Below, piece after piece: positions 1 to 64,000 of a DNA stretch of 64,000 bases. Numbering within the stretch: position 1 is the stretch's first letter; every line of letters starts with the position of its first letter. Location of the stretch: positions 62,001-126,000 of the forward strand of contig NZ_SCTW01000029.1 in assembly GCF_004322395.1 (NCBI RefSeq), written 5' to 3'. Position numbers and translations under genes: made by a program. Below the pieces are notes generated by a model. That model made no database searches and was not told the origin of the DNA. It was given only the letters and a program-made list of their open reading frames with translations. Source of the stretch: Methylobacter sp. Its GTDB lineage: Bacteria > Pseudomonadota > Gammaproteobacteria > Methylococcales > Methylomonadaceae.

Positions 1-1472
1 TGTTATTGACATTAATCGACTGGCCGTTTCGAGAAATACTCACGACCAGCAATATTCTGATGTTTTATCTGCTGGGGGTATTTTTTGTCGCCATTCGGTT
101 CGGTTTTTGGCCGTCTATTCTGGCATCATTGACTAACGCCGCCGCCTTCGCCTATTTCTTCGCTCCCCCGATTTTTTCCTTCGCAATCGCCGAGCCGGAA
201 AACCTGGCCGGGCTGGCGGTAACGATGGTGGTTGGTACGGTGACCAGCAAGTTGGCGGAAAACGTCCGCCACCAGGCCCGCGTGGCCGAACAGAGGGAGC
301 GGCGAGCGTCGGTCCTTTATCGATTGAGCAAGGAGTTAGCCGAAGCCCGTTTGGAAACAGAAATTATCGAAATCGGCGTGCATCATCTCTATGCCGAATT
401 CGGTGGACGAAACACGTTTTTATTTCCCGACCGCAACGGGCTTGTATGTTATCCCAATGAACCGCCCTTGGACATTTCTTTACAAGGCGCCGATTTGGGC
501 ATGGCTCGGCGGGTCTTCAACCACGGGCAGATGGAAAGCAATAGCATCGATACCTTTTCTAATGAAAAAGCTCTATACATGCCCCTGACCGGCTCAACAG
601 GAACCATTGGAGTACTGGTGCTTGAGTCCGTCAATCCGCGTCGAATATTCCTTCCCGAACAGCGCCAATTTTTAGGCGCTTTTATCAATCAAATCAGCCA
701 CGCTTTAGAAAGAGCCAGCTTAGCGGAACAAGCCAAGGACGCGACCTTGAAAATGCAGGCGGAAACCTTGCGTAATTCCCTGCTCAGCAGTATTTCCCAT
801 GATTTAAGAACGCCGCTGGCGGCCATCGTCTGCGCCGCCAGTACATTGGAAACGGATAGAGGGTATTTGAACGAAGACAGGAAAAGAAAATTGGCGAGCG
901 CAATCAGTGAGGAAGCTCAGCGTATGTCCGACCTGACCATCAAAATCCTGGAAATGGCGCGGCTGGAAGCCGGCGAAGTAGTGCTCAACCGGCAGTGGTG
1001 CGCACCGGAAGAAGTTGTCGGTAGTGCGTTACGACGGCTCGACAAGAAACTGAAAGGCCGGCAAGTCAATGTGTCTATGCCGGATGGGCAGGCGTTGGTT
1101 TATGTCGATGCGGTATTGTTGCAACAAGTCATAGTGAATTTGCTGGATAATGCCGACAAATATTCGCCGTCCGGATTGCCTATCGACATTTCGGTTGAAA
1201 CCACCCCGTTCGGATTGTCGATAGCCGTGGCGGACAGAGGATTGGGAATTCCTGAGGACTTGCAGGAAAAGATTTTCGACAAATTTTTTCGAATTCACAC
1301 AGAAAGCGCGCAAAGCGGCGTCGGTTTGGGCTTGCCCATTTGCCGCGCCATTGTCGAAGCCCACAGCGGTGAAATTCACACAACCAACCGCAGCATAGGC
1401 GGAGCGGTGTTTCAACTGCATCTTCCCGTGTTGGAAGCAGCCCCGACTATCGATTCGGAAGAGAAAGGCTGA
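1..1472 (+). CDS. kdpD: Sensor histidine kinase KdpD, C-terminal part (gene runs off the left edge)
   Basis: This is the sensor of the potassium-responsive KdpDE two-component system, acting in the inner membrane. What is visible starts inside the KdpD-type transmembrane domain (DUF4118: hydrophobic segments, then a basic stretch). A GAF-like region follows at about residues 100-240, then the HisKA dimerisation helix with the phosphoacceptor motif SISHDLRTPL, then an HATPase_c domain with N box (VNLLDNADKYS), G1 (ADRGLGIP) and G2 (GVGLGLPI). The frame is open to base 1, so the universal-stress and KdpD N-terminal sensor domains lie upstream. Four bases separate it from kdpE, as in an operon. 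No kdpFABC gene is visible, so the pump genes would have to be upstream or elsewhere. Confidence 0.9.
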   Translation, partial: LLTLIDWPFREILTTSNILMFYLLGVFFVAIRFGFWPSILASLTNAAAFAYFFAPPIFSFAIAEPENLAGLAVTMVVGTVTSKLAENVRHQARVAEQRERRASVLYRLSKELAEARLETEIIEIGVHHLYAEFGGRNTFLFPDRNGLVCYPNEPPLDISLQGADLGMARRVFNHGQMESNSIDTFSNEKALYMPLTGSTGTIGVLVLESVNPRRIFLPEQRQFLGAFINQISHALERASLAEQAKDATLKMQAETLRNSLLSSISHDLRTPLAAIVCAASTLETDRGYLNEDRKRKLASAISEEAQRMSDLTIKILEMARLEAGEVVLNRQWCAPEEVVGSALRRLDKKLKGRQVNVSMPDGQALVYVDAVLLQQVIVNLLDNADKYSPSGLPIDISVETTPFGLSIAVADRGLGIPEDLQEKIFDKFFRIHTESAQSGVGLGLPICRAIVEAHSGEIHTTNRSIGGAVFQLHLPVLEAAPTIDSEEKG

Positions 1473-1476
1473 CACC

Positions 1477-2181
1477 ATGAAAACCACAGGCCCACTACTT
1501 TTGCTGATTGAAGATGACCCACAGCTCCGGCCGTTGCTGACTACCGCGTTGGAAAGCCAGGATTATACGGTGCTTGCTGTTACCGGCGGACGCGAGGGCT
1601 TGACCGCCGCCCGCAACCGTCAGCCCGGCTTGCTTATTCTTGACTTAGGATTACCGGATATCGATGGACAGGAAGTCATCCGCCGTCTGCGCACTTGGTC
1701 CGAGCTGCCTATCATAGTGCTTTCGGCTCGCGACCAAGAAAACGATATTACCCAAGCGCTGGACAACGGCGCCGACGATTACCTGACCAAACCGTTCAGC
1801 ACCGCGGAATTGATGTCCCGCATTAAAGCCTTGCTCAGGCGCGTTGCCAAGTTGCCAGGTGGCGGCGCTCAGGAGTGTTTTCAGGTTGATGAACTGAAAA
1901 TAGAATTAACCCGGCGGCGGGTTTTTGTCGGCGAACAGGAAGTTCACTTAACGCCGACAGAATTCCGCTTGCTCAGCGTATTAGTGCGCAACGCCGGTTT
2001 CGTGGTGACTCATCGGCAATTGCTGGAAAAAGTTTGGGGCGCTTCTTACATCGAGCACAGCCACTACTTGCGAATCTACATGGGACAGTTGCGGCATAAG
2101 ATTGAATCCGACCCTGCCCGGCCACACTATTTACTGACTGAAGCAGGGGTGGGGTACCGGTTGAACACGGGAGAAAATTAG
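1477..2181 (+). CDS. kdpE: Response regulator KdpE, OmpR/PhoB family
   Basis: DNA-binding partner of KdpD, 234 residues, the usual length. The receiver domain (about residues 7-118) carries the acidic pocket EDD at 12-14, the phosphorylated aspartate D56 in LILDLGLPD, and the conserved Lys in LTKPF. A winged-helix effector domain (about 132-230) ends in the typical VGYRL motif. It follows kdpD by four bases. Known members activate kdpFABC under potassium limitation. That role is inferred here because the target operon is not visible. Confidence 0.92.
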   Translation: MKTTGPLLLLIEDDPQLRPLLTTALESQDYTVLAVTGGREGLTAARNRQPGLLILDLGLPDIDGQEVIRRLRTWSELPIIVLSARDQENDITQALDNGADDYLTKPFSTAELMSRIKALLRRVAKLPGGGAQECFQVDELKIELTRRRVFVGEQEVHLTPTEFRLLSVLVRNAGFVVTHRQLLEKVWGASYIEHSHYLRIYMGQLRHKIESDPARPHYLLTEAGVGYRLNTGEN

Positions 2182-2333
2182 CTTGATAGAATGTGTTGGC
2201 CGCGGCGAAGCGCATTACCCGCAGCCTGTGCGCTTCCTTATTCCCTCTCTCCGCCGTGGAATTGATAAAATTCTTACTTTTCATCAAAACTTAGTTGTAG
2301 CATAGTCATCACTATCAATTCACTTGAGTTTCC

Positions 2334-3506
2334 ATGTCTAGAGCAAACGATATACAACAGTTGTACGCACAAATGCGCGAATGGCGGCATCATCTGCACC
2401 GGTTTCCTGAAACTGCTTTTGAGGAAACCCAAACGGCGAAATTTATTGCCGATAAGCTGGCGAGTTTCGGCTTGGAAGTTCATCAAGGATTAGGCGAAAC
2501 TGGTGTTGTGGCTACGCTTACTGCCGGAAGCGGCGACAAAAAAATCGCTTTGCGGGCCGATATGGATGCTTTGTTTATTCAGGAGCAGAACTCTTTTGCC
2601 CACAAATCCTGCCACGACGGAAAAATGCATGCCTGCGGCCATGACGGCCATTCGGCGATGCTGCTGGGGGCGGCTTGCTATTTAGCCGAGCATCGCAACT
2701 TTAGCGGCACGGTGTATTTTATTTTTCAGCCAGCCGAGGAAGGGCGCGCGGGAGCCAAACGGATGATCGATGACGGCCTGTTTGAGAAATTCCCGGCCGA
2801 CTGCGTTTTTGGGTTGCATAATTTCCCCGATATTCCGCCGGGGCATTTCGCGGTTAAATCCGGCGCGATGATGGCGTCATTCGACTGTTTTGAAATTATT
2901 ATCGCTGGGCAAGCAACCCATGCCGCAATGCCGCATTTGGGCAATGACGCGATAGTTGCATCCGCCAAGCTGATTACCGCATTGCAGACCATTGTCAGCC
3001 GAACGGTTAATCCGATCGATCCGGCGGTAGTCAGCATTACCCAGATCCATGCGGGCAATACCTGGAATGCGCTGCCGGAATCGGTGCTGTTAAGAGGGAC
3101 TTTTCGCTGCTTTAGCAGTGAGGCTCAAAAAATCATTGCCGATAAAATCACCCGCTTGGTCAATGCTATCTGCGAGGGTTTTGAGGTCAGCGCAAAGATC
3201 AAATTCAATCCGGAAAATCCGGGCTATCCGGTGACTTTTAATGCGAAAGCGGAAACGGAACTGGCGCTACAAGTTGCGATGGCAGTGGCCGGAAAGGATT
3301 GTGTCGACCAACAACCAGCACTTTGCATGGGCTCGGAAGACTTTGCGTTTATGTTGCAGGAAAAACCGGGCTGTTATATCTGGATAGGCAACGGCTCTTC
3401 CGAAAACGGCTGTCTGCTGCATAACCCGCACTATGATTTTAATGACCGGATATTGCCGGTCGGCACGGCTTATTGGGTAAAACTGGTTGAAACGGTGTTA
3501 AGGTAA
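2334..3506 (+). CDS. M20 family amidohydrolase (HipO/AbgB-like N-acyl amino acid hydrolase)
   Basis: Cytosolic metallopeptidase-fold amidohydrolase, 390 residues, typical of the M20D subfamily (hippurate hydrolase, IAA-amino acid hydrolase, N-acetyldiaminopimelate deacetylase). Visible motifs are RADMDAL, the metal-binding HACGHDGHSA and the catalytic PAEEG, with an inserted dimerisation domain in the middle (about 185-300) and a C-terminal GSEDFAFM. Substrate specificity cannot be read from the sequence. It stands alone and converges on ribA, with a perfect palindrome between them. Confidence 0.88.
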   Translation: MSRANDIQQLYAQMREWRHHLHRFPETAFEETQTAKFIADKLASFGLEVHQGLGETGVVATLTAGSGDKKIALRADMDALFIQEQNSFAHKSCHDGKMHACGHDGHSAMLLGAACYLAEHRNFSGTVYFIFQPAEEGRAGAKRMIDDGLFEKFPADCVFGLHNFPDIPPGHFAVKSGAMMASFDCFEIIIAGQATHAAMPHLGNDAIVASAKLITALQTIVSRTVNPIDPAVVSITQIHAGNTWNALPESVLLRGTFRCFSSEAQKIIADKITRLVNAICEGFEVSAKIKFNPENPGYPVTFNAKAETELALQVAMAVAGKDCVDQQPALCMGSEDFAFMLQEKPGCYIWIGNGSSENGCLLHNPHYDFNDRILPVGTAYWVKLVETVLR

Positions 3507-3525
3507 TCAAGGCCTTAGAGTATTC

Positions 3526-3558
3526 AGATCTTCCAGGTTTTTAAAACCTGGAAGATCT
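3526..3558. terminator. Perfect 16-bp-arm palindrome between convergent genes
   Basis: Arms AGATCTTCCAGGTTTT (3526-3541) and AAAACCTGGAAGATCT (3543-3558) are exact reverse complements with one base between. It lies between the stop codons of the convergent M20 gene and ribA. The run of T/A at the centre rather than after the stem makes it an atypical intrinsic terminator. It could equally be a copy of a dispersed palindromic repeat that serves as a bidirectional terminator. Confidence 0.6.
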
Positions 3559-3561
3559 AAT

Positions 3562-4170
3562 TCAGCTCTTTTTCGGTTCAAACAGCATGTGCGCCATTTT
3601 TTTTGCTTTGGTTTTTAAATAACCGACATTGTCTTCGTGAGCCACGGCCTCGACCGGAATGCGGCCAGCCACGTTAATGCCGAGCTTTTTCAGCTCTTCT
3701 ATTTTCTTGGGGTTGTTGGTGATCAGTTCTATGGACTTTACGTTCAGGTTTTCCAGCATTAACGCAGCAATGCCGTATTCCCTTTCGTCGGCAAGATGGC
3801 CCAAATGGATGTTTGCATCGACGGTATCCATGCCTTGATCCTGCAAATTATAAGCCTGTAGTTTTTTCAATAAGCCGATGCCGCGCCCTTCCTGACGCAG
3901 ATAAATCAACACGCCGAAACCGGCTTTATCGATAATTTGCATCGCCATATCAAGCTGCTCGCCGCAGTCGCAACGCCTTGAACCTAATACATCGCCGGTA
4001 AAACATTCGGAATGGATGCGCACCGGCACATTTTCCTTGTCCGCGACATCGCCTTTAACCAGGGCTACATGCTCCTTGTCATCAATGGTATTGCTGTAAT
4101 AATGCAGTATAAATTCGCCGTGTTTGGTCGGGATCGGCGTCTGTACCAAATTTTCTAATTGTGGCTTCAC
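3562..4170 (-). CDS. ribA: GTP cyclohydrolase II
   Basis: First committed enzyme of riboflavin synthesis, converting GTP to 2,5-diamino-6-ribosylamino-4-pyrimidinone 5'-phosphate, formate and pyrophosphate. It is 202 residues, the length of stand-alone RibA (no DHBP synthase domain fused). The zinc ligands are visible as C56, C67 and C69 in ECFTGDVLGSRRCDCG, and the GTP-binding catalytic motif RQEGRGIGL is intact. It is separated from other rib genes, as often in gammaproteobacteria. Confidence 0.95.
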   Translation of the reverse strand: MKPQLENLVQTPIPTKHGEFILHYYSNTIDDKEHVALVKGDVADKENVPVRIHSECFTGDVLGSRRCDCGEQLDMAMQIIDKAGFGVLIYLRQEGRGIGLLKKLQAYNLQDQGMDTVDANIHLGHLADEREYGIAALMLENLNVKSIELITNNPKKIEELKKLGINVAGRIPVEAVAHEDNVGYLKTKAKKMAHMLFEPKKS

Positions 4171-4315
4171 TTAAATATAACTAATCCAAAAATTGACTGT
4201 ATTTTACCCAATTTGGCGGCTATCCAGTTAAAAAGTTTCATGCCGGTTGGGCCTTATGATTTCTAACAAAACGTATGATGTTTTTGTTTTTCCGCCTGGT
4301 ATAAAGACATCCGCT

Positions 4316-4368
4316 GTAGGGCATGCCGTGCGCGCCTTGGGAGCTAAGGCGCGCACGGCACGCCCTAC
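4316..4368. repeat. Palindromic repeat, GTAGGGC family, copy 1
   Basis: Near-perfect inverted repeat: left arm 4316-4338 beginning GTAGGGCATGCCGTGCG, right arm 4346-4368 ending CGGCACGCCCTAC, one mismatch and a 7-base loop. A close relative lies at 58397-58449. It sits between ribA and the convergent end of the methyltransferase gene. The rest of the 213-base ribA/methyltransferase gap is AT-rich with no gene seen. Confidence 0.85.
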
Positions 4369-4383
4369 GTATGAAATTCTCCG

Positions 4384-5001
4384 CTATTTTCTGGCTTCAA
4401 TCAGCTTGATAATGTCGCCGCTACGTTCATCGACATTCACCGAGGTAAAAGCGCAGGCTTTAACGTTTTTAACAGTGTTTCTGTTAATATTGGCTCCGAA
4501 TAGACTGACAACGACAGGGTTAAGCAAGTTCATGACCGCTGCAACCATGCGGTTTGAACTTATCACATGTTCCAGCAATAAAACCTGTCCGCCCGGCTTG
4601 CAGACACGGTAAAGCTCTTTCAATCCTTTTATCGGTAACGGCACTGAACAAAACACAAAAGAGCAAATAACCGTATCGAAACTGTTATCGGCAAAATATA
4701 ACGACTGAACGTCCATCAGCTCCAGCTCAACATTGACATTTTTCCTGTCGCGTTTTTTCTCCGCCTGCTTTAGCATTTGCCCGCTAAAATCAATCGCGGT
4801 TATTCTGGCATCCTTGGGGTAATAATCGAAATTTTTGCCCGTCCCTACGCCAACTTCAAGAATATGATGGCCTTCGACTTTGGCCCATAATCTCTTCCTC
4901 CAGCTTCTAAAAAACAGTCCTTCCATGACCGCTTCCATGCCTTCAAAATAGGGAGCAATCCGGTCGTATCGTTTTCTAATGGCGGCGCTGTCTGGCTTCA
5001 T
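4384..5001 (-). CDS. Class I SAM-dependent methyltransferase (UbiE/PmtA-like)
   Basis: 205 residues with a Rossmann-type methyltransferase fold: the SAM-binding glycine motif EVGVGTGKNF (about 48-57), acidic motif II in ITAIDFS, and a post-I VICSFVFCSV segment. The N-terminal stretch YDRIAPYFEGMEAVME resembles phospholipid N-methyltransferases and UbiE relatives. The substrate could be a quinone, a phospholipid or something else. No neighbouring gene helps decide. Confidence 0.8.
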   Translation of the reverse strand: MKPDSAAIRKRYDRIAPYFEGMEAVMEGLFFRSWRKRLWAKVEGHHILEVGVGTGKNFDYYPKDARITAIDFSGQMLKQAEKKRDRKNVNVELELMDVQSLYFADNSFDTVICSFVFCSVPLPIKGLKELYRVCKPGGQVLLLEHVISSNRMVAAVMNLLNPVVVSLFGANINRNTVKNVKACAFTSVNVDERSGDIIKLIEARK

Positions 5002-5124
5002 AATGGCTTCAGGTAGTTAATCGGGAGCTGCATAGTACAGCGCAAGCTTGGCTGTCATCAACAACAATATGGCGGCAAGGTAACTCGCAAAAAACTAACC
5101 ACTACAATCACTTTGTAGCCAAAA

Positions 5125-5210
5125 ATGGAACGCTGATGACGCAGATGAATATGATAAACGCAGAGTATTCATAAAAAAGCTTAGTTTAATCATACTCATC
5201 TGCGTTCCAT
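5125..5210. repeat. Imperfect inverted repeat (GGAACGCNGATGA element)
   Basis: Left arm 5125-5154 (ATGGAACGCTGATGACGCAG and onward to ATATGAT) and right arm 5189-5210 (ATCATACTCATCTGCGTTCC, then AT) are reverse complements, apart from an extra TGATGACGC-type duplication in the left arm. This element family is recognisable in many proteobacterial genomes. It fills most of the 262-base space between glgP and the divergent methyltransferase. No coding potential was seen there. Confidence 0.65.
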
Positions 5211-5263
5211 TGTATTTAATAACCAGATATTTTATTTATTGCGAGTAGTTACCAATTGATTTA

Positions 5264-7771
5264 TCAGGGATATTGCACAGGCACTGGCTCCAATTTCCAG
5301 ATCTCCCGGTTATAGTCGCTGATGGTTCTGTCCGTGGAAAATTTGCCGCTGTTTGCACAGTTTAATATGCTCATCCGGGTCCAATGGTCTTTATCCTGAT
5401 AGGCGGATTCCACCCGTTTTTGCGCGTCGATATAGCTCCTGAAATCCGCGATTGTCATCCATGGGTCATACTTGCTTTTAATCGATGCAATCAGCTCGTC
5501 GAAGATGCCCGGTTCAAACTGGTTGAAATGCCCGCTTTCCAATAGATTCATCACCCTTTGCAAATCCTCATCCTGATCGATGATAGCTGTCGGTTCGTAA
5601 TGCTCACGCCTTGCTTCGATCTGCTCTTCGGTCAAGCCGAACAGAAAAAAGTTTTCATTGCCGACTTCTTCCCTTATTTCAATATTAGCACCATCCAATG
5701 TGCCGATAGTTAAAGCGCCGTTCATCATCAGCTTCATATTGCCGGTGCCGGAAGCCTCTTTGCCTGCGGTAGAAATCTGCTCGGAAAGATCGGCCGCAGG
5801 GCAAATAATTTCCATCGCTGAAACCCGATAGTCCGTCAAAAAACACAGAATCAGCTTATCGTCTACCTCGGGATCCGAATTAATAACCTGGGCGACATTA
5901 TTAATCAGTTTAATGGTTTTTTTTGCCATCGCATAACCGGGCGCTGCCTTGCCGCCAATCAACACGCAACGTGCAACCCAGTTTGTTGTCTCGCCGCGCT
6001 TAATGCGATCGTATAGATGAATGACATGCAGCACGTTTAATATCTGCCGCTTGTATTCGTGGATGCGTTTAACCTGTACATCGAACAGTGCATTCGGATT
6101 TAAATCGATGTCCTGATATTTTTTATTGTGTGCGACCAGGCGTTGTTTTGCATGTTGTTTTATAGTGCGCCAGCGATCCCGGAACCCGGCATCTTCGGCA
6201 AAGGACTCCAGTTTTTTTAATTCATCCAGATGGGTTATCCAGCCGTCACCAATTGTCTCGGTTATCAGCGCGGCTAATTCCGGGTTACAAGAAGCCAGCC
6301 AGCGGCGCGGGGTCACACCGTTGGTCTTGTTGTTGAACTTGTGCGGCCATAATTCGTAAAAGTCGCAAAACAGGCCCTGTTGCAGCAGTTGGGAATGCAA
6401 TTGGGCCACGCCATTGACCGAAAAACTGCCGACTATCGCAAGATAAGCCATGCGAACCTGCTGCTCGGCGCCTTCCTCGATGATCGACATTCTATTCAAT
6501 CTGGCTTTATCGCCGGGCCAACGCGCGGCAACTTCCGACATAAAATGAGCGTTGATTTCAAAGATAATCTCCATCAACCTCGGCAATAATTTTTGCATCA
6601 GCCCGACCGGCCATTTTTCCAGCGCTTCAGGCAGCAAGGTGTGGTTGGTATAAGCCATGGTTTGCCGGGTAATCTCCCAAGCTGAAGCCCATGACAGGCC
6701 ATGCACATCCATTAGCAGGCGCATCAGTTCGGCAATGGCGATGCTCGGATGGGTGTCGTTTAACTGAAAACAGCTTTTCTTCGCAAAATGACTAAAATCG
6801 TTTCCATGTTGCCTGATCCAATGAGAGATAACATCCTGCAAGCTCGCGGAAGCTAGGAAATATTGCTGGCGCAATCTTAATTCCTTGCCGTTTTCGTTGG
6901 CGTCATTGGGATACAGCACCATGGTAATGTGTTCTGCGGTAACTTTTGCGGCGACCGATTCGGCATAATCGCCGGCGTTGAATTCATCCAGGTTAAACTC
7001 CTCCGTCGCCACGGCTTTCCATAAACGCAACGTGTTGACGGTATTGTTTTTAAACCCCGGTATCGGCGTGTCGAAAGGGACAGCCAACACATCATTGGTG
7101 CTGATCCAGCAGACTCGCTGATTGCCTTGTTCATCGGTCTGTATTTCGGTATGTCCGCCAAGTTTGATGCGTAGCGAATATTCCAGCCGCTCAACTTCCC
7201 AGACATTGCCGTAGCGCAACCAGTGATCCGGCTTTTCGACCTGCTCGCCGTTGACAATCGTTTGGGTAAACATGCCGTATTCATAACGCAAACCATAACC
7301 CAGGGCCGGCAATTGCAAGGTCGCGCAACTGTCTATAAAACAGGCCGCTAACCGCCCCAAGCCGCCATTGCCCAAGCCTGCGTCAAGTTCCCTGTCAACC
7401 AGCTCTTCGATTTCAATGCCCAAATCGTACATGGCCTGAGTGGCTTCATCGGTTATGCCAAGATTAAGCATCGCATTGCTCAAGGTTCTGCCCATCAAAA
7501 ATTCCATGGACATGTAGAATACCTGCCTGCTATCCGTGTTTTTGTAGGTTTTATAGGTGGATTTCCAGCGCTCCATCAGCCGGTCGCGGATGGACAAGGA
7601 CAAGGCCTCGCAGGCATAGAAAGGCGATGACCGGAAAGTTACATCCCGCCCCAGCAAATGAACATAATACCGTTTAAAGTCATCAATAAAGTCCTCTTTT
7701 TTTATTCCCAATATCGCGACATCGGTGATTGAAGATTTAGGCTTGCTCATAACAAATCGTTTATTAGGCAT
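5264..7771 (-). CDS. glgP: Glycogen/starch phosphorylase
   Basis: Degrades alpha-1,4-glucan to glucose 1-phosphate in the cytosol. It is 835 residues, a normal length for the GT35 family. The pyridoxal-phosphate lysine is K680 in GTGNMKLMMNGALTIGTLDG. The N-terminal MSMEFLMGR and GNGGLGRLAACF blocks and NGVTPRRW are typical. The start at 7771 is backed by a TTGGAG Shine-Dalgarno six bases upstream. A second possible start is MSKPK, seven codons in. It is the only glycogen gene visible, with no synthase or branching enzyme nearby. Confidence 0.96.
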   Translation of the reverse strand: MPNKRFVMSKPKSSITDVAILGIKKEDFIDDFKRYYVHLLGRDVTFRSSPFYACEALSLSIRDRLMERWKSTYKTYKNTDSRQVFYMSMEFLMGRTLSNAMLNLGITDEATQAMYDLGIEIEELVDRELDAGLGNGGLGRLAACFIDSCATLQLPALGYGLRYEYGMFTQTIVNGEQVEKPDHWLRYGNVWEVERLEYSLRIKLGGHTEIQTDEQGNQRVCWISTNDVLAVPFDTPIPGFKNNTVNTLRLWKAVATEEFNLDEFNAGDYAESVAAKVTAEHITMVLYPNDANENGKELRLRQQYFLASASLQDVISHWIRQHGNDFSHFAKKSCFQLNDTHPSIAIAELMRLLMDVHGLSWASAWEITRQTMAYTNHTLLPEALEKWPVGLMQKLLPRLMEIIFEINAHFMSEVAARWPGDKARLNRMSIIEEGAEQQVRMAYLAIVGSFSVNGVAQLHSQLLQQGLFCDFYELWPHKFNNKTNGVTPRRWLASCNPELAALITETIGDGWITHLDELKKLESFAEDAGFRDRWRTIKQHAKQRLVAHNKKYQDIDLNPNALFDVQVKRIHEYKRQILNVLHVIHLYDRIKRGETTNWVARCVLIGGKAAPGYAMAKKTIKLINNVAQVINSDPEVDDKLILCFLTDYRVSAMEIICPAADLSEQISTAGKEASGTGNMKLMMNGALTIGTLDGANIEIREEVGNENFFLFGLTEEQIEARREHYEPTAIIDQDEDLQRVMNLLESGHFNQFEPGIFDELIASIKSKYDPWMTIADFRSYIDAQKRVESAYQDKDHWTRMSILNCANSGKFSTDRTISDYNREIWKLEPVPVQYP

Positions 7772-7824
7772 GATCTACTCCAAGAGGTGAATGAGGATAA
7801 GGTATTAGTTTAGATAGCGTTCCT

Positions 7825-8601
7825 TTATTGTTTGTTGGATTTTATTTTGCGTAGTTGTTGACAACACACGGACCAGATTTCCTGCCACAATGCATCGTAA
7901 GCAGCTATGGATTGGCTTTTCTTGACATAGCTGCCTAACGGCATACGCTCCAGGCCCATGCGTTCAATGTCGCTTGCGTAAGGGATCGAGGCAGTTAAAA
8001 TCTCGGGGTGGCTTTCAGTCAGGCTAGCCATAATGTCCCGATGCATTTTTTTGCGCCGGTCGACCATCGAGAAGAATGGAACCAGCGCCAACTTATTCAG
8101 ATCATTGTCTTTGATAAATTTTTCCAGCTGCTCCAATGTTCTTAACGACAATGTGGTAGGAATTATTGGCGACAACAGAATATCGGCAGCCTCAAAAACG
8201 GCTTCGGATAACAGCGAAATATTGGGCGGACAATCCAGAAAAATAAAGTCGTATTCTTCTGCCAAGGGCTTCAGGAGTTTTTTAAGCTGTTGGGTCGGTT
8301 TTTTCTTGGCATCCAGAACCAAATCCAAGTTTCTAAACGAAAAATCGGCCGGCAATAAATCCAGATTTTCAAAGTCAGTACCTTTAATCAGGCCGTCCAG
8401 TTCGCGTTTTCCGGCGATCAGCTCTCTGCTGCCGCCTTTGACCTTGGGCTTGATGCGGAAATAATAGCTGCTGGCTCCCTGCGGATCAAGATCCCACACC
8501 AAGACACGGTGACCGTTGCGAGCTGCCGTGTATGCCAGATTTACCGCGCTTGAGGTTTTGCCAACACCACCCTTGATGCTGTAAACAGCTAATACGTTCA
8601 T
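7825..8601 (-). CDS. Orphan ParA/MinD-family ATPase
   Basis: 258-residue P-loop ATPase with the deviant Walker A motif KGGVGKTSSAVNLAY (from residue 10), Walker A' VWDLDPQGASS and Walker B FIFLDCPPN. The family positions cargo such as plasmids, chromosomes, chemoreceptors or carboxysomes. No ParB or other partner gene is adjacent, so it is not a plasmid partition locus by context. It is co-directional with glgP, 53 bases apart, so they may be transcribed together. The cargo is unknown. Confidence 0.85.
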   Translation of the reverse strand: MNVLAVYSIKGGVGKTSSAVNLAYTAARNGHRVLVWDLDPQGASSYYFRIKPKVKGGSRELIAGKRELDGLIKGTDFENLDLLPADFSFRNLDLVLDAKKKPTQQLKKLLKPLAEEYDFIFLDCPPNISLLSEAVFEAADILLSPIIPTTLSLRTLEQLEKFIKDNDLNKLALVPFFSMVDRRKKMHRDIMASLTESHPEILTASIPYASDIERMGLERMPLGSYVKKSQSIAAYDALWQEIWSVCCQQLRKIKSNKQ

Positions 8602-8763
8602 TACATGGTCTCGTGTTTATTCGGTAAAGTTGAAACACGATAACACAACCGCTGATATTGACAAGGCTACCGTAGCGTCAATCACAGGAATCGATTACAT
8701 CCGTTTGGGGACCATATTAGCTGAGAATATCCGGGCAAGATCTTCTGCCTAATGTTCGCTAGC

Positions 8764-10623
8764 TTAGGACGATGAGGCAAGCTTTACGCCGTTGCGTTTG
8801 CCTTGTTTAACAAGATACAACGCGTCATCCGCCCATTTAATCAATTCCTTCCAGCTTGGCTTGCTCCCCATAGATCTTGCCACACCAATACTGACAGTAA
8901 CGGGGTAACGCAACATGAGTCCCTGAGGCTGGTTTTCTTCAATAGAGCGACGGATGCGCTCGGCCAACGACAAGGCTGTGACGCTGTCGGTGTTCGGCGC
9001 GATAATCAGAAACTCTTCGCCGCCCAATCGGCAAACAATATCGCTGCTGCGTGCAGTTTTCCGCATCAAGTTGGCAGCATGGACCAGCACTTGATCGCCG
9101 ACATCATGTCCCAACGTATCATTGACCGATTTAAAATGATCCAAATCCAGCATTAAAACGCTCAAGGACTGATTGGCGCGTAGCGCGGCCGCCGATTCCT
9201 GTTCTAGTCGATTCAGTGCATAGCGCCGATTAGGCAATCCGGTCAGAACGTCCGTATTCGCCATAGACTTAAGACGGCGGTTAGCTGCGGCCAGCTCGGC
9301 AGTATAGCGCTGGATATCCTTGCTCTCTTTTTCCAGCTCACGTTGCAACATGATGATACGCTGGCCTGCGCGCAGACGAGCCAGCAGCATACGCAGGCTG
9401 ATCGGCTTCGTCACATAATCGTCAATACCGGCATCGAAAGCTTCAACCAGAGCATCCTCATCTTCAGTCGAGGTGAGCATAATTATATAAATGTTTTTGC
9501 CGAATGCCGATGCGCGCAACGCTTTGCAAAGCGCTAAGCCATCCATGGGTTTCATGCGCCAATCGGTAATCACCAATTGAGGCCCGTGCTCAATGACATG
9601 CTTTAGCGCGGATTCGCCGTCGCGGCACACCGCGACCCTATTCCCCGACGCTACAAGCTGCTTGGAAAGACGCGCCAACATCATCGGGTCGTCATCGACC
9701 AGCAGCAAGTCCAAGCCGGGCAAAGCCGGTTCCAAGGCAGTAGCAGTTTTTAGCGATGGCTGACGTACATCCGTTTTTACATCAATTAATTTCCCCCATT
9801 CACACCAAAGCTCAATTATTTTATCGATAAACTCAAGCAGAGCCTGTTCATCGAAAGCATGAAGACTGGCTTCCTCTATTAAACTCGGCAGTAATGCTGT
9901 TCGCCGGGTTTCATCGGCCACGCAGTAGTCCCCGATCAGTCGGGCGAGAATCAACTGTCTGGCAAACTGCTCAATTCGGCTGAATCCTACTACTTTCATC
10001 TCAAAACTCAGTTTGAGGGCATCCAGAAATACCGGCGGAAAACCCCAGTCCGCCAGCAACATTAGAGTTAAAGCGTTATGATCGATGGCAAAACGATCGC
10101 ACTCCAAAGCAAGAAGCTGCTTACCCTCTGCCTTACCAAGACATTCTCCGTAAATCTCCGACCACGCGGTTGCCAGAGCGAGGCTGCCGATGTCGCCAAG
10201 CAACCCGATCGTAAAAGCCTCCTCCGGCACCACAGTGCGCTCACGGGCAGTAATCGCAGCACTGGACACTGAAATTGCCAAGGATCGCGACCAGTAAAGC
10301 TCGTAGTTAAAGCCCGAACAATATCCCTTGCTGTTGTCGCTAATCAGGGAAAGACTTAGCGCGAAGTTGCGCACTGCCTGCATGCCCATCATCATTACTG
10401 CAACTTGAATATCGGCAATGGGACGCCGGGCTCCGAAGGCGGCCGAATTTGCAAAACGCAAGATCCGTCCGCTTAAGGCAGGATCAATTTTAACCAGCTG
10501 ACTCACTTGCTGTACGGTGGCATCGTTTTGTTGCACGAGCTGCATGATAGCTAATGCTGTTCCGGAAGGGGAAGGCAGGCGGTCGGCGGCTTTTAGTTCA
10601 TTAAGATTGAATTCAGTTTTCAT
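8764..10623 (-). CDS. HDOD - receiver - GGDEF protein (putative diguanylate cyclase)
   Basis: 619-residue signalling protein. An N-terminal HDOD domain covers about residues 20-215. A receiver domain follows at about 300-425, with acidic pocket VDDD and phosphoacceptor in VITDWRMKP. A GGDEF domain covers about 454-619, with an active signature GGEEF near residue 533. A product-inhibition I-site (RSSD) lies exactly five residues before GGEEF. It should therefore make c-di-GMP, controlled by phosphorylation. It overlaps the hybrid kinase gene by 11 bases, which makes that kinase its likely phosphodonor. A probable c-di-GMP riboswitch lies about 8 kb away at 18779. Confidence 0.9.
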   Translation of the reverse strand: MKTEFNLNELKAADRLPSPSGTALAIMQLVQQNDATVQQVSQLVKIDPALSGRILRFANSAAFGARRPIADIQVAVMMMGMQAVRNFALSLSLISDNSKGYCSGFNYELYWSRSLAISVSSAAITARERTVVPEEAFTIGLLGDIGSLALATAWSEIYGECLGKAEGKQLLALECDRFAIDHNALTLMLLADWGFPPVFLDALKLSFEMKVVGFSRIEQFARQLILARLIGDYCVADETRRTALLPSLIEEASLHAFDEQALLEFIDKIIELWCEWGKLIDVKTDVRQPSLKTATALEPALPGLDLLLVDDDPMMLARLSKQLVASGNRVAVCRDGESALKHVIEHGPQLVITDWRMKPMDGLALCKALRASAFGKNIYIIMLTSTEDEDALVEAFDAGIDDYVTKPISLRMLLARLRAGQRIIMLQRELEKESKDIQRYTAELAAANRRLKSMANTDVLTGLPNRRYALNRLEQESAAALRANQSLSVLMLDLDHFKSVNDTLGHDVGDQVLVHAANLMRKTARSSDIVCRLGGEEFLIIAPNTDSVTALSLAERIRRSIEENQPQGLMLRYPVTVSIGVARSMGSKPSWKELIKWADDALYLVKQGKRNGVKLASSS

Positions 10624-13600
10624 TGATTTGGTTTTTTCTTCGTAACAGATTGTCGATTAAATCCATAGTAGCCTGAGTTAACTCATTAACCATCGACTGA
10701 AAATCTGCATCAACACCGTTGCGAGCGGAATGTTCCAGTTTTATGGCAAGGCTGATTATTTTTTCGGCGCTAAAATGGCTTGCCATGCCTTTAATAGCGT
10801 GAGCCGCATCGGCTAGTGCGGGGAAATCTACTCGAGACAGAGCTGCGCTCAATTCTGTTAATTGTATAGGCGCCTCTTCCAGGAATAAATCTATCATCTC
10901 GGCCAGTAAATCATGATCGTCATCCAGCCGTTTAAGCGCGGCTGATTCGTCCCACCCCCTCGACTCCGCTCGGGGCAGGCCCTGATCTTTATCGGGAGAC
11001 TCGCTCTGAGAGTTACCAAGAGGCTTGTCCTGAGCGGAGTCGAAGGACCTGCCCATCCAGCGCGCCAAAACCACTGCCAGATCAGTTCGATTGACGGGTT
11101 TGCTAAGATAATCGTCCATGCCTGCGGATAAGCATTTTTCACGCTCTCCTACCGACGCATGAGCAGTGAGAGCTATTATCGGCGTACGCGCCTTGCCGTC
11201 TTCCCGTTCACGCAAAATACGCGTGGCTTCGTAACCGTCCATAACCGGCATTTGGCAGTCCATAAACACCACGTCATAGGCCTGACGCTCCATCTGCTCC
11301 AGCGCCACTTGCCCATTATCGGCCAAATCGGGCTTAAGCCGAAACTTGGCGAGCTGTGCAAGTATCACTCTTTGATTAACCTTGTTATCTTCCACCACCA
11401 AAACGCGTTTGCCGCTGTAATCGAGCAAAACCTCTTGTAACTTGGCTGCTGTATCGGTCTTCTGGCCAGGAAGCTGCAACGCAGCAATAACAGCATCGAA
11501 AAGTTGCGATTGACGCACCGGTTTTAACAGACTTTGTGCAAACCCCAACGCGAGTCTTTCGGATTCGGAGCCTATGCTGCCTGAGGATAAAAGAATGCGC
11601 GGCGTATCGGCAATGGCGGGTTTTTCAATGATGGCGCGAGCCAGAGCGAAGCCGTCCATTTCCGGCATTTGCATATCCGAAAGCAGTAGATCATAAGATT
11701 GGTTTCGCAGCACGGCGGCTTCGAGTTCTATGAGCGCCGCAGGCCCGTCGTCTGCTTCGCTCAAAGTAAATCCCCAGTTACTTAAGTAATGCGTCAAAAT
11801 CATGCGATTGGTAGCATTATCATCGACTATCAAAGCGCGCTTACCGGTAAAATATGCCTGCGGAACAGAGGCCTCGTTATCCACCGGTACCAATGGCAGA
11901 GTAAACCAAAAGTTGGTTCCCTGCCCCAATGTGCTTTCAACACCGATACTGCCGTTCATAAGCACAACCAGATCCTTGCTGATAGATAGGCCAAGCCCGG
12001 TACCGCCATAACGCCGCGAGGTGGAACTGTCAGCCTGGGAGAAAGCCTGGAACAAGCGCGCTTGCGTCTCGGCACTGATGCCGATACCGGTATCGATTAC
12101 CTCAAAGCGTAGTACCCCCAAAGATGATGCGTATGCCGCCAACCTGCCGGGAGCAAGTGTGGCACCGGTATCGTCCTTTTTCAGCATATTTACTTTTACA
12201 GAAACTTCACCCTGTTCGGTAAATTTGACTGCATTGCCAATCAGATTGGTGAGCACCTGACGTATACGGTTGGGATCGCCTTGCCAACGTAGCGGTAGAT
12301 TCGGCGGTAAAAAGCAGTTTAATTCCAGGCCCTTGCCTTGGGCGCGGCTGGACAACAGTGTGCAAACCTCTTCCACTAAATCGGGTAGATTAAACTCGAT
12401 CCGCTCCAACTCGATTTTGCCCGCCTCCAGTTTGGAAAAATCCAGAATATCGTTGATGATGGTTAACAGGGATTCTGCAGAGCTTGCCGCAATATCTATC
12501 AAATCCCACTGCTCACGAGACAGTTGAGTATCCTGCAAAAGATCCAGCATACCCAATACACCGTTCATCGGAGTGCGAATTTCATGACTCATATTAGCCA
12601 GGAACTCCGCCTTGGTTTGTGCAGCCTGCAAAGCGGCATCCCGTGCCGCTTCCAGCGAAACATTAGCCTGATGTTGAAGTAGCGCGAGCGCCATCATTTC
12701 ACCTACGTCCTTGAGCATCGCGATGCGGGATTCGCTATGCACAGGACAAGGATCGGTAAAAATAAATAACACGCCTAGAATTTCCCCGCCTGAAGCGATA
12801 GGCACAGTGTAATGGCCATGGGGCTGCTGTTTATCGCAACAGCACTGATCGGAAACGATAAGTTTTTTTGAAACAGCGGCCTGTCCGCATAGGCCATCAC
12901 CCAAAACTATCCGCTGGCACTCAGACATACTCGAACCAAGTGCTACAAACCCTTCCAGACAATCATCCTGTCCGCGTAAAAATATGCAACCCTTGCGTTG
13001 CGGATCAAAAGCCTTCAAATCGAATAGAATTTCCAAAACTTGAGAGAAACGTTGTTCCAGTGGCAGGTGTTGATGCAATGCCTCGGAGATTGCCAAGCGT
13101 GCGGCGGTATCCTCGCTTTCGACTTGCAAGACCGCTTCCTGCTCGACCTGTTTGCTGACATCATGCTGAATCTGCACATAGCCGGACAGTGTGCCGTTTG
13201 CGGTCAGAATCGGCGTAATATTGGTTTTGGCCCAATATTCCAGCTCATCCTCTGAGGCTTGCCCTGAGCGCAGTCGAAGGGCTTGTCCTGAGCCGGGTCG
13301 AAGGGCTTGCCCGGAATTACCGCTGTCGTTTTCATGTCCCTGTGCGCGGTCATTATCATTACTTCGGCGGCGCCCCCTCAAACGGCCTGACCAGGCTTCG
13401 CAGCAACGGAGTCTGCTTTGCATCTCGGACAAGGTTTGCCGATCGGCGCTAGGACTGTCCAAAACAGAAGGTTTCTGCCCCATCAGCTCACACTCGGCCC
13501 AACCGGTGAACAGGCACAGCGCCGGATTTGCATATTGGATGAGTCCCTCTTCATTGGTGATGAGTATCATCTCGCTGCTGGCGTCCAGCGCACGCTTAAG

Positions 13601-14230
13601 CGCTGTCAGTTTTAGTTCATTCGCTTTTCGTTCGGTAGTATCCCGACGTATTGAAATATATTGCTTAGGCTTGCCGAGCTTATCCAGTACAGGCGCGATA
13701 GTGCTATCCACCCAATACAATTCTCCATCTTTACCGCGATTGCAAAACTCCCCGCGCCATACCTGCCCTCCAGCAATGGTGCGCCACATATTGCGCATAT
13801 AATCCTGATCGTGATGACCGGAATTGACAATACGGTGATCTTGTCCGAGCAGTTCTGTCTGCGCATAACCGGAAACTTTGCAGAACATGTCGTTAGCATA
13901 GACGATGCGCCCCTGAACGTCGGCGATACTAACCAGGACATGGCTTTCCAGGGCTTTCAGCAGTTCTTTATTGGATGACCTTCTTTCCTGATCGATCTGC
14001 AAGACCAGAGGCCGAATCGCCAGCAACCACAGCAGCGGAGTGCTCAATGCCGTCAGCAAAATAATGTTCAGGACAGTATTTTGCATTGACGATAAAACAA
14101 TTCCCCATTGATGGGCCGCGTCGAGCAATAATATAACCAGCGTTTCGGAAACGCTGGTAATTACAATGATAATGCCTAACAAACAGAGAAAATTACGTTT
14201 CGGATGCTGCGGCGACAATGTTGTTGACAT
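10613..14230 (-). CDS. Hybrid sensor histidine kinase: 2 TM - PAS - PAS - GAF - HisKA - HATPase - REC - REC - HPt
   Basis: 1205-residue tripartite kinase of the BarA/ArcB style. Two membrane helices lie in the first 75 residues, followed by PAS domains (about 90-200 and 207-358), GAF (about 387-513), HisKA with H549 in NMSHEIRTPMNG, HATPase with GIGISAETQARLF and GTGLGLSIS, receiver 1 (about 792-915, LLLSDMQMPEMDG), receiver 2 (about 937-1060, VVFMDCQMPVMDGYEA) and HPt (about 1092-1195, AHAIKGMASHF). Two in-frame segments made of a genomic palindromic repeat are inserted, one in a PAS2 loop and one between receiver 2 and HPt. The downstream GGDEF protein overlaps its end and is the probable output. 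Confidence 0.93.
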   Translation of the reverse strand: MSTTLSPQHPKRNFLCLLGIIIVITSVSETLVILLLDAAHQWGIVLSSMQNTVLNIILLTALSTPLLWLLAIRPLVLQIDQERRSSNKELLKALESHVLVSIADVQGRIVYANDMFCKVSGYAQTELLGQDHRIVNSGHHDQDYMRNMWRTIAGGQVWRGEFCNRGKDGELYWVDSTIAPVLDKLGKPKQYISIRRDTTERKANELKLTALKRALDASSEMILITNEEGLIQYANPALCLFTGWAECELMGQKPSVLDSPSADRQTLSEMQSRLRCCEAWSGRLRGRRRSNDNDRAQGHENDSGNSGQALRPGSGQALRLRSGQASEDELEYWAKTNITPILTANGTLSGYVQIQHDVSKQVEQEAVLQVESEDTAARLAISEALHQHLPLEQRFSQVLEILFDLKAFDPQRKGCIFLRGQDDCLEGFVALGSSMSECQRIVLGDGLCGQAAVSKKLIVSDQCCCDKQQPHGHYTVPIASGGEILGVLFIFTDPCPVHSESRIAMLKDVGEMMALALLQHQANVSLEAARDAALQAAQTKAEFLANMSHEIRTPMNGVLGMLDLLQDTQLSREQWDLIDIAASSAESLLTIINDILDFSKLEAGKIELERIEFNLPDLVEEVCTLLSSRAQGKGLELNCFLPPNLPLRWQGDPNRIRQVLTNLIGNAVKFTEQGEVSVKVNMLKKDDTGATLAPGRLAAYASSLGVLRFEVIDTGIGISAETQARLFQAFSQADSSTSRRYGGTGLGLSISKDLVVLMNGSIGVESTLGQGTNFWFTLPLVPVDNEASVPQAYFTGKRALIVDDNATNRMILTHYLSNWGFTLSEADDGPAALIELEAAVLRNQSYDLLLSDMQMPEMDGFALARAIIEKPAIADTPRILLSSGSIGSESERLALGFAQSLLKPVRQSQLFDAVIAALQLPGQKTDTAAKLQEVLLDYSGKRVLVVEDNKVNQRVILAQLAKFRLKPDLADNGQVALEQMERQAYDVVFMDCQMPVMDGYEATRILREREDGKARTPIIALTAHASVGEREKCLSAGMDDYLSKPVNRTDLAVVLARWMGRSFDSAQDKPLGNSQSESPDKDQGLPRAESRGWDESAALKRLDDDHDLLAEMIDLFLEEAPIQLTELSAALSRVDFPALADAAHAIKGMASHFSAEKIISLAIKLEHSARNGVDADFQSMVNELTQATMDLIDNLLRRKNQINEN
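10957..11053. repeat. Inverted pair of CTGAGCGGAGTCGAAGG repeats inside a reading frame
   Basis: TCGACTCCGCTC (10959 onward) and its exact reverse complement GAGCGGAGTCGA (11032 onward) face each other across about 60 bases within the hybrid kinase gene. Translated, they give RSFDSAQDKP and GLPRAESRG, a low-complexity linker between receiver 2 and the HPt domain. The frame is kept. The same repeat core occurs at 13256, 17617, 38711 and 51757. Confidence 0.8.
13256..13312. repeat. Tandem pair of the same palindromic repeat inside the PAS2 loop
   Basis: Two direct copies, CCCTGAGCGCAGTCGAAGGG and TCCTGAGCCGGGTCGAAGGG, lie inside the hybrid kinase gene and are read in frame as repeated SGQALR-type peptides. 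They fall in the loop of PAS2 where most PAS domains have only a short hairpin between the RRR-D and YW-strand segments. The insert is therefore about 40 residues longer than the fold needs. Confidence 0.8.
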
Positions 14231-14610
14231 GAATCTTTTCTGACGTTATTTGTTTATCATTATCTGGATAAGAAATAATAATCCGATAATCAAGGTATCG
14301 CTATTCTTTTCGGGTGTTGGTAAAACCCTTATTTTTATATGTTGTGAATATACCAAACAGCTTGTAAAACAGAGCAAATATCATTTCGACGTTAATCGAA
14401 TAATGGCTGGAATTTCCGCTTTTTATATTCTTCGATGCCCTTAATTGGAGCGCAACCTTAAAAGCTTTGTTGTTTCATGAATATTGACGATAAACTTTCA
14501 ATCGCGGCAAACTTATCCTATCCTTATACGCCATAAATTCAACCCGCGCCGAACCTGCCTCCCGGCAAACATACGGCACACCCACTATCCTTGGCGATAA
14601 AGAAGAAATC
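14231..14610. other. Divergent intergenic region, hybrid kinase / hemL
   Basis: 380 bases, AT-rich, between the divergent kinase gene and hemL. It must hold both promoters. I see no gene, strong palindrome or recognisable operator in it. Short open frames here lack ribosome-binding sites and family resemblance. Confidence 0.6.
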
Positions 14611-15891
14611 ATGACTGAAGCAACCGCGTTATTTTCCGATGCAAAACTTGTAATTCCGGGCGGCGTAAATTCGCCGGTACGATCCTTTAGCGGCGTTGGC
14701 GGCACACCGGTTTTTATCGATCACGCCCAAGGCGCTTATATTTACGACAGTTCCGGCAACAGTTATATTGATTATGTCGGCTCCTGGGGGCCGATGATCT
14801 TGGGTCATGCCCACCCGGAAGTCATTGCGGCGGTCAAGCAGGCAGCCGAAAAAGGCCTGAGCTTTGGCGCGCCGACTGAAATTGAAACACTGATGGCCCA
14901 ACGGGTTTGCGAGTTGATGCCCTCTATCGACATGGTCAGAATGGTCAGCTCCGGCACCGAAGCGACCATGAGCGCCATTCGCTTGGCCAGAGGCTACACC
15001 GGCCGGGATAAAATCGTTAAATTCGAGGGCTGTTATCACGGCCATTCCGATGCCCTGCTGGTCAAGGCCGGTTCCGGCGCTTTAACATTTGGCGTACCCA
15101 GCTCTCCCGGCGTACCGGCTTCCGTTGCCGAAAACACCATCACCCTGACTTACAACGATAGCGACTCGGTCAAAGCGCTGTTTGCCGAACTGGGTGAACA
15201 AATCGCCTGCATTATCGTGGAGCCTGTCGCAGGCAACATGAATTGCATCCCGCCTGAGCCGGGTTTCCTGGAATGCTTGCGCGTGGTTTGCGACCAATAT
15301 AATAGCGTGCTGATTTTCGATGAAGTAATGACCGGCTTTAGGGTGAGCTTAACCGGCGCACAAGGGCACTATAATGTTAAGCCGGATTTGACCACGCTCG
15401 GCAAAATTATCGGCGGCGGCATGCCGGTCGGCGCTTTTGGCGGTTCGCGCAAAATCATGGAACATCTTGCGCCGCTCGGTCCTGTCTATCAGGCCGGTAC
15501 GCTGTCGGGGAATCCTGTCGCGATGGCAGCCGGGTTAAAAACCCTGGAACTGATCGCTCAGCCGGGTTTTTACGAGGCATTAACCGTAAAAACCGAAAAA
15601 CTGACTTCAGGCTTGAAAGAACGTGCCGGTCAAGCCGGTATCGCTATGACCACCAACAGCGTTGGCGGCATGTTCGGACTTTTTTTCAGTACCGAAACGC
15701 AAGTGAGCCGCTTTGCCCAAGTCATGCAATGCGACCAAAATCTGTTCAAACGTTTTTTCCATGCCATGCTGGAACAAGGTGTTTATTTGGCGCCTTCCGC
15801 GTTCGAGGCTGGTTTTGTTTCAGCTGCGCACAGTAATGAAGACTTGGAAAAAACCCTGGATGTTGCGGAAGCTGTATTCAAGCGCTTGTAA
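14611..15891 (+). CDS. hemL: Glutamate-1-semialdehyde 2,1-aminomutase
   Basis: PLP enzyme that converts glutamate-1-semialdehyde to 5-aminolevulinate in the C5 route to haem and cobalamin. It is 426 residues, as in Escherichia coli. The PLP lysine is K265 in [16 protein letters not shown], the same position as in the E. coli enzyme. Other family blocks are [20 protein letters not shown] and FDEVMTGFR. It is single and transcribed divergently from the signalling genes. Confidence 0.97.
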
Positions 15892-15942
15892 TCTTGAGTC
15901 AAAAAGCTATGCCCGGTAATACCAAGCGTGGCTTTAAGCGGA

Positions 15943-17010
15943 TTATTTTTGTTTTTGTAACTTCGAGATCAAATCTTTAATCGCCGGCTCCTGCGCCATG
16001 ATACTCTCACATAATCGGAATTGACTGATTGCGCGTTGTAAGTTCTGTTCGGGCTCAGTCACCTTGAAATACCGGTTTCCTTCCAGATAATCGGTATAAA
16101 AACGGATGCCCAATTCAAAGGGGATCAGCCGGATAGCGAGGTACAAATAGTAATAGTCGTGCTCGGTAAAAAATGCGCCGGCCTCGGCCAAATAGCTTTT
16201 TAACAAAGCAGCGCAAATATCCAGATCAAATCCGCCCGACTCGGAGATGTAACAGCAAGATCGCAGACAGTCACCAATATCGTAATGCACCAGCCCCGGC
16301 TTGACGGTGTCCAGGTCGATAATGCTGACGATTTTGTTGCTGTGTCGATCGAACAGGAAATTATTCAATTTGGGATCGCCGTGGATAACTCGCAACAGCA
16401 GCAGACCCTGCTGTTTGGCAGCCTCAAGGCCATCGGCGATATGCTGGAACCGGGCGATAAATTCAGCGCAATAACGATCTTCAGGTTTAGCCGGCTGCTG
16501 TCTTACCTGACGATAATGCTCTAAATATTGTGGAGTTATATGAAAACCCGGCAGTGTGTCATGCAGAAGCAGAGGGTTAAGATCGCTAAGCAAACGATGA
16601 AAATGCCCCAGCGCAAATCCGACTTGCTCGGCGTCGCCGATAGCGCCAACGCTCTCTATACTTTCGGTATCGGCAATAAAACTTAACGCACGCCAGCAAT
16701 CGCTGTTTCCATCTCTATAAAGTGAAGCTTTATCGGTAGTCTTCAAAATCTCCGGTATTTGCAGCTTAACCGATGCACTGAATTTTTGCGCTATATGCCG
16801 ATTAAGCAGGGCCAGATTTGCCATGATTTGTTCCGGCGCAGGGAAAACCGTACGGTTTATGCGCTGCAGAACAAACGGCGATGATTGCGTTGCAACCAGA
16901 TAAGTATCGTTGATCAGGCCGTTGCCGAGCGGCATGATTTCGGTAACGGCGTCGCTGAACTGGTTGGCGATAGGAAACAGTGTGTTCATCGAAGTATTGT
17001 TAAGAATCAT
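15943..17010 (-). CDS. APH-family phosphotransferase, NahK-like sugar kinase
   Basis: 355-residue protein of the aminoglycoside-phosphotransferase/choline-kinase fold. The N-terminal lobe has the nucleotide loop LGNGLINDTYLV and the strand FVLQRIN. The catalytic loop is HGDPKLNNFLFD and the metal motif is IIDLDTVKPG. The GLINDTY/VLQRIN combination and the DIGDCLRS segment resemble N-acetylhexosamine 1-kinase (NahK/MdsA) relatives rather than antibiotic kinases. It sits ten bases upstream of rdgB on the same strand side of the rph-rdgB run, so it may be the last gene of that transcript. The substrate is unproven. Confidence 0.75.
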   Translation of the reverse strand: MILNNTSMNTLFPIANQFSDAVTEIMPLGNGLINDTYLVATQSSPFVLQRINRTVFPAPEQIMANLALLNRHIAQKFSASVKLQIPEILKTTDKASLYRDGNSDCWRALSFIADTESIESVGAIGDAEQVGFALGHFHRLLSDLNPLLLHDTLPGFHITPQYLEHYRQVRQQPAKPEDRYCAEFIARFQHIADGLEAAKQQGLLLLRVIHGDPKLNNFLFDRHSNKIVSIIDLDTVKPGLVHYDIGDCLRSCCYISESGGFDLDICAALLKSYLAEAGAFFTEHDYYYLYLAIRLIPFELGIRFYTDYLEGNRYFKVTEPEQNLQRAISQFRLCESIMAQEPAIKDLISKLQKQK

Positions 17011-17019
17011 CTCTCCCGA

Positions 17020-17616
17020 TTAAGCCGTTTCTTTGGCCTTGATTAATGCCGTAAGAGTTTTCAGCGCCTGCGCTCTGTGACTGAGCGAGTTTTTAACCGC
17101 CGCCGGTAATTCTGCCGATGCGCAGTTTTGCTCCGGCACCCAAAACACCGGATCATAACCAAAACCGTTTTCCCCGATGGCATGATCCAAAATCCTGCCT
17201 TCCCAAACGCCTTGGGCGATCACAGGACAAGGATCATTCGCATGCTCCATAAACACCATCACGCAGATAAACCGCGCGGTACGCAGCTCATCAGGCACAC
17301 CTTCCAGCTCCCGCAACAATTTGTCCAGGTTGTCCCGGTCACTGGCGCCAACTCCGGCATATCTGGCGGAAATGACGCCCGGCGCACCGCCCAACGCATC
17401 AACGACCAAACCTGAATCGTCGGCTATCGCCGGGAGATTGCAATGCAAAGCTGCATTCCTGGCTTTTAAAATGGCATTTTCTACAAACGTAGCGCCGGTT
17501 TCTTCCGCGTCGGCAACATTGAATTCGGATTGCGGCACAATAGGATGATTCGCCAGTATCGCCTGAATTTCCCTGATTTTTCCGGGATTGCCGCTGGCCA
17601 GAACGATTTTATGCAT
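17020..17616 (-). CDS. rdgB: XTP/dITP diphosphatase (RdgB/HAM1)
   Basis: House-cleaning pyrophosphatase that removes ITP, dITP and XTP from nucleotide pools. It is 198 residues, a standard length. The N-terminal LASGNPGKIREI, the ADDSGLVVDALGGAPGV block and the C-terminal SHRAQAL are diagnostic. It lies downstream of rph on the same strand, a common pairing. The sequence just before its start codon is a dispersed palindromic repeat, whose GAAGGG on the coding strand may act as the ribosome-binding site. Confidence 0.95.
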   Translation of the reverse strand: MHKIVLASGNPGKIREIQAILANHPIVPQSEFNVADAEETGATFVENAILKARNAALHCNLPAIADDSGLVVDALGGAPGVISARYAGVGASDRDNLDKLLRELEGVPDELRTARFICVMVFMEHANDPCPVIAQGVWEGRILDHAIGENGFGYDPVFWVPEQNCASAELPAAVKNSLSHRAQALKTLTALIKAKETA

Positions 17617-17716
17617 GGCAAGCCCTTCGGCTTCGCTCAGGGCAAGCCCTTTTGGAGTCAGGGGAAGTCCTTGGGAGTGGTAAAATGGCCCGTTCCCTGA
17701 GCGGAGCCGAAGGGCA
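17617..17716. repeat. Pair of CTGAGC-GTCGAAGGG type repeats between rph and rdgB
   Basis: Two inverted copies: GCCCTTCGGCTTCGCTCAGG starting at about 17621 and CCCTGAGCGGAGCCGAAGGG at about 17695-17714. They occupy nearly the whole gap between rph and rdgB and directly abut the rdgB start codon. A hairpin formed by the pair could separate expression of the two genes. Confidence 0.8.
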
Positions 17717-17736
17717 GACAGATTTGTGTTGAAAAG

Positions 17737-18459
17737 TCATTTATGGTCTTCTATCGCTAGCCGTTGTTTTTCCAGCAATTCTTTGATACCTGAACTTGCC
17801 AGTTCCAGCATTGCGTCCAGCTCTTCTTTCCTGAACGCATGGCCCTCAGCCGTGCCCTGCACTTCAATAAATGCAGCCGCATCGTTCATCACCACATTCA
17901 TATCGGTTTCCGCATTGCTGTCCTCTGCATAATCCAGGTCCAGCACCGGCACGCCTTCATAAATGCCTACAGAGACCGAGGCAACCTGACCGTGCAGCGG
18001 ATTAGTCTTGATTTGCTTGCGTTTGAGCATTTGTTGTACCGCCAGAGACAGCGCGACAAAACCGCCGGTAATCGATGCGGTACGGGTCCCGCCGTCCGCC
18101 TGCAACACGTCGCAATCGATAGTGATAGTATGTTCGCCCAATGCCTTTAAATCAATCGCCGCCCGCAAGGATCGGCCGATCAAGCGCTGAATTTCCAGGG
18201 TGCGTCCGCCCTGTTTGCCGTGACTGGCTTCCCGTCCTATCCGGGTATGGGTCGAACGCGGCAACATGCCGTATTCGGCGGTAACCCAGCCTTCGCCCTT
18301 GCCTTTAAGAAAACGAGGGACACTTTTGTCAACACTGGCAGTACAAAGCACGCGAGTATCGCCGAATTCAACCAGGACGGAGCCTTCTGCATGTTTGGTA
18401 AAACCGCAGGTAAATTTGATGTCTCTCAGTTGATCCGGGTTACGTCCACTAGGTCTCAT
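17737..18459 (-). CDS. rph: Ribonuclease PH
   Basis: Phosphorolytic 3'-5' exoribonuclease that trims tRNA 3' ends, a hexamer in the cytosol. I place the start at the internal ATG at 18459 ([13 protein letters not shown]), which gives 240 residues and matches the family N-terminus. An earlier ATG at 18486 would add nine atypical residues. Diagnostic blocks are [34 protein letters not shown], the phosphate-binding [11 protein letters not shown] and [17 protein letters not shown]. Confidence 0.95.
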
Positions 18460-18778
18460 AGGTATTCCGCTAAAATAAAACCGCACAGTATACCTGAACA
18501 GCGCGCTGTCCGGCTGTTCAATTTAGACTCATTAACCGTCCGCAGCAGCCGGCCGCAATGCCATGGCCCAAGGAAAATGACCGAAATAGCCATCGACCTT
18601 AACGTTCTGATTGAGATGCGTTGGTGCTGCAATATCGTTTAAAAACAGCTTTGTAACCATCAGTATTCGTACGGATAGCTCCAAAAATATTTCCATGAGA
18701 TATTAATTTCTGAAGAGGTTGTGCCTCAGCTTATCCACTACAAATATAAATACTAATTTAATGACTAAAAATAAATAA
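18460..18778. other. Intergenic region upstream of the surface-protein operon (5' part)
   Basis: First part of the 923-base gap between rph and the surface-protein gene. It holds the rph promoter and presumably the promoter of the operon leader. The last 100 bases are very AT-rich. No gene was seen. The remainder of the gap contains the two RNA structures listed separately plus a low-information stretch at about 18863-19220. Confidence 0.5.
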
Positions 18779-18853
18779 AGCTAAACCTACTGAAAGGTAG
18801 GGACAGAAAGTTACGGTTCCAAAACGGAAAGCCGGGACTGCCGAAGGTGACCT
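18779..18853 (+). promoter_or_regulatory. Probable c-di-GMP-I (GEMM-I) riboswitch aptamer
   Basis: The order of conserved blocks follows the GEMM-I aptamer. GCTAAACC leads into a CCTAC/GTAGG stem closed by a GAAA tetraloop, then GGGACAGAAAG, then a second stem GGTTCC/GGAA-AG-CC, then AAAGCCGGGACTGCCGAAGG. Typical aptamers read AAACC, stem, GGGACGCAAAGCC, then ATAGCCGGGTTGCCGA, so several positions differ (AG for GC, TT for CC). The outermost P1 helix is weak or AT-only, and the expression platform is unclear. It is on the strand of the surface-protein operon, 530 bases upstream. This assignment is by eye and needs a covariance-model scan. Confidence 0.55.
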
Positions 18854-19221
18854 GCGTTAAGGTTATTAATATAGTTAGGCTTTTGCTGCATGATTGGGTT
18901 ATTCCGCAGTGTATTAATATGCGGCATAAAAACCTTTTCCAAACAACAACTGACCTAGCGCTCAACGCGAGTATACAACTATGGCAGTTAAACAACATCA
19001 CACAAAAATGTGGCCTCCACAAATTTTACCCTTATTCGCTCTCAGCCCCGTCATCGTTGGTCCTGAAATCATCCCCTCCTCAAAAACCTTCGATGGCGAA
19101 GCGCCTTATGGGGCTTCATTAAATTTCATGAAACGACAAAATCTTTTCGCCACAAAACGAGAAGAAATATTTTCAATGATAACAATTACTCGCGCAACAA
19201 CTTAACCCGAGAAACCTAACT

Positions 19222-19318
19222 AAGGAGGTATGTCGGTGCCGGAGCATATTCACAAGCTCCGGAGATGGTTTTTGCTGTGCAAAAAATCCGACGATTCGCC
19301 GATATATCCTCCCGGCAC
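19222..19318 (+). promoter_or_regulatory. Highly structured leader RNA with buried Shine-Dalgarno and possible pseudoknot
   Basis: A 13-base-pair helix with a single bulge joins GGAGGTATGTCGG (19224-19236) to CCGATATATCCTCC (19299-19312). Inside it are two hairpins: CCGGAGC/GCTCCGG (19239-19245 with 19256-19262) and TTTTTGC/GCAAAAA (19269-19275 with 19279-19285). GTGCC (19236-19240) can alternatively pair with GGCAC (19314-19318), across the first helix. The left strand contains a perfect AAGGAGG ribosome-binding site, so folding would hide it. I do not recognise it as a known riboswitch class. Confidence 0.6.
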
Positions 19319-19367
19319 AGGGAGCCCCTCATCACGGAAGTTTTCTCATTTACTCATAAATTATTAA
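19236..19367 (+). CDS. Possible 43-codon leader ORF
   Basis: A GTG at 19236 lies seven bases after a perfect AAGGAGG and opens a 43-codon frame that stops with TAA at 19365-19367, just before the ribosome-binding site of the large surface-protein gene. The product begins MPEHIHKLRRWFLL and is basic. An in-frame ATG six bases earlier is too close to the Shine-Dalgarno. The coding sequence overlaps the structured RNA completely, so translation and folding would be mutually exclusive. It may be a regulatory leader peptide or a chance frame. There is no homology argument. Confidence 0.3.
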   Translation: MPEHIHKLRRWFLLCKKSDDSPIYPPGTGSPSSRKFSHLLINY

Positions 19368-19382
19368 GCAGGAGCTATTTTG

Positions 19383-22300
19383 ATGAATAAGAAAAAATCC
19401 AAAACGCATGTCCATCTGCCCAGCACAAGAAGGATAGTGCAGACGATATTATCATTGGGATTGCTGGTTACCGCTTTCGGTACACAGGTTCATGCGCTGA
19501 GCCTGACGGTTCAAAGCCGAAATGGAAACACGGCGATTCCTGACTATAAATACATCATCAACATCGACAACACCGGCACCACAGAGCAGCGTAGCCCCGC
19601 GGATGGTTGTTCGCCTGCTAATCCCGCATATCCCGGGACGGTGTCCGATCCAGGCAGACCGTGCAACTGGGTCTCGATCACCGGCGTACCCGGCTCCAGC
19701 CCGATCTATACGCAGGGCGATCAGAGCGACATCGGCACTGTCAACTTGCCCCCTGGAAAATACCTGATTTCCGTATTGGCGGACGGTTACAAACTCGACG
19801 GCGTGCACATCACTGCACCGGTGGATAACGTAACTGTCCAGTTGCAGCCTAACGATGCATTGCCAAGTGCTACGATACAGGCCGCAGTATTCGAGGATAT
19901 TTCGCCGACCAACGGCGCGCCGGATGTGCCCGCGGAGCGCGGTTTGGCGGGGTTCGTCGGCCATATCAACGACTACATCGGCGAAGTAACCACGGATATC
20001 AACGGTAATCCACTCTGCGCCGAGTATGATGCTGGCGGCAATGCTACTCCAGGTACCGGCGGTATCTGCGTGAGTAAGTGTTACATCGTCGTGAACGGTG
20101 TCGACACAGGCACTGTTCCTCCCGTTGACGCGGCCGGCCATTGTCCGGTTACCGACGCGTCCGGAAATACCGTCGAAGGCAAGCTCAAGATACCCAACCT
20201 CGGGCCTAACCGCTATGCGCTTTCCATGACGCCGCCAAACGGCTCCAATTGGCAGCAAACGACAACGCTGGAAGGCAACCTGGATTGGGATACCTGGGTC
20301 ATGGAGGGCGCGACCGGTCTGGATACGGAGTTCGTCGTCGCGGGCGAACCCTTCCCGGCCTCAATTTTCGGTTTTGTACAATCGACAAATACACTATCGG
20401 GCGGTAACGGATCGATTTCCGGCGTCATTGACGCGGTAAAAATCTACGTTCCAACCACGGGCGGCATCGGAGGATTCCCGGGAACAATTTGGGGAGGCTT
20501 GGCCGGTGCAAAGATCGATGGCCCGGTAAAAAAACCCTGGATTGCCCTGACCGACTTGACGAACGGCGATACCGCAGTCTGGATAGGTCAAGGCGACGCC
20601 AACGGTCATTTTACGATTCCGAATGTCCCTGAGGGCAACTATACCTTGACCTGGTGGGATTCCAACTTGAACTATATCCTCGATCTCGTTCAGGTCACTG
20701 TGGGCTCCAATGAAAGCGTCGACATGGGCGTACTGCCTCTGACCGGCTGGTGGACCAAGTTTGAAGGTTACGTCTATTACGACACCAACAAGAACGGCAA
20801 AAGAGACTCTGGCGAAGCCGGTTTGGTTGGTTATCCCGTCGTCATGAAAAAGCGAGAAAATTCGCTGATGGACCGCGGTGCCGTAGGTACGACGACCAGA
20901 CCTGATGACCCAAGTACCCTCGACATCGATGAGAGCGGGTACTACGCGATGGAAAACGCCTACCCGATGACGCAATGGCTTGTTATGGAGGCTTATGACG
21001 ACCTGCACTACAGCACCGGCATCACTTACCAGGCCGACAATCAGCCGAGCGAAACGACCGTACCTGGAGAGGGCGTGGACGTCAGCGTGTTGCCCATCAT
21101 CGGCCTGTCGGGACGTCTGGACTGGGGCAAACACGGCTACGAAGGCGGCACCAACGGCGGCATAGTCGGCACGGTCAGTTACGACACCACCCGTAATGAA
21201 ATTGATCCGCGCTTTGCGGCTGTGGAGGCTTGGCAGCCGGGCGTTTCCAACTTGCCGGTGAATCTTTACGCGCCCGTTCCTTGCGGTACTAGTGCCAGCG
21301 CACCTTGCGATGCAAGCGGTCGCTATGAGTTAGAGGCAAACGGCGCTTTTAAAAAAGCAACTGTAAGTCCGATACAGACGTACGTCACCGAAACCTGGCA
21401 GCGGCCTAGCGGCTGCGTAGCACGCGATGTCGAAGGCAACCCTCTTGCCGGTCAGCAGGTTTTACCAACAAATCCCGATGCAGAATGTCTGGAAGGCCCG
21501 CTGATGGGTGTACAGTTCGGCCCGATGCCCGACAATCCGGCAACCCCGACCAACTTCGGCGCGGCGGTGGACGGCAACTACGGCTTTGGGGGACTTAGCC
21601 CCGGCGATTACCTGGTCGAAGTCGAGGTCCCGAACGACACACTCGGCCGGCCGCTGTACAAGTTTACCAAGGAAGAAGACATCAATATCGCCAACGGGGA
21701 CACCTTTGTGCCTCAAATCCCGCCGCCGGAATGCGCCGGTCCGCTGCATACCGTCGACGTGGCCGGTCACGGCACCGACAACTACGGCCCGATTGTCGGA
21801 GACGGCAATACCGTACCGCTTGGCGTTACCGTGCCCGCATCAACCCCGACGGTAAATTCGACCTTCGTCGGCATCGGCGGCAGCCCATCTGAAGGCCAAC
21901 CGAAGCCCCTGTGCAACATGAAGCTGGTACACGTCAGCAATGGGCGCTCAGTCGCACCGTTGTTTACTGTCTTCACCGATGTGCCTCTGCCGGGCCGTTT
22001 CTGGGGACTCATCGTCGACGACCTCAACTTCGCGTCCGATCCGAAGGCTCTGAATTACGGAGAAAAGGCCGGCATACCGTTTGCTCCGGTGGGTATCTAT
22101 GACTGGTCCAACCAGTTGATTCATACAGTCGAGTCGGATTTCAACGGCTTATTCGACGTGCTGTTGCCTTCCACCAACCGTATCAATTGCCCGACACCTT
22201 CCGGCGTCTGCGCCAATCTCTACCGTTTAGTCGGTAACGATCCGGGCGTTCCAGGCAAACTGAACCCGAACTACCATCCGGAGTTCCGCACCATTTCGGC

Positions 22301-25232
22301 AGAGTTCGAGGCCTTCCCAGGCTTAATCGTCCCGGCCGACTTGGCGCCTGCACAGGTCGGTGTCTCGGTTCAACTGCCGGGCGGCCAGGTGGCTCAGCCC
22401 TTGAGTTGCCCTCTCAATATTTACAATGGCCCAAATGTCACGCCGGCTAATAAGCTGGTGCCTGAGTTGATGGCCGTGTCGACACCTGTTGTTACGAGGC
22501 CTTCCGGGAGTGGAACCGTCGATGTCACGATTCAGGGCGACAACTTCGGCAGCGCCAAGACAGGGCCGGCCAATGTTTATCTTGATAGTGTTCCTATTAC
22601 GACAACAGCATGGACTTCCACGTCAATTACCATGAGGCTGACCTCTGGCGCGGCTATCGGGCCGCACCAGCTCACCATCGTCTCGGCCAATGGCCAGAAG
22701 ACGGTGAACGGCCTGACCTTCCATGTGCTTGGCGGCAGCTATAACCCGACTGTCATCACTGTGGGGCCTGGAATCAATACCCTAACAAATCCACACGCAA
22801 TCCAAAGCGCATTGGATTCGGCAGCCAACAACTCACAACCAAAGTTGGTGGTGGTTTATCCCGGTGTGGCGGACGCCAATCCGCGGATTAATCCACGCGG
22901 CGCTTATTACGAAAACCTGATCATCCATTCGCCGGTGAAACTGCAAGGCGTAGGGCCTGGGGGGATACGGAGCGACGGCAGCACAGTCGCGGGTACTATT
23001 ATCGATGGCAGCGCCTTCGCCGGCGATACCCAGCAAGCGACCGACTGGCGCACTACGGTTGCTAATCTGACCTGGGTGGGAACCCAGACGGTATACGAAG
23101 GCGCCGTGATTACCGTGTATCCGGAAACGAGGAATCAGTTCCGTTCGACGTTCAGAGCCAGTATCGATGGCCTGGATCTGCGCGGCGGCGACCAGCAGGG
23201 CTTTCCCACCAACATCGACCAGATCGGCGGAACGCCTACAGGCTTGCCGCCTAATGTCGTGACGCAAGGCGGAGCCATCTTCGTCAACGGCTACGCCCAT
23301 TATCTGCAGGTCACCAATAACGTGATCCAGAATAATGGCGGCGCCTACGGTACGGTGCGCATCGGTACGCCGAATCTGCAGGGCAATAACGCTAACGAAG
23401 GCACCGACCAGCACAACGACAACATACGCATTGCCAATAACCGCATTATTGCCAACGGCGGTACCAACCTAGCGGGAGCTGTTGGACTGTTTGCCGGAAC
23501 CAGCAACTATGAGGTGGCCGGCAACGACATTTGCGGCAATTTTTCGGCGGAGTACGGCGGAGGTATCACTGCCTATGGCCTCAATTACGATCGTACGGAA
23601 GATTATGACAACGCCACCAACTTCGGCGGCAAGATTCACCACAACCGCATCTACCTCAATCGTTCCTATGACGAGGGCGCCGGCATCATGATCGCCGGGG
23701 CACTGCCGGCCAACCCAGGAAGTCTTTCAACCGGGTCAGGGCCGGTCGCCATCTACAGCAATCTCATCCAGGGCAACCTGGCCAATGACGACGGCGGCGG
23801 CATACGCTTTCTGCAAGCGGCGACGGACTGTGCGCCGGAGCGGGATACATACACCCCGTGCAGAAGCGATGTTTATAACAATATGATCGTGAATAACGTG
23901 TCGACCCACGAAGGCGGCGGTATCAGTCTCAACGATGCGCCGGCTGTTCGTGTGTACAACAACACGATCATGAAGAACATCACCACCGCTACAGCCGTCA
24001 CCAGCATCGGTTTTCCGGCACCGGCAGGCCTGTCCACCTCATTGAACAGCGCTCAGTTGCAAACTGCGCTTGGAAATCCGGTAACCAACTGGAGCAATCC
24101 TCTGCTGTTCAACAACATCTTCTGGGACAACCGTGCAGGTGCGCGCTCCGGCGGTACCGTCACCGGTATCGGCGCGGCGGGTGACGCCACGGCGGTAAAC
24201 CTGTGGGATTTGGGTGCGACGGATACCAGTGGCTTATTGTCTCCGACCAACTCTATTGTGCAGCAAGACCCGGTACAGTATCCGTACATTAGCTCACCGA
24301 CTAATGCCAACACAGATCCGCTGGTCGTCACACCTTACGACACAATATTGGATTTTGCGGCGTGGCGAACCAATCCGGCGTTCCTTGGCGCCATTCTGGT
24401 GTCCGCAGACTTACCGCCTACACTCCTGGGAGACTATCACCTGCTAGGAGGATCTACGGCCATCAATTTTGGTGCAGGTAGCAAGAGCGATGTAAGTGCG
24501 CCGGCCCTCGATATCGACGACGGCATCCGTACCGGACTGCCCGACGCCGGTGCCGATGAACAAGGTATTGTAGCCTCCGGACCGGGCGGTGGTGCAGGCG
24601 GCGGCAGCACAGGACCAACGCTACCGGCGCTGACGGTGTTGGATAACTTCAACCGTGCTAATTCCAATACTCTGGGAGTGAATTGGAGCCAGATTATTAT
24701 TTCCGGTAACGCAGCAATACGTGTTAACAGTAGCCAGGCGGTTGATTTGCAGGTCCCTGGTGCCGCGTACTGGAACGGTGCTGGCAACAGCTTCGGCGTT
24801 AACCAGGCGGCGGCCTTTACATTTGCCAACACGACGCTGAACAACGCAGCACTGGTGCTAAAAGCAAGCGGTGGATCCGCATCCTTACCAGCGAACTTCA
24901 TCCGAGTGCAGTACCTGACAACGGATGATGGACGCATCCAGATACAAACGACCACCAACGGTAATACGCAGTCTCCAAACTACGTTACACGAGCCAAGTT
25001 CACCAAAGGCGTCAGCTTCGCTAACGGCGATACGCTGAGTGCTGTCGCCCGGGCAAATGGCACGGTGGAAGTCTATAAGACCGCAGGCTCCACAACTTCG
25101 CTGGTCGGTAGTGTGATCATTCCGATCAATGGGAGTGGTGCATGGACGCAAGGCGCAAGCGGTGGCCGGATCGGCATGCAACTCCCGAGTGGCGCGCGGG
25201 TCGACAACTTTAGCGGCGGTACGGTGCCATAG
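19383..25232 (+). CDS. Giant secreted surface protein: SdrD/Cna-B-like, IPT/TIG, right-handed beta-helix, ConA-like C-terminus
   Basis: 1949 residues from the ATG at 19383, which has AGGAG eight bases upstream. A TTG just before it is not needed. A Sec signal peptide ends near VHA (about residue 39). The first ~1000 residues are Cna-B/carboxypeptidase-regulatory-like beta modules; one at about 460 has a calcium-loop-like DTNKNGKRDSGE. An IPT/TIG domain follows (about 1020-1115), then a pectate-lyase-like parallel beta-helix (about 1125-1600) with NN/GGG turn motifs such as NNVIQNNGG, and a concanavalin-like domain (about 1747-1949). It has no sortase or autotransporter signal. It heads the MCO operon and is likely the scaffold or matrix component. 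Its function is not known. Confidence 0.85.
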   Translation: MNKKKSKTHVHLPSTRRIVQTILSLGLLVTAFGTQVHALSLTVQSRNGNTAIPDYKYIINIDNTGTTEQRSPADGCSPANPAYPGTVSDPGRPCNWVSITGVPGSSPIYTQGDQSDIGTVNLPPGKYLISVLADGYKLDGVHITAPVDNVTVQLQPNDALPSATIQAAVFEDISPTNGAPDVPAERGLAGFVGHINDYIGEVTTDINGNPLCAEYDAGGNATPGTGGICVSKCYIVVNGVDTGTVPPVDAAGHCPVTDASGNTVEGKLKIPNLGPNRYALSMTPPNGSNWQQTTTLEGNLDWDTWVMEGATGLDTEFVVAGEPFPASIFGFVQSTNTLSGGNGSISGVIDAVKIYVPTTGGIGGFPGTIWGGLAGAKIDGPVKKPWIALTDLTNGDTAVWIGQGDANGHFTIPNVPEGNYTLTWWDSNLNYILDLVQVTVGSNESVDMGVLPLTGWWTKFEGYVYYDTNKNGKRDSGEAGLVGYPVVMKKRENSLMDRGAVGTTTRPDDPSTLDIDESGYYAMENAYPMTQWLVMEAYDDLHYSTGITYQADNQPSETTVPGEGVDVSVLPIIGLSGRLDWGKHGYEGGTNGGIVGTVSYDTTRNEIDPRFAAVEAWQPGVSNLPVNLYAPVPCGTSASAPCDASGRYELEANGAFKKATVSPIQTYVTETWQRPSGCVARDVEGNPLAGQQVLPTNPDAECLEGPLMGVQFGPMPDNPATPTNFGAAVDGNYGFGGLSPGDYLVEVEVPNDTLGRPLYKFTKEEDINIANGDTFVPQIPPPECAGPLHTVDVAGHGTDNYGPIVGDGNTVPLGVTVPASTPTVNSTFVGIGGSPSEGQPKPLCNMKLVHVSNGRSVAPLFTVFTDVPLPGRFWGLIVDDLNFASDPKALNYGEKAGIPFAPVGIYDWSNQLIHTVESDFNGLFDVLLPSTNRINCPTPSGVCANLYRLVGNDPGVPGKLNPNYHPEFRTISAEFEAFPGLIVPADLAPAQVGVSVQLPGGQVAQPLSCPLNIYNGPNVTPANKLVPELMAVSTPVVTRPSGSGTVDVTIQGDNFGSAKTGPANVYLDSVPITTTAWTSTSITMRLTSGAAIGPHQLTIVSANGQKTVNGLTFHVLGGSYNPTVITVGPGINTLTNPHAIQSALDSAANNSQPKLVVVYPGVADANPRINPRGAYYENLIIHSPVKLQGVGPGGIRSDGSTVAGTIIDGSAFAGDTQQATDWRTTVANLTWVGTQTVYEGAVITVYPETRNQFRSTFRASIDGLDLRGGDQQGFPTNIDQIGGTPTGLPPNVVTQGGAIFVNGYAHYLQVTNNVIQNNGGAYGTVRIGTPNLQGNNANEGTDQHNDNIRIANNRIIANGGTNLAGAVGLFAGTSNYEVAGNDICGNFSAEYGGGITAYGLNYDRTEDYDNATNFGGKIHHNRIYLNRSYDEGAGIMIAGALPANPGSLSTGSGPVAIYSNLIQGNLANDDGGGIRFLQAATDCAPERDTYTPCRSDVYNNMIVNNVSTHEGGGISLNDAPAVRVYNNTIMKNITTATAVTSIGFPAPAGLSTSLNSAQLQTALGNPVTNWSNPLLFNNIFWDNRAGARSGGTVTGIGAAGDATAVNLWDLGATDTSGLLSPTNSIVQQDPVQYPYISSPTNANTDPLVVTPYDTILDFAAWRTNPAFLGAILVSADLPPTLLGDYHLLGGSTAINFGAGSKSDVSAPALDIDDGIRTGLPDAGADEQGIVASGPGGGAGGGSTGPTLPALTVLDNFNRANSNTLGVNWSQIIISGNAAIRVNSSQAVDLQVPGAAYWNGAGNSFGVNQAAAFTFANTTLNNAALVLKASGGSASLPANFIRVQYLTTDDGRIQIQTTTNGNTQSPNYVTRAKFTKGVSFANGDTLSAVARANGTVEVYKTAGSTTSLVGSVIIPINGSGAWTQGASGGRIGMQLPSGARVDNFSGGTVP

Positions 25233-25307
25233 GCTTGGCGATGGAAACAGGGGTTGGCTCACGCCAGCCCCGAACCCTGCCCAAACGAATTCTTAGGAGA
25301 AATTGAC

Positions 25308-26699
25308 ATGAGCAATAACAAACTTTCCAACCACGGCCGCCGACGTTTTCTGAAACTTGCCGGCAGCGGCCTCGCAATCACCGGCGGCGCCGGACTGCTG
25401 CGGCGCCAACTCTTGCCTATCAGCGACGCGATGGCGGCTCCGGACGCTCCGGCCAACTTATTTTTCGTCGGTACCGACGGCTGGATCTCTTTACCGGCGA
25501 CCCCGACGATACCCACGTTCCACCCCGACGTGTATGCCCCGACGAACTTTACGACTTATATCTTCGGTTTCCGCAACATGACCGGTATTCCTCCGATGGA
25601 TCCTGCGGCGCCGGCGAACATGAATCCGCTGGTAATCGGGCAAAAAAACAAAGCCCAGCACAGCGCTCCTCTGTTCTGGGTCGATGAATTCACCGGCAGC
25701 AACACCTTCCGGCTGGACCTGCTGAACGTCGGCCTGGCGCAACGGCCCGACCTGACCGATTCGCACTCGATACACTGGCATGGTTTCCGCAACGTCATAC
25801 CGTTTTTTGACGGGGAGCCGACCGGTTCCTTCGCCGTTCCGGTAGGCCGCGTGTTTCGCTATATCTTCAAACCGCGCGACCCCGGCACCTATATGTTCCA
25901 CTGCCACGTAGAAGACGTCGAGCATGTACATATGGGCATGACCGGCCTGGTCTTCGTACGGCCACGGCAAAATGGACAGTCTTTCGGCGGTTTCACCAAG
26001 TTCGCCTACAACGACGGCGATGGCTCTACCGGCTATCACCGCGAGTTCGCAATGCTTCTGACCGAAGTATGGGCCGAATCCCACTGGTGCGACGCCCATA
26101 TCCAACTGCCGGAATGGAGCGACTACAAGGTGGATTTTGCTTTGCTCAACGGACGGGTCTATCCAGATACCCTGGAACCCAATTCTCCGTTCAATGCGGC
26201 GACTTCCACGCATGCCTATGACACACAACGGCAAGCGGACGGCGATCTGGTCGTTCCGGCACGCCCCGATCTGCAATACCAGCCGCTGTCGGCCCTGGTG
26301 ACCTGCAACGCAGGCGAACGGGTGCTGCTGCGTTTCGCCAATCTTGGCTTCAAGGAAGCCTCGATGACGCTAACCGGCATCAAGATGAAAGTGGTGGGCA
26401 AGGACGCGACCCCGATGCGCGGCTTCAATGCGGCCGGAACGGCGCGCACCGGAGCGGATACCAGCTATGAGACCAACACGCTGTCTTTCGGCGCCGGGGA
26501 GAGCTTCGATGCAATCTTTACCGCGCCGCCGCACTCAGGCGGCTCAGGACCTGACGTCTACATCCTGTACAACCGCGCCTATAACCGTTCGGACAATCAA
26601 ATTAATGGCGCCGGCGGCCAGCGTACGGAAATCCGGGTGTATCCTTCCGGAACCATTAGCGCGCAGACCATACCCAACGAAAATCCTACGGTCGCCTGA
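25308..26699 (+). CDS. Multicopper oxidase-like protein A, Tat-exported, carries type 1 site and half of the trinuclear ligands
   Basis: 463 residues from the ATG at 25308, seven bases after AGGAGA. An upstream in-frame start at 25254 lacks a site. A twin-arginine signal (RRRFLK, residues 11-16) points to export after folding with copper. The first cupredoxin region holds H153-S-I-H156-W-H158-G and H198-C199-H200, then H206 and M211. This is a full type 1 set (H153, C199, H206, M211) plus four trinuclear histidines. The C199 loop is HCHx5Hx4M, two residues longer than the usual HCHx3Hx4M. The second cupredoxin region (about 330-430) has no HxH motif (ASMTLTG where HPFHLHG is expected). The missing four histidines are present in the next gene. 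Confidence 0.85.
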   Translation: MSNNKLSNHGRRRFLKLAGSGLAITGGAGLLRRQLLPISDAMAAPDAPANLFFVGTDGWISLPATPTIPTFHPDVYAPTNFTTYIFGFRNMTGIPPMDPAAPANMNPLVIGQKNKAQHSAPLFWVDEFTGSNTFRLDLLNVGLAQRPDLTDSHSIHWHGFRNVIPFFDGEPTGSFAVPVGRVFRYIFKPRDPGTYMFHCHVEDVEHVHMGMTGLVFVRPRQNGQSFGGFTKFAYNDGDGSTGYHREFAMLLTEVWAESHWCDAHIQLPEWSDYKVDFALLNGRVYPDTLEPNSPFNAATSTHAYDTQRQADGDLVVPARPDLQYQPLSALVTCNAGERVLLRFANLGFKEASMTLTGIKMKVVGKDATPMRGFNAAGTARTGADTSYETNTLSFGAGESFDAIFTAPPHSGGSGPDVYILYNRAYNRSDNQINGAGGQRTEIRVYPSGTISAQTIPNENPTVA

Positions 26700-26722
26700 C
26701 GACTCGCCAAACGGAGTTCACT

Positions 26723-28099
26723 ATGAATAAGTCAACTTTTAAACAGCTGTCACGGAAACTGGCAACACCGCTGGCGGTCGCCATATCAAGCCTGCTTACC
26801 GGCCTGCCAACGATGGCCATGGCCGCCCCCTTGGGTGTTGCCTGCACCAGCGGAGCCGGCACTAATCCGAGCTTCAATCTTACTACCCAAATTGGGGACA
26901 TCCAACTGCCCGACGGTAATACCATGTATATGTGGGGTTACGCGTTGCAGGGTCAGGGCTTCCAACATCCAGGCCCGGTGTTGTGCGTCAACCAAGGCGA
27001 TACCGTGACCGTCACCCTCACCAACAACTTGCCGGAAAAAGTCTCGATCATGTTTCCAGGGCAAACCGACGTTCTGGCGAATGGGGTTCCCGCCCAGCCG
27101 GAATTCGACCCTCCACTGCCAAACGCCGGCAGCCGTGCAATCTCATTGACTACGACAGCTCCCGCACAGGCCGCCAGTATTCCAGGCGTGGTCCAATACA
27201 GCTTCGTCGCAAACCAGCCCGGCACCTATATTTACGAGTCGGGCACCAACCCGCAGAAGCAGGTGCGCATGGGGCTGTTTGGCACGCTGATCGTGCGTCC
27301 GACCGGAACAGGCGGCGGCCCCGACCACCTGTACAATCGCGAGGATAGCCGTTTTACTACCGCAGGCAATTGGGATGAGGAGTTCCTTGTCCTGCTTTCG
27401 GAGATCGATCCCTACCAGCACTGGGCGGTTGAAGCCAATCCGGCAGCCAACTTCAACTTCAACAACTACAAGCCGCGCTATTGGCTTATTAACGGACGCG
27501 GCTTCCCCGACAGCATCGCCGACAATAATGCGGCGTTCCTGCCGACCCAGCCCTATGGGGCCTTGGCGCGCGTTCATCCGTACGGCGCTCCGGCACACCC
27601 TTATCCCGGCGCAATTAGGTATTTGAACCTCGGTTCGGAAGATTACCCATTCCACCCGCATGGGAACAACGGTTCAGTGGTCGGCCGCGACGGCCGTTCA
27701 CTCGAGACGGAGGCAGGGGATGACGTGTCTTTCGAGAAATTTGTCGTGCCGGTCGGGCCGGGGCAGACCTGGGATGTGATGTTTAGTTGGCACGATGCGG
27801 AGGACTACAATATCAGAAACCCGAATGATCCCGTGGGTAGCCCAGATAACAACCCAGTGGATGTCAATATTCCTCAGATCGCCAACCAGTTTTTCGGGCA
27901 GTTCTACAGCTTCAGCCCCTATCTTGGCGTGCAGGGGCAGCAGCCTCCCAACTGGTCGACGCTTAACACCTGCGGCGAGTACTACATCATTTCGCATAAT
28001 CATGCCCTGAACCAGATTACTTCATGGGGTGCACTCATGACGGGGCCGATTACCTATATGCGCGTCGATCCACCTCTACCCAATTCGTGCGCTCAGTAA
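26723..28099 (+). CDS. Multicopper oxidase-like protein B, lacks type 1 copper site but retains four trinuclear histidines
   Basis: 458 residues with a GGAG site six bases upstream and a Sec signal peptide cleaved near MAMA/AP (about residue 34). The N-terminal cupredoxin has lost its ligands: the HxHG position reads M110-F-P112-G, and the HCH position reads GTYIYESG. The C-terminal cupredoxin keeps Y308-P-F-H311-P-H313-G and H425-N426-H427. Relative to HxxHxH and HCH, the type 1 His is Tyr and the type 1 Cys is Asn, but all four trinuclear histidines remain. It follows protein A by 23 bases. Alone it cannot be a normal MCO. With A it would complete one. Confidence 0.85.
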   Translation: MNKSTFKQLSRKLATPLAVAISSLLTGLPTMAMAAPLGVACTSGAGTNPSFNLTTQIGDIQLPDGNTMYMWGYALQGQGFQHPGPVLCVNQGDTVTVTLTNNLPEKVSIMFPGQTDVLANGVPAQPEFDPPLPNAGSRAISLTTTAPAQAASIPGVVQYSFVANQPGTYIYESGTNPQKQVRMGLFGTLIVRPTGTGGGPDHLYNREDSRFTTAGNWDEEFLVLLSEIDPYQHWAVEANPAANFNFNNYKPRYWLINGRGFPDSIADNNAAFLPTQPYGALARVHPYGAPAHPYPGAIRYLNLGSEDYPFHPHGNNGSVVGRDGRSLETEAGDDVSFEKFVVPVGPGQTWDVMFSWHDAEDYNIRNPNDPVGSPDNNPVDVNIPQIANQFFGQFYSFSPYLGVQGQQPPNWSTLNTCGEYYIISHNHALNQITSWGALMTGPITYMRVDPPLPNSCAQ

Positions 28100-28134
28100 C
28101 GGGGCCTTTGCGGAAAACTCAGGAGATAACGGAA

Positions 28135-30894
28135 ATGTTAATATCGACAAATATACTTAAAAAATTTAAACGCAAAGCACTACCTCTGACAATAGCAAGC
28201 GTATTAGGTTCCGGCCTGTATCAGGTACCGGCCAATGCCGCGTTGCCGACGAGCACGGCCTGCACCGGCACGGGAACTGTCAGCTGTGAACTGTGGGCAA
28301 AGGCGGGGACTGCAACGCTCACGACAGGCGTTACAGTCCCCGTCTGGGGCTATGCGGCTACGGCTGCAGACCCGGCCGGCTTGCCCGGCCCTGTGCTGGT
28401 CGTTAACCAGGGCGACACGGTCACCGTAACTTTGCACAACACATTATCCGAGCCGACAGCGCTGTTGTTCCAGGGTCAGAGCTTGCCACCGGATACGGCC
28501 GGGGCAGCGGCGGGAGGGACCAAGAGCTACACCTTCACGGCTTCAAATCCCGGCACTTATTTGTACGAGGCCGGGCTGCTGGAAAACACGCAGCACCAAC
28601 CCGCGATGGGATTGTATGGCGCGCTAGTGGTGCGGCCTGCGGCTTCGAACCAAGCCTATGGCGCGACTACGGTTTTTGATGATGAGGCCCTGGTGCTGGT
28701 CAGCGAGGTCGATAGTGCTTTGAACAACAGCGCGAACCCGGCCGTGTTTGATATGCGCAAATTCGCGCCCAAGTATTTCCTGATCAACGGCAAGGCCCAT
28801 CCGGGGCCCGATCTGGTTACGCTTCCGGATCCGGAAGTTACAGCTTATCCGACGACCGGTTTTAACCTGCTGCTGCGTTACGTTAATGCCGGGCTTAAAC
28901 ATCATTCGATGGCGCTGTTGGGGCTGAGGCAGAAATTTATCGCCAACGACGGCAGTTTGCTTCTGCACCCCCGCGACGGCGTGTCCGAAACCATCGCTCC
29001 CGGCCAGACAGTTGATGCCATTACCACGATTCCGCCCGCTGTAGTGCCTGATAGCAGGTTTGCTCTATACGATGCCGGCATGAGCCTGAATAACAGTAAT
29101 GCCGCCGGCATGGGCGGAATGCTGACTTTCGTGGCATTGGGCGGAGACGGCATCCCGCCGACGCCGGGAACGCCTCCAGGGCCTCCGGCGCCTCCGGGCG
29201 ACACGACCGGGCCCGTGACCAGCGGCGTCACTATGACGCCAAATCCCAGCAATGCGGGCACTGTAGCCTTAAGCGCGACAGGCAATGACGCGAGCACCGG
29301 TAACAGTAATGTGGACGCAGCCGAATACTTTATTGATGCAGCTCCATCCCCTTCTGCCGCAACCCGTGGCGTAGCCATGACTGTAGCGTCGCCTGGCGCG
29401 GTAGCGATTGCCACTGCCTCCATCACCGCACCGGCACAAGGCGCTCACGATATCTTGGTGCGCAGCCGCGACGCCGCCGGTAACTGGGGCGCGTTCGCTC
29501 CTGCCGTCAGCCTCATACAGGACGTAACCGGGCCGTCGACGACAGTCACGCCCATCGCCTCCAACGGCCTAAATGGCGTTAATTCGAGCACAGCTGCGGC
29601 CCGTATTGTTGCGGCGGCAACGGATAACCTGACCCATGTCAGCGCCGTCGAGGGCTATATCGACAGCAATACCACAGCGGTGTTCCCGTTCGTCCCGAGC
29701 GATGGCAGTTTCAACAGTCTATCGGAAAATGCCTACGCCGATATCCCGCTGTCAACTGTAACGGCGCTGAGCAGTGGCGATCATGTTGTTCATGTGAGAG
29801 CCAGGGATGCCGCCGGCAATTGGGGCGCGTTTACCGACACCAACAACTTGCTGGTCGACAAGACCGCGCCTAGCGTAACTGGCGCTGTGACCGCTACCCC
29901 GAACCCGGCCTTCTCCAGCTTCGTACTTTCCGCCAATGCGACCGACGCGGCCCCAACTTTGGGCATTGCCGGCGGCGAGTGGTTCGAAGGAACAGATCCA
30001 GGTATAGGCCGTGGCCATCCAATGACGGCAACGGGCGGGACGACGGGGCCATGGACTGTCACCTCTAACGAGAATGCGCGGTCATTGAACTGGGCAGAGG
30101 GGAATCATACAGTGAATGTTCGCGCCAGGGATGCCGCCCAAAACTGGAGTGCCGGCACAGTCAGCGGAACCGTAACGGTGCAATCGCCGATCTACTTCTC
30201 GACGCTTGGTAATACCAATCCGCCGGGTGTGGCAGGTACGGCCGACGATGCGGATATCTACAACTGGAACGGTACGGCGTTCAGCCGGACAGTTGATGTC
30301 ACCACAATCGCCAATCCGCTACCAGCCGGCGCAAACGTTGACGGAATGCAACGTGTAGACGATACCCATTTCTATCTTTCCTTCACGGGCGACACGGCTT
30401 TGCCGGGTGTCGGAACGGTTCAGGATGAAGACATCGTCTTTTACAACAACGGCACCTGGTCGGTGTACTTCGATGGCACCGCTCGCGGGTTGACTGCCAA
30501 CAATCTAGATATCGATGCGTTCACCATCGACGGAAGCAACATCTACTTCTCGACGACCGGCAACACCAATCCGCCGGGCGTGGGAGGCACGGCCGACGAT
30601 GCGGATATCTACCGCTGGAACGGTACTGTGTTTAGCCGGGCGGTTGATGTCACCACTATCGCCAATCCGCTGCCTGCCGGCGCCAATGTCGATGGTCTGA
30701 AATTCGTGGATGCGACGCACTTCTATCTCTCCTTTAACGGAAACGTAACCATCGCGTTGCCTGGCCCCGACTTGACGGTACAGGATGAAGACGTCGTGTA
30801 CTACAACAACGGCACCTGGTCGGTATACTTCGATGGCACCGGTAAGGGGCTGACTGCCGGCAATCTCAATATCGACGCCTTCGACATCCCGTAG
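28135..30894 (+). CDS. Multicopper oxidase-like protein C, no copper ligands, with Ig-like and duplicated C-terminal modules
   Basis: 919 residues from the ATG at 28135 (AGGAG nine bases upstream; a longer frame to 28024 overlaps gene B and has no site). A Sec signal peptide ends near PANA (about residue 35). Residues ~36-330 are two cupredoxin folds clearly related to protein B, but the ligand positions read LLFQGQ, LYEAGL and HHSMALLG, so no HxH or HCH pair remains. Then come a proline-rich hinge (PGTPPGPPAPPG), three Ig-like beta modules with repeated RDAAGNWGAF/DKTAP motifs, and a 117-residue unit present twice in tandem at the end. It is probably a structural, non-redox member of the complex. 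Confidence 0.8.
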   Translation: MLISTNILKKFKRKALPLTIASVLGSGLYQVPANAALPTSTACTGTGTVSCELWAKAGTATLTTGVTVPVWGYAATAADPAGLPGPVLVVNQGDTVTVTLHNTLSEPTALLFQGQSLPPDTAGAAAGGTKSYTFTASNPGTYLYEAGLLENTQHQPAMGLYGALVVRPAASNQAYGATTVFDDEALVLVSEVDSALNNSANPAVFDMRKFAPKYFLINGKAHPGPDLVTLPDPEVTAYPTTGFNLLLRYVNAGLKHHSMALLGLRQKFIANDGSLLLHPRDGVSETIAPGQTVDAITTIPPAVVPDSRFALYDAGMSLNNSNAAGMGGMLTFVALGGDGIPPTPGTPPGPPAPPGDTTGPVTSGVTMTPNPSNAGTVALSATGNDASTGNSNVDAAEYFIDAAPSPSAATRGVAMTVASPGAVAIATASITAPAQGAHDILVRSRDAAGNWGAFAPAVSLIQDVTGPSTTVTPIASNGLNGVNSSTAAARIVAAATDNLTHVSAVEGYIDSNTTAVFPFVPSDGSFNSLSENAYADIPLSTVTALSSGDHVVHVRARDAAGNWGAFTDTNNLLVDKTAPSVTGAVTATPNPAFSSFVLSANATDAAPTLGIAGGEWFEGTDPGIGRGHPMTATGGTTGPWTVTSNENARSLNWAEGNHTVNVRARDAAQNWSAGTVSGTVTVQSPIYFSTLGNTNPPGVAGTADDADIYNWNGTAFSRTVDVTTIANPLPAGANVDGMQRVDDTHFYLSFTGDTALPGVGTVQDEDIVFYNNGTWSVYFDGTARGLTANNLDIDAFTIDGSNIYFSTTGNTNPPGVGGTADDADIYRWNGTVFSRAVDVTTIANPLPAGANVDGLKFVDATHFYLSFNGNVTIALPGPDLTVQDEDVVYYNNGTWSVYFDGTGKGLTAGNLNIDAFDIP
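30190..30891 (+). repeat. Tandem duplication, 351-base period, coding
   Basis: Two adjacent copies of 117 codons (30190-30540 and 30541-30891) at the 3' end of the protein C gene. Each starts IYFST-GNTNPPGV and contains DVTTIANPLPAGANVDG and NNGTWSVYFDGT. The nucleotide identity is high but not complete, and the second copy has a small insertion (NVTIALPGPDL), so the duplication is not brand new. Confidence 0.9.
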
Positions 30895-30928
30895 CAGCTA
30901 GAGCCGTGTAAAGCGGAACCCAAACCAG

Positions 30929-30958
30929 CCGAATGAGGCAAGTGAAGGCCTCATTCGG
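30929..30958 (+). terminator. Perfect hairpin downstream of MCO-C
   Basis: Arms CCGAATGAGGC (30929-30939) and GCCTCATTCGG (30948-30958) with an 8-base loop. There is no following T-run, so it is more likely an RNA-stabilising or partial-attenuation hairpin within the operon than a full intrinsic terminator. Transcription must continue if the two downstream genes belong to the operon. Confidence 0.5.
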
Positions 30959-31087
30959 TCGGATTGGAAAATTGCCCCGCTTTGCCTCCGGACGAAACTG
31001 CAACGGTGTTAGTTATGGGCTGCGCTAAGCCAACAAAAGCCTGAGCATAGCCCACGCAGTATTCTTTGATAACCAGGAGAACAGTCA

Positions 31088-31690
31088 ATGAAAAAGCTAT
31101 CCCTTTTTGCCGGCTTCGGCCGCAGATCCATCCTGTCCGTATCTGCAACAGGCGCCATGGCTTGTCCCCGTATAGCCGAGACCGAATCGAACCGGTCCAG
31201 GCACAAGCGGGCGGAACCAAGATTCCGCTATTTGGGGCGCATCCTTGCCGCCTTGGGCGCTATCGCCTTAATAATTGGGGGCGGATGGTATTACCAACAG
31301 CGCAGCATCACCGTACCGCCGGCAGCGGTTCAGGCATCAACCGGGTACATATCCAACGATCAATTGGAGGCCCAATACGGCGTTCGCATCACGCTCATCG
31401 GGGTTTCGGCAGTGGGCGGAATCGTCGATTTCCGCTACAAGATTGTCGATCCGGCAAAAGCCGCAGCATTGCTCCATGATCCTGAGAATGCGCCTGTCCT
31501 GACTGCGGTGGATAGCGGCTTGACGCTATCGCCGACCCAAATGGGCAGCAGGCACCATAGCCAGATGGGCATGAAGAAAGGCACCGCTCCGTTTACCTTC
31601 TATCCCAATGTCCGCAATGCCGTAAAAGCCGGCACTCCTGTTTCCGTAGCATTCGGCAAGATCAAGGTCGAACCGATAGCCGCGCAATAA
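31088..31690 (+). CDS. Membrane-anchored protein of unknown function in the MCO operon
   Basis: 200 residues, AGGAGA eight bases before the ATG. A basic N-terminal region (about 1-45) precedes one membrane helix (LGRILAALGAIALIIGGGWY, about 49-68). The rest is a ~130-residue domain outside the membrane. That domain starts with YGVRITLIGVSAVGGIVDFRYK, interrupted here only by my domain boundary, and contains a His/Met-rich stretch RHHSQMGMKKG that could bind copper. I recognise the domain as a recurring type but cannot name its function. Its position between the oxidases and the protease suggests a role in copper delivery or anchoring, which is inference only. Confidence 0.7.
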   Translation: MKKLSLFAGFGRRSILSVSATGAMACPRIAETESNRSRHKRAEPRFRYLGRILAALGAIALIIGGGWYYQQRSITVPPAAVQASTGYISNDQLEAQYGVRITLIGVSAVGGIVDFRYKIVDPAKAAALLHDPENAPVLTAVDSGLTLSPTQMGSRHHSQMGMKKGTAPFTFYPNVRNAVKAGTPVSVAFGKIKVEPIAAQ

Positions 31691-31712
31691 TTTTAGTTAT
31701 GAGGTCCGTATC

Positions 31713-34361
31713 ATGAAGACTGTATTGCTGATTGCGATAGGCCTCGCGCTGGCCTGCCATTTACCTGCTGTCCCTGCGGCAACCTCGGACCAGGGAAAAA
31801 TTTCGTCCGAGGTGCAGTCTGCGGTCGCTGCTGCATCCTTAACACAAGAAATTTCCGTGATCGTGTATTTGAAGGACCGGGCCGATTTGGCGTCTTTCCG
31901 CCGCCTGCACCGCACCGAACGGCTCAAGGGCGTAGTCAATGCGTTACGGAATAAGGCCGAGCTCTCTCAACGCAGCCTGAAATCTTTTCTGGAATTGCGC
32001 CGCGGTCAAGGACGGATCGGCATGTATAGGCCGTTTTGGGTATTCAACGGCTTCTCCGTTACCGCCACTCCGAGCGTAATCCGGGAACTGTCCGCCCGAG
32101 CCGATGTGGAGCGGATTGAAGCGGATGAAATCAACATCGTGCCGGCGGCAATGCCTCCCGAGCCCAATCTTTCCTTGATAGGAGCGCCTGATGTCTGGAA
32201 CTTGGGTTTCTACGGGCAGGGGGTAGTGGTAGCCAACCTGGACAGCGGTGTGGACAACACGCATCCCGACCTCGCCAACCGGTGGCGGGGCGGCTCGAAC
32301 AGCTGGTACGATCCCTACGCACAGCATGCAACACCTTATGATCCGACCGGCCACGGCACCTGGACGATGGGGCTCATGGTCGGCGGAGATGCCGGTGTGA
32401 CTTCCGTTGGTGTAGCGCCGGGAGCTCAGTGGATCGCCGCCAAGATTTTCAATGACAGCGGCACCGCCACGGCAACCGGAATCCATCAGGCCTTCCAGTG
32501 GATTCTGGACCCTGATGGAAATCCTGCTACCGTTGATGCACCGCAGGTAGTGAACAATTCTTGGTCCTATGGATTTCCGGGTTGCAATCTGGCCTTTCAA
32601 CCGGATCTTCAGGCGTTCGTATCCGCAGGGATTGTCCCGGTGTTCGCGGCGGGGAACTATGGTCCGGGCGGCAGCACTAGCGTCAGTCCGGCCAATTACC
32701 CGGAAGCTTTTGCGGTCGGCGCTACAAACAATCTTGATCAACTCATTGCATACAGCGGAAAAGGGCCCTCGGCCTGCGGCGAAGCCTCGACGGTTTATCC
32801 GGAACTCGTGGCGCCGGGCATCAATATTTCAACCACCGATCTTTTCGGTTTTTATACCAGCCAATCCGGAACTTCCGTAGCAGCCCCGCATGTCGCCGGC
32901 GGTCTGGCGTTGCTGCTCAGCGCCTATCCGGAGCTGACGGCGGCGCAGCAACGCGATGCCTTGCTTTTGTCCGCGGTAGACCTTGGAACTCCGGGGCCCG
33001 ACAACAGTTTCGGCTACGGCCGTCTCGATCTACCGGCCGCCTATGACTGGGTGGTGCTCAACGCCGGCAACCCGCCTCCGCCGGTTGATGCCTCCGGGCC
33101 CGACACGAGCGGTGTCAGCGCAAGTCCAAATCCCAATAACGGGACTCTGGGCTTCGACATCAATACGCCCGCCGTACGGGTCGCTGCTACGGTGGCCGAT
33201 CCGGTCATCAACGGCTTGCAGTCCAATATCAGAAGCGCCGAGGTCTTCGTCGACTCGGTGGGAAGCAATGGCTCCGGCTTAGCATTTATCGCCGGCGACG
33301 GGGCTTATGACAGTCCGTCTGAAGCCGCCTACGCAGATATCCCTCTGACGACCGTCGCCCAGCTTGCCGAGGGTTCACATGCCCTTTACGTGCACGGTCA
33401 GGATTCTGCCGGAAACTGGGGACCAGTGAGCAGCGTGGCGTTGATCATCGACAAGACCCCCCCTATCGTCAACAACGTCACTGCGACTCTGGCGGACACG
33501 ACGATCAATCTGACCGCTACAGCCGCCGATTCGTCTCCGGGCAGCGTCGATGCAGCCGAATGGTTCGAAGGCAATGATCCGGGCTTAGGGCTGGGTCATT
33601 CGATGTCGGTGTCGGGCGGCACTGTTGCAGCAACTATCGATGCCGGAATCTGGGCGCCCGGCAGCCACACGCTGTTCGTGAGGGCAAGAGATAGCGCTGG
33701 AAATTGGAGCGCCGCGGTATCGGCGAACATCACCATAGCAGCGCAGAACGTCATTTTCACTGACGGCTTCGAGTCGGGGAACTTCACGGCCTGGAACGGA
33801 GGAGCTACCGGCGCCCGTATTAGCGTTAATAGCGCCGCAAAGATGACCGCAGGCGGAATCTACGGCATGCAGGCCACTCTCGGAGGCGGCACCGCGCCGG
33901 GCTACGTTGCCGATGGATCGCCGACCCTTGAAAAAAGCTACCACGCACGGTTCTACTTCAACCCGCACAGTACCAATCCGGGAAGCGCGCAGGTGACGAT
34001 TTTCTCCGGCCTGAATGCAGCCGGCACGACTATCTTTCAGGTTCAATTCAAACGCAACGGCAGCAGCTATCAAGTGCGCGGCGCCGTATTGAGATCGGGC
34101 GGGACGACCTATACGAACTGGTTTGCCGTCGCCAACAACGCCGCACATCCCATCGAAATAGCCTGGCAATCGGGTATGTCCGCGTCCTTCCAGTTTTACA
34201 CCGACGGGACGCTTAAACAGACGCTGGGCACCCTAAACACCAGCGCCTATCTGTTGGATACGGTACGGCTGGGAACCTCTGCCGGTCTTGTTAATGCCGC
34301 CAGCGGAACCTTGTATTTCGATGCTTTCGCATCGACGAGGACTACTGTCATCGGGCCGTAA
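31713..34361 (+). CDS. Subtilisin-like serine protease (S8) with propeptide, Ig-like modules and ConA-like C-terminus
   Basis: 882 residues, Sec signal peptide (cleavage near VPAA, about residue 24), inhibitor-I9-like propeptide (about 40-130). The S8 catalytic domain has the complete triad: D177 in NLDSGVDNTHPDL, H214 in GHGTWT and S388 in GTSVAAPHVAGG. The C-terminal half has two Ig-like modules (DSAGNWGPV, DKTPP, AAEWFEG-DPG) that closely match those of MCO protein C, then a ~200-residue beta domain beginning IFTDGFESGNFTAW. It is the last gene before a hairpin terminator. It is probably the maturation or shedding protease of the surface complex, by context. Confidence 0.9.
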   Translation: MKTVLLIAIGLALACHLPAVPAATSDQGKISSEVQSAVAAASLTQEISVIVYLKDRADLASFRRLHRTERLKGVVNALRNKAELSQRSLKSFLELRRGQGRIGMYRPFWVFNGFSVTATPSVIRELSARADVERIEADEINIVPAAMPPEPNLSLIGAPDVWNLGFYGQGVVVANLDSGVDNTHPDLANRWRGGSNSWYDPYAQHATPYDPTGHGTWTMGLMVGGDAGVTSVGVAPGAQWIAAKIFNDSGTATATGIHQAFQWILDPDGNPATVDAPQVVNNSWSYGFPGCNLAFQPDLQAFVSAGIVPVFAAGNYGPGGSTSVSPANYPEAFAVGATNNLDQLIAYSGKGPSACGEASTVYPELVAPGINISTTDLFGFYTSQSGTSVAAPHVAGGLALLLSAYPELTAAQQRDALLLSAVDLGTPGPDNSFGYGRLDLPAAYDWVVLNAGNPPPPVDASGPDTSGVSASPNPNNGTLGFDINTPAVRVAATVADPVINGLQSNIRSAEVFVDSVGSNGSGLAFIAGDGAYDSPSEAAYADIPLTTVAQLAEGSHALYVHGQDSAGNWGPVSSVALIIDKTPPIVNNVTATLADTTINLTATAADSSPGSVDAAEWFEGNDPGLGLGHSMSVSGGTVAATIDAGIWAPGSHTLFVRARDSAGNWSAAVSANITIAAQNVIFTDGFESGNFTAWNGGATGARISVNSAAKMTAGGIYGMQATLGGGTAPGYVADGSPTLEKSYHARFYFNPHSTNPGSAQVTIFSGLNAAGTTIFQVQFKRNGSSYQVRGAVLRSGGTTYTNWFAVANNAAHPIEIAWQSGMSASFQFYTDGTLKQTLGTLNTSAYLLDTVRLGTSAGLVNAASGTLYFDAFASTRTTVIGP

Positions 34362-34374
34362 CAGCAACTTGATT

Positions 34375-34404
34375 AAGACTCCCAGCTTAAAGTTGGGGGT
34401 CTTA
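34375..34404 (+). terminator. Hairpin terminator at the end of the surface-MCO operon
   Basis: AAGACTCCCAGCTT (34375-34388) pairs with AGTTGGGGGTCTT (34391-34403) through 13 pairs including two G-U, with a 3-base loop, followed by ATTGTGCT. It lies 14 bases after the protease stop codon and between convergent genes, so it may stop transcription from both sides. Confidence 0.75.
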
Positions 34405-34451
34405 TTGTGCTACTGCTTTAGTGGATAGTGAGTAACAGGGGGTTACCGCCA

Positions 34452-35351
34452 TCAACCGCCGGCAAGAGCCTGCTGCAATTCGGCAACCGATTGCGGACGA
34501 TTTTCCGGTTGCAACTCCATTGCCCAGTCGATGGCTTTTAGCAGATGTTCAGGGAATTTTCGTTTAAACGCTTTGACTGCCGGAACCAGCGTGTCCTGCC
34601 GTGCCCTATCCAGGGCAGGCACCGGAGTTTTATTCTCCAGGCAATTGCGCATGCTGGCGCCCACCGCATAAATGTCCGTCCACGGGCCAAGCTGCGCACT
34701 TAGGTTATGCTGTTCTACCGGTGAATAGCCTTTGGTTAAAACCTTGCTTTGCTTACCCAGATGCGATTTCGGAAAGCTCTGAATTGCGCCGAAATCCAGC
34801 AATAACGCATCATTGCCCGGCCTCACCAGAATATTGGAAGGCTTAATGTCAAGATGAATAAACTGTTGGCTATGAATATGCCCTAGTCCTGCCAATAAGG
34901 AATTAAACAAAGTTAATAAAAAGTCTTCGGAAACAGACACTGTTCTATTTTTTAAAAGTTTATCCAGCGTAACCCCATAGTCATAAGTCATTACCATATA
35001 AACCGTGGAATTGGCCTTAAAAAAACCGATAACTTCAACAATATTGGGATGCTTTAACTTGGATAAAACCTTGGCTTCCTCAAAAAATAAAACTCTGCCG
35101 CGCTTGAATAAAACCGCAGCTTCTTCGTTGTTGGCGACAACCATATTGTTCCAGGTTCGGTGAGCAAACTTTCGGGGCAGATATTCTTTAATGGCGACCT
35201 GAACCTGATCCGCTATTTGCCTGGCCAGATAAACGGAACTAAAGCCGCCGTGAGCCAACTCCCGTTCAACGACATACTGGTCTATAATGGTGCCGGTTTG
35301 CAGGTAGTTCCACTCTTTCGGGTAGGTTTGCGGATCGTAGTATTCAGCCAT
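34452..35351 (-). CDS. Eukaryotic-type Ser/Thr protein kinase
   Basis: 299 residues, a bare kinase domain without a membrane helix. The glycine loop is ELAHGGFSSVYLAR, the ATP lysine is in VAIKEYLP, the catalytic loop is HLDIKPSNILV, and the DFG is in LLLDFGAIQSF. The activation segment ends GYSPVEQ. All invariant residues are present, so it should be active. It diverges from yicC, 43 bases away. The targets are unknown. Confidence 0.9.
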   Translation of the reverse strand: MAEYYDPQTYPKEWNYLQTGTIIDQYVVERELAHGGFSSVYLARQIADQVQVAIKEYLPRKFAHRTWNNMVVANNEEAAVLFKRGRVLFFEEAKVLSKLKHPNIVEVIGFFKANSTVYMVMTYDYGVTLDKLLKNRTVSVSEDFLLTLFNSLLAGLGHIHSQQFIHLDIKPSNILVRPGNDALLLDFGAIQSFPKSHLGKQSKVLTKGYSPVEQHNLSAQLGPWTDIYAVGASMRNCLENKTPVPALDRARQDTLVPAVKAFKRKFPEHLLKAIDWAMELQPENRPQSVAELQQALAGG

Positions 35352-35394
35352 TGGGTTGTTTTTGTACTTAAGTCCGTTAAATTATAGGTGAAAA

Positions 35395-36261
35395 ATGATT
35401 AGAAGCATGACCGCATTTGCCGGTAATGAAACAGAAATAGGCGACTTAACCATAAGTTGCGAGTTGCGCACAGTCAATCACCGCTACTGCGACATTAGCT
35501 TAAGACTGCCGGATCGCCTGCGGTTTGTTGAAGCCGACCTGCGCGCAGCGGTCGCCGCAAAAATCAATCGCGGCAAGGTTGAATGCTCATTGAGCTATAA
35601 AAAACAATCTAAAAACGGACAAAACTTCATTATTAATACCGATGCCGTAACCGCCCTACTTACCGCAGCTTCCAGCATAGAGAAGCAAATGCTCGGCCCC
35701 CTATCCTTTTCTGCGTTGGATGTACTGGCATTCCCCGGCATCCAGCAGGAACCGGATATCAATAAAGAGCAGCTGACTTCGGGCATTTCGGCTCTTGTCG
35801 ATCAAACCTTGGCGCAACTCGTGGAGGCAAGGGAAAGAGAAGGCGCGCAACTCAAACTATTAATTGAAGAACGTTGCGCAAAAATGCTGATTTTTGTCGT
35901 TTCAGCGAGCAAGCGCATGCCGGAAGTATTATTATCGATTCGCAATAAACTCAAAGACCGAATTACCGAGCTAGTCGCGCAGCCCGATTTTGACCGTCTG
36001 GAGCAGGAGCTGGTGTTGCTGGCTCAAAAACTGGACATCACCGAAGAACTCGACAGGCTGGAAACCCATATCAATGAAGTGTTACGGGTACTCAAGCAAA
36101 AAGACCCGGTCGGCAGACGGCTGGATTTTTTAATGCAGGAGTTGAACCGTGAAGCCAATACGTTGGGTTCTAAATCGGCTGATAAGGAAATGACCCAGAT
36201 AGCGATTGAGCTTAAAGTGCTGATCGAGCAAATGCGGGAGCAGGTGCAGAATATTGAATGA
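35395..36261 (+). CDS. yicC: YicC/YloC family endoribonuclease
   Basis: 288 residues, the standard family length, beginning MIRSMTAFAG as in all YicC proteins. Other diagnostic blocks are ELRTVNHRYCDISLRLP, the GKVECSL segment and the C-terminal GRRLDFLMQELNREANTLGSK, with a long helical middle. Family members are manganese-dependent RNases that cut small RNAs such as RyhB. In many genomes it is next to gmk or rph. Here it is alone beside the kinase. Confidence 0.93.
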   Translation: MIRSMTAFAGNETEIGDLTISCELRTVNHRYCDISLRLPDRLRFVEADLRAAVAAKINRGKVECSLSYKKQSKNGQNFIINTDAVTALLTAASSIEKQMLGPLSFSALDVLAFPGIQQEPDINKEQLTSGISALVDQTLAQLVEAREREGAQLKLLIEERCAKMLIFVVSASKRMPEVLLSIRNKLKDRITELVAQPDFDRLEQELVLLAQKLDITEELDRLETHINEVLRVLKQKDPVGRRLDFLMQELNREANTLGSKSADKEMTQIAIELKVLIEQMREQVQNIE

Positions 36262-36620
36262 TGGGGGATTTCATCTGAAATTGACGCTTGAGTGCACCGA
36301 GAAGATAGACTGAAGTGCAAAGCCCATCAATTGAGCCTGATAGTATGAGCTTTACAACACCATAAAATAGAGACTCATGAATGCGGGCGAAAAAGTGTCG
36401 TCCTTCCTATCGATTTAAACCACAACAGCAGATAAAACCAAGGTGTTCGTCGTTCCTGCGTTGGATTAACGTTGAAAGGATACTGAAAGCTTGCAATGTT
36501 AAACTCGTCATTAGAAACCTTTATAAATGTTTTAAGTTTAATGCTTGCTCTACCTCAGCCTTAACGTACAATTTGACCCTTAAAACCACCAGACAACAGA
36601 GCTTAAGGAACACTAACATC
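36262..36620. other. Intergenic region upstream of the DAB cluster
   Basis: 359 bases between yicC and the first antiporter-like gene. An open frame runs through it in phase with the following gene from 36381. Its composition is unlike a membrane protein and it lacks a ribosome-binding site, so I treat it as leader. It should contain the DAB promoter. No recognised operator or riboswitch was seen. Confidence 0.5.
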
Positions 36621-38111
36621 ATGGGTATACTCAGCATACTGCTCTGGACTCCGGCTGCCGGGGTCTTGCTGCTGGCTTTGACGCCCGGCCGAAATATTCA
36701 GCTAATCCGCTACATCGCGCATCTGTTTGCCGCTATTGCCTTGTTATTGGTCTGCTGGCTGCTGAGCATTTATAACGCGAATGACGCGGAGTTGCAGTTT
36801 AATGAATATTTTCCGCTGAACCCTAAATTGGGCAGTGCTTATGCACTGGGGGTAGACGGTTTGTCGATGCCGATGCTGGCGTTGGCGACGTTGCTCACGT
36901 CGATGGCATTATTGGCCTCATTCACCGTATCTAACAGCGTTAAGGGCTATCATATTTGCCTGCTGTTGCTTGAATTCGGCATATTGGGCGTGTTCCTGGC
37001 GCAGGATTGGGCGTTGTTCTATATCTTCTGGGAAGTGACCTTGATTCCGTTGTTCTTCCTGATCGGCCGTTGGGGAGGCAGCAGGCGGCACGCGGCCAGT
37101 CTCAACTTTGTGCTGTATACGATGGGCGGCTCGATTTTTATGCTGGTCAGCTTGCTGGCGGTCAGCCAGTACGATCTCGAACACGGCGGCTCTTTAATGT
37201 CTTCGATGCATCAGGCGGCGAAAGACATGCCAAGGATTGAGCAGGTTTTAGTGCTTCTGGGGTTTGTGATCGGTTTCGGTGTAAAAATGCCGATTTTCCC
37301 GCTGCACGGCTGGTTGCCTTTGGCGCACGTCGAAGCGCCCAGTCCGGTCAGTATTTTGCTGTCCGGTATCTTGCTGAAAATGGGCGCTTACGGTTTGATC
37401 CGGGCGGTAGTGATGCTGCCGGAGGCCGCAAAACTGTTGCAGCCTATCCTGATTTTTCTGGGACTGTTCGGCATGCTTTACGGCGGCCTGCTAGCCTGGA
37501 GGCAAAGCGATCTTAAAGCGATGGTCGCCTATTCCTCAATCAGCCATATGGGCGTTGTTCTGTTGGGCATCGCGACGTTGAATGAAACGGGCATCACCGG
37601 CGCAGTGTTGCAAATGACCGCGCACGGCCTGATTGCCGCGGCGCTATTCTTGCTGGTCGGCCTGCTGTACGAGCGCACTCATACCCGCAACATTCAGGAT
37701 TACAGCTCACTGATCCGGGTGATGCCGCGTTTTGCCGTATTCCTGACCTTAACTTTGCTGGCAGCGATGGGCTTGCCCGGTTCGGTCGGTTTTGTTGCCG
37801 AGCTGCATACCTTGATTGGCAGCTTCAACTCATTTACCAGCCTCGGTATGGGCATGGGCGTAATTGTTCTTTTTAGTGTCAGCGTTCTGATCGGAGCCGC
37901 CTACGCGATACGCACTATCAGCCTGTTATTTACCGGGCCGGAAAAATCGCAAATGCAACAGCTTGAAGACTTGAGAGTCCCGGAGTTACTGGCTGCCGGA
38001 ATACTGGTTACGGGCATTGTGTTATTCGGCCTGTCGCCCGGACCGCTGCTTGATTTATCCGCAGCCACCATCGGCCAGATGAACGGCGTGATCAGTCAAC
38101 GGATTTTGTAG
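36621..38111 (+). CDS. NuoM-like proton-channel subunit 1 of the DAB cluster
   Basis: 496 residues from the ATG at 36621 (AAGGA upstream), about 14 membrane helices. It is a close relative of complex I NuoM. The channel glutamate is E138 in FWEVTLIP and the broken-helix lysine is K222 in GVKMPIFPLHGWLP. The PSPVSILLSGILLKMGAYGLIR block is also typical. No other complex I genes are present, and it lies eight bases upstream of dabA. It is therefore most likely part of the bicarbonate-uptake machinery, moving cations to power DabA. Confidence 0.85.
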   Translation: MGILSILLWTPAAGVLLLALTPGRNIQLIRYIAHLFAAIALLLVCWLLSIYNANDAELQFNEYFPLNPKLGSAYALGVDGLSMPMLALATLLTSMALLASFTVSNSVKGYHICLLLLEFGILGVFLAQDWALFYIFWEVTLIPLFFLIGRWGGSRRHAASLNFVLYTMGGSIFMLVSLLAVSQYDLEHGGSLMSSMHQAAKDMPRIEQVLVLLGFVIGFGVKMPIFPLHGWLPLAHVEAPSPVSILLSGILLKMGAYGLIRAVVMLPEAAKLLQPILIFLGLFGMLYGGLLAWRQSDLKAMVAYSSISHMGVVLLGIATLNETGITGAVLQMTAHGLIAAALFLLVGLLYERTHTRNIQDYSSLIRVMPRFAVFLTLTLLAAMGLPGSVGFVAELHTLIGSFNSFTSLGMGMGVIVLFSVSVLIGAAYAIRTISLLFTGPEKSQMQQLEDLRVPELLAAGILVTGIVLFGLSPGPLLDLSAATIGQMNGVISQRIL

Positions 38112-38119
38112 AGTTAGTA

Positions 38120-41100
38120 ATGCAAGAGTCACCTTTAAAACTGCGCGAGCAGATCACCTCAGCGCTGCACCATTTGGATCACGTTCTGCCTGGACAGGCG
38201 CCGATCCTCGATTTCGTGCATCACAATACCTTGCATGGCTTTCAACACCTGCCGTTTAACGAAGCACTGGCTGAGTTTGAAGCCTTGACCGGTATTAACT
38301 GTTATCTTCCGGAAGCGCAAAACCGCGATTTCTATCGTCAGGGACGTATTAATGAAAGCGATTTATCCGTCGTATTTGATCAATGCCCGCACTTGCATGC
38401 AGAGCAAGTCATTTGCACTTTGCAAGACCGGATCATAACCCGGCAGGCTATTTATCGCATTGCGCTGTTATTCGATTTGCAGACGGTCAGCGTCAGTCAG
38501 TTGAACTGGCAAATAGAGGAATTGGCGGCGCTGGAAACCGTGCAGGCCGATGTGCCGGAGCCGATTCGGCGGCGATTGCTTGCAACCGATGGCGATGTGG
38601 CTCGGCACTTATGGGAAAGTATTTTAACCAAGCTCGGGTTGGAACAGGCAGCTTTGCATCCGGAGGATATGCTGGACTTATCGGTGGAGCAGGCCGAAGA
38701 ATGGCTGGCCTCCTTCGACACGGCTCAGGACAGGCTTGGCGGGTCAGTCCATCAGCAAATGCGGCAACACGCAGGCGCGGCGCTCGACGAACTGTTGGGC
38801 ACTTTAGGCGGCAGCATCAGCTTGCGCGGATTTATTCTGGCTTTGACCGGCACGGATATACTCGATGCGATCCGCTCGCAACTGATACGTTTTTGCGCAT
38901 CGGGGCTGGATGAAGGCATGGCTGCGTGGCAGTTGCCTCAGCGTAGCGAACTGGGCCTTTATGCGGCTTGGCGGGCAACGGCCCAGTATGACGCGAATCC
39001 TTTTTTGCACGAGTTGAGCGACTGGCAACAGATAATTGCCGAGCTGCCCGAAGATGCGGTCGACACGATCATCCTGCAACTGAGCCACCTGGAAATACCG
39101 CAAGCGCAATGGGAAAACTATCTTCGCCGGTTGGCGTTGGAAATACCCGGCTGGTCGGGATTGGTCAACTGGCGGCAGCATCACCCTAACTATCATACCG
39201 CCAATGACGCAGAGCCAACGCTGGCCGATTATCTGGCTATCCGCCTGACCCTGGACCGGCTGTGGCTGAACCAGATTTGCCGGGATACCTGGAAAATCGA
39301 AGCCAAGCTTAGTTCAATCAACGGCTATTTTCGAAAGAACCTGTCGGAATTTATGGTGCGCAGCCGCCTGTATCAGGACGACTTGCCGGAATACTTGGCA
39401 CACTGGGCGGAAGCATTGACGTTGCATGCCGGTTCAGAACGCTACGACCGCACCGACTGGCAGCAACTTGCCGACCTGATTTGGACTTGGCAGTGCAGCC
39501 CGATGGCGGATAAGAGCGTAGTTGCGCACTCCCCGCATAACAGCGGCTGGCGCTTGTTCCGTTTATGCCAGCATCTGGGGCTTAGCGCAGCAAGCCTGCA
39601 ACAACTGAATACGGACGATTTGCAAGCCATGCTGGCCGTGCTGGATGAATTCACCTTGACCGAGCGCAGCAAAGTCTGGCTGCTTGCTTACGAGCATCAT
39701 TATCGGGAAGACTTTTTACAGGCAATACGCGCCAATCATAACCGCGGCCGCTGGGCCGAACGCGGGCAACGTCTCGACGCGCAAATCGTCTTCTGCATGG
39801 ATGACCGTGAAGAAGGTTTCCGCCGCCATCTTGAAGAGCTTAATCCTGCTATTGAAACATTGGGAGCCGCCGGATTTTTCGGCGTTGCAATGAATTACAA
39901 GGGACTGGACGACAGCAAGGTAACGCCGCTGTGTCCTGTTGTGGTGACGCCTGCGCATGAAGTTCGGGAAGTCGTCAGGCCCGGCAGCGAGCCGATGCTG
40001 CTTAAGCATAACCGTGGCCGGAAGCTGAACCAATGGCTTGCCAAGCTGGTACATCAGGGCTTGCGCCGTAACCTGTTATTGTCGCAAGCTGTTATCGACA
40101 CTGCCGCGCCAGTTGCTTTCGCCGGATTATTGGCTAAATCGCTGCTGCCGAAATCCCAGCACAGCCTGGTTTCCGGCACGGCTAAGCTGGTTTCGCCCGA
40201 AGTTAAAACGCAGTTGCTGTTTACCGCTAAGGACGAGACGGTCGCCACGCCGGAGCGCCCCAGGTTGGGTTTTACCAATACCGAACAGGCTGACCGGGTT
40301 GCCGGCTTTTTGCGCAATACCGGCCTGACCTACGGATTCTCGGAACTGGTAGTGCTGATGGGGCACGGCTCGATCAGCCAGAACAACCCGCATCTGGCAG
40401 CTTACGATTGCGGCGCTTGCAGCGGCCGACACGGCGGTCCCAGCGCCAGAGTATTTGCGGCAATGGCTAATCGCCCTGAAGTGCGCAAATTGTTAGCCGA
40501 ACGCGGCATCACTATCCCGACCGATACGTGGTTTATCGGCGCTGAACATAACACCTGCAATGAAGAAATTAGCTGGTACGATCTCGATCTGCTTCCAGCC
40601 GAGCGATTGTCCGGGTTAGAGGCATTGCAGCAGGAATTACGCCATGCCCAGCATATGTCGGCGCACGAACGCTGCCGCAGGCTGGCTTCGGCTCCGCGCA
40701 ATCCGACACCCAAACAGGCTTTGGCGCATATAGAACAGCGCGCCGCCGATTTCTCCCAGGCACGGCCTGAACTCGGCCATGCGACCAATGCTTCTGCGGT
40801 AGTCGGGCGGCGATCTCTAACCCAAGGCGCATTTTTTGACCGGCGGGTATTTTTGATTTCCTACGATCCGACTCAAGACCCTGAAGGCAAAGTGCTGGAA
40901 GGTATTTTGCTGGCGGTAGGTCCGGTTGGCGCGGGTATCAATCTGGAATATTATTTTTCCACCGTTAATAACGAACGCTTCGGCTGCGGCTCTAAAGTGC
41001 CGCATAATGTCACCGGCTTTTTTGGCGTTATGGAAGGAGCCAGCAGCGATTTACGCACCGGCCTGCCCCGGCAAATGGTAGAAATCCACGAGCCGATGCG

Positions 41101-41392
41101 TCTATTGATGTTGGTTGAAGCGAAAACAGCGGTGCTGGAGCAAATTTATCATCGCCAGGAATCTATACGGGAGCTGGTTGCGGGCGGCTGGGTACAATTG
41201 AGCGTCAAAGACCCCGATAGCGGCGAGATTTTCTTGTTCCAAACGGGCACGGGGTTTGTGCCTTGGCAGTCCGAGGCGAAAGACTTGCCGGTTCGGGATA
41301 ATTCACCGGATTGCTACCGGGATCAAACCTTACCGGTAGCGCCGATGTTGATCAAGCAAACTCAGGGTAAACCTGAAAGGATTGGGATTTAA
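38120..41392 (+). CDS. dabA: DabA-type inorganic carbon transporter subunit (DUF2309)
   Basis: 1090-residue cytoplasmic-face, beta-carbonic-anhydrase-like subunit of the DAB CO2/bicarbonate accumulation complex. The zinc site is complete: C559 and D561 in FCMDDREEG, H749 in MGHGS and C764 in YDCGACSG. The 15-residue H-to-C spacing is the same as in characterised DabA. It is longer than the ~830-residue Halothiobacillus protein, mainly through a long N-terminal half. Within that half a short FDTAQDRLGG segment coincides with a copy of a genomic repeat. It is followed three bases later by the DabB-like gene. Confidence 0.93.
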   Translation: MQESPLKLREQITSALHHLDHVLPGQAPILDFVHHNTLHGFQHLPFNEALAEFEALTGINCYLPEAQNRDFYRQGRINESDLSVVFDQCPHLHAEQVICTLQDRIITRQAIYRIALLFDLQTVSVSQLNWQIEELAALETVQADVPEPIRRRLLATDGDVARHLWESILTKLGLEQAALHPEDMLDLSVEQAEEWLASFDTAQDRLGGSVHQQMRQHAGAALDELLGTLGGSISLRGFILALTGTDILDAIRSQLIRFCASGLDEGMAAWQLPQRSELGLYAAWRATAQYDANPFLHELSDWQQIIAELPEDAVDTIILQLSHLEIPQAQWENYLRRLALEIPGWSGLVNWRQHHPNYHTANDAEPTLADYLAIRLTLDRLWLNQICRDTWKIEAKLSSINGYFRKNLSEFMVRSRLYQDDLPEYLAHWAEALTLHAGSERYDRTDWQQLADLIWTWQCSPMADKSVVAHSPHNSGWRLFRLCQHLGLSAASLQQLNTDDLQAMLAVLDEFTLTERSKVWLLAYEHHYREDFLQAIRANHNRGRWAERGQRLDAQIVFCMDDREEGFRRHLEELNPAIETLGAAGFFGVAMNYKGLDDSKVTPLCPVVVTPAHEVREVVRPGSEPMLLKHNRGRKLNQWLAKLVHQGLRRNLLLSQAVIDTAAPVAFAGLLAKSLLPKSQHSLVSGTAKLVSPEVKTQLLFTAKDETVATPERPRLGFTNTEQADRVAGFLRNTGLTYGFSELVVLMGHGSISQNNPHLAAYDCGACSGRHGGPSARVFAAMANRPEVRKLLAERGITIPTDTWFIGAEHNTCNEEISWYDLDLLPAERLSGLEALQQELRHAQHMSAHERCRRLASAPRNPTPKQALAHIEQRAADFSQARPELGHATNASAVVGRRSLTQGAFFDRRVFLISYDPTQDPEGKVLEGILLAVGPVGAGINLEYYFSTVNNERFGCGSKVPHNVTGFFGVMEGASSDLRTGLPRQMVEIHEPMRLLMLVEAKTAVLEQIYHRQESIRELVAGGWVQLSVKDPDSGEIFLFQTGTGFVPWQSEAKDLPVRDNSPDCYRDQTLPVAPMLIKQTQGKPERIGI
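38711..38738. repeat. Degenerate palindromic repeat inside dabA
   Basis: TCCTTCGACACGGCTCAGGA, followed by CAGGCTTG, matches the reverse orientation of the CTGAGC-GTCGAAGGA repeat seen at 10957, 13256, 17617 and 51757. It is read in frame as SFDTAQDRL, nearly the peptide SFDSAQDKP encoded by the copy in the hybrid kinase. It lies in a linker-like region between helical blocks of DabA. Confidence 0.6.
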
Positions 41393-41395
41393 TCA

Positions 41396-42949
41396 ATGGA
41401 CGCATTAGTTTTTTTAATCCCCTTAATGCCATTGCTCGCCGCTTCGGCAATCGGCATCGGCCATCTATTTGGCGTAATCGACGGTGAACGTAGCGAAAAC
41501 ACTACGGCAGATATTGCAAGCTGGACGATCATCATGTCCAGCCTATTGGCGTTGACTTTATTAACCGCCGATATACTGGGAAAGAATGCCGGTTCTTACA
41601 GTGTAGGGCATTGGCTAAACAGCGACACGCTGGATATAAAGTTAAACTTTATCACCTCCGGCTTTAATGTCCGTTTGGCAGCGCTGCTTTCAATGCTGTT
41701 AGCCGTTGTGATTCGTTTTTCGATTGATTACATGCACCGTGAAGCGGGTTATCACCGGTTCTTTTTTATCCTGAGCCTGTTTTCTTCGGCCATGCTGTTG
41801 CTGGTGTTATCGGGTAACTCGGTCGGCACTTTTGTCGGCTGGGAAGTTGCCGGATTAAGTTCCTATTTTTTGATAGCTTACGCCTATGATCGACCGGTTG
41901 CCGCCGCTAATGCGACGCGTGTATTTGTAACCAACCGTATCGGCGACGCCGGTTTTATCTTAGGCGCTAGCTTAAGCTATGTCTGGGCTGACAGCGTCAA
42001 CTGGAACACTATCAATGCTCAATCCGCACAATTGCCGCCGGCTGAAGCTACCGCGATCGCGCTGTGTTTTGCGGTGGCCGCCTTTGCCAAATCGGCGCAA
42101 CTCCCGTTCACTCCTTGGCTGGCGCGGGCTATGGAAGGGCCTACACCGTCCAGTGCGGTATTTTACGGGGCGGTCATGGTGCATGCCGGCGTTTATCTGG
42201 TCATTTTGCTCAAACCTATTTTTGAGCATGCGCCATTGGCTATGGCTGTGGTCGCGATAGCCGGTCTAATGACGGCCTTATATAGTTTTGTCGTCGGGCT
42301 GACCCAGACCGATGTTAAAAGCTCGCTGATTTTTGCAACATCCGGCCAATTGGGTCTGATGTTCCTGGAATGCGGCTTGGGTTTTTGGCAGCTTGCCGGC
42401 TGGCATCTTTGCGCTCATGCGGTGGTTCGCGGCTATCAATTCCTGACTGCGCCCTCGCTGATGCATAACATGCAAGGTCTGAATGCAACTCCCCCAAACA
42501 AGGCTCCGACTTGGCTGTTCGTGGCTTCTTTACAGCGTTTCTGGCTGGACCAGATTACCGACTGGGCGCTGGTCAAGCCGGTGCGCGGCTTAGCTCACGA
42601 TATGAGTTATTTTGACGATCATATCGTTGATCGCTTTATGGGGGCTCCTGTGCCTGCAATTCAGGCCATATCGTCACTGGCGCAACTGGAAGAACAGATC
42701 GTTGGCGCTCACTTGGATAATAAATCCGATAAATTCGCCCAAGGCAGCGGTCTGGCCGGAAAGCTCACCGAATGGACGGCAGCCGCCGTACACTGGTTCG
42801 AAGACCACTTTGTATTGAGCGGCATAGGTAACGGTACGGTTAATTATGGCCGCCGGCTTGGGCATGTCGCCAACAAGTTTGAACAATCGGTATTCAGGCC
42901 CCGCTATCTGGTGTTGTTTGTGTTCATAACATTGCTAGTCGCATTTTGA
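41396..42949 (+). CDS. dabB: NuoL-like proton-channel subunit, probable DabB
   Basis: 517 residues, a polytopic NuoL/MrpA-type protein. Landmarks are VGWEVAGLSSYFLIAYAY (TM5 glutamate), the RIGDAGFILG motif shared with NuoL, and AKSAQLPFTPWLARAMEGPT with the channel lysine. A C-terminal amphipathic segment is present. It lies three bases after dabA. Known two-gene DAB systems pair DabA with one such NuoL-like subunit, so this is the best dabB candidate among the four antiporter-like genes here. Confidence 0.88.
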   Translation: MDALVFLIPLMPLLAASAIGIGHLFGVIDGERSENTTADIASWTIIMSSLLALTLLTADILGKNAGSYSVGHWLNSDTLDIKLNFITSGFNVRLAALLSMLLAVVIRFSIDYMHREAGYHRFFFILSLFSSAMLLLVLSGNSVGTFVGWEVAGLSSYFLIAYAYDRPVAAANATRVFVTNRIGDAGFILGASLSYVWADSVNWNTINAQSAQLPPAEATAIALCFAVAAFAKSAQLPFTPWLARAMEGPTPSSAVFYGAVMVHAGVYLVILLKPIFEHAPLAMAVVAIAGLMTALYSFVVGLTQTDVKSSLIFATSGQLGLMFLECGLGFWQLAGWHLCAHAVVRGYQFLTAPSLMHNMQGLNATPPNKAPTWLFVASLQRFWLDQITDWALVKPVRGLAHDMSYFDDHIVDRFMGAPVPAIQAISSLAQLEEQIVGAHLDNKSDKFAQGSGLAGKLTEWTAAAVHWFEDHFVLSGIGNGTVNYGRRLGHVANKFEQSVFRPRYLVLFVFITLLVAF

Positions 42950-42956
42950 GGTGCTG

Positions 42957-44522
42957 ATGGATATTACTGTTACTCCCTGGTCGGCATCGGCGGCCTTCCC
43001 GCTGCTCACTACGCTGACGCTGGTGCCGTTGGCCGCAATGATCGCTATCTTGTTTTCCCGGTCAGCGACTGTTGCGTTGCGTTTCGGTTTTGCCGGAGCG
43101 GCATTGACGGTACTGCTTAGCCTTTATCTGCTGACTATTTTCGATTCAGCCAGCCCCGGCATACATTTGGCTGAACAGGCGTATTTTGCAGGATTCAGTT
43201 ATCGCGTCGGTGTTGACGGAACCAATATTTTATTTATCCCGCTGACTGCTGTTCTAACCTTTCTGGCGTTAATCTACACCTTGATTACCCGGCATGTGAC
43301 CGACCGGCTGTTCATTGCCTGTTTGTTGGGTTATGAAAGCGTATTGATCGGCGCTTTTGTCGCGTTGAACGTGATGCAATTTTGGTTATGGTGCGTATTG
43401 GAACTGGTTCCTGTGACACTGTTGACGGTTCATGCCGGAACCGGCCAAAACAGGCGTTGGGTCGTCGCGCAATTGCTGCAATATTGGGGCAGCGGCTTGC
43501 TGATGATCCTGACCGGCTTTTTGCTGCTGGCTTTCAGCTTAATCGATTCCGAACATGCGTTGACTTTCGACTGGCTCACGCTTAAACAAAATAATGCCTA
43601 TTTACATGACGAGGTACTGATTTTCGTACTGCTGTTCTTCGGCTTTGCGATCCGGATGCCGCTGTTTCCGTTCCACGGTTGGCTGCCGGTGTTGGCGGAG
43701 CAAGGCACGGTCGCCAGCGGCGTTATTTTTCTGGTCGGCTTGAAGCTGGGCCTTTATGCGGTCATTCGTTTTATTTTACCGATGGTGCCGGGCGTTGCCG
43801 AACAATGGTCCGGATTTGTCGTCACACTGGGTCTTATCAGCATTTTTTACGGCGCTCTATTGGCGTTGATGCAAATCAATATTCGCCGCTTACTGGCTTT
43901 TGCGGTGATCAGCCAAACCGGTATGCTGATTATCGGTCCATTCTGTTTTAACGCGAACGGCTTGGAAGGCACTCTACTGCTGTCGGTGGCCTACGGTCTG
44001 GCGACGGCAGGAATGTTGTTCAGCGTTGGTTTGATTTATGAGCGCTGCCGTACCTCTTATCTGCCGCGCTTGGGCGGGCTGTTCGATACCAACGGCACGC
44101 TGGCCTTGCTGTTCCTGATTTCCGCGTTGAGCACCATGGTTATGCCCGGTACGCCGGGATTTGACGCGGCGCATCTACTCGTTGAAGGGGTTATTGAGGA
44201 AGACGGTTGGCTGCTTGCGATCGCTATTTTGCTCGGCAACGTGATGTCCGCCGCGTTCTTGCTATGGGCTTTCCAACGGGCTTTTATGGCGACCCCCAAG
44301 CGCGCCGCACAACCTTACAGCTGCGCGCACCACCCGGTTTGGAAGGAGCGTTTTATTACCGTCGTGATTTGCCTGTTGCTGATCGGCACCGGCTTTTACA
44401 CGACACCGTGGCTGAACTTTATAGACCAGGATGCGGCCGCTATCGGCAAACTATATCCGATGCACGGCGATCGATCCGCCAACGAAAACGAAGCCGGTAA
44501 CAAGGACGGCCAACATGAGTAA
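42957..44522 (+). CDS. NuoM-like proton-channel subunit 2 of the DAB cluster
   Basis: 521 residues from the ATG at 42957, with GAGGTG five bases upstream overlapping the dabB stop. A GTG at 42951 is the alternative. About 14 membrane helices. The TM5 glutamate is present in CVLELVPVT. The TM7 position that is Lys in NuoM reads Arg in AIRMPLFPFHGWLP. The change is conservative but makes this the most divergent of the four. A hydrophilic tail of charged residues ends the protein. It overlaps the next gene by eight bases (ATGAGTAA). Confidence 0.85.
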   Translation: MDITVTPWSASAAFPLLTTLTLVPLAAMIAILFSRSATVALRFGFAGAALTVLLSLYLLTIFDSASPGIHLAEQAYFAGFSYRVGVDGTNILFIPLTAVLTFLALIYTLITRHVTDRLFIACLLGYESVLIGAFVALNVMQFWLWCVLELVPVTLLTVHAGTGQNRRWVVAQLLQYWGSGLLMILTGFLLLAFSLIDSEHALTFDWLTLKQNNAYLHDEVLIFVLLFFGFAIRMPLFPFHGWLPVLAEQGTVASGVIFLVGLKLGLYAVIRFILPMVPGVAEQWSGFVVTLGLISIFYGALLALMQINIRRLLAFAVISQTGMLIIGPFCFNANGLEGTLLLSVAYGLATAGMLFSVGLIYERCRTSYLPRLGGLFDTNGTLALLFLISALSTMVMPGTPGFDAAHLLVEGVIEEDGWLLAIAILLGNVMSAAFLLWAFQRAFMATPKRAAQPYSCAHHPVWKERFITVVICLLLIGTGFYTTPWLNFIDQDAAAIGKLYPMHGDRSANENEAGNKDGQHE

Positions 44523-46047
44523 TGCCAGTTTTCCAGTTTTAAGCCTGATTATTTTGCTGCCTTTATTGGGCGCGGTTGCCGTATCGGCTATTCCCAATAT
44601 CCGTCATGCCAAGAACGTTACGTTGCTGTTTGCTGCGTTGGAATTAATAGCAACGCTGGCGGTAGTACAGCTGTTTAATGCCGAACTCGGCAATAACTTT
44701 CAGTTGGTTGAGCGCCACGCCTGGATACCCAGCCTGAATATCGAATATCTGGTAGGCGTAGACGGCATTTCAGTATTGTTTTTGCCGATGTCCGCGCTGT
44801 TGACATTAATGGCGATCATCGCTTCATGGAATTCGGTGCAACATCTGACTCAATTGCACTTTGCGTTATTGCTGGCATTGGAAGGCATCACCATCGGCGT
44901 GTTTCTGGCGTTGGACATGGCGCTGTTCTTTTTGTTTTGGGAACTGACCTTGCCGCCGATTTTCTTTTTAATCGGCTTATGGGGCATCGGTTCGGCGCGG
45001 CGCAGCGCGGCGATAAAATACACGCTGTTTATGTTGTTCGGCGGCGTGCCGTTACTGTTTGCGATTATCATCCTGGCCGTCAACCATGCCACCGCAACAG
45101 GCGGTAGCATTCCGCAAGATATGGCTTTCAGCCTGCCGGTATTATTGGAAACGCCGTTGCCGGATAACTTGCAGGCGCTGGTATTTTTATTATTACTGCT
45201 CGGCTTTGCGGTTAAAGCGCCATTGGCGCCGTTTCATACCTGGCTGCCCACCGTCGCAATGGAAGGCCCGACGCAAATGACGGCCTTGCTGACTGGCCTG
45301 AAACTCGGCGCTTTCGGCATAATCCGTTTTGCGATGCCGCTGGCGCCTTCCGCCGCCGTTGAATACAGTTGGGTCTTGGGCATACTCGGCGCAATCACGT
45401 TGGTCTACAGCGCATTGATTGCGTTGCAGCAAACCAACTTGCGCCGCCTGCTGGCTTATGCCAGCGTCAGCCATGTCGGCTTGGTCATCGTCGGTATTGC
45501 TTCATTAAACATGCAGGGCATCCAAGGGGCGGTTTTTCAATTGCTGAATTTCACTATGGTTGCCGGTTCCTTGATGCTGACGGCCGGGTTTATCCAGCAT
45601 CGTTTGGGTAGCACCGAAGCTATCCATCTGGGCGGCTTGGCTAAAGTGATGCCGCGATTGACCTGCTTTTATTTTTTGTTTGCGCTAGCCAGCATAGGGC
45701 TGCCCGGCACCAGCGGATTCCCTGCCGAATTATTGTTGATTATCAGCACCATGCTTGCACACCCCAGCATCAGCATCGCAGCCTTGATTGGCGCGGTACT
45801 CAGCGCCGCTTATATGCTGTCGTTTACCCGTCGCGCTTTCTTTGGCCCCGTCACCCAGACTAGCGTCAAACAGGTGCAGGATTTGCGACCACGCGAACTG
45901 ACATTGTTATGCGTATCGGCATTGTTGATATTGGGTTTTGGATTTTTTCCGAATAGCGTGCTGAAAATGAACAAAGCAACGGCGGAGGCTTGGTTGACCC
46001 GGTTAATGGATCAGCCGGTATTGGCAAGTAAGGCAGAGCGGGATTAA
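44515..46047 (+). CDS. NuoM-like proton-channel subunit 3 of the DAB cluster
   Basis: 510 residues from the ATG at 44515 inside the end of the previous gene, indicating translational coupling. Typical NuoM features: FWELTLPPIFFLIG (TM5 glutamate), VKAPLAPFHTWLP (TM7 lysine) and TALLTGLKLGAFGIIRF. It is the last gene of the co-directional five-gene run, and the next gene has its own promoter. Together with the genes at 36621, 41396 and 42957 it gives four antiporter-like subunits for one DabA. Confidence 0.86.
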   Translation: MSNASFPVLSLIILLPLLGAVAVSAIPNIRHAKNVTLLFAALELIATLAVVQLFNAELGNNFQLVERHAWIPSLNIEYLVGVDGISVLFLPMSALLTLMAIIASWNSVQHLTQLHFALLLALEGITIGVFLALDMALFFLFWELTLPPIFFLIGLWGIGSARRSAAIKYTLFMLFGGVPLLFAIIILAVNHATATGGSIPQDMAFSLPVLLETPLPDNLQALVFLLLLLGFAVKAPLAPFHTWLPTVAMEGPTQMTALLTGLKLGAFGIIRFAMPLAPSAAVEYSWVLGILGAITLVYSALIALQQTNLRRLLAYASVSHVGLVIVGIASLNMQGIQGAVFQLLNFTMVAGSLMLTAGFIQHRLGSTEAIHLGGLAKVMPRLTCFYFLFALASIGLPGTSGFPAELLLIISTMLAHPSISIAALIGAVLSAAYMLSFTRRAFFGPVTQTSVKQVQDLRPRELTLLCVSALLILGFGFFPNSVLKMNKATAEAWLTRLMDQPVLASKAERD

Positions 46048-46065
46048 AAGATGCGTGGCGTTGTG

Positions 46066-46118
46066 TTGACATTTGTAACACATTTGGCAGATACTTCTAA
46101 CATAAAGTTATTTATGTT
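46066..46118 (+). promoter_or_regulatory. Promoter and palindromic operator of the tacAT pair
   Basis: A consensus -35 TTGACA at 46066-46071 is followed 18 bases later by GATACT (46090-46095). Just downstream lies a perfect palindrome AACATAAA-GTTA-TTTATGTT (46099-46118), ending 13 bases before the antitoxin start codon. Its position at the transcription start fits autorepression by a ribbon-helix-helix antitoxin. Confidence 0.65.
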
Positions 46119-46131
46119 GGCATGAAATTCA

Positions 46132-46422
46132 ATGAGAACAGAACATACACCTGCAGAAGTAAACATCCACTTACGTGCGAAAGCCCACGATAGATTGCTT
46201 ATCGACCAAGCCGCCGAGTTGGTCGGTTCAAATCGTTCGCAATTTATGATGGCCTCAGCACTCAAGGAAGCCAAGAATGTGATCCTTGACCAAACCTCTA
46301 TTTATATAGACAACAAGACATTCCAAAACGTATTGGAGTGGCTGGACACACCGGCAACACAAGAACAGATTGACGGGATGGACCGATTGCGCGCAATCGA
46401 ACCGCCTTGGTCGGATGAGTAA
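46132..46422 (+). CDS. DUF1778 ribbon-helix-helix antitoxin (TacA-like)
   Basis: 96 residues. The N-terminal region (VNIHLRAKAHDRLLIDQAAELVG) is the DUF1778 ribbon-helix-helix DNA-binding domain, and the C-terminal tail is the expected toxin-neutralising segment. It overlaps the GNAT toxin gene by eight bases (ATGAGTAA). Likely represses its own promoter at the palindrome just upstream. Confidence 0.9.
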   Translation: MRTEHTPAEVNIHLRAKAHDRLLIDQAAELVGSNRSQFMMASALKEAKNVILDQTSIYIDNKTFQNVLEWLDTPATQEQIDGMDRLRAIEPPWSDE

Positions 46423-46927
46423 AAATAAAGGATTTTGTTCGCCTGCCCATTTAACCGTACGGCATGAAATAGAGGGCTTTCACTCGGGCGAGGAAACGCT
46501 GGATACTTGGTTGCGTGAACGAGCATTCGCCAACATGGAAGCATCGGCAAGTAGAACCTATGTTATTTGTCCGTCAGGTTCGCCTAAGGTTATTGGATAT
46601 TATGCCATCTGCATGGGGCAGATTCTTAACCAAGAGACTGTTGGCTCCATGCGCCGGAATATGCTCCTCCAGATTCCAGCGGTAATTCTTGGGCGATTGG
46701 CTATTGATAAACAATGGCAAGACCAAGGGTTAGGCAAAGCCTTGCTTCAAGATGCAGTGCAAAGATCTGCCCGTGCCACTAAAGAAGTATCCGCTCGTCT
46801 TTTGATTGCACATGCCATTTCTCCGGAAGCGGAAGCCTTCTATTTGCATTACGGTTTTACCCGTCTTCCAATCGAAACACCAACCTACGCTCTAGACCTT
46901 ATCAAGTTTGCCAAGTTTTCGGAATAA
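46415..46927 (+). CDS. GNAT acetyltransferase toxin (TacT-like)
   Basis: 170 residues from the ATG at 46415 within the antitoxin stop region; a longer frame from 46370 is out of context. The acetyl-CoA-binding motif is QDQGLGKALL preceded by LGRLAIDKQW, and the C-terminal YLHYGFTRLP is typical. Relatives acetylate the amino group of charged tRNAs and stop translation. Neutralised by the DUF1778 partner. Confidence 0.9.
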   Translation: MSKNKGFCSPAHLTVRHEIEGFHSGEETLDTWLRERAFANMEASASRTYVICPSGSPKVIGYYAICMGQILNQETVGSMRRNMLLQIPAVILGRLAIDKQWQDQGLGKALLQDAVQRSARATKEVSARLLIAHAISPEAEAFYLHYGFTRLPIETPTYALDLIKFAKFSE

Positions 46928-47108
46928 ACTTTGTCAGTTTGGATCGGCGGACCCAAGAAAGGAAGTATGCGTTTGGCATTGCTCTCAAAAATGCTTGCCC
47001 ATGCACAATACAAGACTTACAACAAAGTAGCGATTAGGAAAAACAGCTTGCATTCAAAATTTCTGCGTACTAAAGTTCGCTTTGATGTAAATTAAAGGGA
47101 ATAAGCCA

Positions 47109-47453
47109 GTGACCGACGCAACAATGCCAAAGCGGGTTATCGTTTATGCCAAAGAAAGCGGAAAGGAACCTTTTACCGAATGGCTTTATAGCTTGCGGGA
47201 TGTCATCGTGCGAAAACGTATCCTTGCCCGCGTTTCCCGTTTGCAACAAGGCAACTATGGAGATTGTGAGCCGGTCGGCGAAGGGGTTAGCGAGTTGCGA
47301 TTATTTTTCGGTTCCGGCTACAGGGTTTATTTTGGGGAAGAGGGTAACCAAATTGTCGTCCTGCTCTGCGGCGGCGACAAGGGAAGCCAAAGCAAAGACA
47401 TTGATCAAGCCAAAACCTATTGGCAGGAGTATCTAAACCATGAGCATTTATAG
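47109..47453 (+). CDS. RelE/HigB-type toxin
   Basis: 114 residues from a GTG at 47109 (AAAGGGA nine bases upstream; an ATG five codons in is also possible). It belongs to the 'addiction module killer' branch of the RelE/ParE fold: EPFTEWLYSLRD, RILARVSRLQQGNYGDCEPVG, GVSELRLFFGSGYRVYF and the C-terminal VLLCGGDKGSQ. Expected to be a ribosome-dependent mRNA interferase or gyrase inhibitor. Toxin-first order and a 14-base overlap with the antitoxin match HigBA-type loci. Confidence 0.88.
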   Translation: MTDATMPKRVIVYAKESGKEPFTEWLYSLRDVIVRKRILARVSRLQQGNYGDCEPVGEGVSELRLFFGSGYRVYFGEEGNQIVVLLCGGDKGSQSKDIDQAKTYWQEYLNHEHL

Positions 47454-47763
47454 AACGATTGGCGAAGTTGAAGAACAATATCTTCGCGACCATCCCGAGG
47501 AAGTGGACGATTATATTACCGTCCTCTTCGACGAATATGCTGAAAACGGCGACACCGCCGCCCTGTTGTCCTCCCTGCGCGTAGTCAGTCGAGTGAAAGG
47601 AGTAAGCCGAGTCGCGGAAGCTTCCGGCTTAAGCCGCAAGGGTGTGCAAAAAGCCCTTTCGGAAAACGGCAATCCACAATTTAGCAGCGTCAACGCCATT
47701 ATGCATGCCATGGGCTACCGACTGACCCCGCAAAAACTTCCTGCGGCGAATCATACTTCTTAA
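47440..47763 (+). CDS. HTH antitoxin of the HigA-like family
   Basis: 107 residues. The C-terminal half is a Cro/C1-type helix-turn-helix (VSRVAEASGLSRKGVQKALS-type core followed by GNPQFSSVNAIMHAMGY), and the N-terminal half is the toxin-binding part. It begins inside the toxin gene. The family is that of 'addiction module antidote' proteins paired with the killer family upstream. Confidence 0.88.
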   Translation: MSIYRTIGEVEEQYLRDHPEEVDDYITVLFDEYAENGDTAALLSSLRVVSRVKGVSRVAEASGLSRKGVQKALSENGNPQFSSVNAIMHAMGYRLTPQKLPAANHTS

Positions 47764-47809
47764 TCTTTAAGGAACGGGTTGAGTTTGTTCGTGCTGTTAT
47801 CGAAGCTCG

Positions 47810-47888
47810 GTAGAGGGGGCGCATCGCGCCCATTTCCGATACCGTTGATATTTTAAAATCTGCAAATGGTGCGCGATGCGCCCCCTAC
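47810..47888. repeat. Palindromic repeat, GGGGGCGCATCGCGC family
   Basis: Left arm 47810-47835 (GTAGAGGGGGCGCATCGCGC, then CCATTT) and right arm 47864-47888 (AAATGGTGCGCGATGCGCCC, then CCTAC) are reverse complements with two small differences and a 28-base AT-rich centre. It lies between the convergent higA-like and KTSC genes. It could form a strong terminator for both, and it looks like a miniature mobile repeat. Confidence 0.8.
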
Positions 47889-47902
47889 TTGGCTTCCCCT
47901 GC

Positions 47903-48124
47903 TTAGTTAGCTCTCTGGTAAGGATAAAAGTTCTTAAAATTCCTATTGAGGTAAGAGCCAACAGATGGTGCCATCCTCAGATTCTCATATTCAAGTTCAG
48001 ATACGCCTTTGTACGCATAGATAGAACCATCGAGAAATTGAACATATACCCATTGACTTTCGGCATCATAACCAACCGCAGATATATTTGATGAGCTTAC
48101 AGGGTGCATTTCAGGAATAGACAT
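47903..48124 (-). CDS. KTSC-domain small protein
   Basis: 73 residues with the KTSC signature VSSSNISAVGYDAES followed by VQFLDGSIYAYKGV and VGSYLNRNF. KTSC domains occur alone or fused to enzymes, and their function is not established. Here an AAGGAG site lies six bases before the start, and the gene begins nine bases after the HerA stop on the same strand, so it looks like the third gene of the SIR2-HerA operon. Confidence 0.88.
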   Translation of the reverse strand: MSIPEMHPVSSSNISAVGYDAESQWVYVQFLDGSIYAYKGVSELEYENLRMAPSVGSYLNRNFKNFYPYQRAN

Positions 48125-48133
48125 ATTTTCTCC

Positions 48134-49909
48134 TTAACTAAATGTTTGGTTTCGCCAATTTCGGATACTGGTTTCATATTCCAGCATATCTGGGCATGGA
48201 TTTTCCCACAATTTTGAGGCAATAGGATCAGCACTTTTGGTAGCATTATTTGTTTGAAAGAATTTAACTCTTGATGGAATGCGGACTGCTTCCCCACTGA
48301 CAATCGCTTCCCCAGTTCTCAAACTCGAAAGAACATCGGCCATTTCCCGTAGTTCATCCTGCATCGCTGATGAAACGTGGCCTTTGTCCTTTGTGTTTGT
48401 CATTCTCAGAGCGATAATGGAGCCGCATTGACTCAACACTGTTTCGTCCAATTCTGATGGACGTTGTGTGACCAGAAGCATACCGACCCCATATTTCCGA
48501 CCTTCTTTTGCAATCGCCTGTACAGTCCTTGAAGAAATCGAGTCTTCGCCTGCTTTTAAATAGGCGTGAGCCTCATCCAATACGATAAGCAACGGCTGCT
48601 TCTTTCCCCCAACTAGTGTGTTTTGTCCCCAGTAGAGCGCGTCATAAATAATCTTCAAAATAGAACCTGAAATTGCTTGCATAATATCGGATGGAATCGC
48701 CGAAAGATCCAAAATGGAAACAGGGAAACCCTGCCCAAACCAACTGGCAAACAAGCTTGGGAGATCATTTGGTGCCTGCCCTTTGAGATCGGGACAATAA
48801 TTTTCAGGATCAAACAAAAAACGGTATCTCTGATCAAAAAGGCGAGAACGCATACCATCGAGAAACCCAAGAATACCTTTTGCCCTATTGTTGAGAAATG
48901 GTTCTCCTCCACCGGGCGCAGCTGGCGGATAGCGATTTGACTTTAATAGTGCAGCATCCCCCTCTTCTACCAATTCAAAAAGTGTCTCTCTATCTTTACG
49001 AAACGTCATACGTTCAAAATTATCCAAATCAAACCAAAGCTGCTTAATCGAAAAAGGAATTGGACTGTCAGCCGTGATTGCCTCTTCCCGAAGCCCTGTA
49101 CTTTCCGATGCCCAACTACGTTTCATGTCCAGCACTTTCTCCCGGATATAATCTTCATTCTGGTCTGAAAGCTTGCCTGGAAATATTGCCATCAACTCTT
49201 TAAACGGGAGCGCCCAGAAAGGAACGCAAAGTTCCTTATCGCCAGCTTCTGCATTCGCCCCTACTCTAAAAACGCAGCATTGACCGGACAACGAACTCGC
49301 ATACTCGCCATGCGGATCAATCATAAGAACCCGCGTACTTTGGAAAGGCTTATCGGCAATAGCTTTAACCACGATGCTCACTGCATTCGATTTCCCACTG
49401 CCTGTTGCACCAAGGATAGCGCAATGTCTAGAAATGAGCTTATCCATGTCCAGCTGTGCAGCAAGCCCTTCCGAGGCACTTTGATTGCCAATCACAATCG
49501 ACGATTGGACATTGTAGCCACCATAAACAATACGAAGGTCTTCATTTGTAACCAGATGCACTTGGTCGCCCGAAGTTGGCGATTGCAGCACACCTCTCTC
49601 AAAGTAAGAACCAACCTGTTCGCCAACCAAAATCATTTTTAACCAACGATGCCCATCAACAACTGACGGGGTTTCTTTGTAAGCTATAAGCAACGATTCC
49701 GGCATAGCCAAAACGCCCGCTTGGGTAATTAAGCCATACAGATTAGCGTAACCCAGAGGGATTTTAAGAAAAGAACCAATTTGTCCAATTCTGTAAACAG
49801 TGCCATCTATAATCGGCATATTCGACGGGTAGCTACCCAGCATCTTGATAGTCACTGAATTTCCACTGACGCTTTCGACTTCCCCGATGTGGGTAGGATT
49901 ATGTTTCAT
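48134..49909 (-). CDS. HerA-type hexameric ATPase of a SIR2-HerA antiphage system
   Basis: 591 residues from the ATG at 49909 (MKHNPTHIGEVES). An in-frame start at 50071 would lie deep inside the SIR2 gene. The N-terminal HAS-barrel is followed by Walker A GATGSGKSNAV (about 165-173), Walker B LLIVLDEAHAYL (about 443-450) and the arginine-finger region VTQRPSELD. The start overlaps the SIR2 gene end by 11 bases. SIR2-HerA pairs (also called Nezha) form large complexes that sense phage DNA and deplete NAD or degrade DNA. Its lower GC than surrounding housekeeping genes fits horizontal acquisition. Confidence 0.9.
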   Translation of the reverse strand: MKHNPTHIGEVESVSGNSVTIKMLGSYPSNMPIIDGTVYRIGQIGSFLKIPLGYANLYGLITQAGVLAMPESLLIAYKETPSVVDGHRWLKMILVGEQVGSYFERGVLQSPTSGDQVHLVTNEDLRIVYGGYNVQSSIVIGNQSASEGLAAQLDMDKLISRHCAILGATGSGKSNAVSIVVKAIADKPFQSTRVLMIDPHGEYASSLSGQCCVFRVGANAEAGDKELCVPFWALPFKELMAIFPGKLSDQNEDYIREKVLDMKRSWASESTGLREEAITADSPIPFSIKQLWFDLDNFERMTFRKDRETLFELVEEGDAALLKSNRYPPAAPGGGEPFLNNRAKGILGFLDGMRSRLFDQRYRFLFDPENYCPDLKGQAPNDLPSLFASWFGQGFPVSILDLSAIPSDIMQAISGSILKIIYDALYWGQNTLVGGKKQPLLIVLDEAHAYLKAGEDSISSRTVQAIAKEGRKYGVGMLLVTQRPSELDETVLSQCGSIIALRMTNTKDKGHVSSAMQDELREMADVLSSLRTGEAIVSGEAVRIPSRVKFFQTNNATKSADPIASKLWENPCPDMLEYETSIRNWRNQTFS

Positions 49910-51221
49910 ATTGATTCTCAGCACCGGAAGCGTCTTTGGACGATGACAGTCCATTGAGAAACTCCGATAACTTGCAAAAATCAGGCAGTCGAAATTCGCC
50001 TGTTCCCTCCCATTTTTCATTTCCTTTATACTCTCCTGTTTCATCCGAAGGTATGGCACCGTCTTCGTCAAAATATTGGTCGACTTGAATTACCTCATCT
50101 TTTTTTGGTTCATCCCTGAGCTTCCATTTACCAAATTTTCCACCGATCACCGCATGACGTAAACCATACACTGACATTTTTCCTTTAGTCCCATTAGTTG
50201 CCATTTCGCGGACACCATCCTTTTCATCGGCAAGCCCATAGAGTGGGTTATTTTCCTCGCCGTGTTTATCGTAATACATAGCGATAACATGGGAGTTGGC
50301 TCCCCGTCTAAGCGACGTTGCGATTCGCTCGTTGATGTGGCTGTCGCCAAAGGAATAACCGCATGTAATCAAAACGGCATCATCTTGTTGTAAAAATGTG
50401 CAAAGGCGATCAATCAAACCGACATAAGGCTGCTTCTTTGAAGCATTATATTTAAGGTGCGATGGATAAATCAAAATGGACTCATCATCAGACTCGACTG
50501 TATTGGCTTGTTTACGAATCACTGCTTTATCGCTTTCCCGAAATACCCAACCCAACGATCCATGCATCTTCCAGAGCTTAACCAAATGCAGATATGCATC
50601 AATGTCCTCTACCGCTTCAGGGCAAAAGAACGGCTCATAGCTTCCAGAAAACCCATCGAAATAGGGTATGCCTAAACCTTCCAAGGCAATTTCAAATAAA
50701 TAATCGTAATTGGTCGTAAAAATTTCTACCGGGTAGCTTCTTCGCGCATTTGAAACCCAACTGGAAAATTTTGAATGGGCCAGCGTGGCCCTGTCTTCGG
50801 ATTTAAAATCCTCATGAACCGACACAAGCTTTACAATATTATCCTTCACCAGATTAGCAAGCGTTTTAAAGCCAGCGGAATCTAACCCATTCAAATTTCC
50901 GTTCCCAATAACCTCACGTTTAGCCTCAATGCTTGAAAGCAATGATTCTATGTTGAATATGTTGAATGGTGGTTTTCTATTTTCAATTTCTTGTTGAATT
51001 TGTTGTACAGCGTTAGCAAACTCAGCTGAGTGGTCGGCAGCTTCTTTCTCAATTAGTTTAGTCATCTGCCCTATGACAGGGACACCAATGGTTGAGATGC
51101 CTGTTGCATTTGTACAAGATGAACCCGCGCCAAAAAGAAAGCCGATGCGCTTTTTGTTATTAATCAATATTTGATGAACGCCGCGTATATGCTCACGAGG
51201 GTCATGCGTGTGTATTCTCAT
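49899..51221 (-). CDS. SIR2-domain NADase effector of a SIR2-HerA antiphage system
   Basis: 440 residues. The NAD-binding start is GFLFGAGSSCTNATGIS (about 27-43), followed by the TTNYDYLFE motif (about 168), the probable catalytic histidine in LWKMHGSLGW (about 220) and ITCGYSFGDSHINERI near the C-terminal side of the domain. Family members cleave NAD to stop infected cells. It is directly upstream of and overlaps HerA, the known partner. It has its own promoter region shared divergently with an HTH gene at 51449. Confidence 0.9.
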   Translation of the reverse strand: MRIHTHDPREHIRGVHQILINNKKRIGFLFGAGSSCTNATGISTIGVPVIGQMTKLIEKEAADHSAEFANAVQQIQQEIENRKPPFNIFNIESLLSSIEAKREVIGNGNLNGLDSAGFKTLANLVKDNIVKLVSVHEDFKSEDRATLAHSKFSSWVSNARRSYPVEIFTTNYDYLFEIALEGLGIPYFDGFSGSYEPFFCPEAVEDIDAYLHLVKLWKMHGSLGWVFRESDKAVIRKQANTVESDDESILIYPSHLKYNASKKQPYVGLIDRLCTFLQQDDAVLITCGYSFGDSHINERIATSLRRGANSHVIAMYYDKHGEENNPLYGLADEKDGVREMATNGTKGKMSVYGLRHAVIGGKFGKWKLRDEPKKDEVIQVDQYFDEDGAIPSDETGEYKGNEKWEGTGEFRLPDFCKLSEFLNGLSSSKDASGAENQYET

Positions 51222-51448
51222 AATTTGCTTTCCCTATTGTTGACCTGTACTTCTACACATTAAGTTAGAATGCGCTAAAAATATAAACATCGTTCATTAT
51301 TATTTAGCATAGTCTTTTCTATACGCCAAGCTCAGTCGATTTTATCGCATTCTTGTCCGATATGCTTTTGTTTCGTTTCTTAAAAGATACGTAACTATTC
51401 AGTGAATGCTAATGTTGAGATTGTCGATTACCATTGAGGAGAAAAAAC

Positions 51449-51751
51449 ATGATACATAACGGTATGCGGCCCATTCACCCTGGCGAAATCCTGCGGGAAG
51501 ACTACCTGATTCCGCTAGGTCTGAGCGTAAACGCATTGGCTAATGCCCTGCGCGTTCCGGCTACTCGCCTGCACGAAATTGTCAAAGAACGCCGTTCCAT
51601 TACGCCCGATACCGCACTGCGTTTGGCGCGTTATTTTGGCAGTGATGCTCAATCCTGGCTGAGTTTGCAAGTTGCTTACGATTTGCGCGTGGCGGAGCAA
51701 CAAGCTTTGGCCGCAATTGAGAAAGAAGTTTTGCCGCGTGAGGTGGCTTAA
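51449..51751 (+). CDS. Orphan HigA-type HTH antitoxin
   Basis: 100 residues from the ATG at 51449, eight bases after GAGGAG. It is the VapI/HigA family: MRPIHPGEILREDYLIPLG, then a Cro/C1 helix-turn-helix (VPATRLHEIVKERRSITPDTALRLARYF). HigA genes normally follow a ~90-codon higB, but the 227 bases upstream hold no toxin-like frame on either strand. It is divergent from the SIR2-HerA operon and could act as its regulator, which would be speculation. Confidence 0.85.
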   Translation: MIHNGMRPIHPGEILREDYLIPLGLSVNALANALRVPATRLHEIVKERRSITPDTALRLARYFGSDAQSWLSLQVAYDLRVAEQQALAAIEKEVLPREVA

Positions 51752-51756
51752 CCGAC

Positions 51757-51783
51757 CACCCTTCGACAAGCTCAGGGCGAACC
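51757..51783. repeat. CCCTTCGACAAGCTCAGGG palindromic repeat
   Basis: A single intergenic copy of the same family as those at 10957, 13256, 17617 and 38711, six bases after the orphan higA stop codon. The core CCTTCGACAAGCTCAGG is an imperfect palindrome seen in many bacterial genomes. Confidence 0.8.
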
Positions 51784-51832
51784 GTTAAGCTTAACAACGT
51801 GTATTGTCTTCAATAGTAATGCCTCAAGGCAA

Positions 51833-52927
51833 TTACGAATCATCAACCTGATCGGCAAGCACAGTTAGTTTCTTAATCAACTCCGATAATTGCTTCTGGT
51901 TTTCCGCACGCACCGTCGCATGAGCCACTTTCCGCCCTTTGCGCGGGGCTTTATCGTAAAGATGCAAATGCGCATGGGGAATTGCCAATAGCTCTTCAGT
52001 CTTCGGAAGTCCGCCAATGAAATTAACCATGGCTGCATTGCCTACCGGCGCTGTTGAGCCTAACGGCAGATCCAGAATCGCCCGCAAATGATTTTCAAAC
52101 TGGCTGGTTTCGGCCCCTTCAATCGTCCAATGGCCGGAGTTATGCACTCGCGGCGCAAACTCGTTGGCAACCAGTTTTCCGTCTACTTCAAATAACTCCA
52201 AAGCCAATACGCCGACATAATCCAGCGCTTCCAGCAAGCGGGACACATAGGTTTCGGCCTGTTTTTGCATCGGGTCATCCGCACGGCATTCGGAAACGCG
52301 CAATATGCCGCCGCGATGCAGGTTTTCCGATAACGGATAGAAAACAATCTCTCCTGAAACACTGCGCACGGCAATGATGGACACTTCGCGGTTAAACGGG
52401 ACGAAAGCTTCGACCACAGCCGGTGCGCCTTGCAGTTGTTCCCAGGCCGCTTTTAAATCGTCCGCCGATTTGAGTACGGACTGGCCTTTGCCGTCGTAGC
52501 CTTGGGTGCGGCTTTTTAAAATGGCCGGATAGCCGAGGGTGGGCATAGCTTGTTGCAGGCTTTCAAGGCTATCCACCGCCGCATAATTCGGGGTAGGAAT
52601 ATCGATGTCGTGGAAAAAGCTTTTTTCGATCAACCGGTCCTGGGCAACGGCCAAGGCTTTTGGCGAGGGATGTACTTGGGTGTGAGAAGCCAGAAACTCA
52701 GCAACTTCTGCAGGAACGTTCTCGAATTCGTAAGTGACCACATCGGCGCGTTCCGCCAGTTGCGCCAATAATTCCGGATCGTTGTAGTCGCCGATCAAGG
52801 CTTCGCCCAGCCTGTTGGAGCAGGCATCGGCGGAGGGGTCGAGAAAGATAAATTCCAGACCTAAAGGTACGCCCGCCAGCGCTATCATTCTGGCAAGCTG
52901 GCCTGCACCTAATACACCCACTCTCAT
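51833..52927 (-). CDS. purK: N5-carboxyaminoimidazole ribonucleotide synthase
   Basis: ATP-grasp enzyme of purine synthesis that carboxylates AIR with ATP and bicarbonate. It is 364 residues, a normal length. It begins [19 protein letters not shown]. It has the ATP-grasp glycine-rich [11 protein letters not shown] and the metal-binding [15 protein letters not shown]. Its start overlaps the purE stop by four bases, so the pair is translationally coupled. Confidence 0.96.
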
Positions 52928-53424
52928 AATTCATCCCCTGGTCTTGGATCTGGGTGTGCAAGCACCGATTCGGTTTGCTCACTTCTGAAATTGTTTAATG
53001 CGCCCTTATATTGGACATGTTTGTTACTGATAATGGCCGCCGCCAGCAAGGCCGCGTTGATTGCGCCGGCTTTGCCTATTGCCAAGGTGCCGACCGGAAT
53101 CCCGGCGGGCATTTGCACGATGGATAACAAGGAATCCATGCCGTTCAGGGCTTTGGATTGCACCGGTACGCCCAACACAGGTACGGCGGTTTTCGCGGCT
53201 GTCATACCGGGTAAATGCGCCGCGCCGCCTGCGCCGGCAATGATTACTTCCAGGCCTTTGGTTTCGGCAGATTCGGCATAATCGAACAGTTTATCCGGGG
53301 TACGGTGCGCCGAAACGACTTCAACCTCATGCGGAATGCCGAGCCGCTCCAGCGTTTCCGCGGCAAAGCGCATGGTTTCCCAGTCGGACGTCGAGCCCAT
53401 GATGATGCCAACCAGTGCGGTCAT
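52924..53424 (-). CDS. purE: N5-carboxyaminoimidazole ribonucleotide mutase
   Basis: 166 residues, converts N5-CAIR (product of PurK) to CAIR. Diagnostic blocks are [13 protein letters not shown], the substrate loop [14 protein letters not shown] and [14 protein letters not shown]. It is first in the purEK operon. Immediately upstream is a large inverted-repeat element, so the operon promoter lies within about 100 bases of the start. Confidence 0.96.
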
Positions 53425-53530
53425 GTGTTACTCCTAATTAAGCAGGTAATCATAAATGTCTAATAGCTACCACGAAAGGTGGTGTATATCAAAAAATCAA
53501 AGCCGCGTAGTATCGCATAAATGCCGGTAT

Positions 53531-53742
53531 GTTCATCTTTATACACAAGTATTTTAAGATTCGTCATTCCGGCAGGGATTGCCGGAATCCAGGTCACAGG
53601 GATGTGAACGCTTGATTTATCTAACCAACTCCTGTTTTGCAAGACTTGTCGGTTGCTTCGGCATTGCCATCCATGGCGCCTGGATCCCGGCAATCCCTGC
53701 CGGGACGACGCGGCTAATAAGCACTTGCGTATAAAGATGAAC
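53531..53742. repeat. 212-base nested inverted-repeat element (MITE-like)
   Basis: Outer arms GTTCATCTTTATACACAAGT (53531-53550) and ACTTGCGTATAAAGATGAAC (53723-53742) match in 19 of 20 positions. Inner arms TTCCGGCAGGGATTGCCGGA (within 53561-53593) and its complement (53679-53710) repeat the well-known CCGGCAGGGATTGCCGG dispersed sequence. A short frame inside is not a credible gene. The element fills the purE-rmuC gap (53425-53803). Confidence 0.75.
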
Positions 53743-53803
53743 ACAAGTTTTTACCTTGGGTTTCTTCATGGAAATATGTTTTAAGTTAACGCTTACCGAA
53801 TTT

Positions 53804-55126
53804 CTAACTTTCATCGCTATCAAGCCCCGCCTGATCGCTGATACTTTTCGGGAAAGTCTTTTTGACTTTAACGCCCAGCTCGACGAAGCTGCTGGCTTGG
53901 CGAATCAGGTTGCCGTTGCCTTGGGTTAATTTATTCATTACGCCGTCATACGTGCTGTTGACGGTGCTTAGCTGTTTGCCCAGTTTATCCAGGTCATCCA
54001 CAAAGCCCCGGATTTTGTCGTAAACCAGCCCTGCCTTATCGGCAATAGCACGGGCATTTTCGTTTTGGCGTTCATAACGCCAGATGTTTTCGATAGTGCG
54101 CAAGGTAGCTAATAAAGTGGTCGGGGTAACCACGACGATTTTGTGCTCGAAAGCGTCGGCAAATAAGCGCTCGTCAGCTTGGAAAGCGGCGATAAAAGCG
54201 GCTTCAATCGGCATGAATAACAGCACAAAATCCAGAGACCTTAAGCCTTTTAAGTCCGAATAACTCTTGTTGCTGAGTCCCTTGATATGTTCCCGTACCG
54301 CGTCGGTATGCTGCTTTAATGACAGTACCCGCTCCTGGTCGTCTTCGGTTGAGCAATAACGCTCATAAGCCAGCAGGGACACTTTGGAATCGATCACCAC
54401 ATCCTTGTTTTCAGGTAGGCGGACGATCACATCCGGCTTGAACAGCCTGTTATCTTCATCCCGGAATGCGCCTTGCGTTTCGTATTCGATGCCTTTGCGC
54501 AGCCCCGATTTTTCCAGCACTTTTTCCAGGATCATCTCGCCCCAGTTGCCTTGAGCTTTTTTGTCGCCTTTTAGGGCGCGGGTCAGGTTAAGGGCTTCCT
54601 GGTTCATTTGCGCGGTATCGCGCCGCAACGAGACGATTTCCTCGCGCAGGGAAATGCGGTCTTTATTCTCGTTGTCGTAAACCGTTTCTATGCGTTGCTT
54701 GAACTCGCCGAGCTGTTCCCGCAATGGCGTGACGATATGGTCCAGGCTGGTTTTATGGTGTTCGGTGAATTGTTTGCTGCGGTCGTCGAAAATCTTGCCG
54801 GCCAGATTTTCAAACTGGGTGTTCAGGCGCAGTTCCGCGTCCAGCAAGAGTTTTAGTTTTTCCGCGGTATTTTTTGCCTGCTCATCCATGCGGGTTTGCA
54901 ATTGCGCATTCTCGGTTTTGGTCTCGATAAACAGCTGCTGCAACTGTTTAAATTCGTTTTCACGGATTTGTGATTGTTTTAGTTTTTCTTCGGCGACAGC
55001 GAGATCGGTTGAGAGTTGCCGGATCAGGGTTTTATCCTTGCCGTTTAGCAAACGTATTGCAAATGCGCCAACCAAGAAGCCGATTAAGGTCCAGACCAGA
55101 GGAGGAATATTATTGAGAAAACTCAT
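53804..55126 (-). CDS. rmuC: DNA recombination protein RmuC
   Basis: 440 residues. One N-terminal membrane helix (PLVWTLIGFLVGAFAIRLL) is followed by a long coiled coil (about 35-190) and the RmuC nuclease-like domain with LEKSGLRKGIEYETQG, KPDVIVRLPENKDVVIDSKVS-type core and FMPIEAAFIAA. The family limits inversions at short inverted repeats, fitting for a genome this rich in palindromes. It is monocistronic. Confidence 0.94.
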   Translation of the reverse strand: MSFLNNIPPLVWTLIGFLVGAFAIRLLNGKDKTLIRQLSTDLAVAEEKLKQSQIRENEFKQLQQLFIETKTENAQLQTRMDEQAKNTAEKLKLLLDAELRLNTQFENLAGKIFDDRSKQFTEHHKTSLDHIVTPLREQLGEFKQRIETVYDNENKDRISLREEIVSLRRDTAQMNQEALNLTRALKGDKKAQGNWGEMILEKVLEKSGLRKGIEYETQGAFRDEDNRLFKPDVIVRLPENKDVVIDSKVSLLAYERYCSTEDDQERVLSLKQHTDAVREHIKGLSNKSYSDLKGLRSLDFVLLFMPIEAAFIAAFQADERLFADAFEHKIVVVTPTTLLATLRTIENIWRYERQNENARAIADKAGLVYDKIRGFVDDLDKLGKQLSTVNSTYDGVMNKLTQGNGNLIRQASSFVELGVKVKKTFPKSISDQAGLDSDES

Positions 55127-55588
55127 GTTAACTATACTTTAAAACGGTCAAGTTTTCGGTTTTTTCAAAAAACAGTTGGAATTTCATGGTCATATTAAAG
55201 TTTGCATATTGAGGCAGATAAAGGAGTCCGATCCCTGCTGCCGTGTCGACGATCGACTGGTATTTTTTTTGGTATTTAGCATTGTCCAGTATCAACGTGA
55301 TGCGGCATCCGGCATTTGAAGTCTTTGTTATTTATCGATGTTGAACTTAAAGCCCACAATCCGCACATAGAGTGGAAAGTTACAATACATCAGCTATATA
55401 GACAATATAAAACGCTTTGAAACTTATGAATTAAGACTGCCGCTAAAATTGATTATACGCTAGCTCCTGGAATCCATTAAGAGCCAAGTTTAAATCGATT
55501 TACTTTCAAATTAACAGCGTTAATCCACGCTTAAAATTCCAATCAAAGACGGGGCTAAACGAATTGGCAAAACCTTACTTTTCTATTT
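55127..55588. other. Divergent intergenic region, rmuC / porin
   Basis: About 460 AT-rich bases between rmuC and the Fur-box-like promoter of the porin gene. No gene, RNA fold or clear repeat was found. Confidence 0.5.
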
Positions 55589-55631
55589 AAATAGGAATCG
55601 TTTGCATCTTTATAAGCATTTAACCTATACT
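55589..55631 (+). promoter_or_regulatory. Fur-box-like site overlapping a promoter
   Basis: AATAGGAATCGTTTGCAT (55590-55607) differs at three positions from the common Fur-site form AATGAGAATCATTTGCAT. It covers a possible -35 (TTGCAT, 55602-55607), which stands 18 bases from TATACT (55626-55631). The first gene starts 34 bases further on. Iron-dependent repression of the porin-FMN-membrane unit is therefore plausible. Confidence 0.45.
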
Positions 55632-55664
55632 ATTTTTACCAATTATTTGCGAGAGGCCGTATAA

Positions 55665-57050
55665 ATGAAAAAAAATAAATACTTATTAAAAGGCGGAATA
55701 CTGACAGCGCTTGTTACATTGAATGCACCCGTCAATGCATTGGAAAAACCGCAGACCATGGAAGATATGTGGAAAATCATCCAAGCGCAGCAAAAGCAAA
55801 TCGATGAGATGAAATCGAGTATGGCAGCCGCTCCGGTCAAAGCTGCCAATGGCGACGTAAAAAATTTAGAGCGGAAAACCGATGTGTTGAGTCAGGAAGT
55901 TGAGAAATTACGCACCAACCTGACCATTCCGGATGAGGTGCAGTATAAAAGCGCTTATGGCTTGGGTCCTGCGGCATCCAAGGTCTATCAGGTAGGTAAA
56001 GGTTTGTCGATTGGCGGTTACGGCGAAGCCAATTATCAGGCCAATGTTGGTGAAAAAGGCACCAATACTGATAACGCCGATCTTGAACGTTTGGTGCTCT
56101 ATACCGGTTATAAATTTAGTGACCGCATACTTTTCAATAGTGAACTTGAATTTGAACACGCTACTACTGGGGAAGGTGCTGAAGAAAAGGGCGAAGTTTC
56201 TGTCGAATTTGCAGCACTCGATTTCTTTATAAACCCGCTGGCCAACGTCCGCGCCGGTTTGGTACTGATGCCGATGGGCTTTATCAATCAAATGCACGAA
56301 CCTCCATTCTTTTTCGGCAATAATCGCCCTGTAGTTGAGCGGCTTATCATCCCCACCACTTGGCGCGAAATGGGTGTGGGTTTATTTGGTCAGATAACAC
56401 CGGAATTGACTTATACCACTTATGTAGTTAATGGGTTGAATGCAGACGAGTTTACTTCTGACGGGATCCGAGAAGGTCGCGGTGGCGGCAGTAATGCGAA
56501 AGCCGAAAATTTCGGATATGTTGCACGTATGGATTATACGCCTTCTGCATTACCAGGCGTGACCGTCGGGGGTTCTGCTTATGTGGGTAATTCTGGGCAA
56601 AACCAAACCTTTGATGGACAACACCCAGATGTCTTTACGCAACTTTATGAAGCGCATGTGCAATGGAAGTACCGTGGCCTGGAATTCCGCACGCTTGGTT
56701 CATGGGGGCACATCAATAATGCCGATATTTTAAGTGCAGCCAAAGGAGAAACCATAGGTACGGAAAACTATGGCTTTTACACCGAGCTGGGTTATGACGT
56801 GCTGCCGTTGCTATGGAAAGATACAACACAATATCTAGCACCTTTCTTCCGTTATGAAACGTTAGATACTATTGCCAAAGCACCGACAGGTTTTGCCGAT
56901 GATCCAACCAAAGACATGAGTATTTATCAAGTAGGCTTGAACTACAAACCTATCCCCAATGTCGTGATCAAAGCCGATTATCGCAATCGGGTTGCCAAAC
57001 AAGGACCATTATCGGATGATTTTAACTTAGGTTTCGGCTTTATTTTCTAA
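55665..57050 (+). CDS. Outer-membrane porin, OprO/OprP-like beta-barrel with N-terminal coiled coil
   Basis: 461 residues. A Sec signal peptide ends at about NAL (residue 25), a short coiled coil follows (about 30-85, IIQAQQKQIDEM and VEKLRTNL), then amphipathic beta strands of a barrel beginning LSIGGYGEANYQANV and ending in the aromatic signature FGFIF. Strand patterns resemble phosphate-selective porin O/P family proteins. The substrate cannot be told. A Fur-like site upstream and an FMN-binding protein plus membrane protein downstream suggest iron or electron-transfer use rather than phosphate. Confidence 0.8.
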   Translation: MKKNKYLLKGGILTALVTLNAPVNALEKPQTMEDMWKIIQAQQKQIDEMKSSMAAAPVKAANGDVKNLERKTDVLSQEVEKLRTNLTIPDEVQYKSAYGLGPAASKVYQVGKGLSIGGYGEANYQANVGEKGTNTDNADLERLVLYTGYKFSDRILFNSELEFEHATTGEGAEEKGEVSVEFAALDFFINPLANVRAGLVLMPMGFINQMHEPPFFFGNNRPVVERLIIPTTWREMGVGLFGQITPELTYTTYVVNGLNADEFTSDGIREGRGGGSNAKAENFGYVARMDYTPSALPGVTVGGSAYVGNSGQNQTFDGQHPDVFTQLYEAHVQWKYRGLEFRTLGSWGHINNADILSAAKGETIGTENYGFYTELGYDVLPLLWKDTTQYLAPFFRYETLDTIAKAPTGFADDPTKDMSIYQVGLNYKPIPNVVIKADYRNRVAKQGPLSDDFNLGFGFIF

Positions 57051-57073
57051 CTGATAAGTATTTCTCAGCATGA

Positions 57074-57105
57074 AAAACACGAACGGCTGTAGCCGTTCGT
57101 GTTTT
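57074..57105 (+). terminator. Strong intrinsic terminator after the porin gene
   Basis: A 15-pair stem, AAAACACGAACGGCT with AGCCGTTCGTGTTTT, separated by two bases and ending in a T-run. It lies 24 bases after the porin stop. The following two genes therefore need read-through or their own promoter. Confidence 0.85.
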
Positions 57106-57192
57106 ATACAACAAATAAGTAAAATCGATTGTTTGCCGGTAGTGTTAAACTATTTGTGTTTATCTAAATCAATTCTGCAAACGAGACACTCT

Positions 57193-57750
57193 ATGAAAAC
57201 AATCAGGCAAAGGGGATTTGTCATTCTCTTTTTATTGCTGATAAGCGCTGCTGCAACCCCAAGCTTCGCCACAGTCTTTTATAGCAAAAACGAAGCACTG
57301 GAACTGGCGTTCGGCAAAGACGCCAACGTCGAACAGTTATCGTTATTCCCCGATCCACAGCAAACTGCTAAAATCGAAGAATTGTCCAAAGTTAAACTGG
57401 AGTCAGGCCTGTTTACTTTCTATGTCGGCAAAGCTCAAGGCAGAGTGCTCGGTTATGCTGCTATTGAAACCAGTACAGTTAGAACCAAGCCGGAAACCCT
57501 GATAATAGTTTTAACAGCGGATGGCGAATTGCGCAATGTCACAACCCTCGCTTTCCACGAACCACCGGAATATCTGCCGCCCGAACGCTGGTTCGAACAG
57601 TTATACAAGCGTCCGTTAGCCGACATGGATTTTAACAAAGGCATCGACGGCATCAGCGGCGCGACCTTAAGCACCCGAGCGACAGTCAGCAGTGTCCGCA
57701 AAGTCATGGCGATTTATCAAGTTATGGTAAAAGAACAGGGCAAAAACTAA
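57193..57750 (+). CDS. FMN-binding domain protein, RnfG/NqrC-like, exported
   Basis: 185 residues from the ATG at 57193. A Sec signal peptide or membrane anchor lies at GFVILFLLLISAAATPSFA. The domain carries the covalent-FMN motif DGISGATLSTRATV, where the second Thr of SGATLST is the usual flavin attachment site. It shares one base with the start of the next gene, so the two are coupled. No ApbE flavin transferase is visible in the window. Such proteins pass electrons across or outside the inner membrane. Confidence 0.85.
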   Translation: MKTIRQRGFVILFLLLISAAATPSFATVFYSKNEALELAFGKDANVEQLSLFPDPQQTAKIEELSKVKLESGLFTFYVGKAQGRVLGYAAIETSTVRTKPETLIIVLTADGELRNVTTLAFHEPPEYLPPERWFEQLYKRPLADMDFNKGIDGISGATLSTRATVSSVRKVMAIYQVMVKEQGKN

Positions 57751-58253
57751 TGCGCTATTTTGTTACCGGCGAACAGCATCGCAAATCGTTGATCAACACC
57801 TTAGTTTTAATGTTTTTGGTATATATCGCTTTGTTATGGGTGAGTAACGGCATGATGTATTTTCATCATATGGACTTAACGCCCGGTTCGGTAGTTGCCT
57901 ATTATCTAGGTTCTGAAGAGCAATTTACCCAGCCGCGCAGTTATCAGGGCATGCTCGAAGTATCTCATTTTCATCTGTTCTCAATGGGCATGCTGGTGCT
58001 GACCCTGACGCATTTAATGCTGATGACCGAGTTCCCGGTACGGCTGAAAATCTGGCTGAGCAGCCTAACCTATGCGGCGGCACTGGCTGACGAAGCAGGC
58101 GGCTGGCTGGTCAGGTTTGTCGATCCGCTATTTGCCTACTTTAAAATCGCCGCGTTCGTCGTATTGGAGCTTTCGCTGGCGGTTTTATTGATTGTGGTCA
58201 TTACGGCTCTGGTTCAAGCTAGAGCCCGGATGAGCAAAGCCAGTTCCGAATAA
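57750..58253 (+). CDS. Four-helix membrane protein coupled to the FMN-binding protein
   Basis: 167 residues with four predicted membrane helices (about 16-36, 68-88, 98-112 with DEAGGW, and 126-152). Histidines lie at or near helix faces (FHHM, VSHFHLF, LTHLM), as in small b-type cytochromes, although no defined haem-binding family is recognised. ATG overlaps the stop of the FMN-binding gene. A plausible role is membrane electron donor to the flavoprotein. This is inference from pairing and histidine placement. Confidence 0.7.
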   Translation: MRYFVTGEQHRKSLINTLVLMFLVYIALLWVSNGMMYFHHMDLTPGSVVAYYLGSEEQFTQPRSYQGMLEVSHFHLFSMGMLVLTLTHLMLMTEFPVRLKIWLSSLTYAAALADEAGGWLVRFVDPLFAYFKIAAFVVLELSLAVLLIVVITALVQARARMSKASSE

Positions 58254-58396
58254 CCCCCTGCTTTTTGATTTACCACGATGAAAAGCTCGTCGTGGTAAAT
58301 CAACCAATCTCACCGGAACATCAGTTTAGGTGTTTCTACTCATTGCCTATATGGCTCGTTTCCTCTAGCCTCTCGTTACCCATTGAGATAAGTTAC

Positions 58397-58449
58397 GTAG
58401 GGCGTGCCGTGCGCGCCTTAGGAATTAGGCGCACGGCACGGCACGCCCT
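58397..58449. repeat. Palindromic repeat, GTAGGGC family, copy 2
   Basis: GTAGGGCGTGCCGTGCGCGC at 58397 faces GCACGGCACGGCACGCCCTC (58430-58449). Same family as 4316-4368, with a five-base duplication (CGGCA) in the right arm. It sits in the 309-base gap before gnd. An open frame running through it (58265-58552) is not credible as a gene. Confidence 0.8.
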
Positions 58450-58562
58450 CGGCGGCTGTCCTTATATATTGAAGCAACAAAACTTTTCCGAACAACGCTA
58501 TCTTTCGTGGATCAATCAGCCTTTTAACAGACGATTCAAAATCACTCTTTAAGAAGATAACT

Positions 58563-60008
58563 ATGAAAGCAAATATCGGATTAATCGGCTTGGCCGTCAT
58601 GGGCCAAAATCTGGCTCTAAATATGAACGACCACGGCTTTAAAGTAGCCGTACATAACCGCACACTCAGTAAAGTAGATGAATTCCTGAACGGCCCTGTC
58701 AAAAACACGCAGATTATCGGCACCCATTCGCTGGAAGAGCTGATTGATAACCTCGAAACGCCCCGCATCGTCATGCTGATGGTTAAAGCGGGCGACATCG
58801 TCGATCAGTATATTGACCAGTTAGTGCCGCTGTTATCGGCCGGCGATATTATTATCGATGGCGGCAACTCGCTGTTCACCGACACCCACCGCCGTACTCT
58901 CGCCCTAAAAGAAAAAAACATCCTTTATATAGGTGCAGGCGTTTCCGGCGGCGAAGAAGGCGCAAGGCACGGACCGTCGATCATGCCCGGCGGCAACAAA
59001 GACGCATGGCCTGCAATCCAACCCATATTCCAGTCCATCAGCGCACAGGTCGACGGCGAACCTTGCTGCAAATGGGTCGGCGATAACGGCGCGGGGCACT
59101 ACGTCAAAATGGTGCATAACGGCATTGAATACGGCGATATACAATTGATCTGCGAAGCTTATCAACTGATGTCCGACGGCTTAGGCTTAAGCGTCGACCA
59201 AATGCACGACATATTTGCCGAGTGGAACCAGGGCTCATTAAGCTCTTACCTAATCGAAATCACTGCCGCGATCTTGGCTTACAAAGACGAAGACGGCCAG
59301 CCGCTGTTGGAAAGCATCCTCGACGCCGCCGGACAAAAAGGCACCGGCAAATGGACCGTGACTAATGCCCTTGACTTGGGCATCCCTTTAACCTTGATCG
59401 GCGAATCGGTATTTTCCCGTTGCTTGTCCGCGCAAAAAGACGAGAGAGTTAGAGCCTCGTCCATCTTGCCCAAGCCGACCCAGCAATTTACCGGTGACCA
59501 AAAAACCATGATCAATGCGATTGGCGACGCTTTATACGCGGCCAAGATTATTTCTTACGCCCAAGGCTTCCGCTTGATGCGTGAAGCCTCGAAACAATAC
59601 AACCTGTCGCTGAATTATGGCGATATTGCATTGATGTGGCGCGGCGGCTGTATTATCCGCAGCCGGTTTTTAAACGACATCAAGCAAGCCTACGATGCCG
59701 ACCCTGATTTAGAAAACCTGCTGTTAGCCGACTTTTTTGTCGATGCGATAAAACAAGCCGATCAAGGCTGGCGCAAAGCCGTTATATCAGGCATCGAGCT
59801 AAGCATCCCGACCCCGGCCTTCTCTTCCGCGCTGGCTTATTACGACGGCTATCGGTCTGAAAGATTACCGGCTAATTTATTGCAGGCGCAAAGAGACTAT
59901 TTCGGCGCGCATACCTATGAACGGATAGACCGGCCCAGAGGCCAATTTTTTCATACCGACTGGACAGGGCGCGGCGGCAAGACTGCATCGACTAGCTATA
60001 ATGCTTAA
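58563..60008 (+). CDS. gnd: 6-phosphogluconate dehydrogenase, decarboxylating
   Basis: 481 residues, the long homodimeric form. Converts 6-phosphogluconate and NADP to ribulose 5-phosphate and CO2 in the oxidative pentose phosphate pathway. The Rossmann start IGLIGLAVMGQNLALNM has an NADP-type HNRTLSKVD. The catalytic block is DNGAGHYVKMVHNGIEYGD and the C-terminal IDRPRGQFFHTDW is conserved. It stands alone, without zwf or pgl. Confidence 0.97.
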   Translation: MKANIGLIGLAVMGQNLALNMNDHGFKVAVHNRTLSKVDEFLNGPVKNTQIIGTHSLEELIDNLETPRIVMLMVKAGDIVDQYIDQLVPLLSAGDIIIDGGNSLFTDTHRRTLALKEKNILYIGAGVSGGEEGARHGPSIMPGGNKDAWPAIQPIFQSISAQVDGEPCCKWVGDNGAGHYVKMVHNGIEYGDIQLICEAYQLMSDGLGLSVDQMHDIFAEWNQGSLSSYLIEITAAILAYKDEDGQPLLESILDAAGQKGTGKWTVTNALDLGIPLTLIGESVFSRCLSAQKDERVRASSILPKPTQQFTGDQKTMINAIGDALYAAKIISYAQGFRLMREASKQYNLSLNYGDIALMWRGGCIIRSRFLNDIKQAYDADPDLENLLLADFFVDAIKQADQGWRKAVISGIELSIPTPAFSSALAYYDGYRSERLPANLLQAQRDYFGAHTYERIDRPRGQFFHTDWTGRGGKTASTSYNA

Positions 60009-60150
60009 ATAAAGCATTTCAGATTACGCGACTTTCTGCATTCACTGATTTCCAAGCTTCTGATAGGAATCAGCACAAAATCAATATTTGTGTGGACATA
60101 CTCCCATGCGCCCTCTATCGTGTTTACTTACGTTATAACAAGGCGACGTT

Positions 60151-60375
60151 ATGTTAACCCTCAAACTTACAACTATTGGCAATTCCGTGGGCGTTGTTTT
60201 ACCCAAGGAAGCGTTGGACAAGCTGCACCTCGAAAAAGGCGATAAAGTGTACCTGACCGAATCCCCTGAAGGTTTCCGACTGACGCCCTATGACCCGGAA
60301 TTTGAAAAACAAATGACTTTAGCGCGGCAGATTATGAAAAAGCGCCGTGAAGTTTTGAATGAACTGGCAAAATAA
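60151..60375 (+). CDS. AbrB/MazE-type antitoxin
   Basis: 74 residues with the swapped-hairpin AbrB fold: TTIGNSVGVVLPKEALDKLHLEKGDKVYLTE split over two strands, then a helical tail for toxin binding. It shares one base with the start of the following Doc gene, the usual antitoxin-toxin arrangement. The antitoxin frame is intact while its toxin is broken. Confidence 0.9.
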   Translation: MLTLKLTTIGNSVGVVLPKEALDKLHLEKGDKVYLTESPEGFRLTPYDPEFEKQMTLARQIMKKRREVLNELAK

Positions 60376-60756
60376 TGTCAGTCGTATGGATTGAAGAGTC
60401 CGTTGTCCTTGCCCTGCATGAGGAACATCTTGCAGAACATGGCGGCCCTGTTGGCGTTCGTGATCGCGGGCTACTGGAGTCCGCCTTGTTTCGTCCGCAG
60501 AACTTAATCGGCTGGTGATCCAGATCTCGCCGCTCTTGCCGCCGCCTATGGTTTTGGCCTTGCTCGCAACCATCCTTTTATCGACGGCAACAAACGCACA
60601 GCTTTCACGGTAATGGAGCTGTTCCTTGCTTTAAACGGTCAGGAATTAATTGCCGGCGATCCGTCATGCATTATTACTATTTTAAAACTCGCTGAAGGTA
60701 GCCTGAGCGAAGCAGAGTTTGCAGATTGGATCAGGGCAAACGCTAATTCTAGCTGA
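60375..60756 (+). pseudogene. Doc/Fic-family toxin, frameshifted
   Basis: The first 47 codons (MSVVWIEESVVLALHEEHLA through RPQNLIGW) end at TGA 60516-60518. The continuation DPDLAALAAAYGFGLARNHP with the Fic catalytic motif HPFIDGNKR is in the next frame from 60517 to the TGA at 60754-60756. The shift corresponds to one base gained or two lost. The rest of the ~125-residue protein is well kept, so the lesion looks recent. Doc proteins phosphorylate EF-Tu. Confidence 0.88.
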
Positions 60757-60872
60757 GCTAATGTGGCATACGGCGCAATACAGTAGGCTATTATCGCCCT
60801 ACAGATCCGCCTTACCGAGTTACAACATTCGGTGTTAGAATCCAGCCATCTCCAATCCCTACGGTGAAAGCC

Positions 60873-61091
60873 ATGTATGCAGTAGAATTTGAAACCCATA
60901 TCGACAACGGCATCGTTCATATCCCTGCCCGCTATAAAGAATTACAAAACAGCAATAAAGCTAAAATCATTGTTATGGTCGATGAAATCGGCGATAAAAA
61001 AGATGAGCTTGCTTTTGACCGGTTTTTAAAACAAAGCAAAAAAGTAGAAAATCTGACCGTTTTCAGCAGAGATGAATTGCATGACCGATAA
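60873..61091 (+). CDS. Small antitoxin-like protein of a VapBC-type pair
   Basis: 72 residues from the ATG at 60873 (a GTG three codons earlier is possible). MYAVEFETHIDNGIVHIPARY resembles the beta-strand DNA-binding start of VapB/DUF2281-like antitoxins, followed by a charged helical tail (FDRFLKQSKKVENLTVF). It overlaps the PIN-domain reading frame by 11 bases, which supports the pairing. Confidence 0.75.
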   Translation: MYAVEFETHIDNGIVHIPARYKELQNSNKAKIIVMVDEIGDKKDELAFDRFLKQSKKVENLTVFSRDELHDR

Positions 61092-61512
61092 GGTTTTCAT
61101 CGATACCAATATTTGGGTCTACGCCTGTCTCGATACCGACAATACGCAATCTCATAACAAACATCTTAAAGCGGTCGAATATTTGCAACGGCTTTACCGC
61201 GATACCGAAATGATCATTTCCACCTAGGTTTTAAGCGAGTATTACAGTGCCTTGCTAAAAAACAAAATTGACGACCTTGATATTCAAGAAAGCTCACGAG
61301 AACTTACACAAGCAATTGAAGTCGTCGCCTTATCAAAAAACACTGTAACAAACTCCTATCTGATTCGAAACCGTTATCGCTACAGCTACTGGGACTCTCT
61401 GATTATTGCTTCCGCGCTGGAACATGGCTGCACAAAGCTAATCAGCGAAGACATGCAAAATCATCAGTTCATCGAAGACCGGCTAAGCATCAGCAATCCC
61501 TTCGTGGATTAG
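61081..61512 (+). pseudogene. PIN-domain toxin (VapC-like) interrupted by an in-frame amber codon
   Basis: 143 codons in one frame, MTDKVFIDTNIWVYACLDTD to SNPFVD. A TAG at 61225-61227 stands between ISTT-like and VLSEYYSAL segments, where relatives read STQVLSE, so a single C-to-T change (CAG to TAG) explains it. The acidic PIN residues are all present: D8 in FIDTN, E in VLSEYY, D in YWDSLIIA and ED in ISEDMQ. It is inactive unless suppressed. Confidence 0.88.
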
Positions 61513-61619
61513 CTCTCATCCTGCGCACAATTCAGTTGATCCTTAAGGCTAAATGTAGCCCGCGCAGGTCTGATCAGTGTAGCTTAACGTACCTACTCCC
61601 GTAGATTGAGCTGAGGTAC

Positions 61620-61655
61620 GAAGCCCAACAAATAGAATGGCAAATGTTGGGCTTC
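61620..61655. repeat. Hairpin repeat GAAGCCCAACA
   Basis: GAAGCCCAACA (61620-61630) and TGTTGGGCTTC (61645-61655) are perfect inverted arms around 14 bases, in the 295-base gap between the broken vapC and the AT-rich membrane-protein gene. The remainder of the gap shows no gene. Confidence 0.75.
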
Positions 61656-61807
61656 CTCATGTCAGCCCAACAGCCCTGAGATGCAACGCCAATGCATCAA
61701 GCAGTAAACCGGATTTTCAAGATCATGATATGATGCGTTAGAGTTTAAGGTACGCGCCGCGTACCTATTACGATGCTAATTCCTTAATATTTTGAACTTG
61801 AATTAAT

Positions 61808-62323
61808 ATGGCTGAAGATAGAAATCTCTATTTAACGAATCCTTGGATTACCTCACTATTTATTTATTACTTTTTTGTGCTACTAGTTGGTTTTTCAATG
61901 TCTATACTAGCATTGCAACCAGACTTTATTGATATTAAAACATATAATATTTTAACGTTAAGTATTATTGGATCAATTGGTATGGCACTAAATGGAGCAG
62001 CAATATTTTATATTAGAAAGTTATATAAACTTTGCTTTGATGATAGATTAAAAATAGATGACTCTAATAATATTTATGTTCGTAGATTAGGAACAGTTAT
62101 TTACTTTTTTGCCAGACCATTATTCTCAATTGGTTTCGCAATCCTTTTTATTATTGGTTTGCAATCAGGGTTCATGCTGACAAGCAACAAACCTATAGAA
62201 TTGAACTCAGGTTTTATATATTTAACAATGTTTCTATCTTTCTTTGGAGGCTTCTTGTCTGGCAAGGTTATTAAGAAACTTGAAGTTTCAGGCGAAAAAG
62301 TTATTAGTAAAGTAACGAGGTAA
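61808..62323 (+). CDS. Four-helix membrane protein of unknown function, AT-rich
   Basis: 171 residues. Four membrane helices lie at about 14-38, 46-70, 97-122 and 138-157, with a short charged loop (KLCFDDRLKIDDSNN) after the second and a basic C-terminal tail. There is no signal peptide and no recognised family. Codon use is strongly AT-rich, unlike the surrounding chromosome but like the next gene, which starts eight bases downstream. Size and topology are like membrane effectors of small conflict systems, but that is inference. Confidence 0.65.
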   Translation: MAEDRNLYLTNPWITSLFIYYFFVLLVGFSMSILALQPDFIDIKTYNILTLSIIGSIGMALNGAAIFYIRKLYKLCFDDRLKIDDSNNIYVRRLGTVIYFFARPLFSIGFAILFIIGLQSGFMLTSNKPIELNSGFIYLTMFLSFFGGFLSGKVIKKLEVSGEKVISKVTR

Positions 62324-62331
62324 TATCAACA

Positions 62332-63708
62332 ATGAGTAATAAAGATAATGATAAAAATATTTTAGAGTTAGAAGAGCTAGCATCTACTGTATTTAATTTA
62401 AAAAATGAGTCCATACCCCGCCGCCCTATTGTAATTGAGTTTTGCGGCTCTCCAAAATCTGGAAAAACCTCTTGTATTAACTCATTAGATCTTTTTTTAA
62501 GACGGAATAATTTTAGAACACGCGTATTAAGAGAACGCGCGAGCATATGCCCTGTTGAAGATAAGTATGATCCATATTTTAATATATGGACTGTTACTTC
62601 AGCTATAGCTGAGCTTTCTGAAATACTATCAAATCATTCAAAATACTATGATGTTGTTATCCTTGATAGAGGACTATTTGATGCCTTATGCTGGTTCTCT
62701 TGGCTACAGAAAAAACAGCATTTTGATGAATATGAGTTTACTTCTGTTGAATCCTTCCTAACAATGAATAGATGGCGTTCGGTAATTGACTTAGTATATG
62801 TTTTTACGGCTGAACCAAAAGTATCAATGCAACGAGAGTTTGCAAATTTGCTGACAAGAAAACAAGGAAGTATTATGCGCAACCCTGTATTAACTACTTA
62901 TAAGCAAACTTTAATTGATATGATGTCAAAGTATAAAGATACATTTGGAACGATAGAGCATATTGATACTAGCGAAATAGATCAAAATCAAGTTAATTAT
63001 AACGTAACTAAAAGTATTCTCGATGTTTTAAATAATAATATATCTGAAAAAGTCGGATTTATTAATAGAAGTCAAATTAAAGCATCGTTGCCCGAGCAAT
63101 TTAATTTTAGTGAATTAAGTTGTTGTACTGATAAGTTACAATTTGACGCACGGTGTAATGTCGAAAAATCTTCTGACAAAGTACAACCTATTCCAATTCT
63201 AATAATTACAAATATAGAAAGAACAAAAGTGTTTGTTGTTAAAAAAAGTAAGAAAAGAACCTCTGAAGAATCTCCAGAATCAAATAAAATCTTATTGTAT
63301 TTAGGAGGTCATATTCGCCAGGAAGATTTAAGCTATAGTGGAGAAAATGATTTACTTTGGGTTTCTCGTTACGCGTTACATAGGGAGATTAAAGAAGAAA
63401 TTGGCATTGATTACTATGCAAACCCAAAAGATGAACCATTTTGTATATGGGTTAAAGATAATGATAGAAGTGAAAAACATTTAGCTATTTGTTACATTAA
63501 GGAAGTTGATTTTAATACTTTAAAATATAAGCTTGATAAAAATGAATTTGTTTTTTCTGGATCAACTAAAAGTGGAACACCCCAAGATATAGCAACTGTT
63601 TACAAAGATTATGATAAATTGGAAAGTTGGAGCCAAATAATATTACAAAAAGTCTTTGGATATAAATCCAAGCAAAATGCTATTCAATTAGAAGTATTTA
63701 ACCCGTAA
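62332..63708 (+). CDS. P-loop nucleotide-kinase-like domain fused to a Nudix-like domain
   Basis: 458 residues, AT-rich. Residues ~33-215 form a thymidylate/deoxynucleoside-kinase-type P-loop domain: Walker A GSPKSGKTS (39-47), the DR-type motif ILDRGLFDA (110-118) and a lid-like RKQGSIMRN. Residues ~285-450 resemble a Nudix hydrolase: strand LLYLGGHIRQ and the Nudix box core REIKEEIGI (351-359). The Gly-to-Arg spacing is about 11 residues longer than the canonical box. The middle (about 220-280) has a Cys pair. A kinase-plus-Nudix fusion next to a membrane protein suggests a nucleotide-signal maker or sensor. The function is unknown. Confidence 0.7.
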   Translation: MSNKDNDKNILELEELASTVFNLKNESIPRRPIVIEFCGSPKSGKTSCINSLDLFLRRNNFRTRVLRERASICPVEDKYDPYFNIWTVTSAIAELSEILSNHSKYYDVVILDRGLFDALCWFSWLQKKQHFDEYEFTSVESFLTMNRWRSVIDLVYVFTAEPKVSMQREFANLLTRKQGSIMRNPVLTTYKQTLIDMMSKYKDTFGTIEHIDTSEIDQNQVNYNVTKSILDVLNNNISEKVGFINRSQIKASLPEQFNFSELSCCTDKLQFDARCNVEKSSDKVQPIPILIITNIERTKVFVVKKSKKRTSEESPESNKILLYLGGHIRQEDLSYSGENDLLWVSRYALHREIKEEIGIDYYANPKDEPFCIWVKDNDRSEKHLAICYIKEVDFNTLKYKLDKNEFVFSGSTKSGTPQDIATVYKDYDKLESWSQIILQKVFGYKSKQNAIQLEVFNP

Positions 63709-63828
63709 ATCCGGCATTACACTAAGCCCGCAGAACGCAATAGCAGCTTTATCACGTATTGCGCCGAATGATAATTCTCTACAAATTACATTCTGCCGCG
63801 TTTACCCTCATCAAAATACATTGCAAAG

Positions 63829-64000
63829 CTACGTCTTCGTGGACTCAGCCCAATTTTCAACCTGCAATCCGTCAACACCAACAAATTCCCGCTCGTTGTT
63901 AGTAACCAATATCCAGCCTTCGGCGCGGGCATGGGCTGCCAGCCAAAGGTCGTTGTTACCGATAATCCTCTCTTTGCTTTGCAGGGCTGCGCGGATTTGG
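63829..64000 (-). CDS. vapC: VapC-family PIN toxin, C-terminal part (runs off the right edge)
   Basis: The last 56 codons of a PIN-domain ribonuclease on the minus strand. GNNDLWLAAHARAEGWILVT carries the conserved Asp-containing GxxDxWLAAHA block, followed by NNEREF and VENW, typical of tRNA-fMet-type VapC. The stop codon is at 63829-63831. The start and any vapB lie beyond the window. Confidence 0.88.
   Translation of the reverse strand, partial: QIRAALQSKERIIGNNDLWLAAHARAEGWILVTNNEREFVGVDGLQVENWAESTKT

Follow-up and report, generated by a model that had tools for sequence, protein, structure and literature searches.

Type C two-domain multicopper oxidases are defined by type 1 copper ligands located in domain 1 and have been described as trimers, according to PMC13151041. 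Six-domain multicopper oxidases (MnxG and MofA type, and ceruloplasmin) carry one trinuclear site, the other sites having been lost, and the bacterial six-domain enzymes have the type 1 copper in domain 2 and the trinuclear site between domains 2 and 3, as stated in PMC3600357. In the literature that we covered, all ligands of a multicopper oxidase come from one kind of chain, and a search of open PMC titles and abstract openings, with subscription papers outside its scope, turned up no case of a multicopper oxidase with its trinuclear site shared out among the products of different genes; the papers listed include some that mention heterodimeric laccases, mostly fungal.

Here we describe a locus in which the ligand complement of a multicopper oxidase is divided over two adjacent genes, A and B, that are followed by a third gene of the same family, C. 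The window (i.e., the whole 64,000-nucleotide stretch of Methylobacter sp. DNA that was analysed) carries on its + strand, in this order, a giant repeat protein, A, B, C, a small protein and a subtilase, with the coordinates and copper-binding motifs given below.

19383..25232, + strand: giant secreted repeat protein (SdrD_B, TIG and carboxypeptidase regulatory-like by Pfam), directly before A
25308..26699, + strand: gene A, 463 aa, Tat-type N-terminus (RRRFLKL), two cupredoxin domains
25764..25781, + strand: HSIHWH of A, with H153 as the type 1 His and H156/H158 as trinuclear ligands (roles by homology)
25899..25940, + strand: HCHVEDVEHVHMGM of A, with H198, C199 (type 1 Cys), H200, H206 and M211 (axial) (roles by homology)
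26723..28099, + strand: gene B, 458 aa, two cupredoxin domains
27644..27661, + strand: YPFHPH of B, with Y308 at the type 1 His position and H311/H313 trinuclear by homology
27995..28003, + strand: HNH of B, with H425/H427 trinuclear by homology and N426 at the type 1 Cys position
28135..30894, + strand: gene C, two site-less cupredoxin domains (about residues 45-335), then Ig-like repeats; the sister of B in the tree
31088..31690, + strand: small protein after C, with an apparent hydrophobic stretch and no Pfam family above cut-off
31713..34361, + strand: S8 subtilase with inhibitor_I9 propeptide (Pfam), downstream of the small protein

Pfam Cu-oxidase (multicopper-oxidase) models match A, B and C. 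Domain 1 of A holds a type 1 site and half of a trinuclear site and its domain 2 is free of ligands; domain 2 of B holds the other half and its domain 1 has no site. A sequence-only reading of this DNA had named the residues listed above and proposed that A plus B supply exactly the one type 1 site and eight trinuclear histidines of a working multicopper oxidase, a set that neither protein reaches alone. All of these residues are present, with the motifs exactly at the positions given, and the 4+4 division is kept over 81-84 aligned sequences. The same reading was right about the pair of A and B, and its extent fell one gene short: the unit is larger, including C as a third, degenerate subunit, and is widespread. 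Elsewhere in the window, an AT-rich, foreign-looking segment (61808-63708) holds two ORFs whose third-position GC is 0.21-0.23, vs. 51% GC for the window.

Conservation of the ligands was assessed over the relatives described below. H153, H156, H158, H198, C199, H200 and H206 of A are each found in 84 of 84 aligned A sequences, the axial M211 in 83 of 84 (Leu in the remaining one), and both E202 and E205 are Glu in all 84. The conservation in A is partly by construction, because the patterns with which most relatives were found cover five of its ligands (H153, H156, H158, H198 and C199). B played no part in the search, and its H311, H313, H425 and H427 are each found in 81 of 81 sequences that have letters at these positions (82 B sequences aligned). 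The type 1 Cys position of B is never Cys among the 82 sequences (N 55, S 21, V 2, D 2, I 1, gap 1), and the type 1 His position is Y in 45, H in 14, F in 10, V in 4, I in 3, L in 3, A in 1, T in 1 and a gap in 1. Stray HxH motifs occur in domain 2 of A in 2/84 sequences, and stray HxH or HC motifs in domain 1 of B in 7/82 and in C in 3/77, none of them common to the family. The ligands that remain do not vary although the family is deeply diverged (mean pairwise identity 0.56 for A and 0.53 for B), and they are therefore under selection.

A scan of genome contigs with an alignment of seven A sequences confirmed 333 relatives; the best 80 of these 333, representing 79 loci, were combined with loci L024-L027 into the 83-locus set used throughout. 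These loci, i.e., those of the best 80 of 333 plus the four added ones, are mostly from Chloroflexota and Actinomycetota, with some from Proteobacteria. Within the set, B follows A in 81 of 83 loci, both exceptions (L053 and L100) having a contig end just after or within A, and C comes third in 76 of 83. C is missing in seven loci: in six (L045, L053, L081, L085, L098 and L100) the contig ends near or within the preceding gene, and in the seventh (L080) a 1005-aa ORF towards the contig end gave no score as C. No A-B fusion was seen in the 83 loci, and in the 76 full ones each of the three genes is an ORF of its own; A and B overlap by 4 bases in 11 of 80 loci, based on a start-codon heuristic. 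In one locus (L038:2710-3725) B is split into two ORFs of 210 and 128 aa, by assembly error or decay. C carries long extra sequence beyond its core in most loci; that of L111 measures only 323 aa, about the size of the two-domain core.

Among 151 relatives surveyed, A had a match at 1e-10 in 10, and the long form was found in seven loci of six genomes, including the window's own, with B and then C in each. Widespread A without B, which the sequence-only reading had regarded as evidence against a shared site, was looked for in the 41 genomes behind 42 loci, a sample chosen because A is present: each of the 46 A matches that reach 260 bits shares its contig with a B match of 300 bits or more, and a 47th, weak A match without B (125 bits, genome G579) is the single-chain relative L152 and not an orphan A. 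In a phylum sample of 398 genomes, with up to four first-look candidates per genome scored, A was found in 2 genomes and B in the same 2; a partial B match in a further genome (G533) is a single-chain oxidase and not a lone B. A-B-C is a conserved, widespread unit.

To describe the gene neighborhood, families were defined as BLAST clusters over the 83 loci, on either side of the unit, and one representative of each was Pfam-scanned; the loci differ in length. The cluster of the small protein has members in 51 of 83 loci, mostly directly after C, with conserved stretches Girv, vtA-GG-vd-Ry and Dp-KA, and it is possible that this protein is an assembly or copper-handling partner of the trio. A large ORF precedes A in most loci whose contig reaches upstream, and the giant upstream repeat protein could possibly act as a surface scaffold; large ORFs lie downstream in other loci too, where the Pfam scan covered the window's subtilase only. 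A CopC-CopD family (by its scanned representative) is found in 20 loci, and 6 loci hold a cytochrome c family. Histidine kinases (28 loci) and response regulators (32 loci) make up two further families, both of them common ones that may be present by chance in some loci. As for export, twin-arginine motifs were sought in the N-terminal region with a loose regular expression and were found in 78 of 83 A, 12 of 81 B and 5 of 76 C sequences. The A's of L024-L027 show no such motif and have, by eye, Sec-like leaders. The proposed export of A and B by different routes (Tat vs. Sec), as predicted from their leaders, appears to extend to most relatives.

In a tree of 84 sequences, A, B and C each form one clade, with B and C as sisters (100/99), and the distances among A's and among B's correlate at 0.93 over 77 trios. 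The ligand columns were compared in an alignment of 84 rows that includes ten single-chain relatives and 20 each of A, B and C. The ten single-chain relatives have the domain-1 set of A in the same chain (Leu at the M211 column in nine) together with His at the H311, H313 and H427 columns of B, and a gap at the H425 column. In the 20 A rows, His is absent from the H311/H313 columns and the H425/H427 columns are gaps. The domain-1 set is wholly absent in 17 of 20 B and 18 of 20 C rows; the other five rows (three B, two C) come from L024, L026 and L027 and retain a single His of the set, at the H198 column, except that one of these B rows has a second at H206. The single-chain L152 (546 aa, 2752-4392 on the - strand), from the genome of the Candidatus Aquidulcis locus L099, carries all ligands on one chain, including the four domain-2 His of B, and falls beside A in the tree (98/81); it lies next to a cupredoxin-like gene that stays below the Pfam cut-off, and the operon's small protein has a weak homologue nearby. 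The position of L152 beside A with a full set, and the sisterhood of B and C, would mean that a single gene first gave rise to A and to a common ancestor of B and C, which later split into these two; this is the simplest reading of a tree with an unfixed root and moderate supports. The same ligand split is also found in short pairs of adjacent genes (L122-L127) in relatives of the window genome, with about 300-345 aa per protein and the B-like gene (sB) before the A-like gene (sA), and in a diverged short pair, L129 (L129/L153). No third cupredoxin gene was seen beside the short pairs in the three surroundings read (L028, L029 and L035). In the tree the short pairs group separately from A-B-C, at weak support (84/75), and a second, separate invention of the split is therefore possible.

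The model that we consider probable is a type C-derived, pseudo-threefold A-B-C heterotrimer with one four-copper site where domain 1 of A meets domain 2 of B (A1-B2) and with C in a structural role. Specifically, the ancestor of A, B and C would have been one type C two-domain oxidase, forming a homotrimer with three identical sites between a domain 1 and a domain 2. After the duplications, A would have kept the domain-1 half (the type 1 copper and four His), B the domain-2 half (four His) and C neither. The three proteins would then assemble outside the cytoplasm, one of each, so that a single four-copper site could be loaded at the contact of A1 with B2, and the contacts made by C would be structural. 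The type 1 copper of A would take up the electrons, and O2 would be reduced at the trinuclear cluster shared with B; A and B would have to touch and neither should work alone.

Covariation and predicted structures bear on the A1-B2 contact. For covariation, 76 trios (effective number 51) were compared with a null of 100 simulations along the tree with site-specific rates, looking at twelve domain pairs and several cut-offs. A1-B2 accounts for 57 of the top 200 inter-chain pairs, 3.2 times the expectation and a value reached in 0/100 simulations, for 31 of the top 100 (1/100 simulations) and for 18 of the top 50 (3/100); a first run without a null had given 58, 32 and 21, respectively. The first two covarying pairs join A 172 with B 445 and with B 439, pairs between A 170-172 and B 434-445 recur among the first 40, and several of the first pairs lie near H425/H427 of B. 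The strength of the pairs is no greater than from phylogeny alone (mean of the top 50, 0.267 in the real data vs. 0.297 simulated), so that the covariation speaks for A1-B2 by location only and weakly favors this contact.

The co-fold of A with B that the sequence-only reading had suggested was modeled with AlphaFold2 on natural in-frame read-through chains of L107 (TGA read as Trp), i.e., as covalently linked single chains, from alignments of 18 rows for A-B and 15 for A-B-C; a shallower alignment was replaced by a deeper one, and an alignment with separate C rows was dropped because, judging by the invariant columns, these rows seemed placed on B. Confidence was low (pTM 0.65 for A-B and 0.52 for A-B-C), with pLDDT below 50 at or next to the copper loops of the A-B model (residues 161-166, 743-784 and 794-808), and the A1-B2 contact was not shown. 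By Foldseek, the high-ranking matches of the A-B model include factor V/VIII, ceruloplasmin and Mnx chains (TM by query 0.44-0.51, mostly at 8-11 A), and its match to the factor VIII heavy chain (TM 0.63 by target, 7.9 A) suggests that the model packs domain 2 of A against domain 1 of B, following the chain order, rather than A1 against B2. The A-B-C model as a whole matches ceruloplasmin poorly (TM 0.22-0.25, about 24 A), and no six-domain chain fitting the whole was found among the 50 matches listed (TM by query 0.22-0.23, 22-27 A); one unit of it fits 3g5w, the blue copper oxidase of N. europaea (TM 0.74 by target, 2.6 A). Taken together, the read-through co-folds gave no confident complex and, if anything, lean against an A1-B2 contact.

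Alternatively, A and B might share one copper site with C standing outside the ring as a surface anchor or scaffold, in an AB or other stoichiometry. Domain 2 of A with domain 1 of C, and domain 1 of B with domain 2 of C, the contacts that the heterotrimer model expects of C, are not enriched in the covariation of the 76 trios (about at or below the null), the short sB-sA pairs have the same split and apparently no third cupredoxin gene in the surroundings read, and the long further sequence of C in most loci, Ig-like in the window, would suit an anchor. However, C is the sister of B, has kept the two-domain core and stands third in 76 of 83 loci, the C of L111 is little more than that core, and two-domain oxidases are described as trimers in PMC13151041; we consider this alternative unlikely, if still worth weighing. 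Less likely again, and improbable in our judgment, is that the two proteins have separate sites, A carrying electrons on its type 1 copper, next to a remnant or dinuclear site, and B acting as a copper helper or chaperone with a four-His site of its own. Judging from the fold matches, A1 does not lie against B2 in the AlphaFold2 chains, as such a reading would have it, but the four His of B and the ligands of A stay together in more than 80 loci, the single-chain relatives hold both halves at matching alignment columns, and two independent sites would have no need of exactly complementary half sets. That A, B and C are decaying paralogues with no oxidase function, serving as structural cell-surface proteins, fits the four of six domains that are without a site but is hardly credible given that the remaining ligands are invariant at identities as low as those of A and B.

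If the heterotrimer model holds, a natural and widespread split would be a clean system in which to study the assembly of a trinuclear copper cluster between different proteins, the delivery of copper to partners that are exported by separate routes (Tat and Sec), and the conversion of homotrimers into single-site enzymes. Further, A-type or B-type genes that are annotated alone as oxidases would be inactive if expressed singly. A manganese-related role was not adopted: the sole hint is the title of the metagenome-assembled genome of L048 (Mn-Methylococcaceae MnB_9), a guess, and the axial Met and Glu202/Glu205 do not settle the substrate.

Comparison with known systems places A-B-C closest to the type C oxidases. 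The best PDB sequence match of A is 3g5w (E 8.3e-11), which we take to be a type C two-domain multicopper oxidase; the best matches of B are copper nitrite reductases, not type C oxidases. Copper nitrite reductases are not known to have an HCH/eight-His trinuclear set, and the NCBIfam Cu_nitrite_red model scores A at 28.9 and B at 32.6 bits vs. a cut-off of 296.3; despite the best PDB matches of B, a nitrite reductase identity is ruled out by the HCH motif and the 4+4 His. As in type C enzymes, each of A, B and C has two cupredoxin domains (by Pfam, and by the fit of one modeled unit to 3g5w), and the type 1 ligands of A lie in domain 1 in all 84 sequences, within the HxxHxH and HCHx5H motifs; the likeness to two-domain oxidases with the trinuclear site between subunits, noted before, fits the ligand split of A and B by analogy. 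Type C chains, in contrast, carry all ligands and form a homomeric trimer, whereas A is without the domain-2 set, B without the domain-1 set and C without both, the halves being on different paralogous chains next to a third, ligand-free one; because its chains are incomplete, we set A-B-C apart from type C as a variant, and A as a lone homotrimer is ruled out by its lack of four of the eight His.

The single-chain L152 shares with A-B-C the domain-1 set of A and the four His of B but has them in one gene instead of three, and the short sB-sA pairs share the division of ligands over two genes but are shorter and in reversed order. Like the six-domain oxidases described in PMC3600357, A-B-C totals six cupredoxin domains; unlike these single chains, it consists of three. 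In contrast to the bacterial kind as described there, the type 1 site is in domain 1 of A and the other half in domain 2 of B, so that a split MnxG/MofA-type enzyme is ruled out, the type 1 domain being the wrong one of the pair. We lean, by a small measure, towards the more demanding view that A-B-C is an obligate heterotrimer, a pseudo-symmetric ring of what are, judging by their leaders, mostly one Tat and two Sec subunits, with a single O2 site at one of its three contacts and a split that was perhaps invented twice. If true, A-B-C would be a multi-chain counterpart of ceruloplasmin-like evolution.
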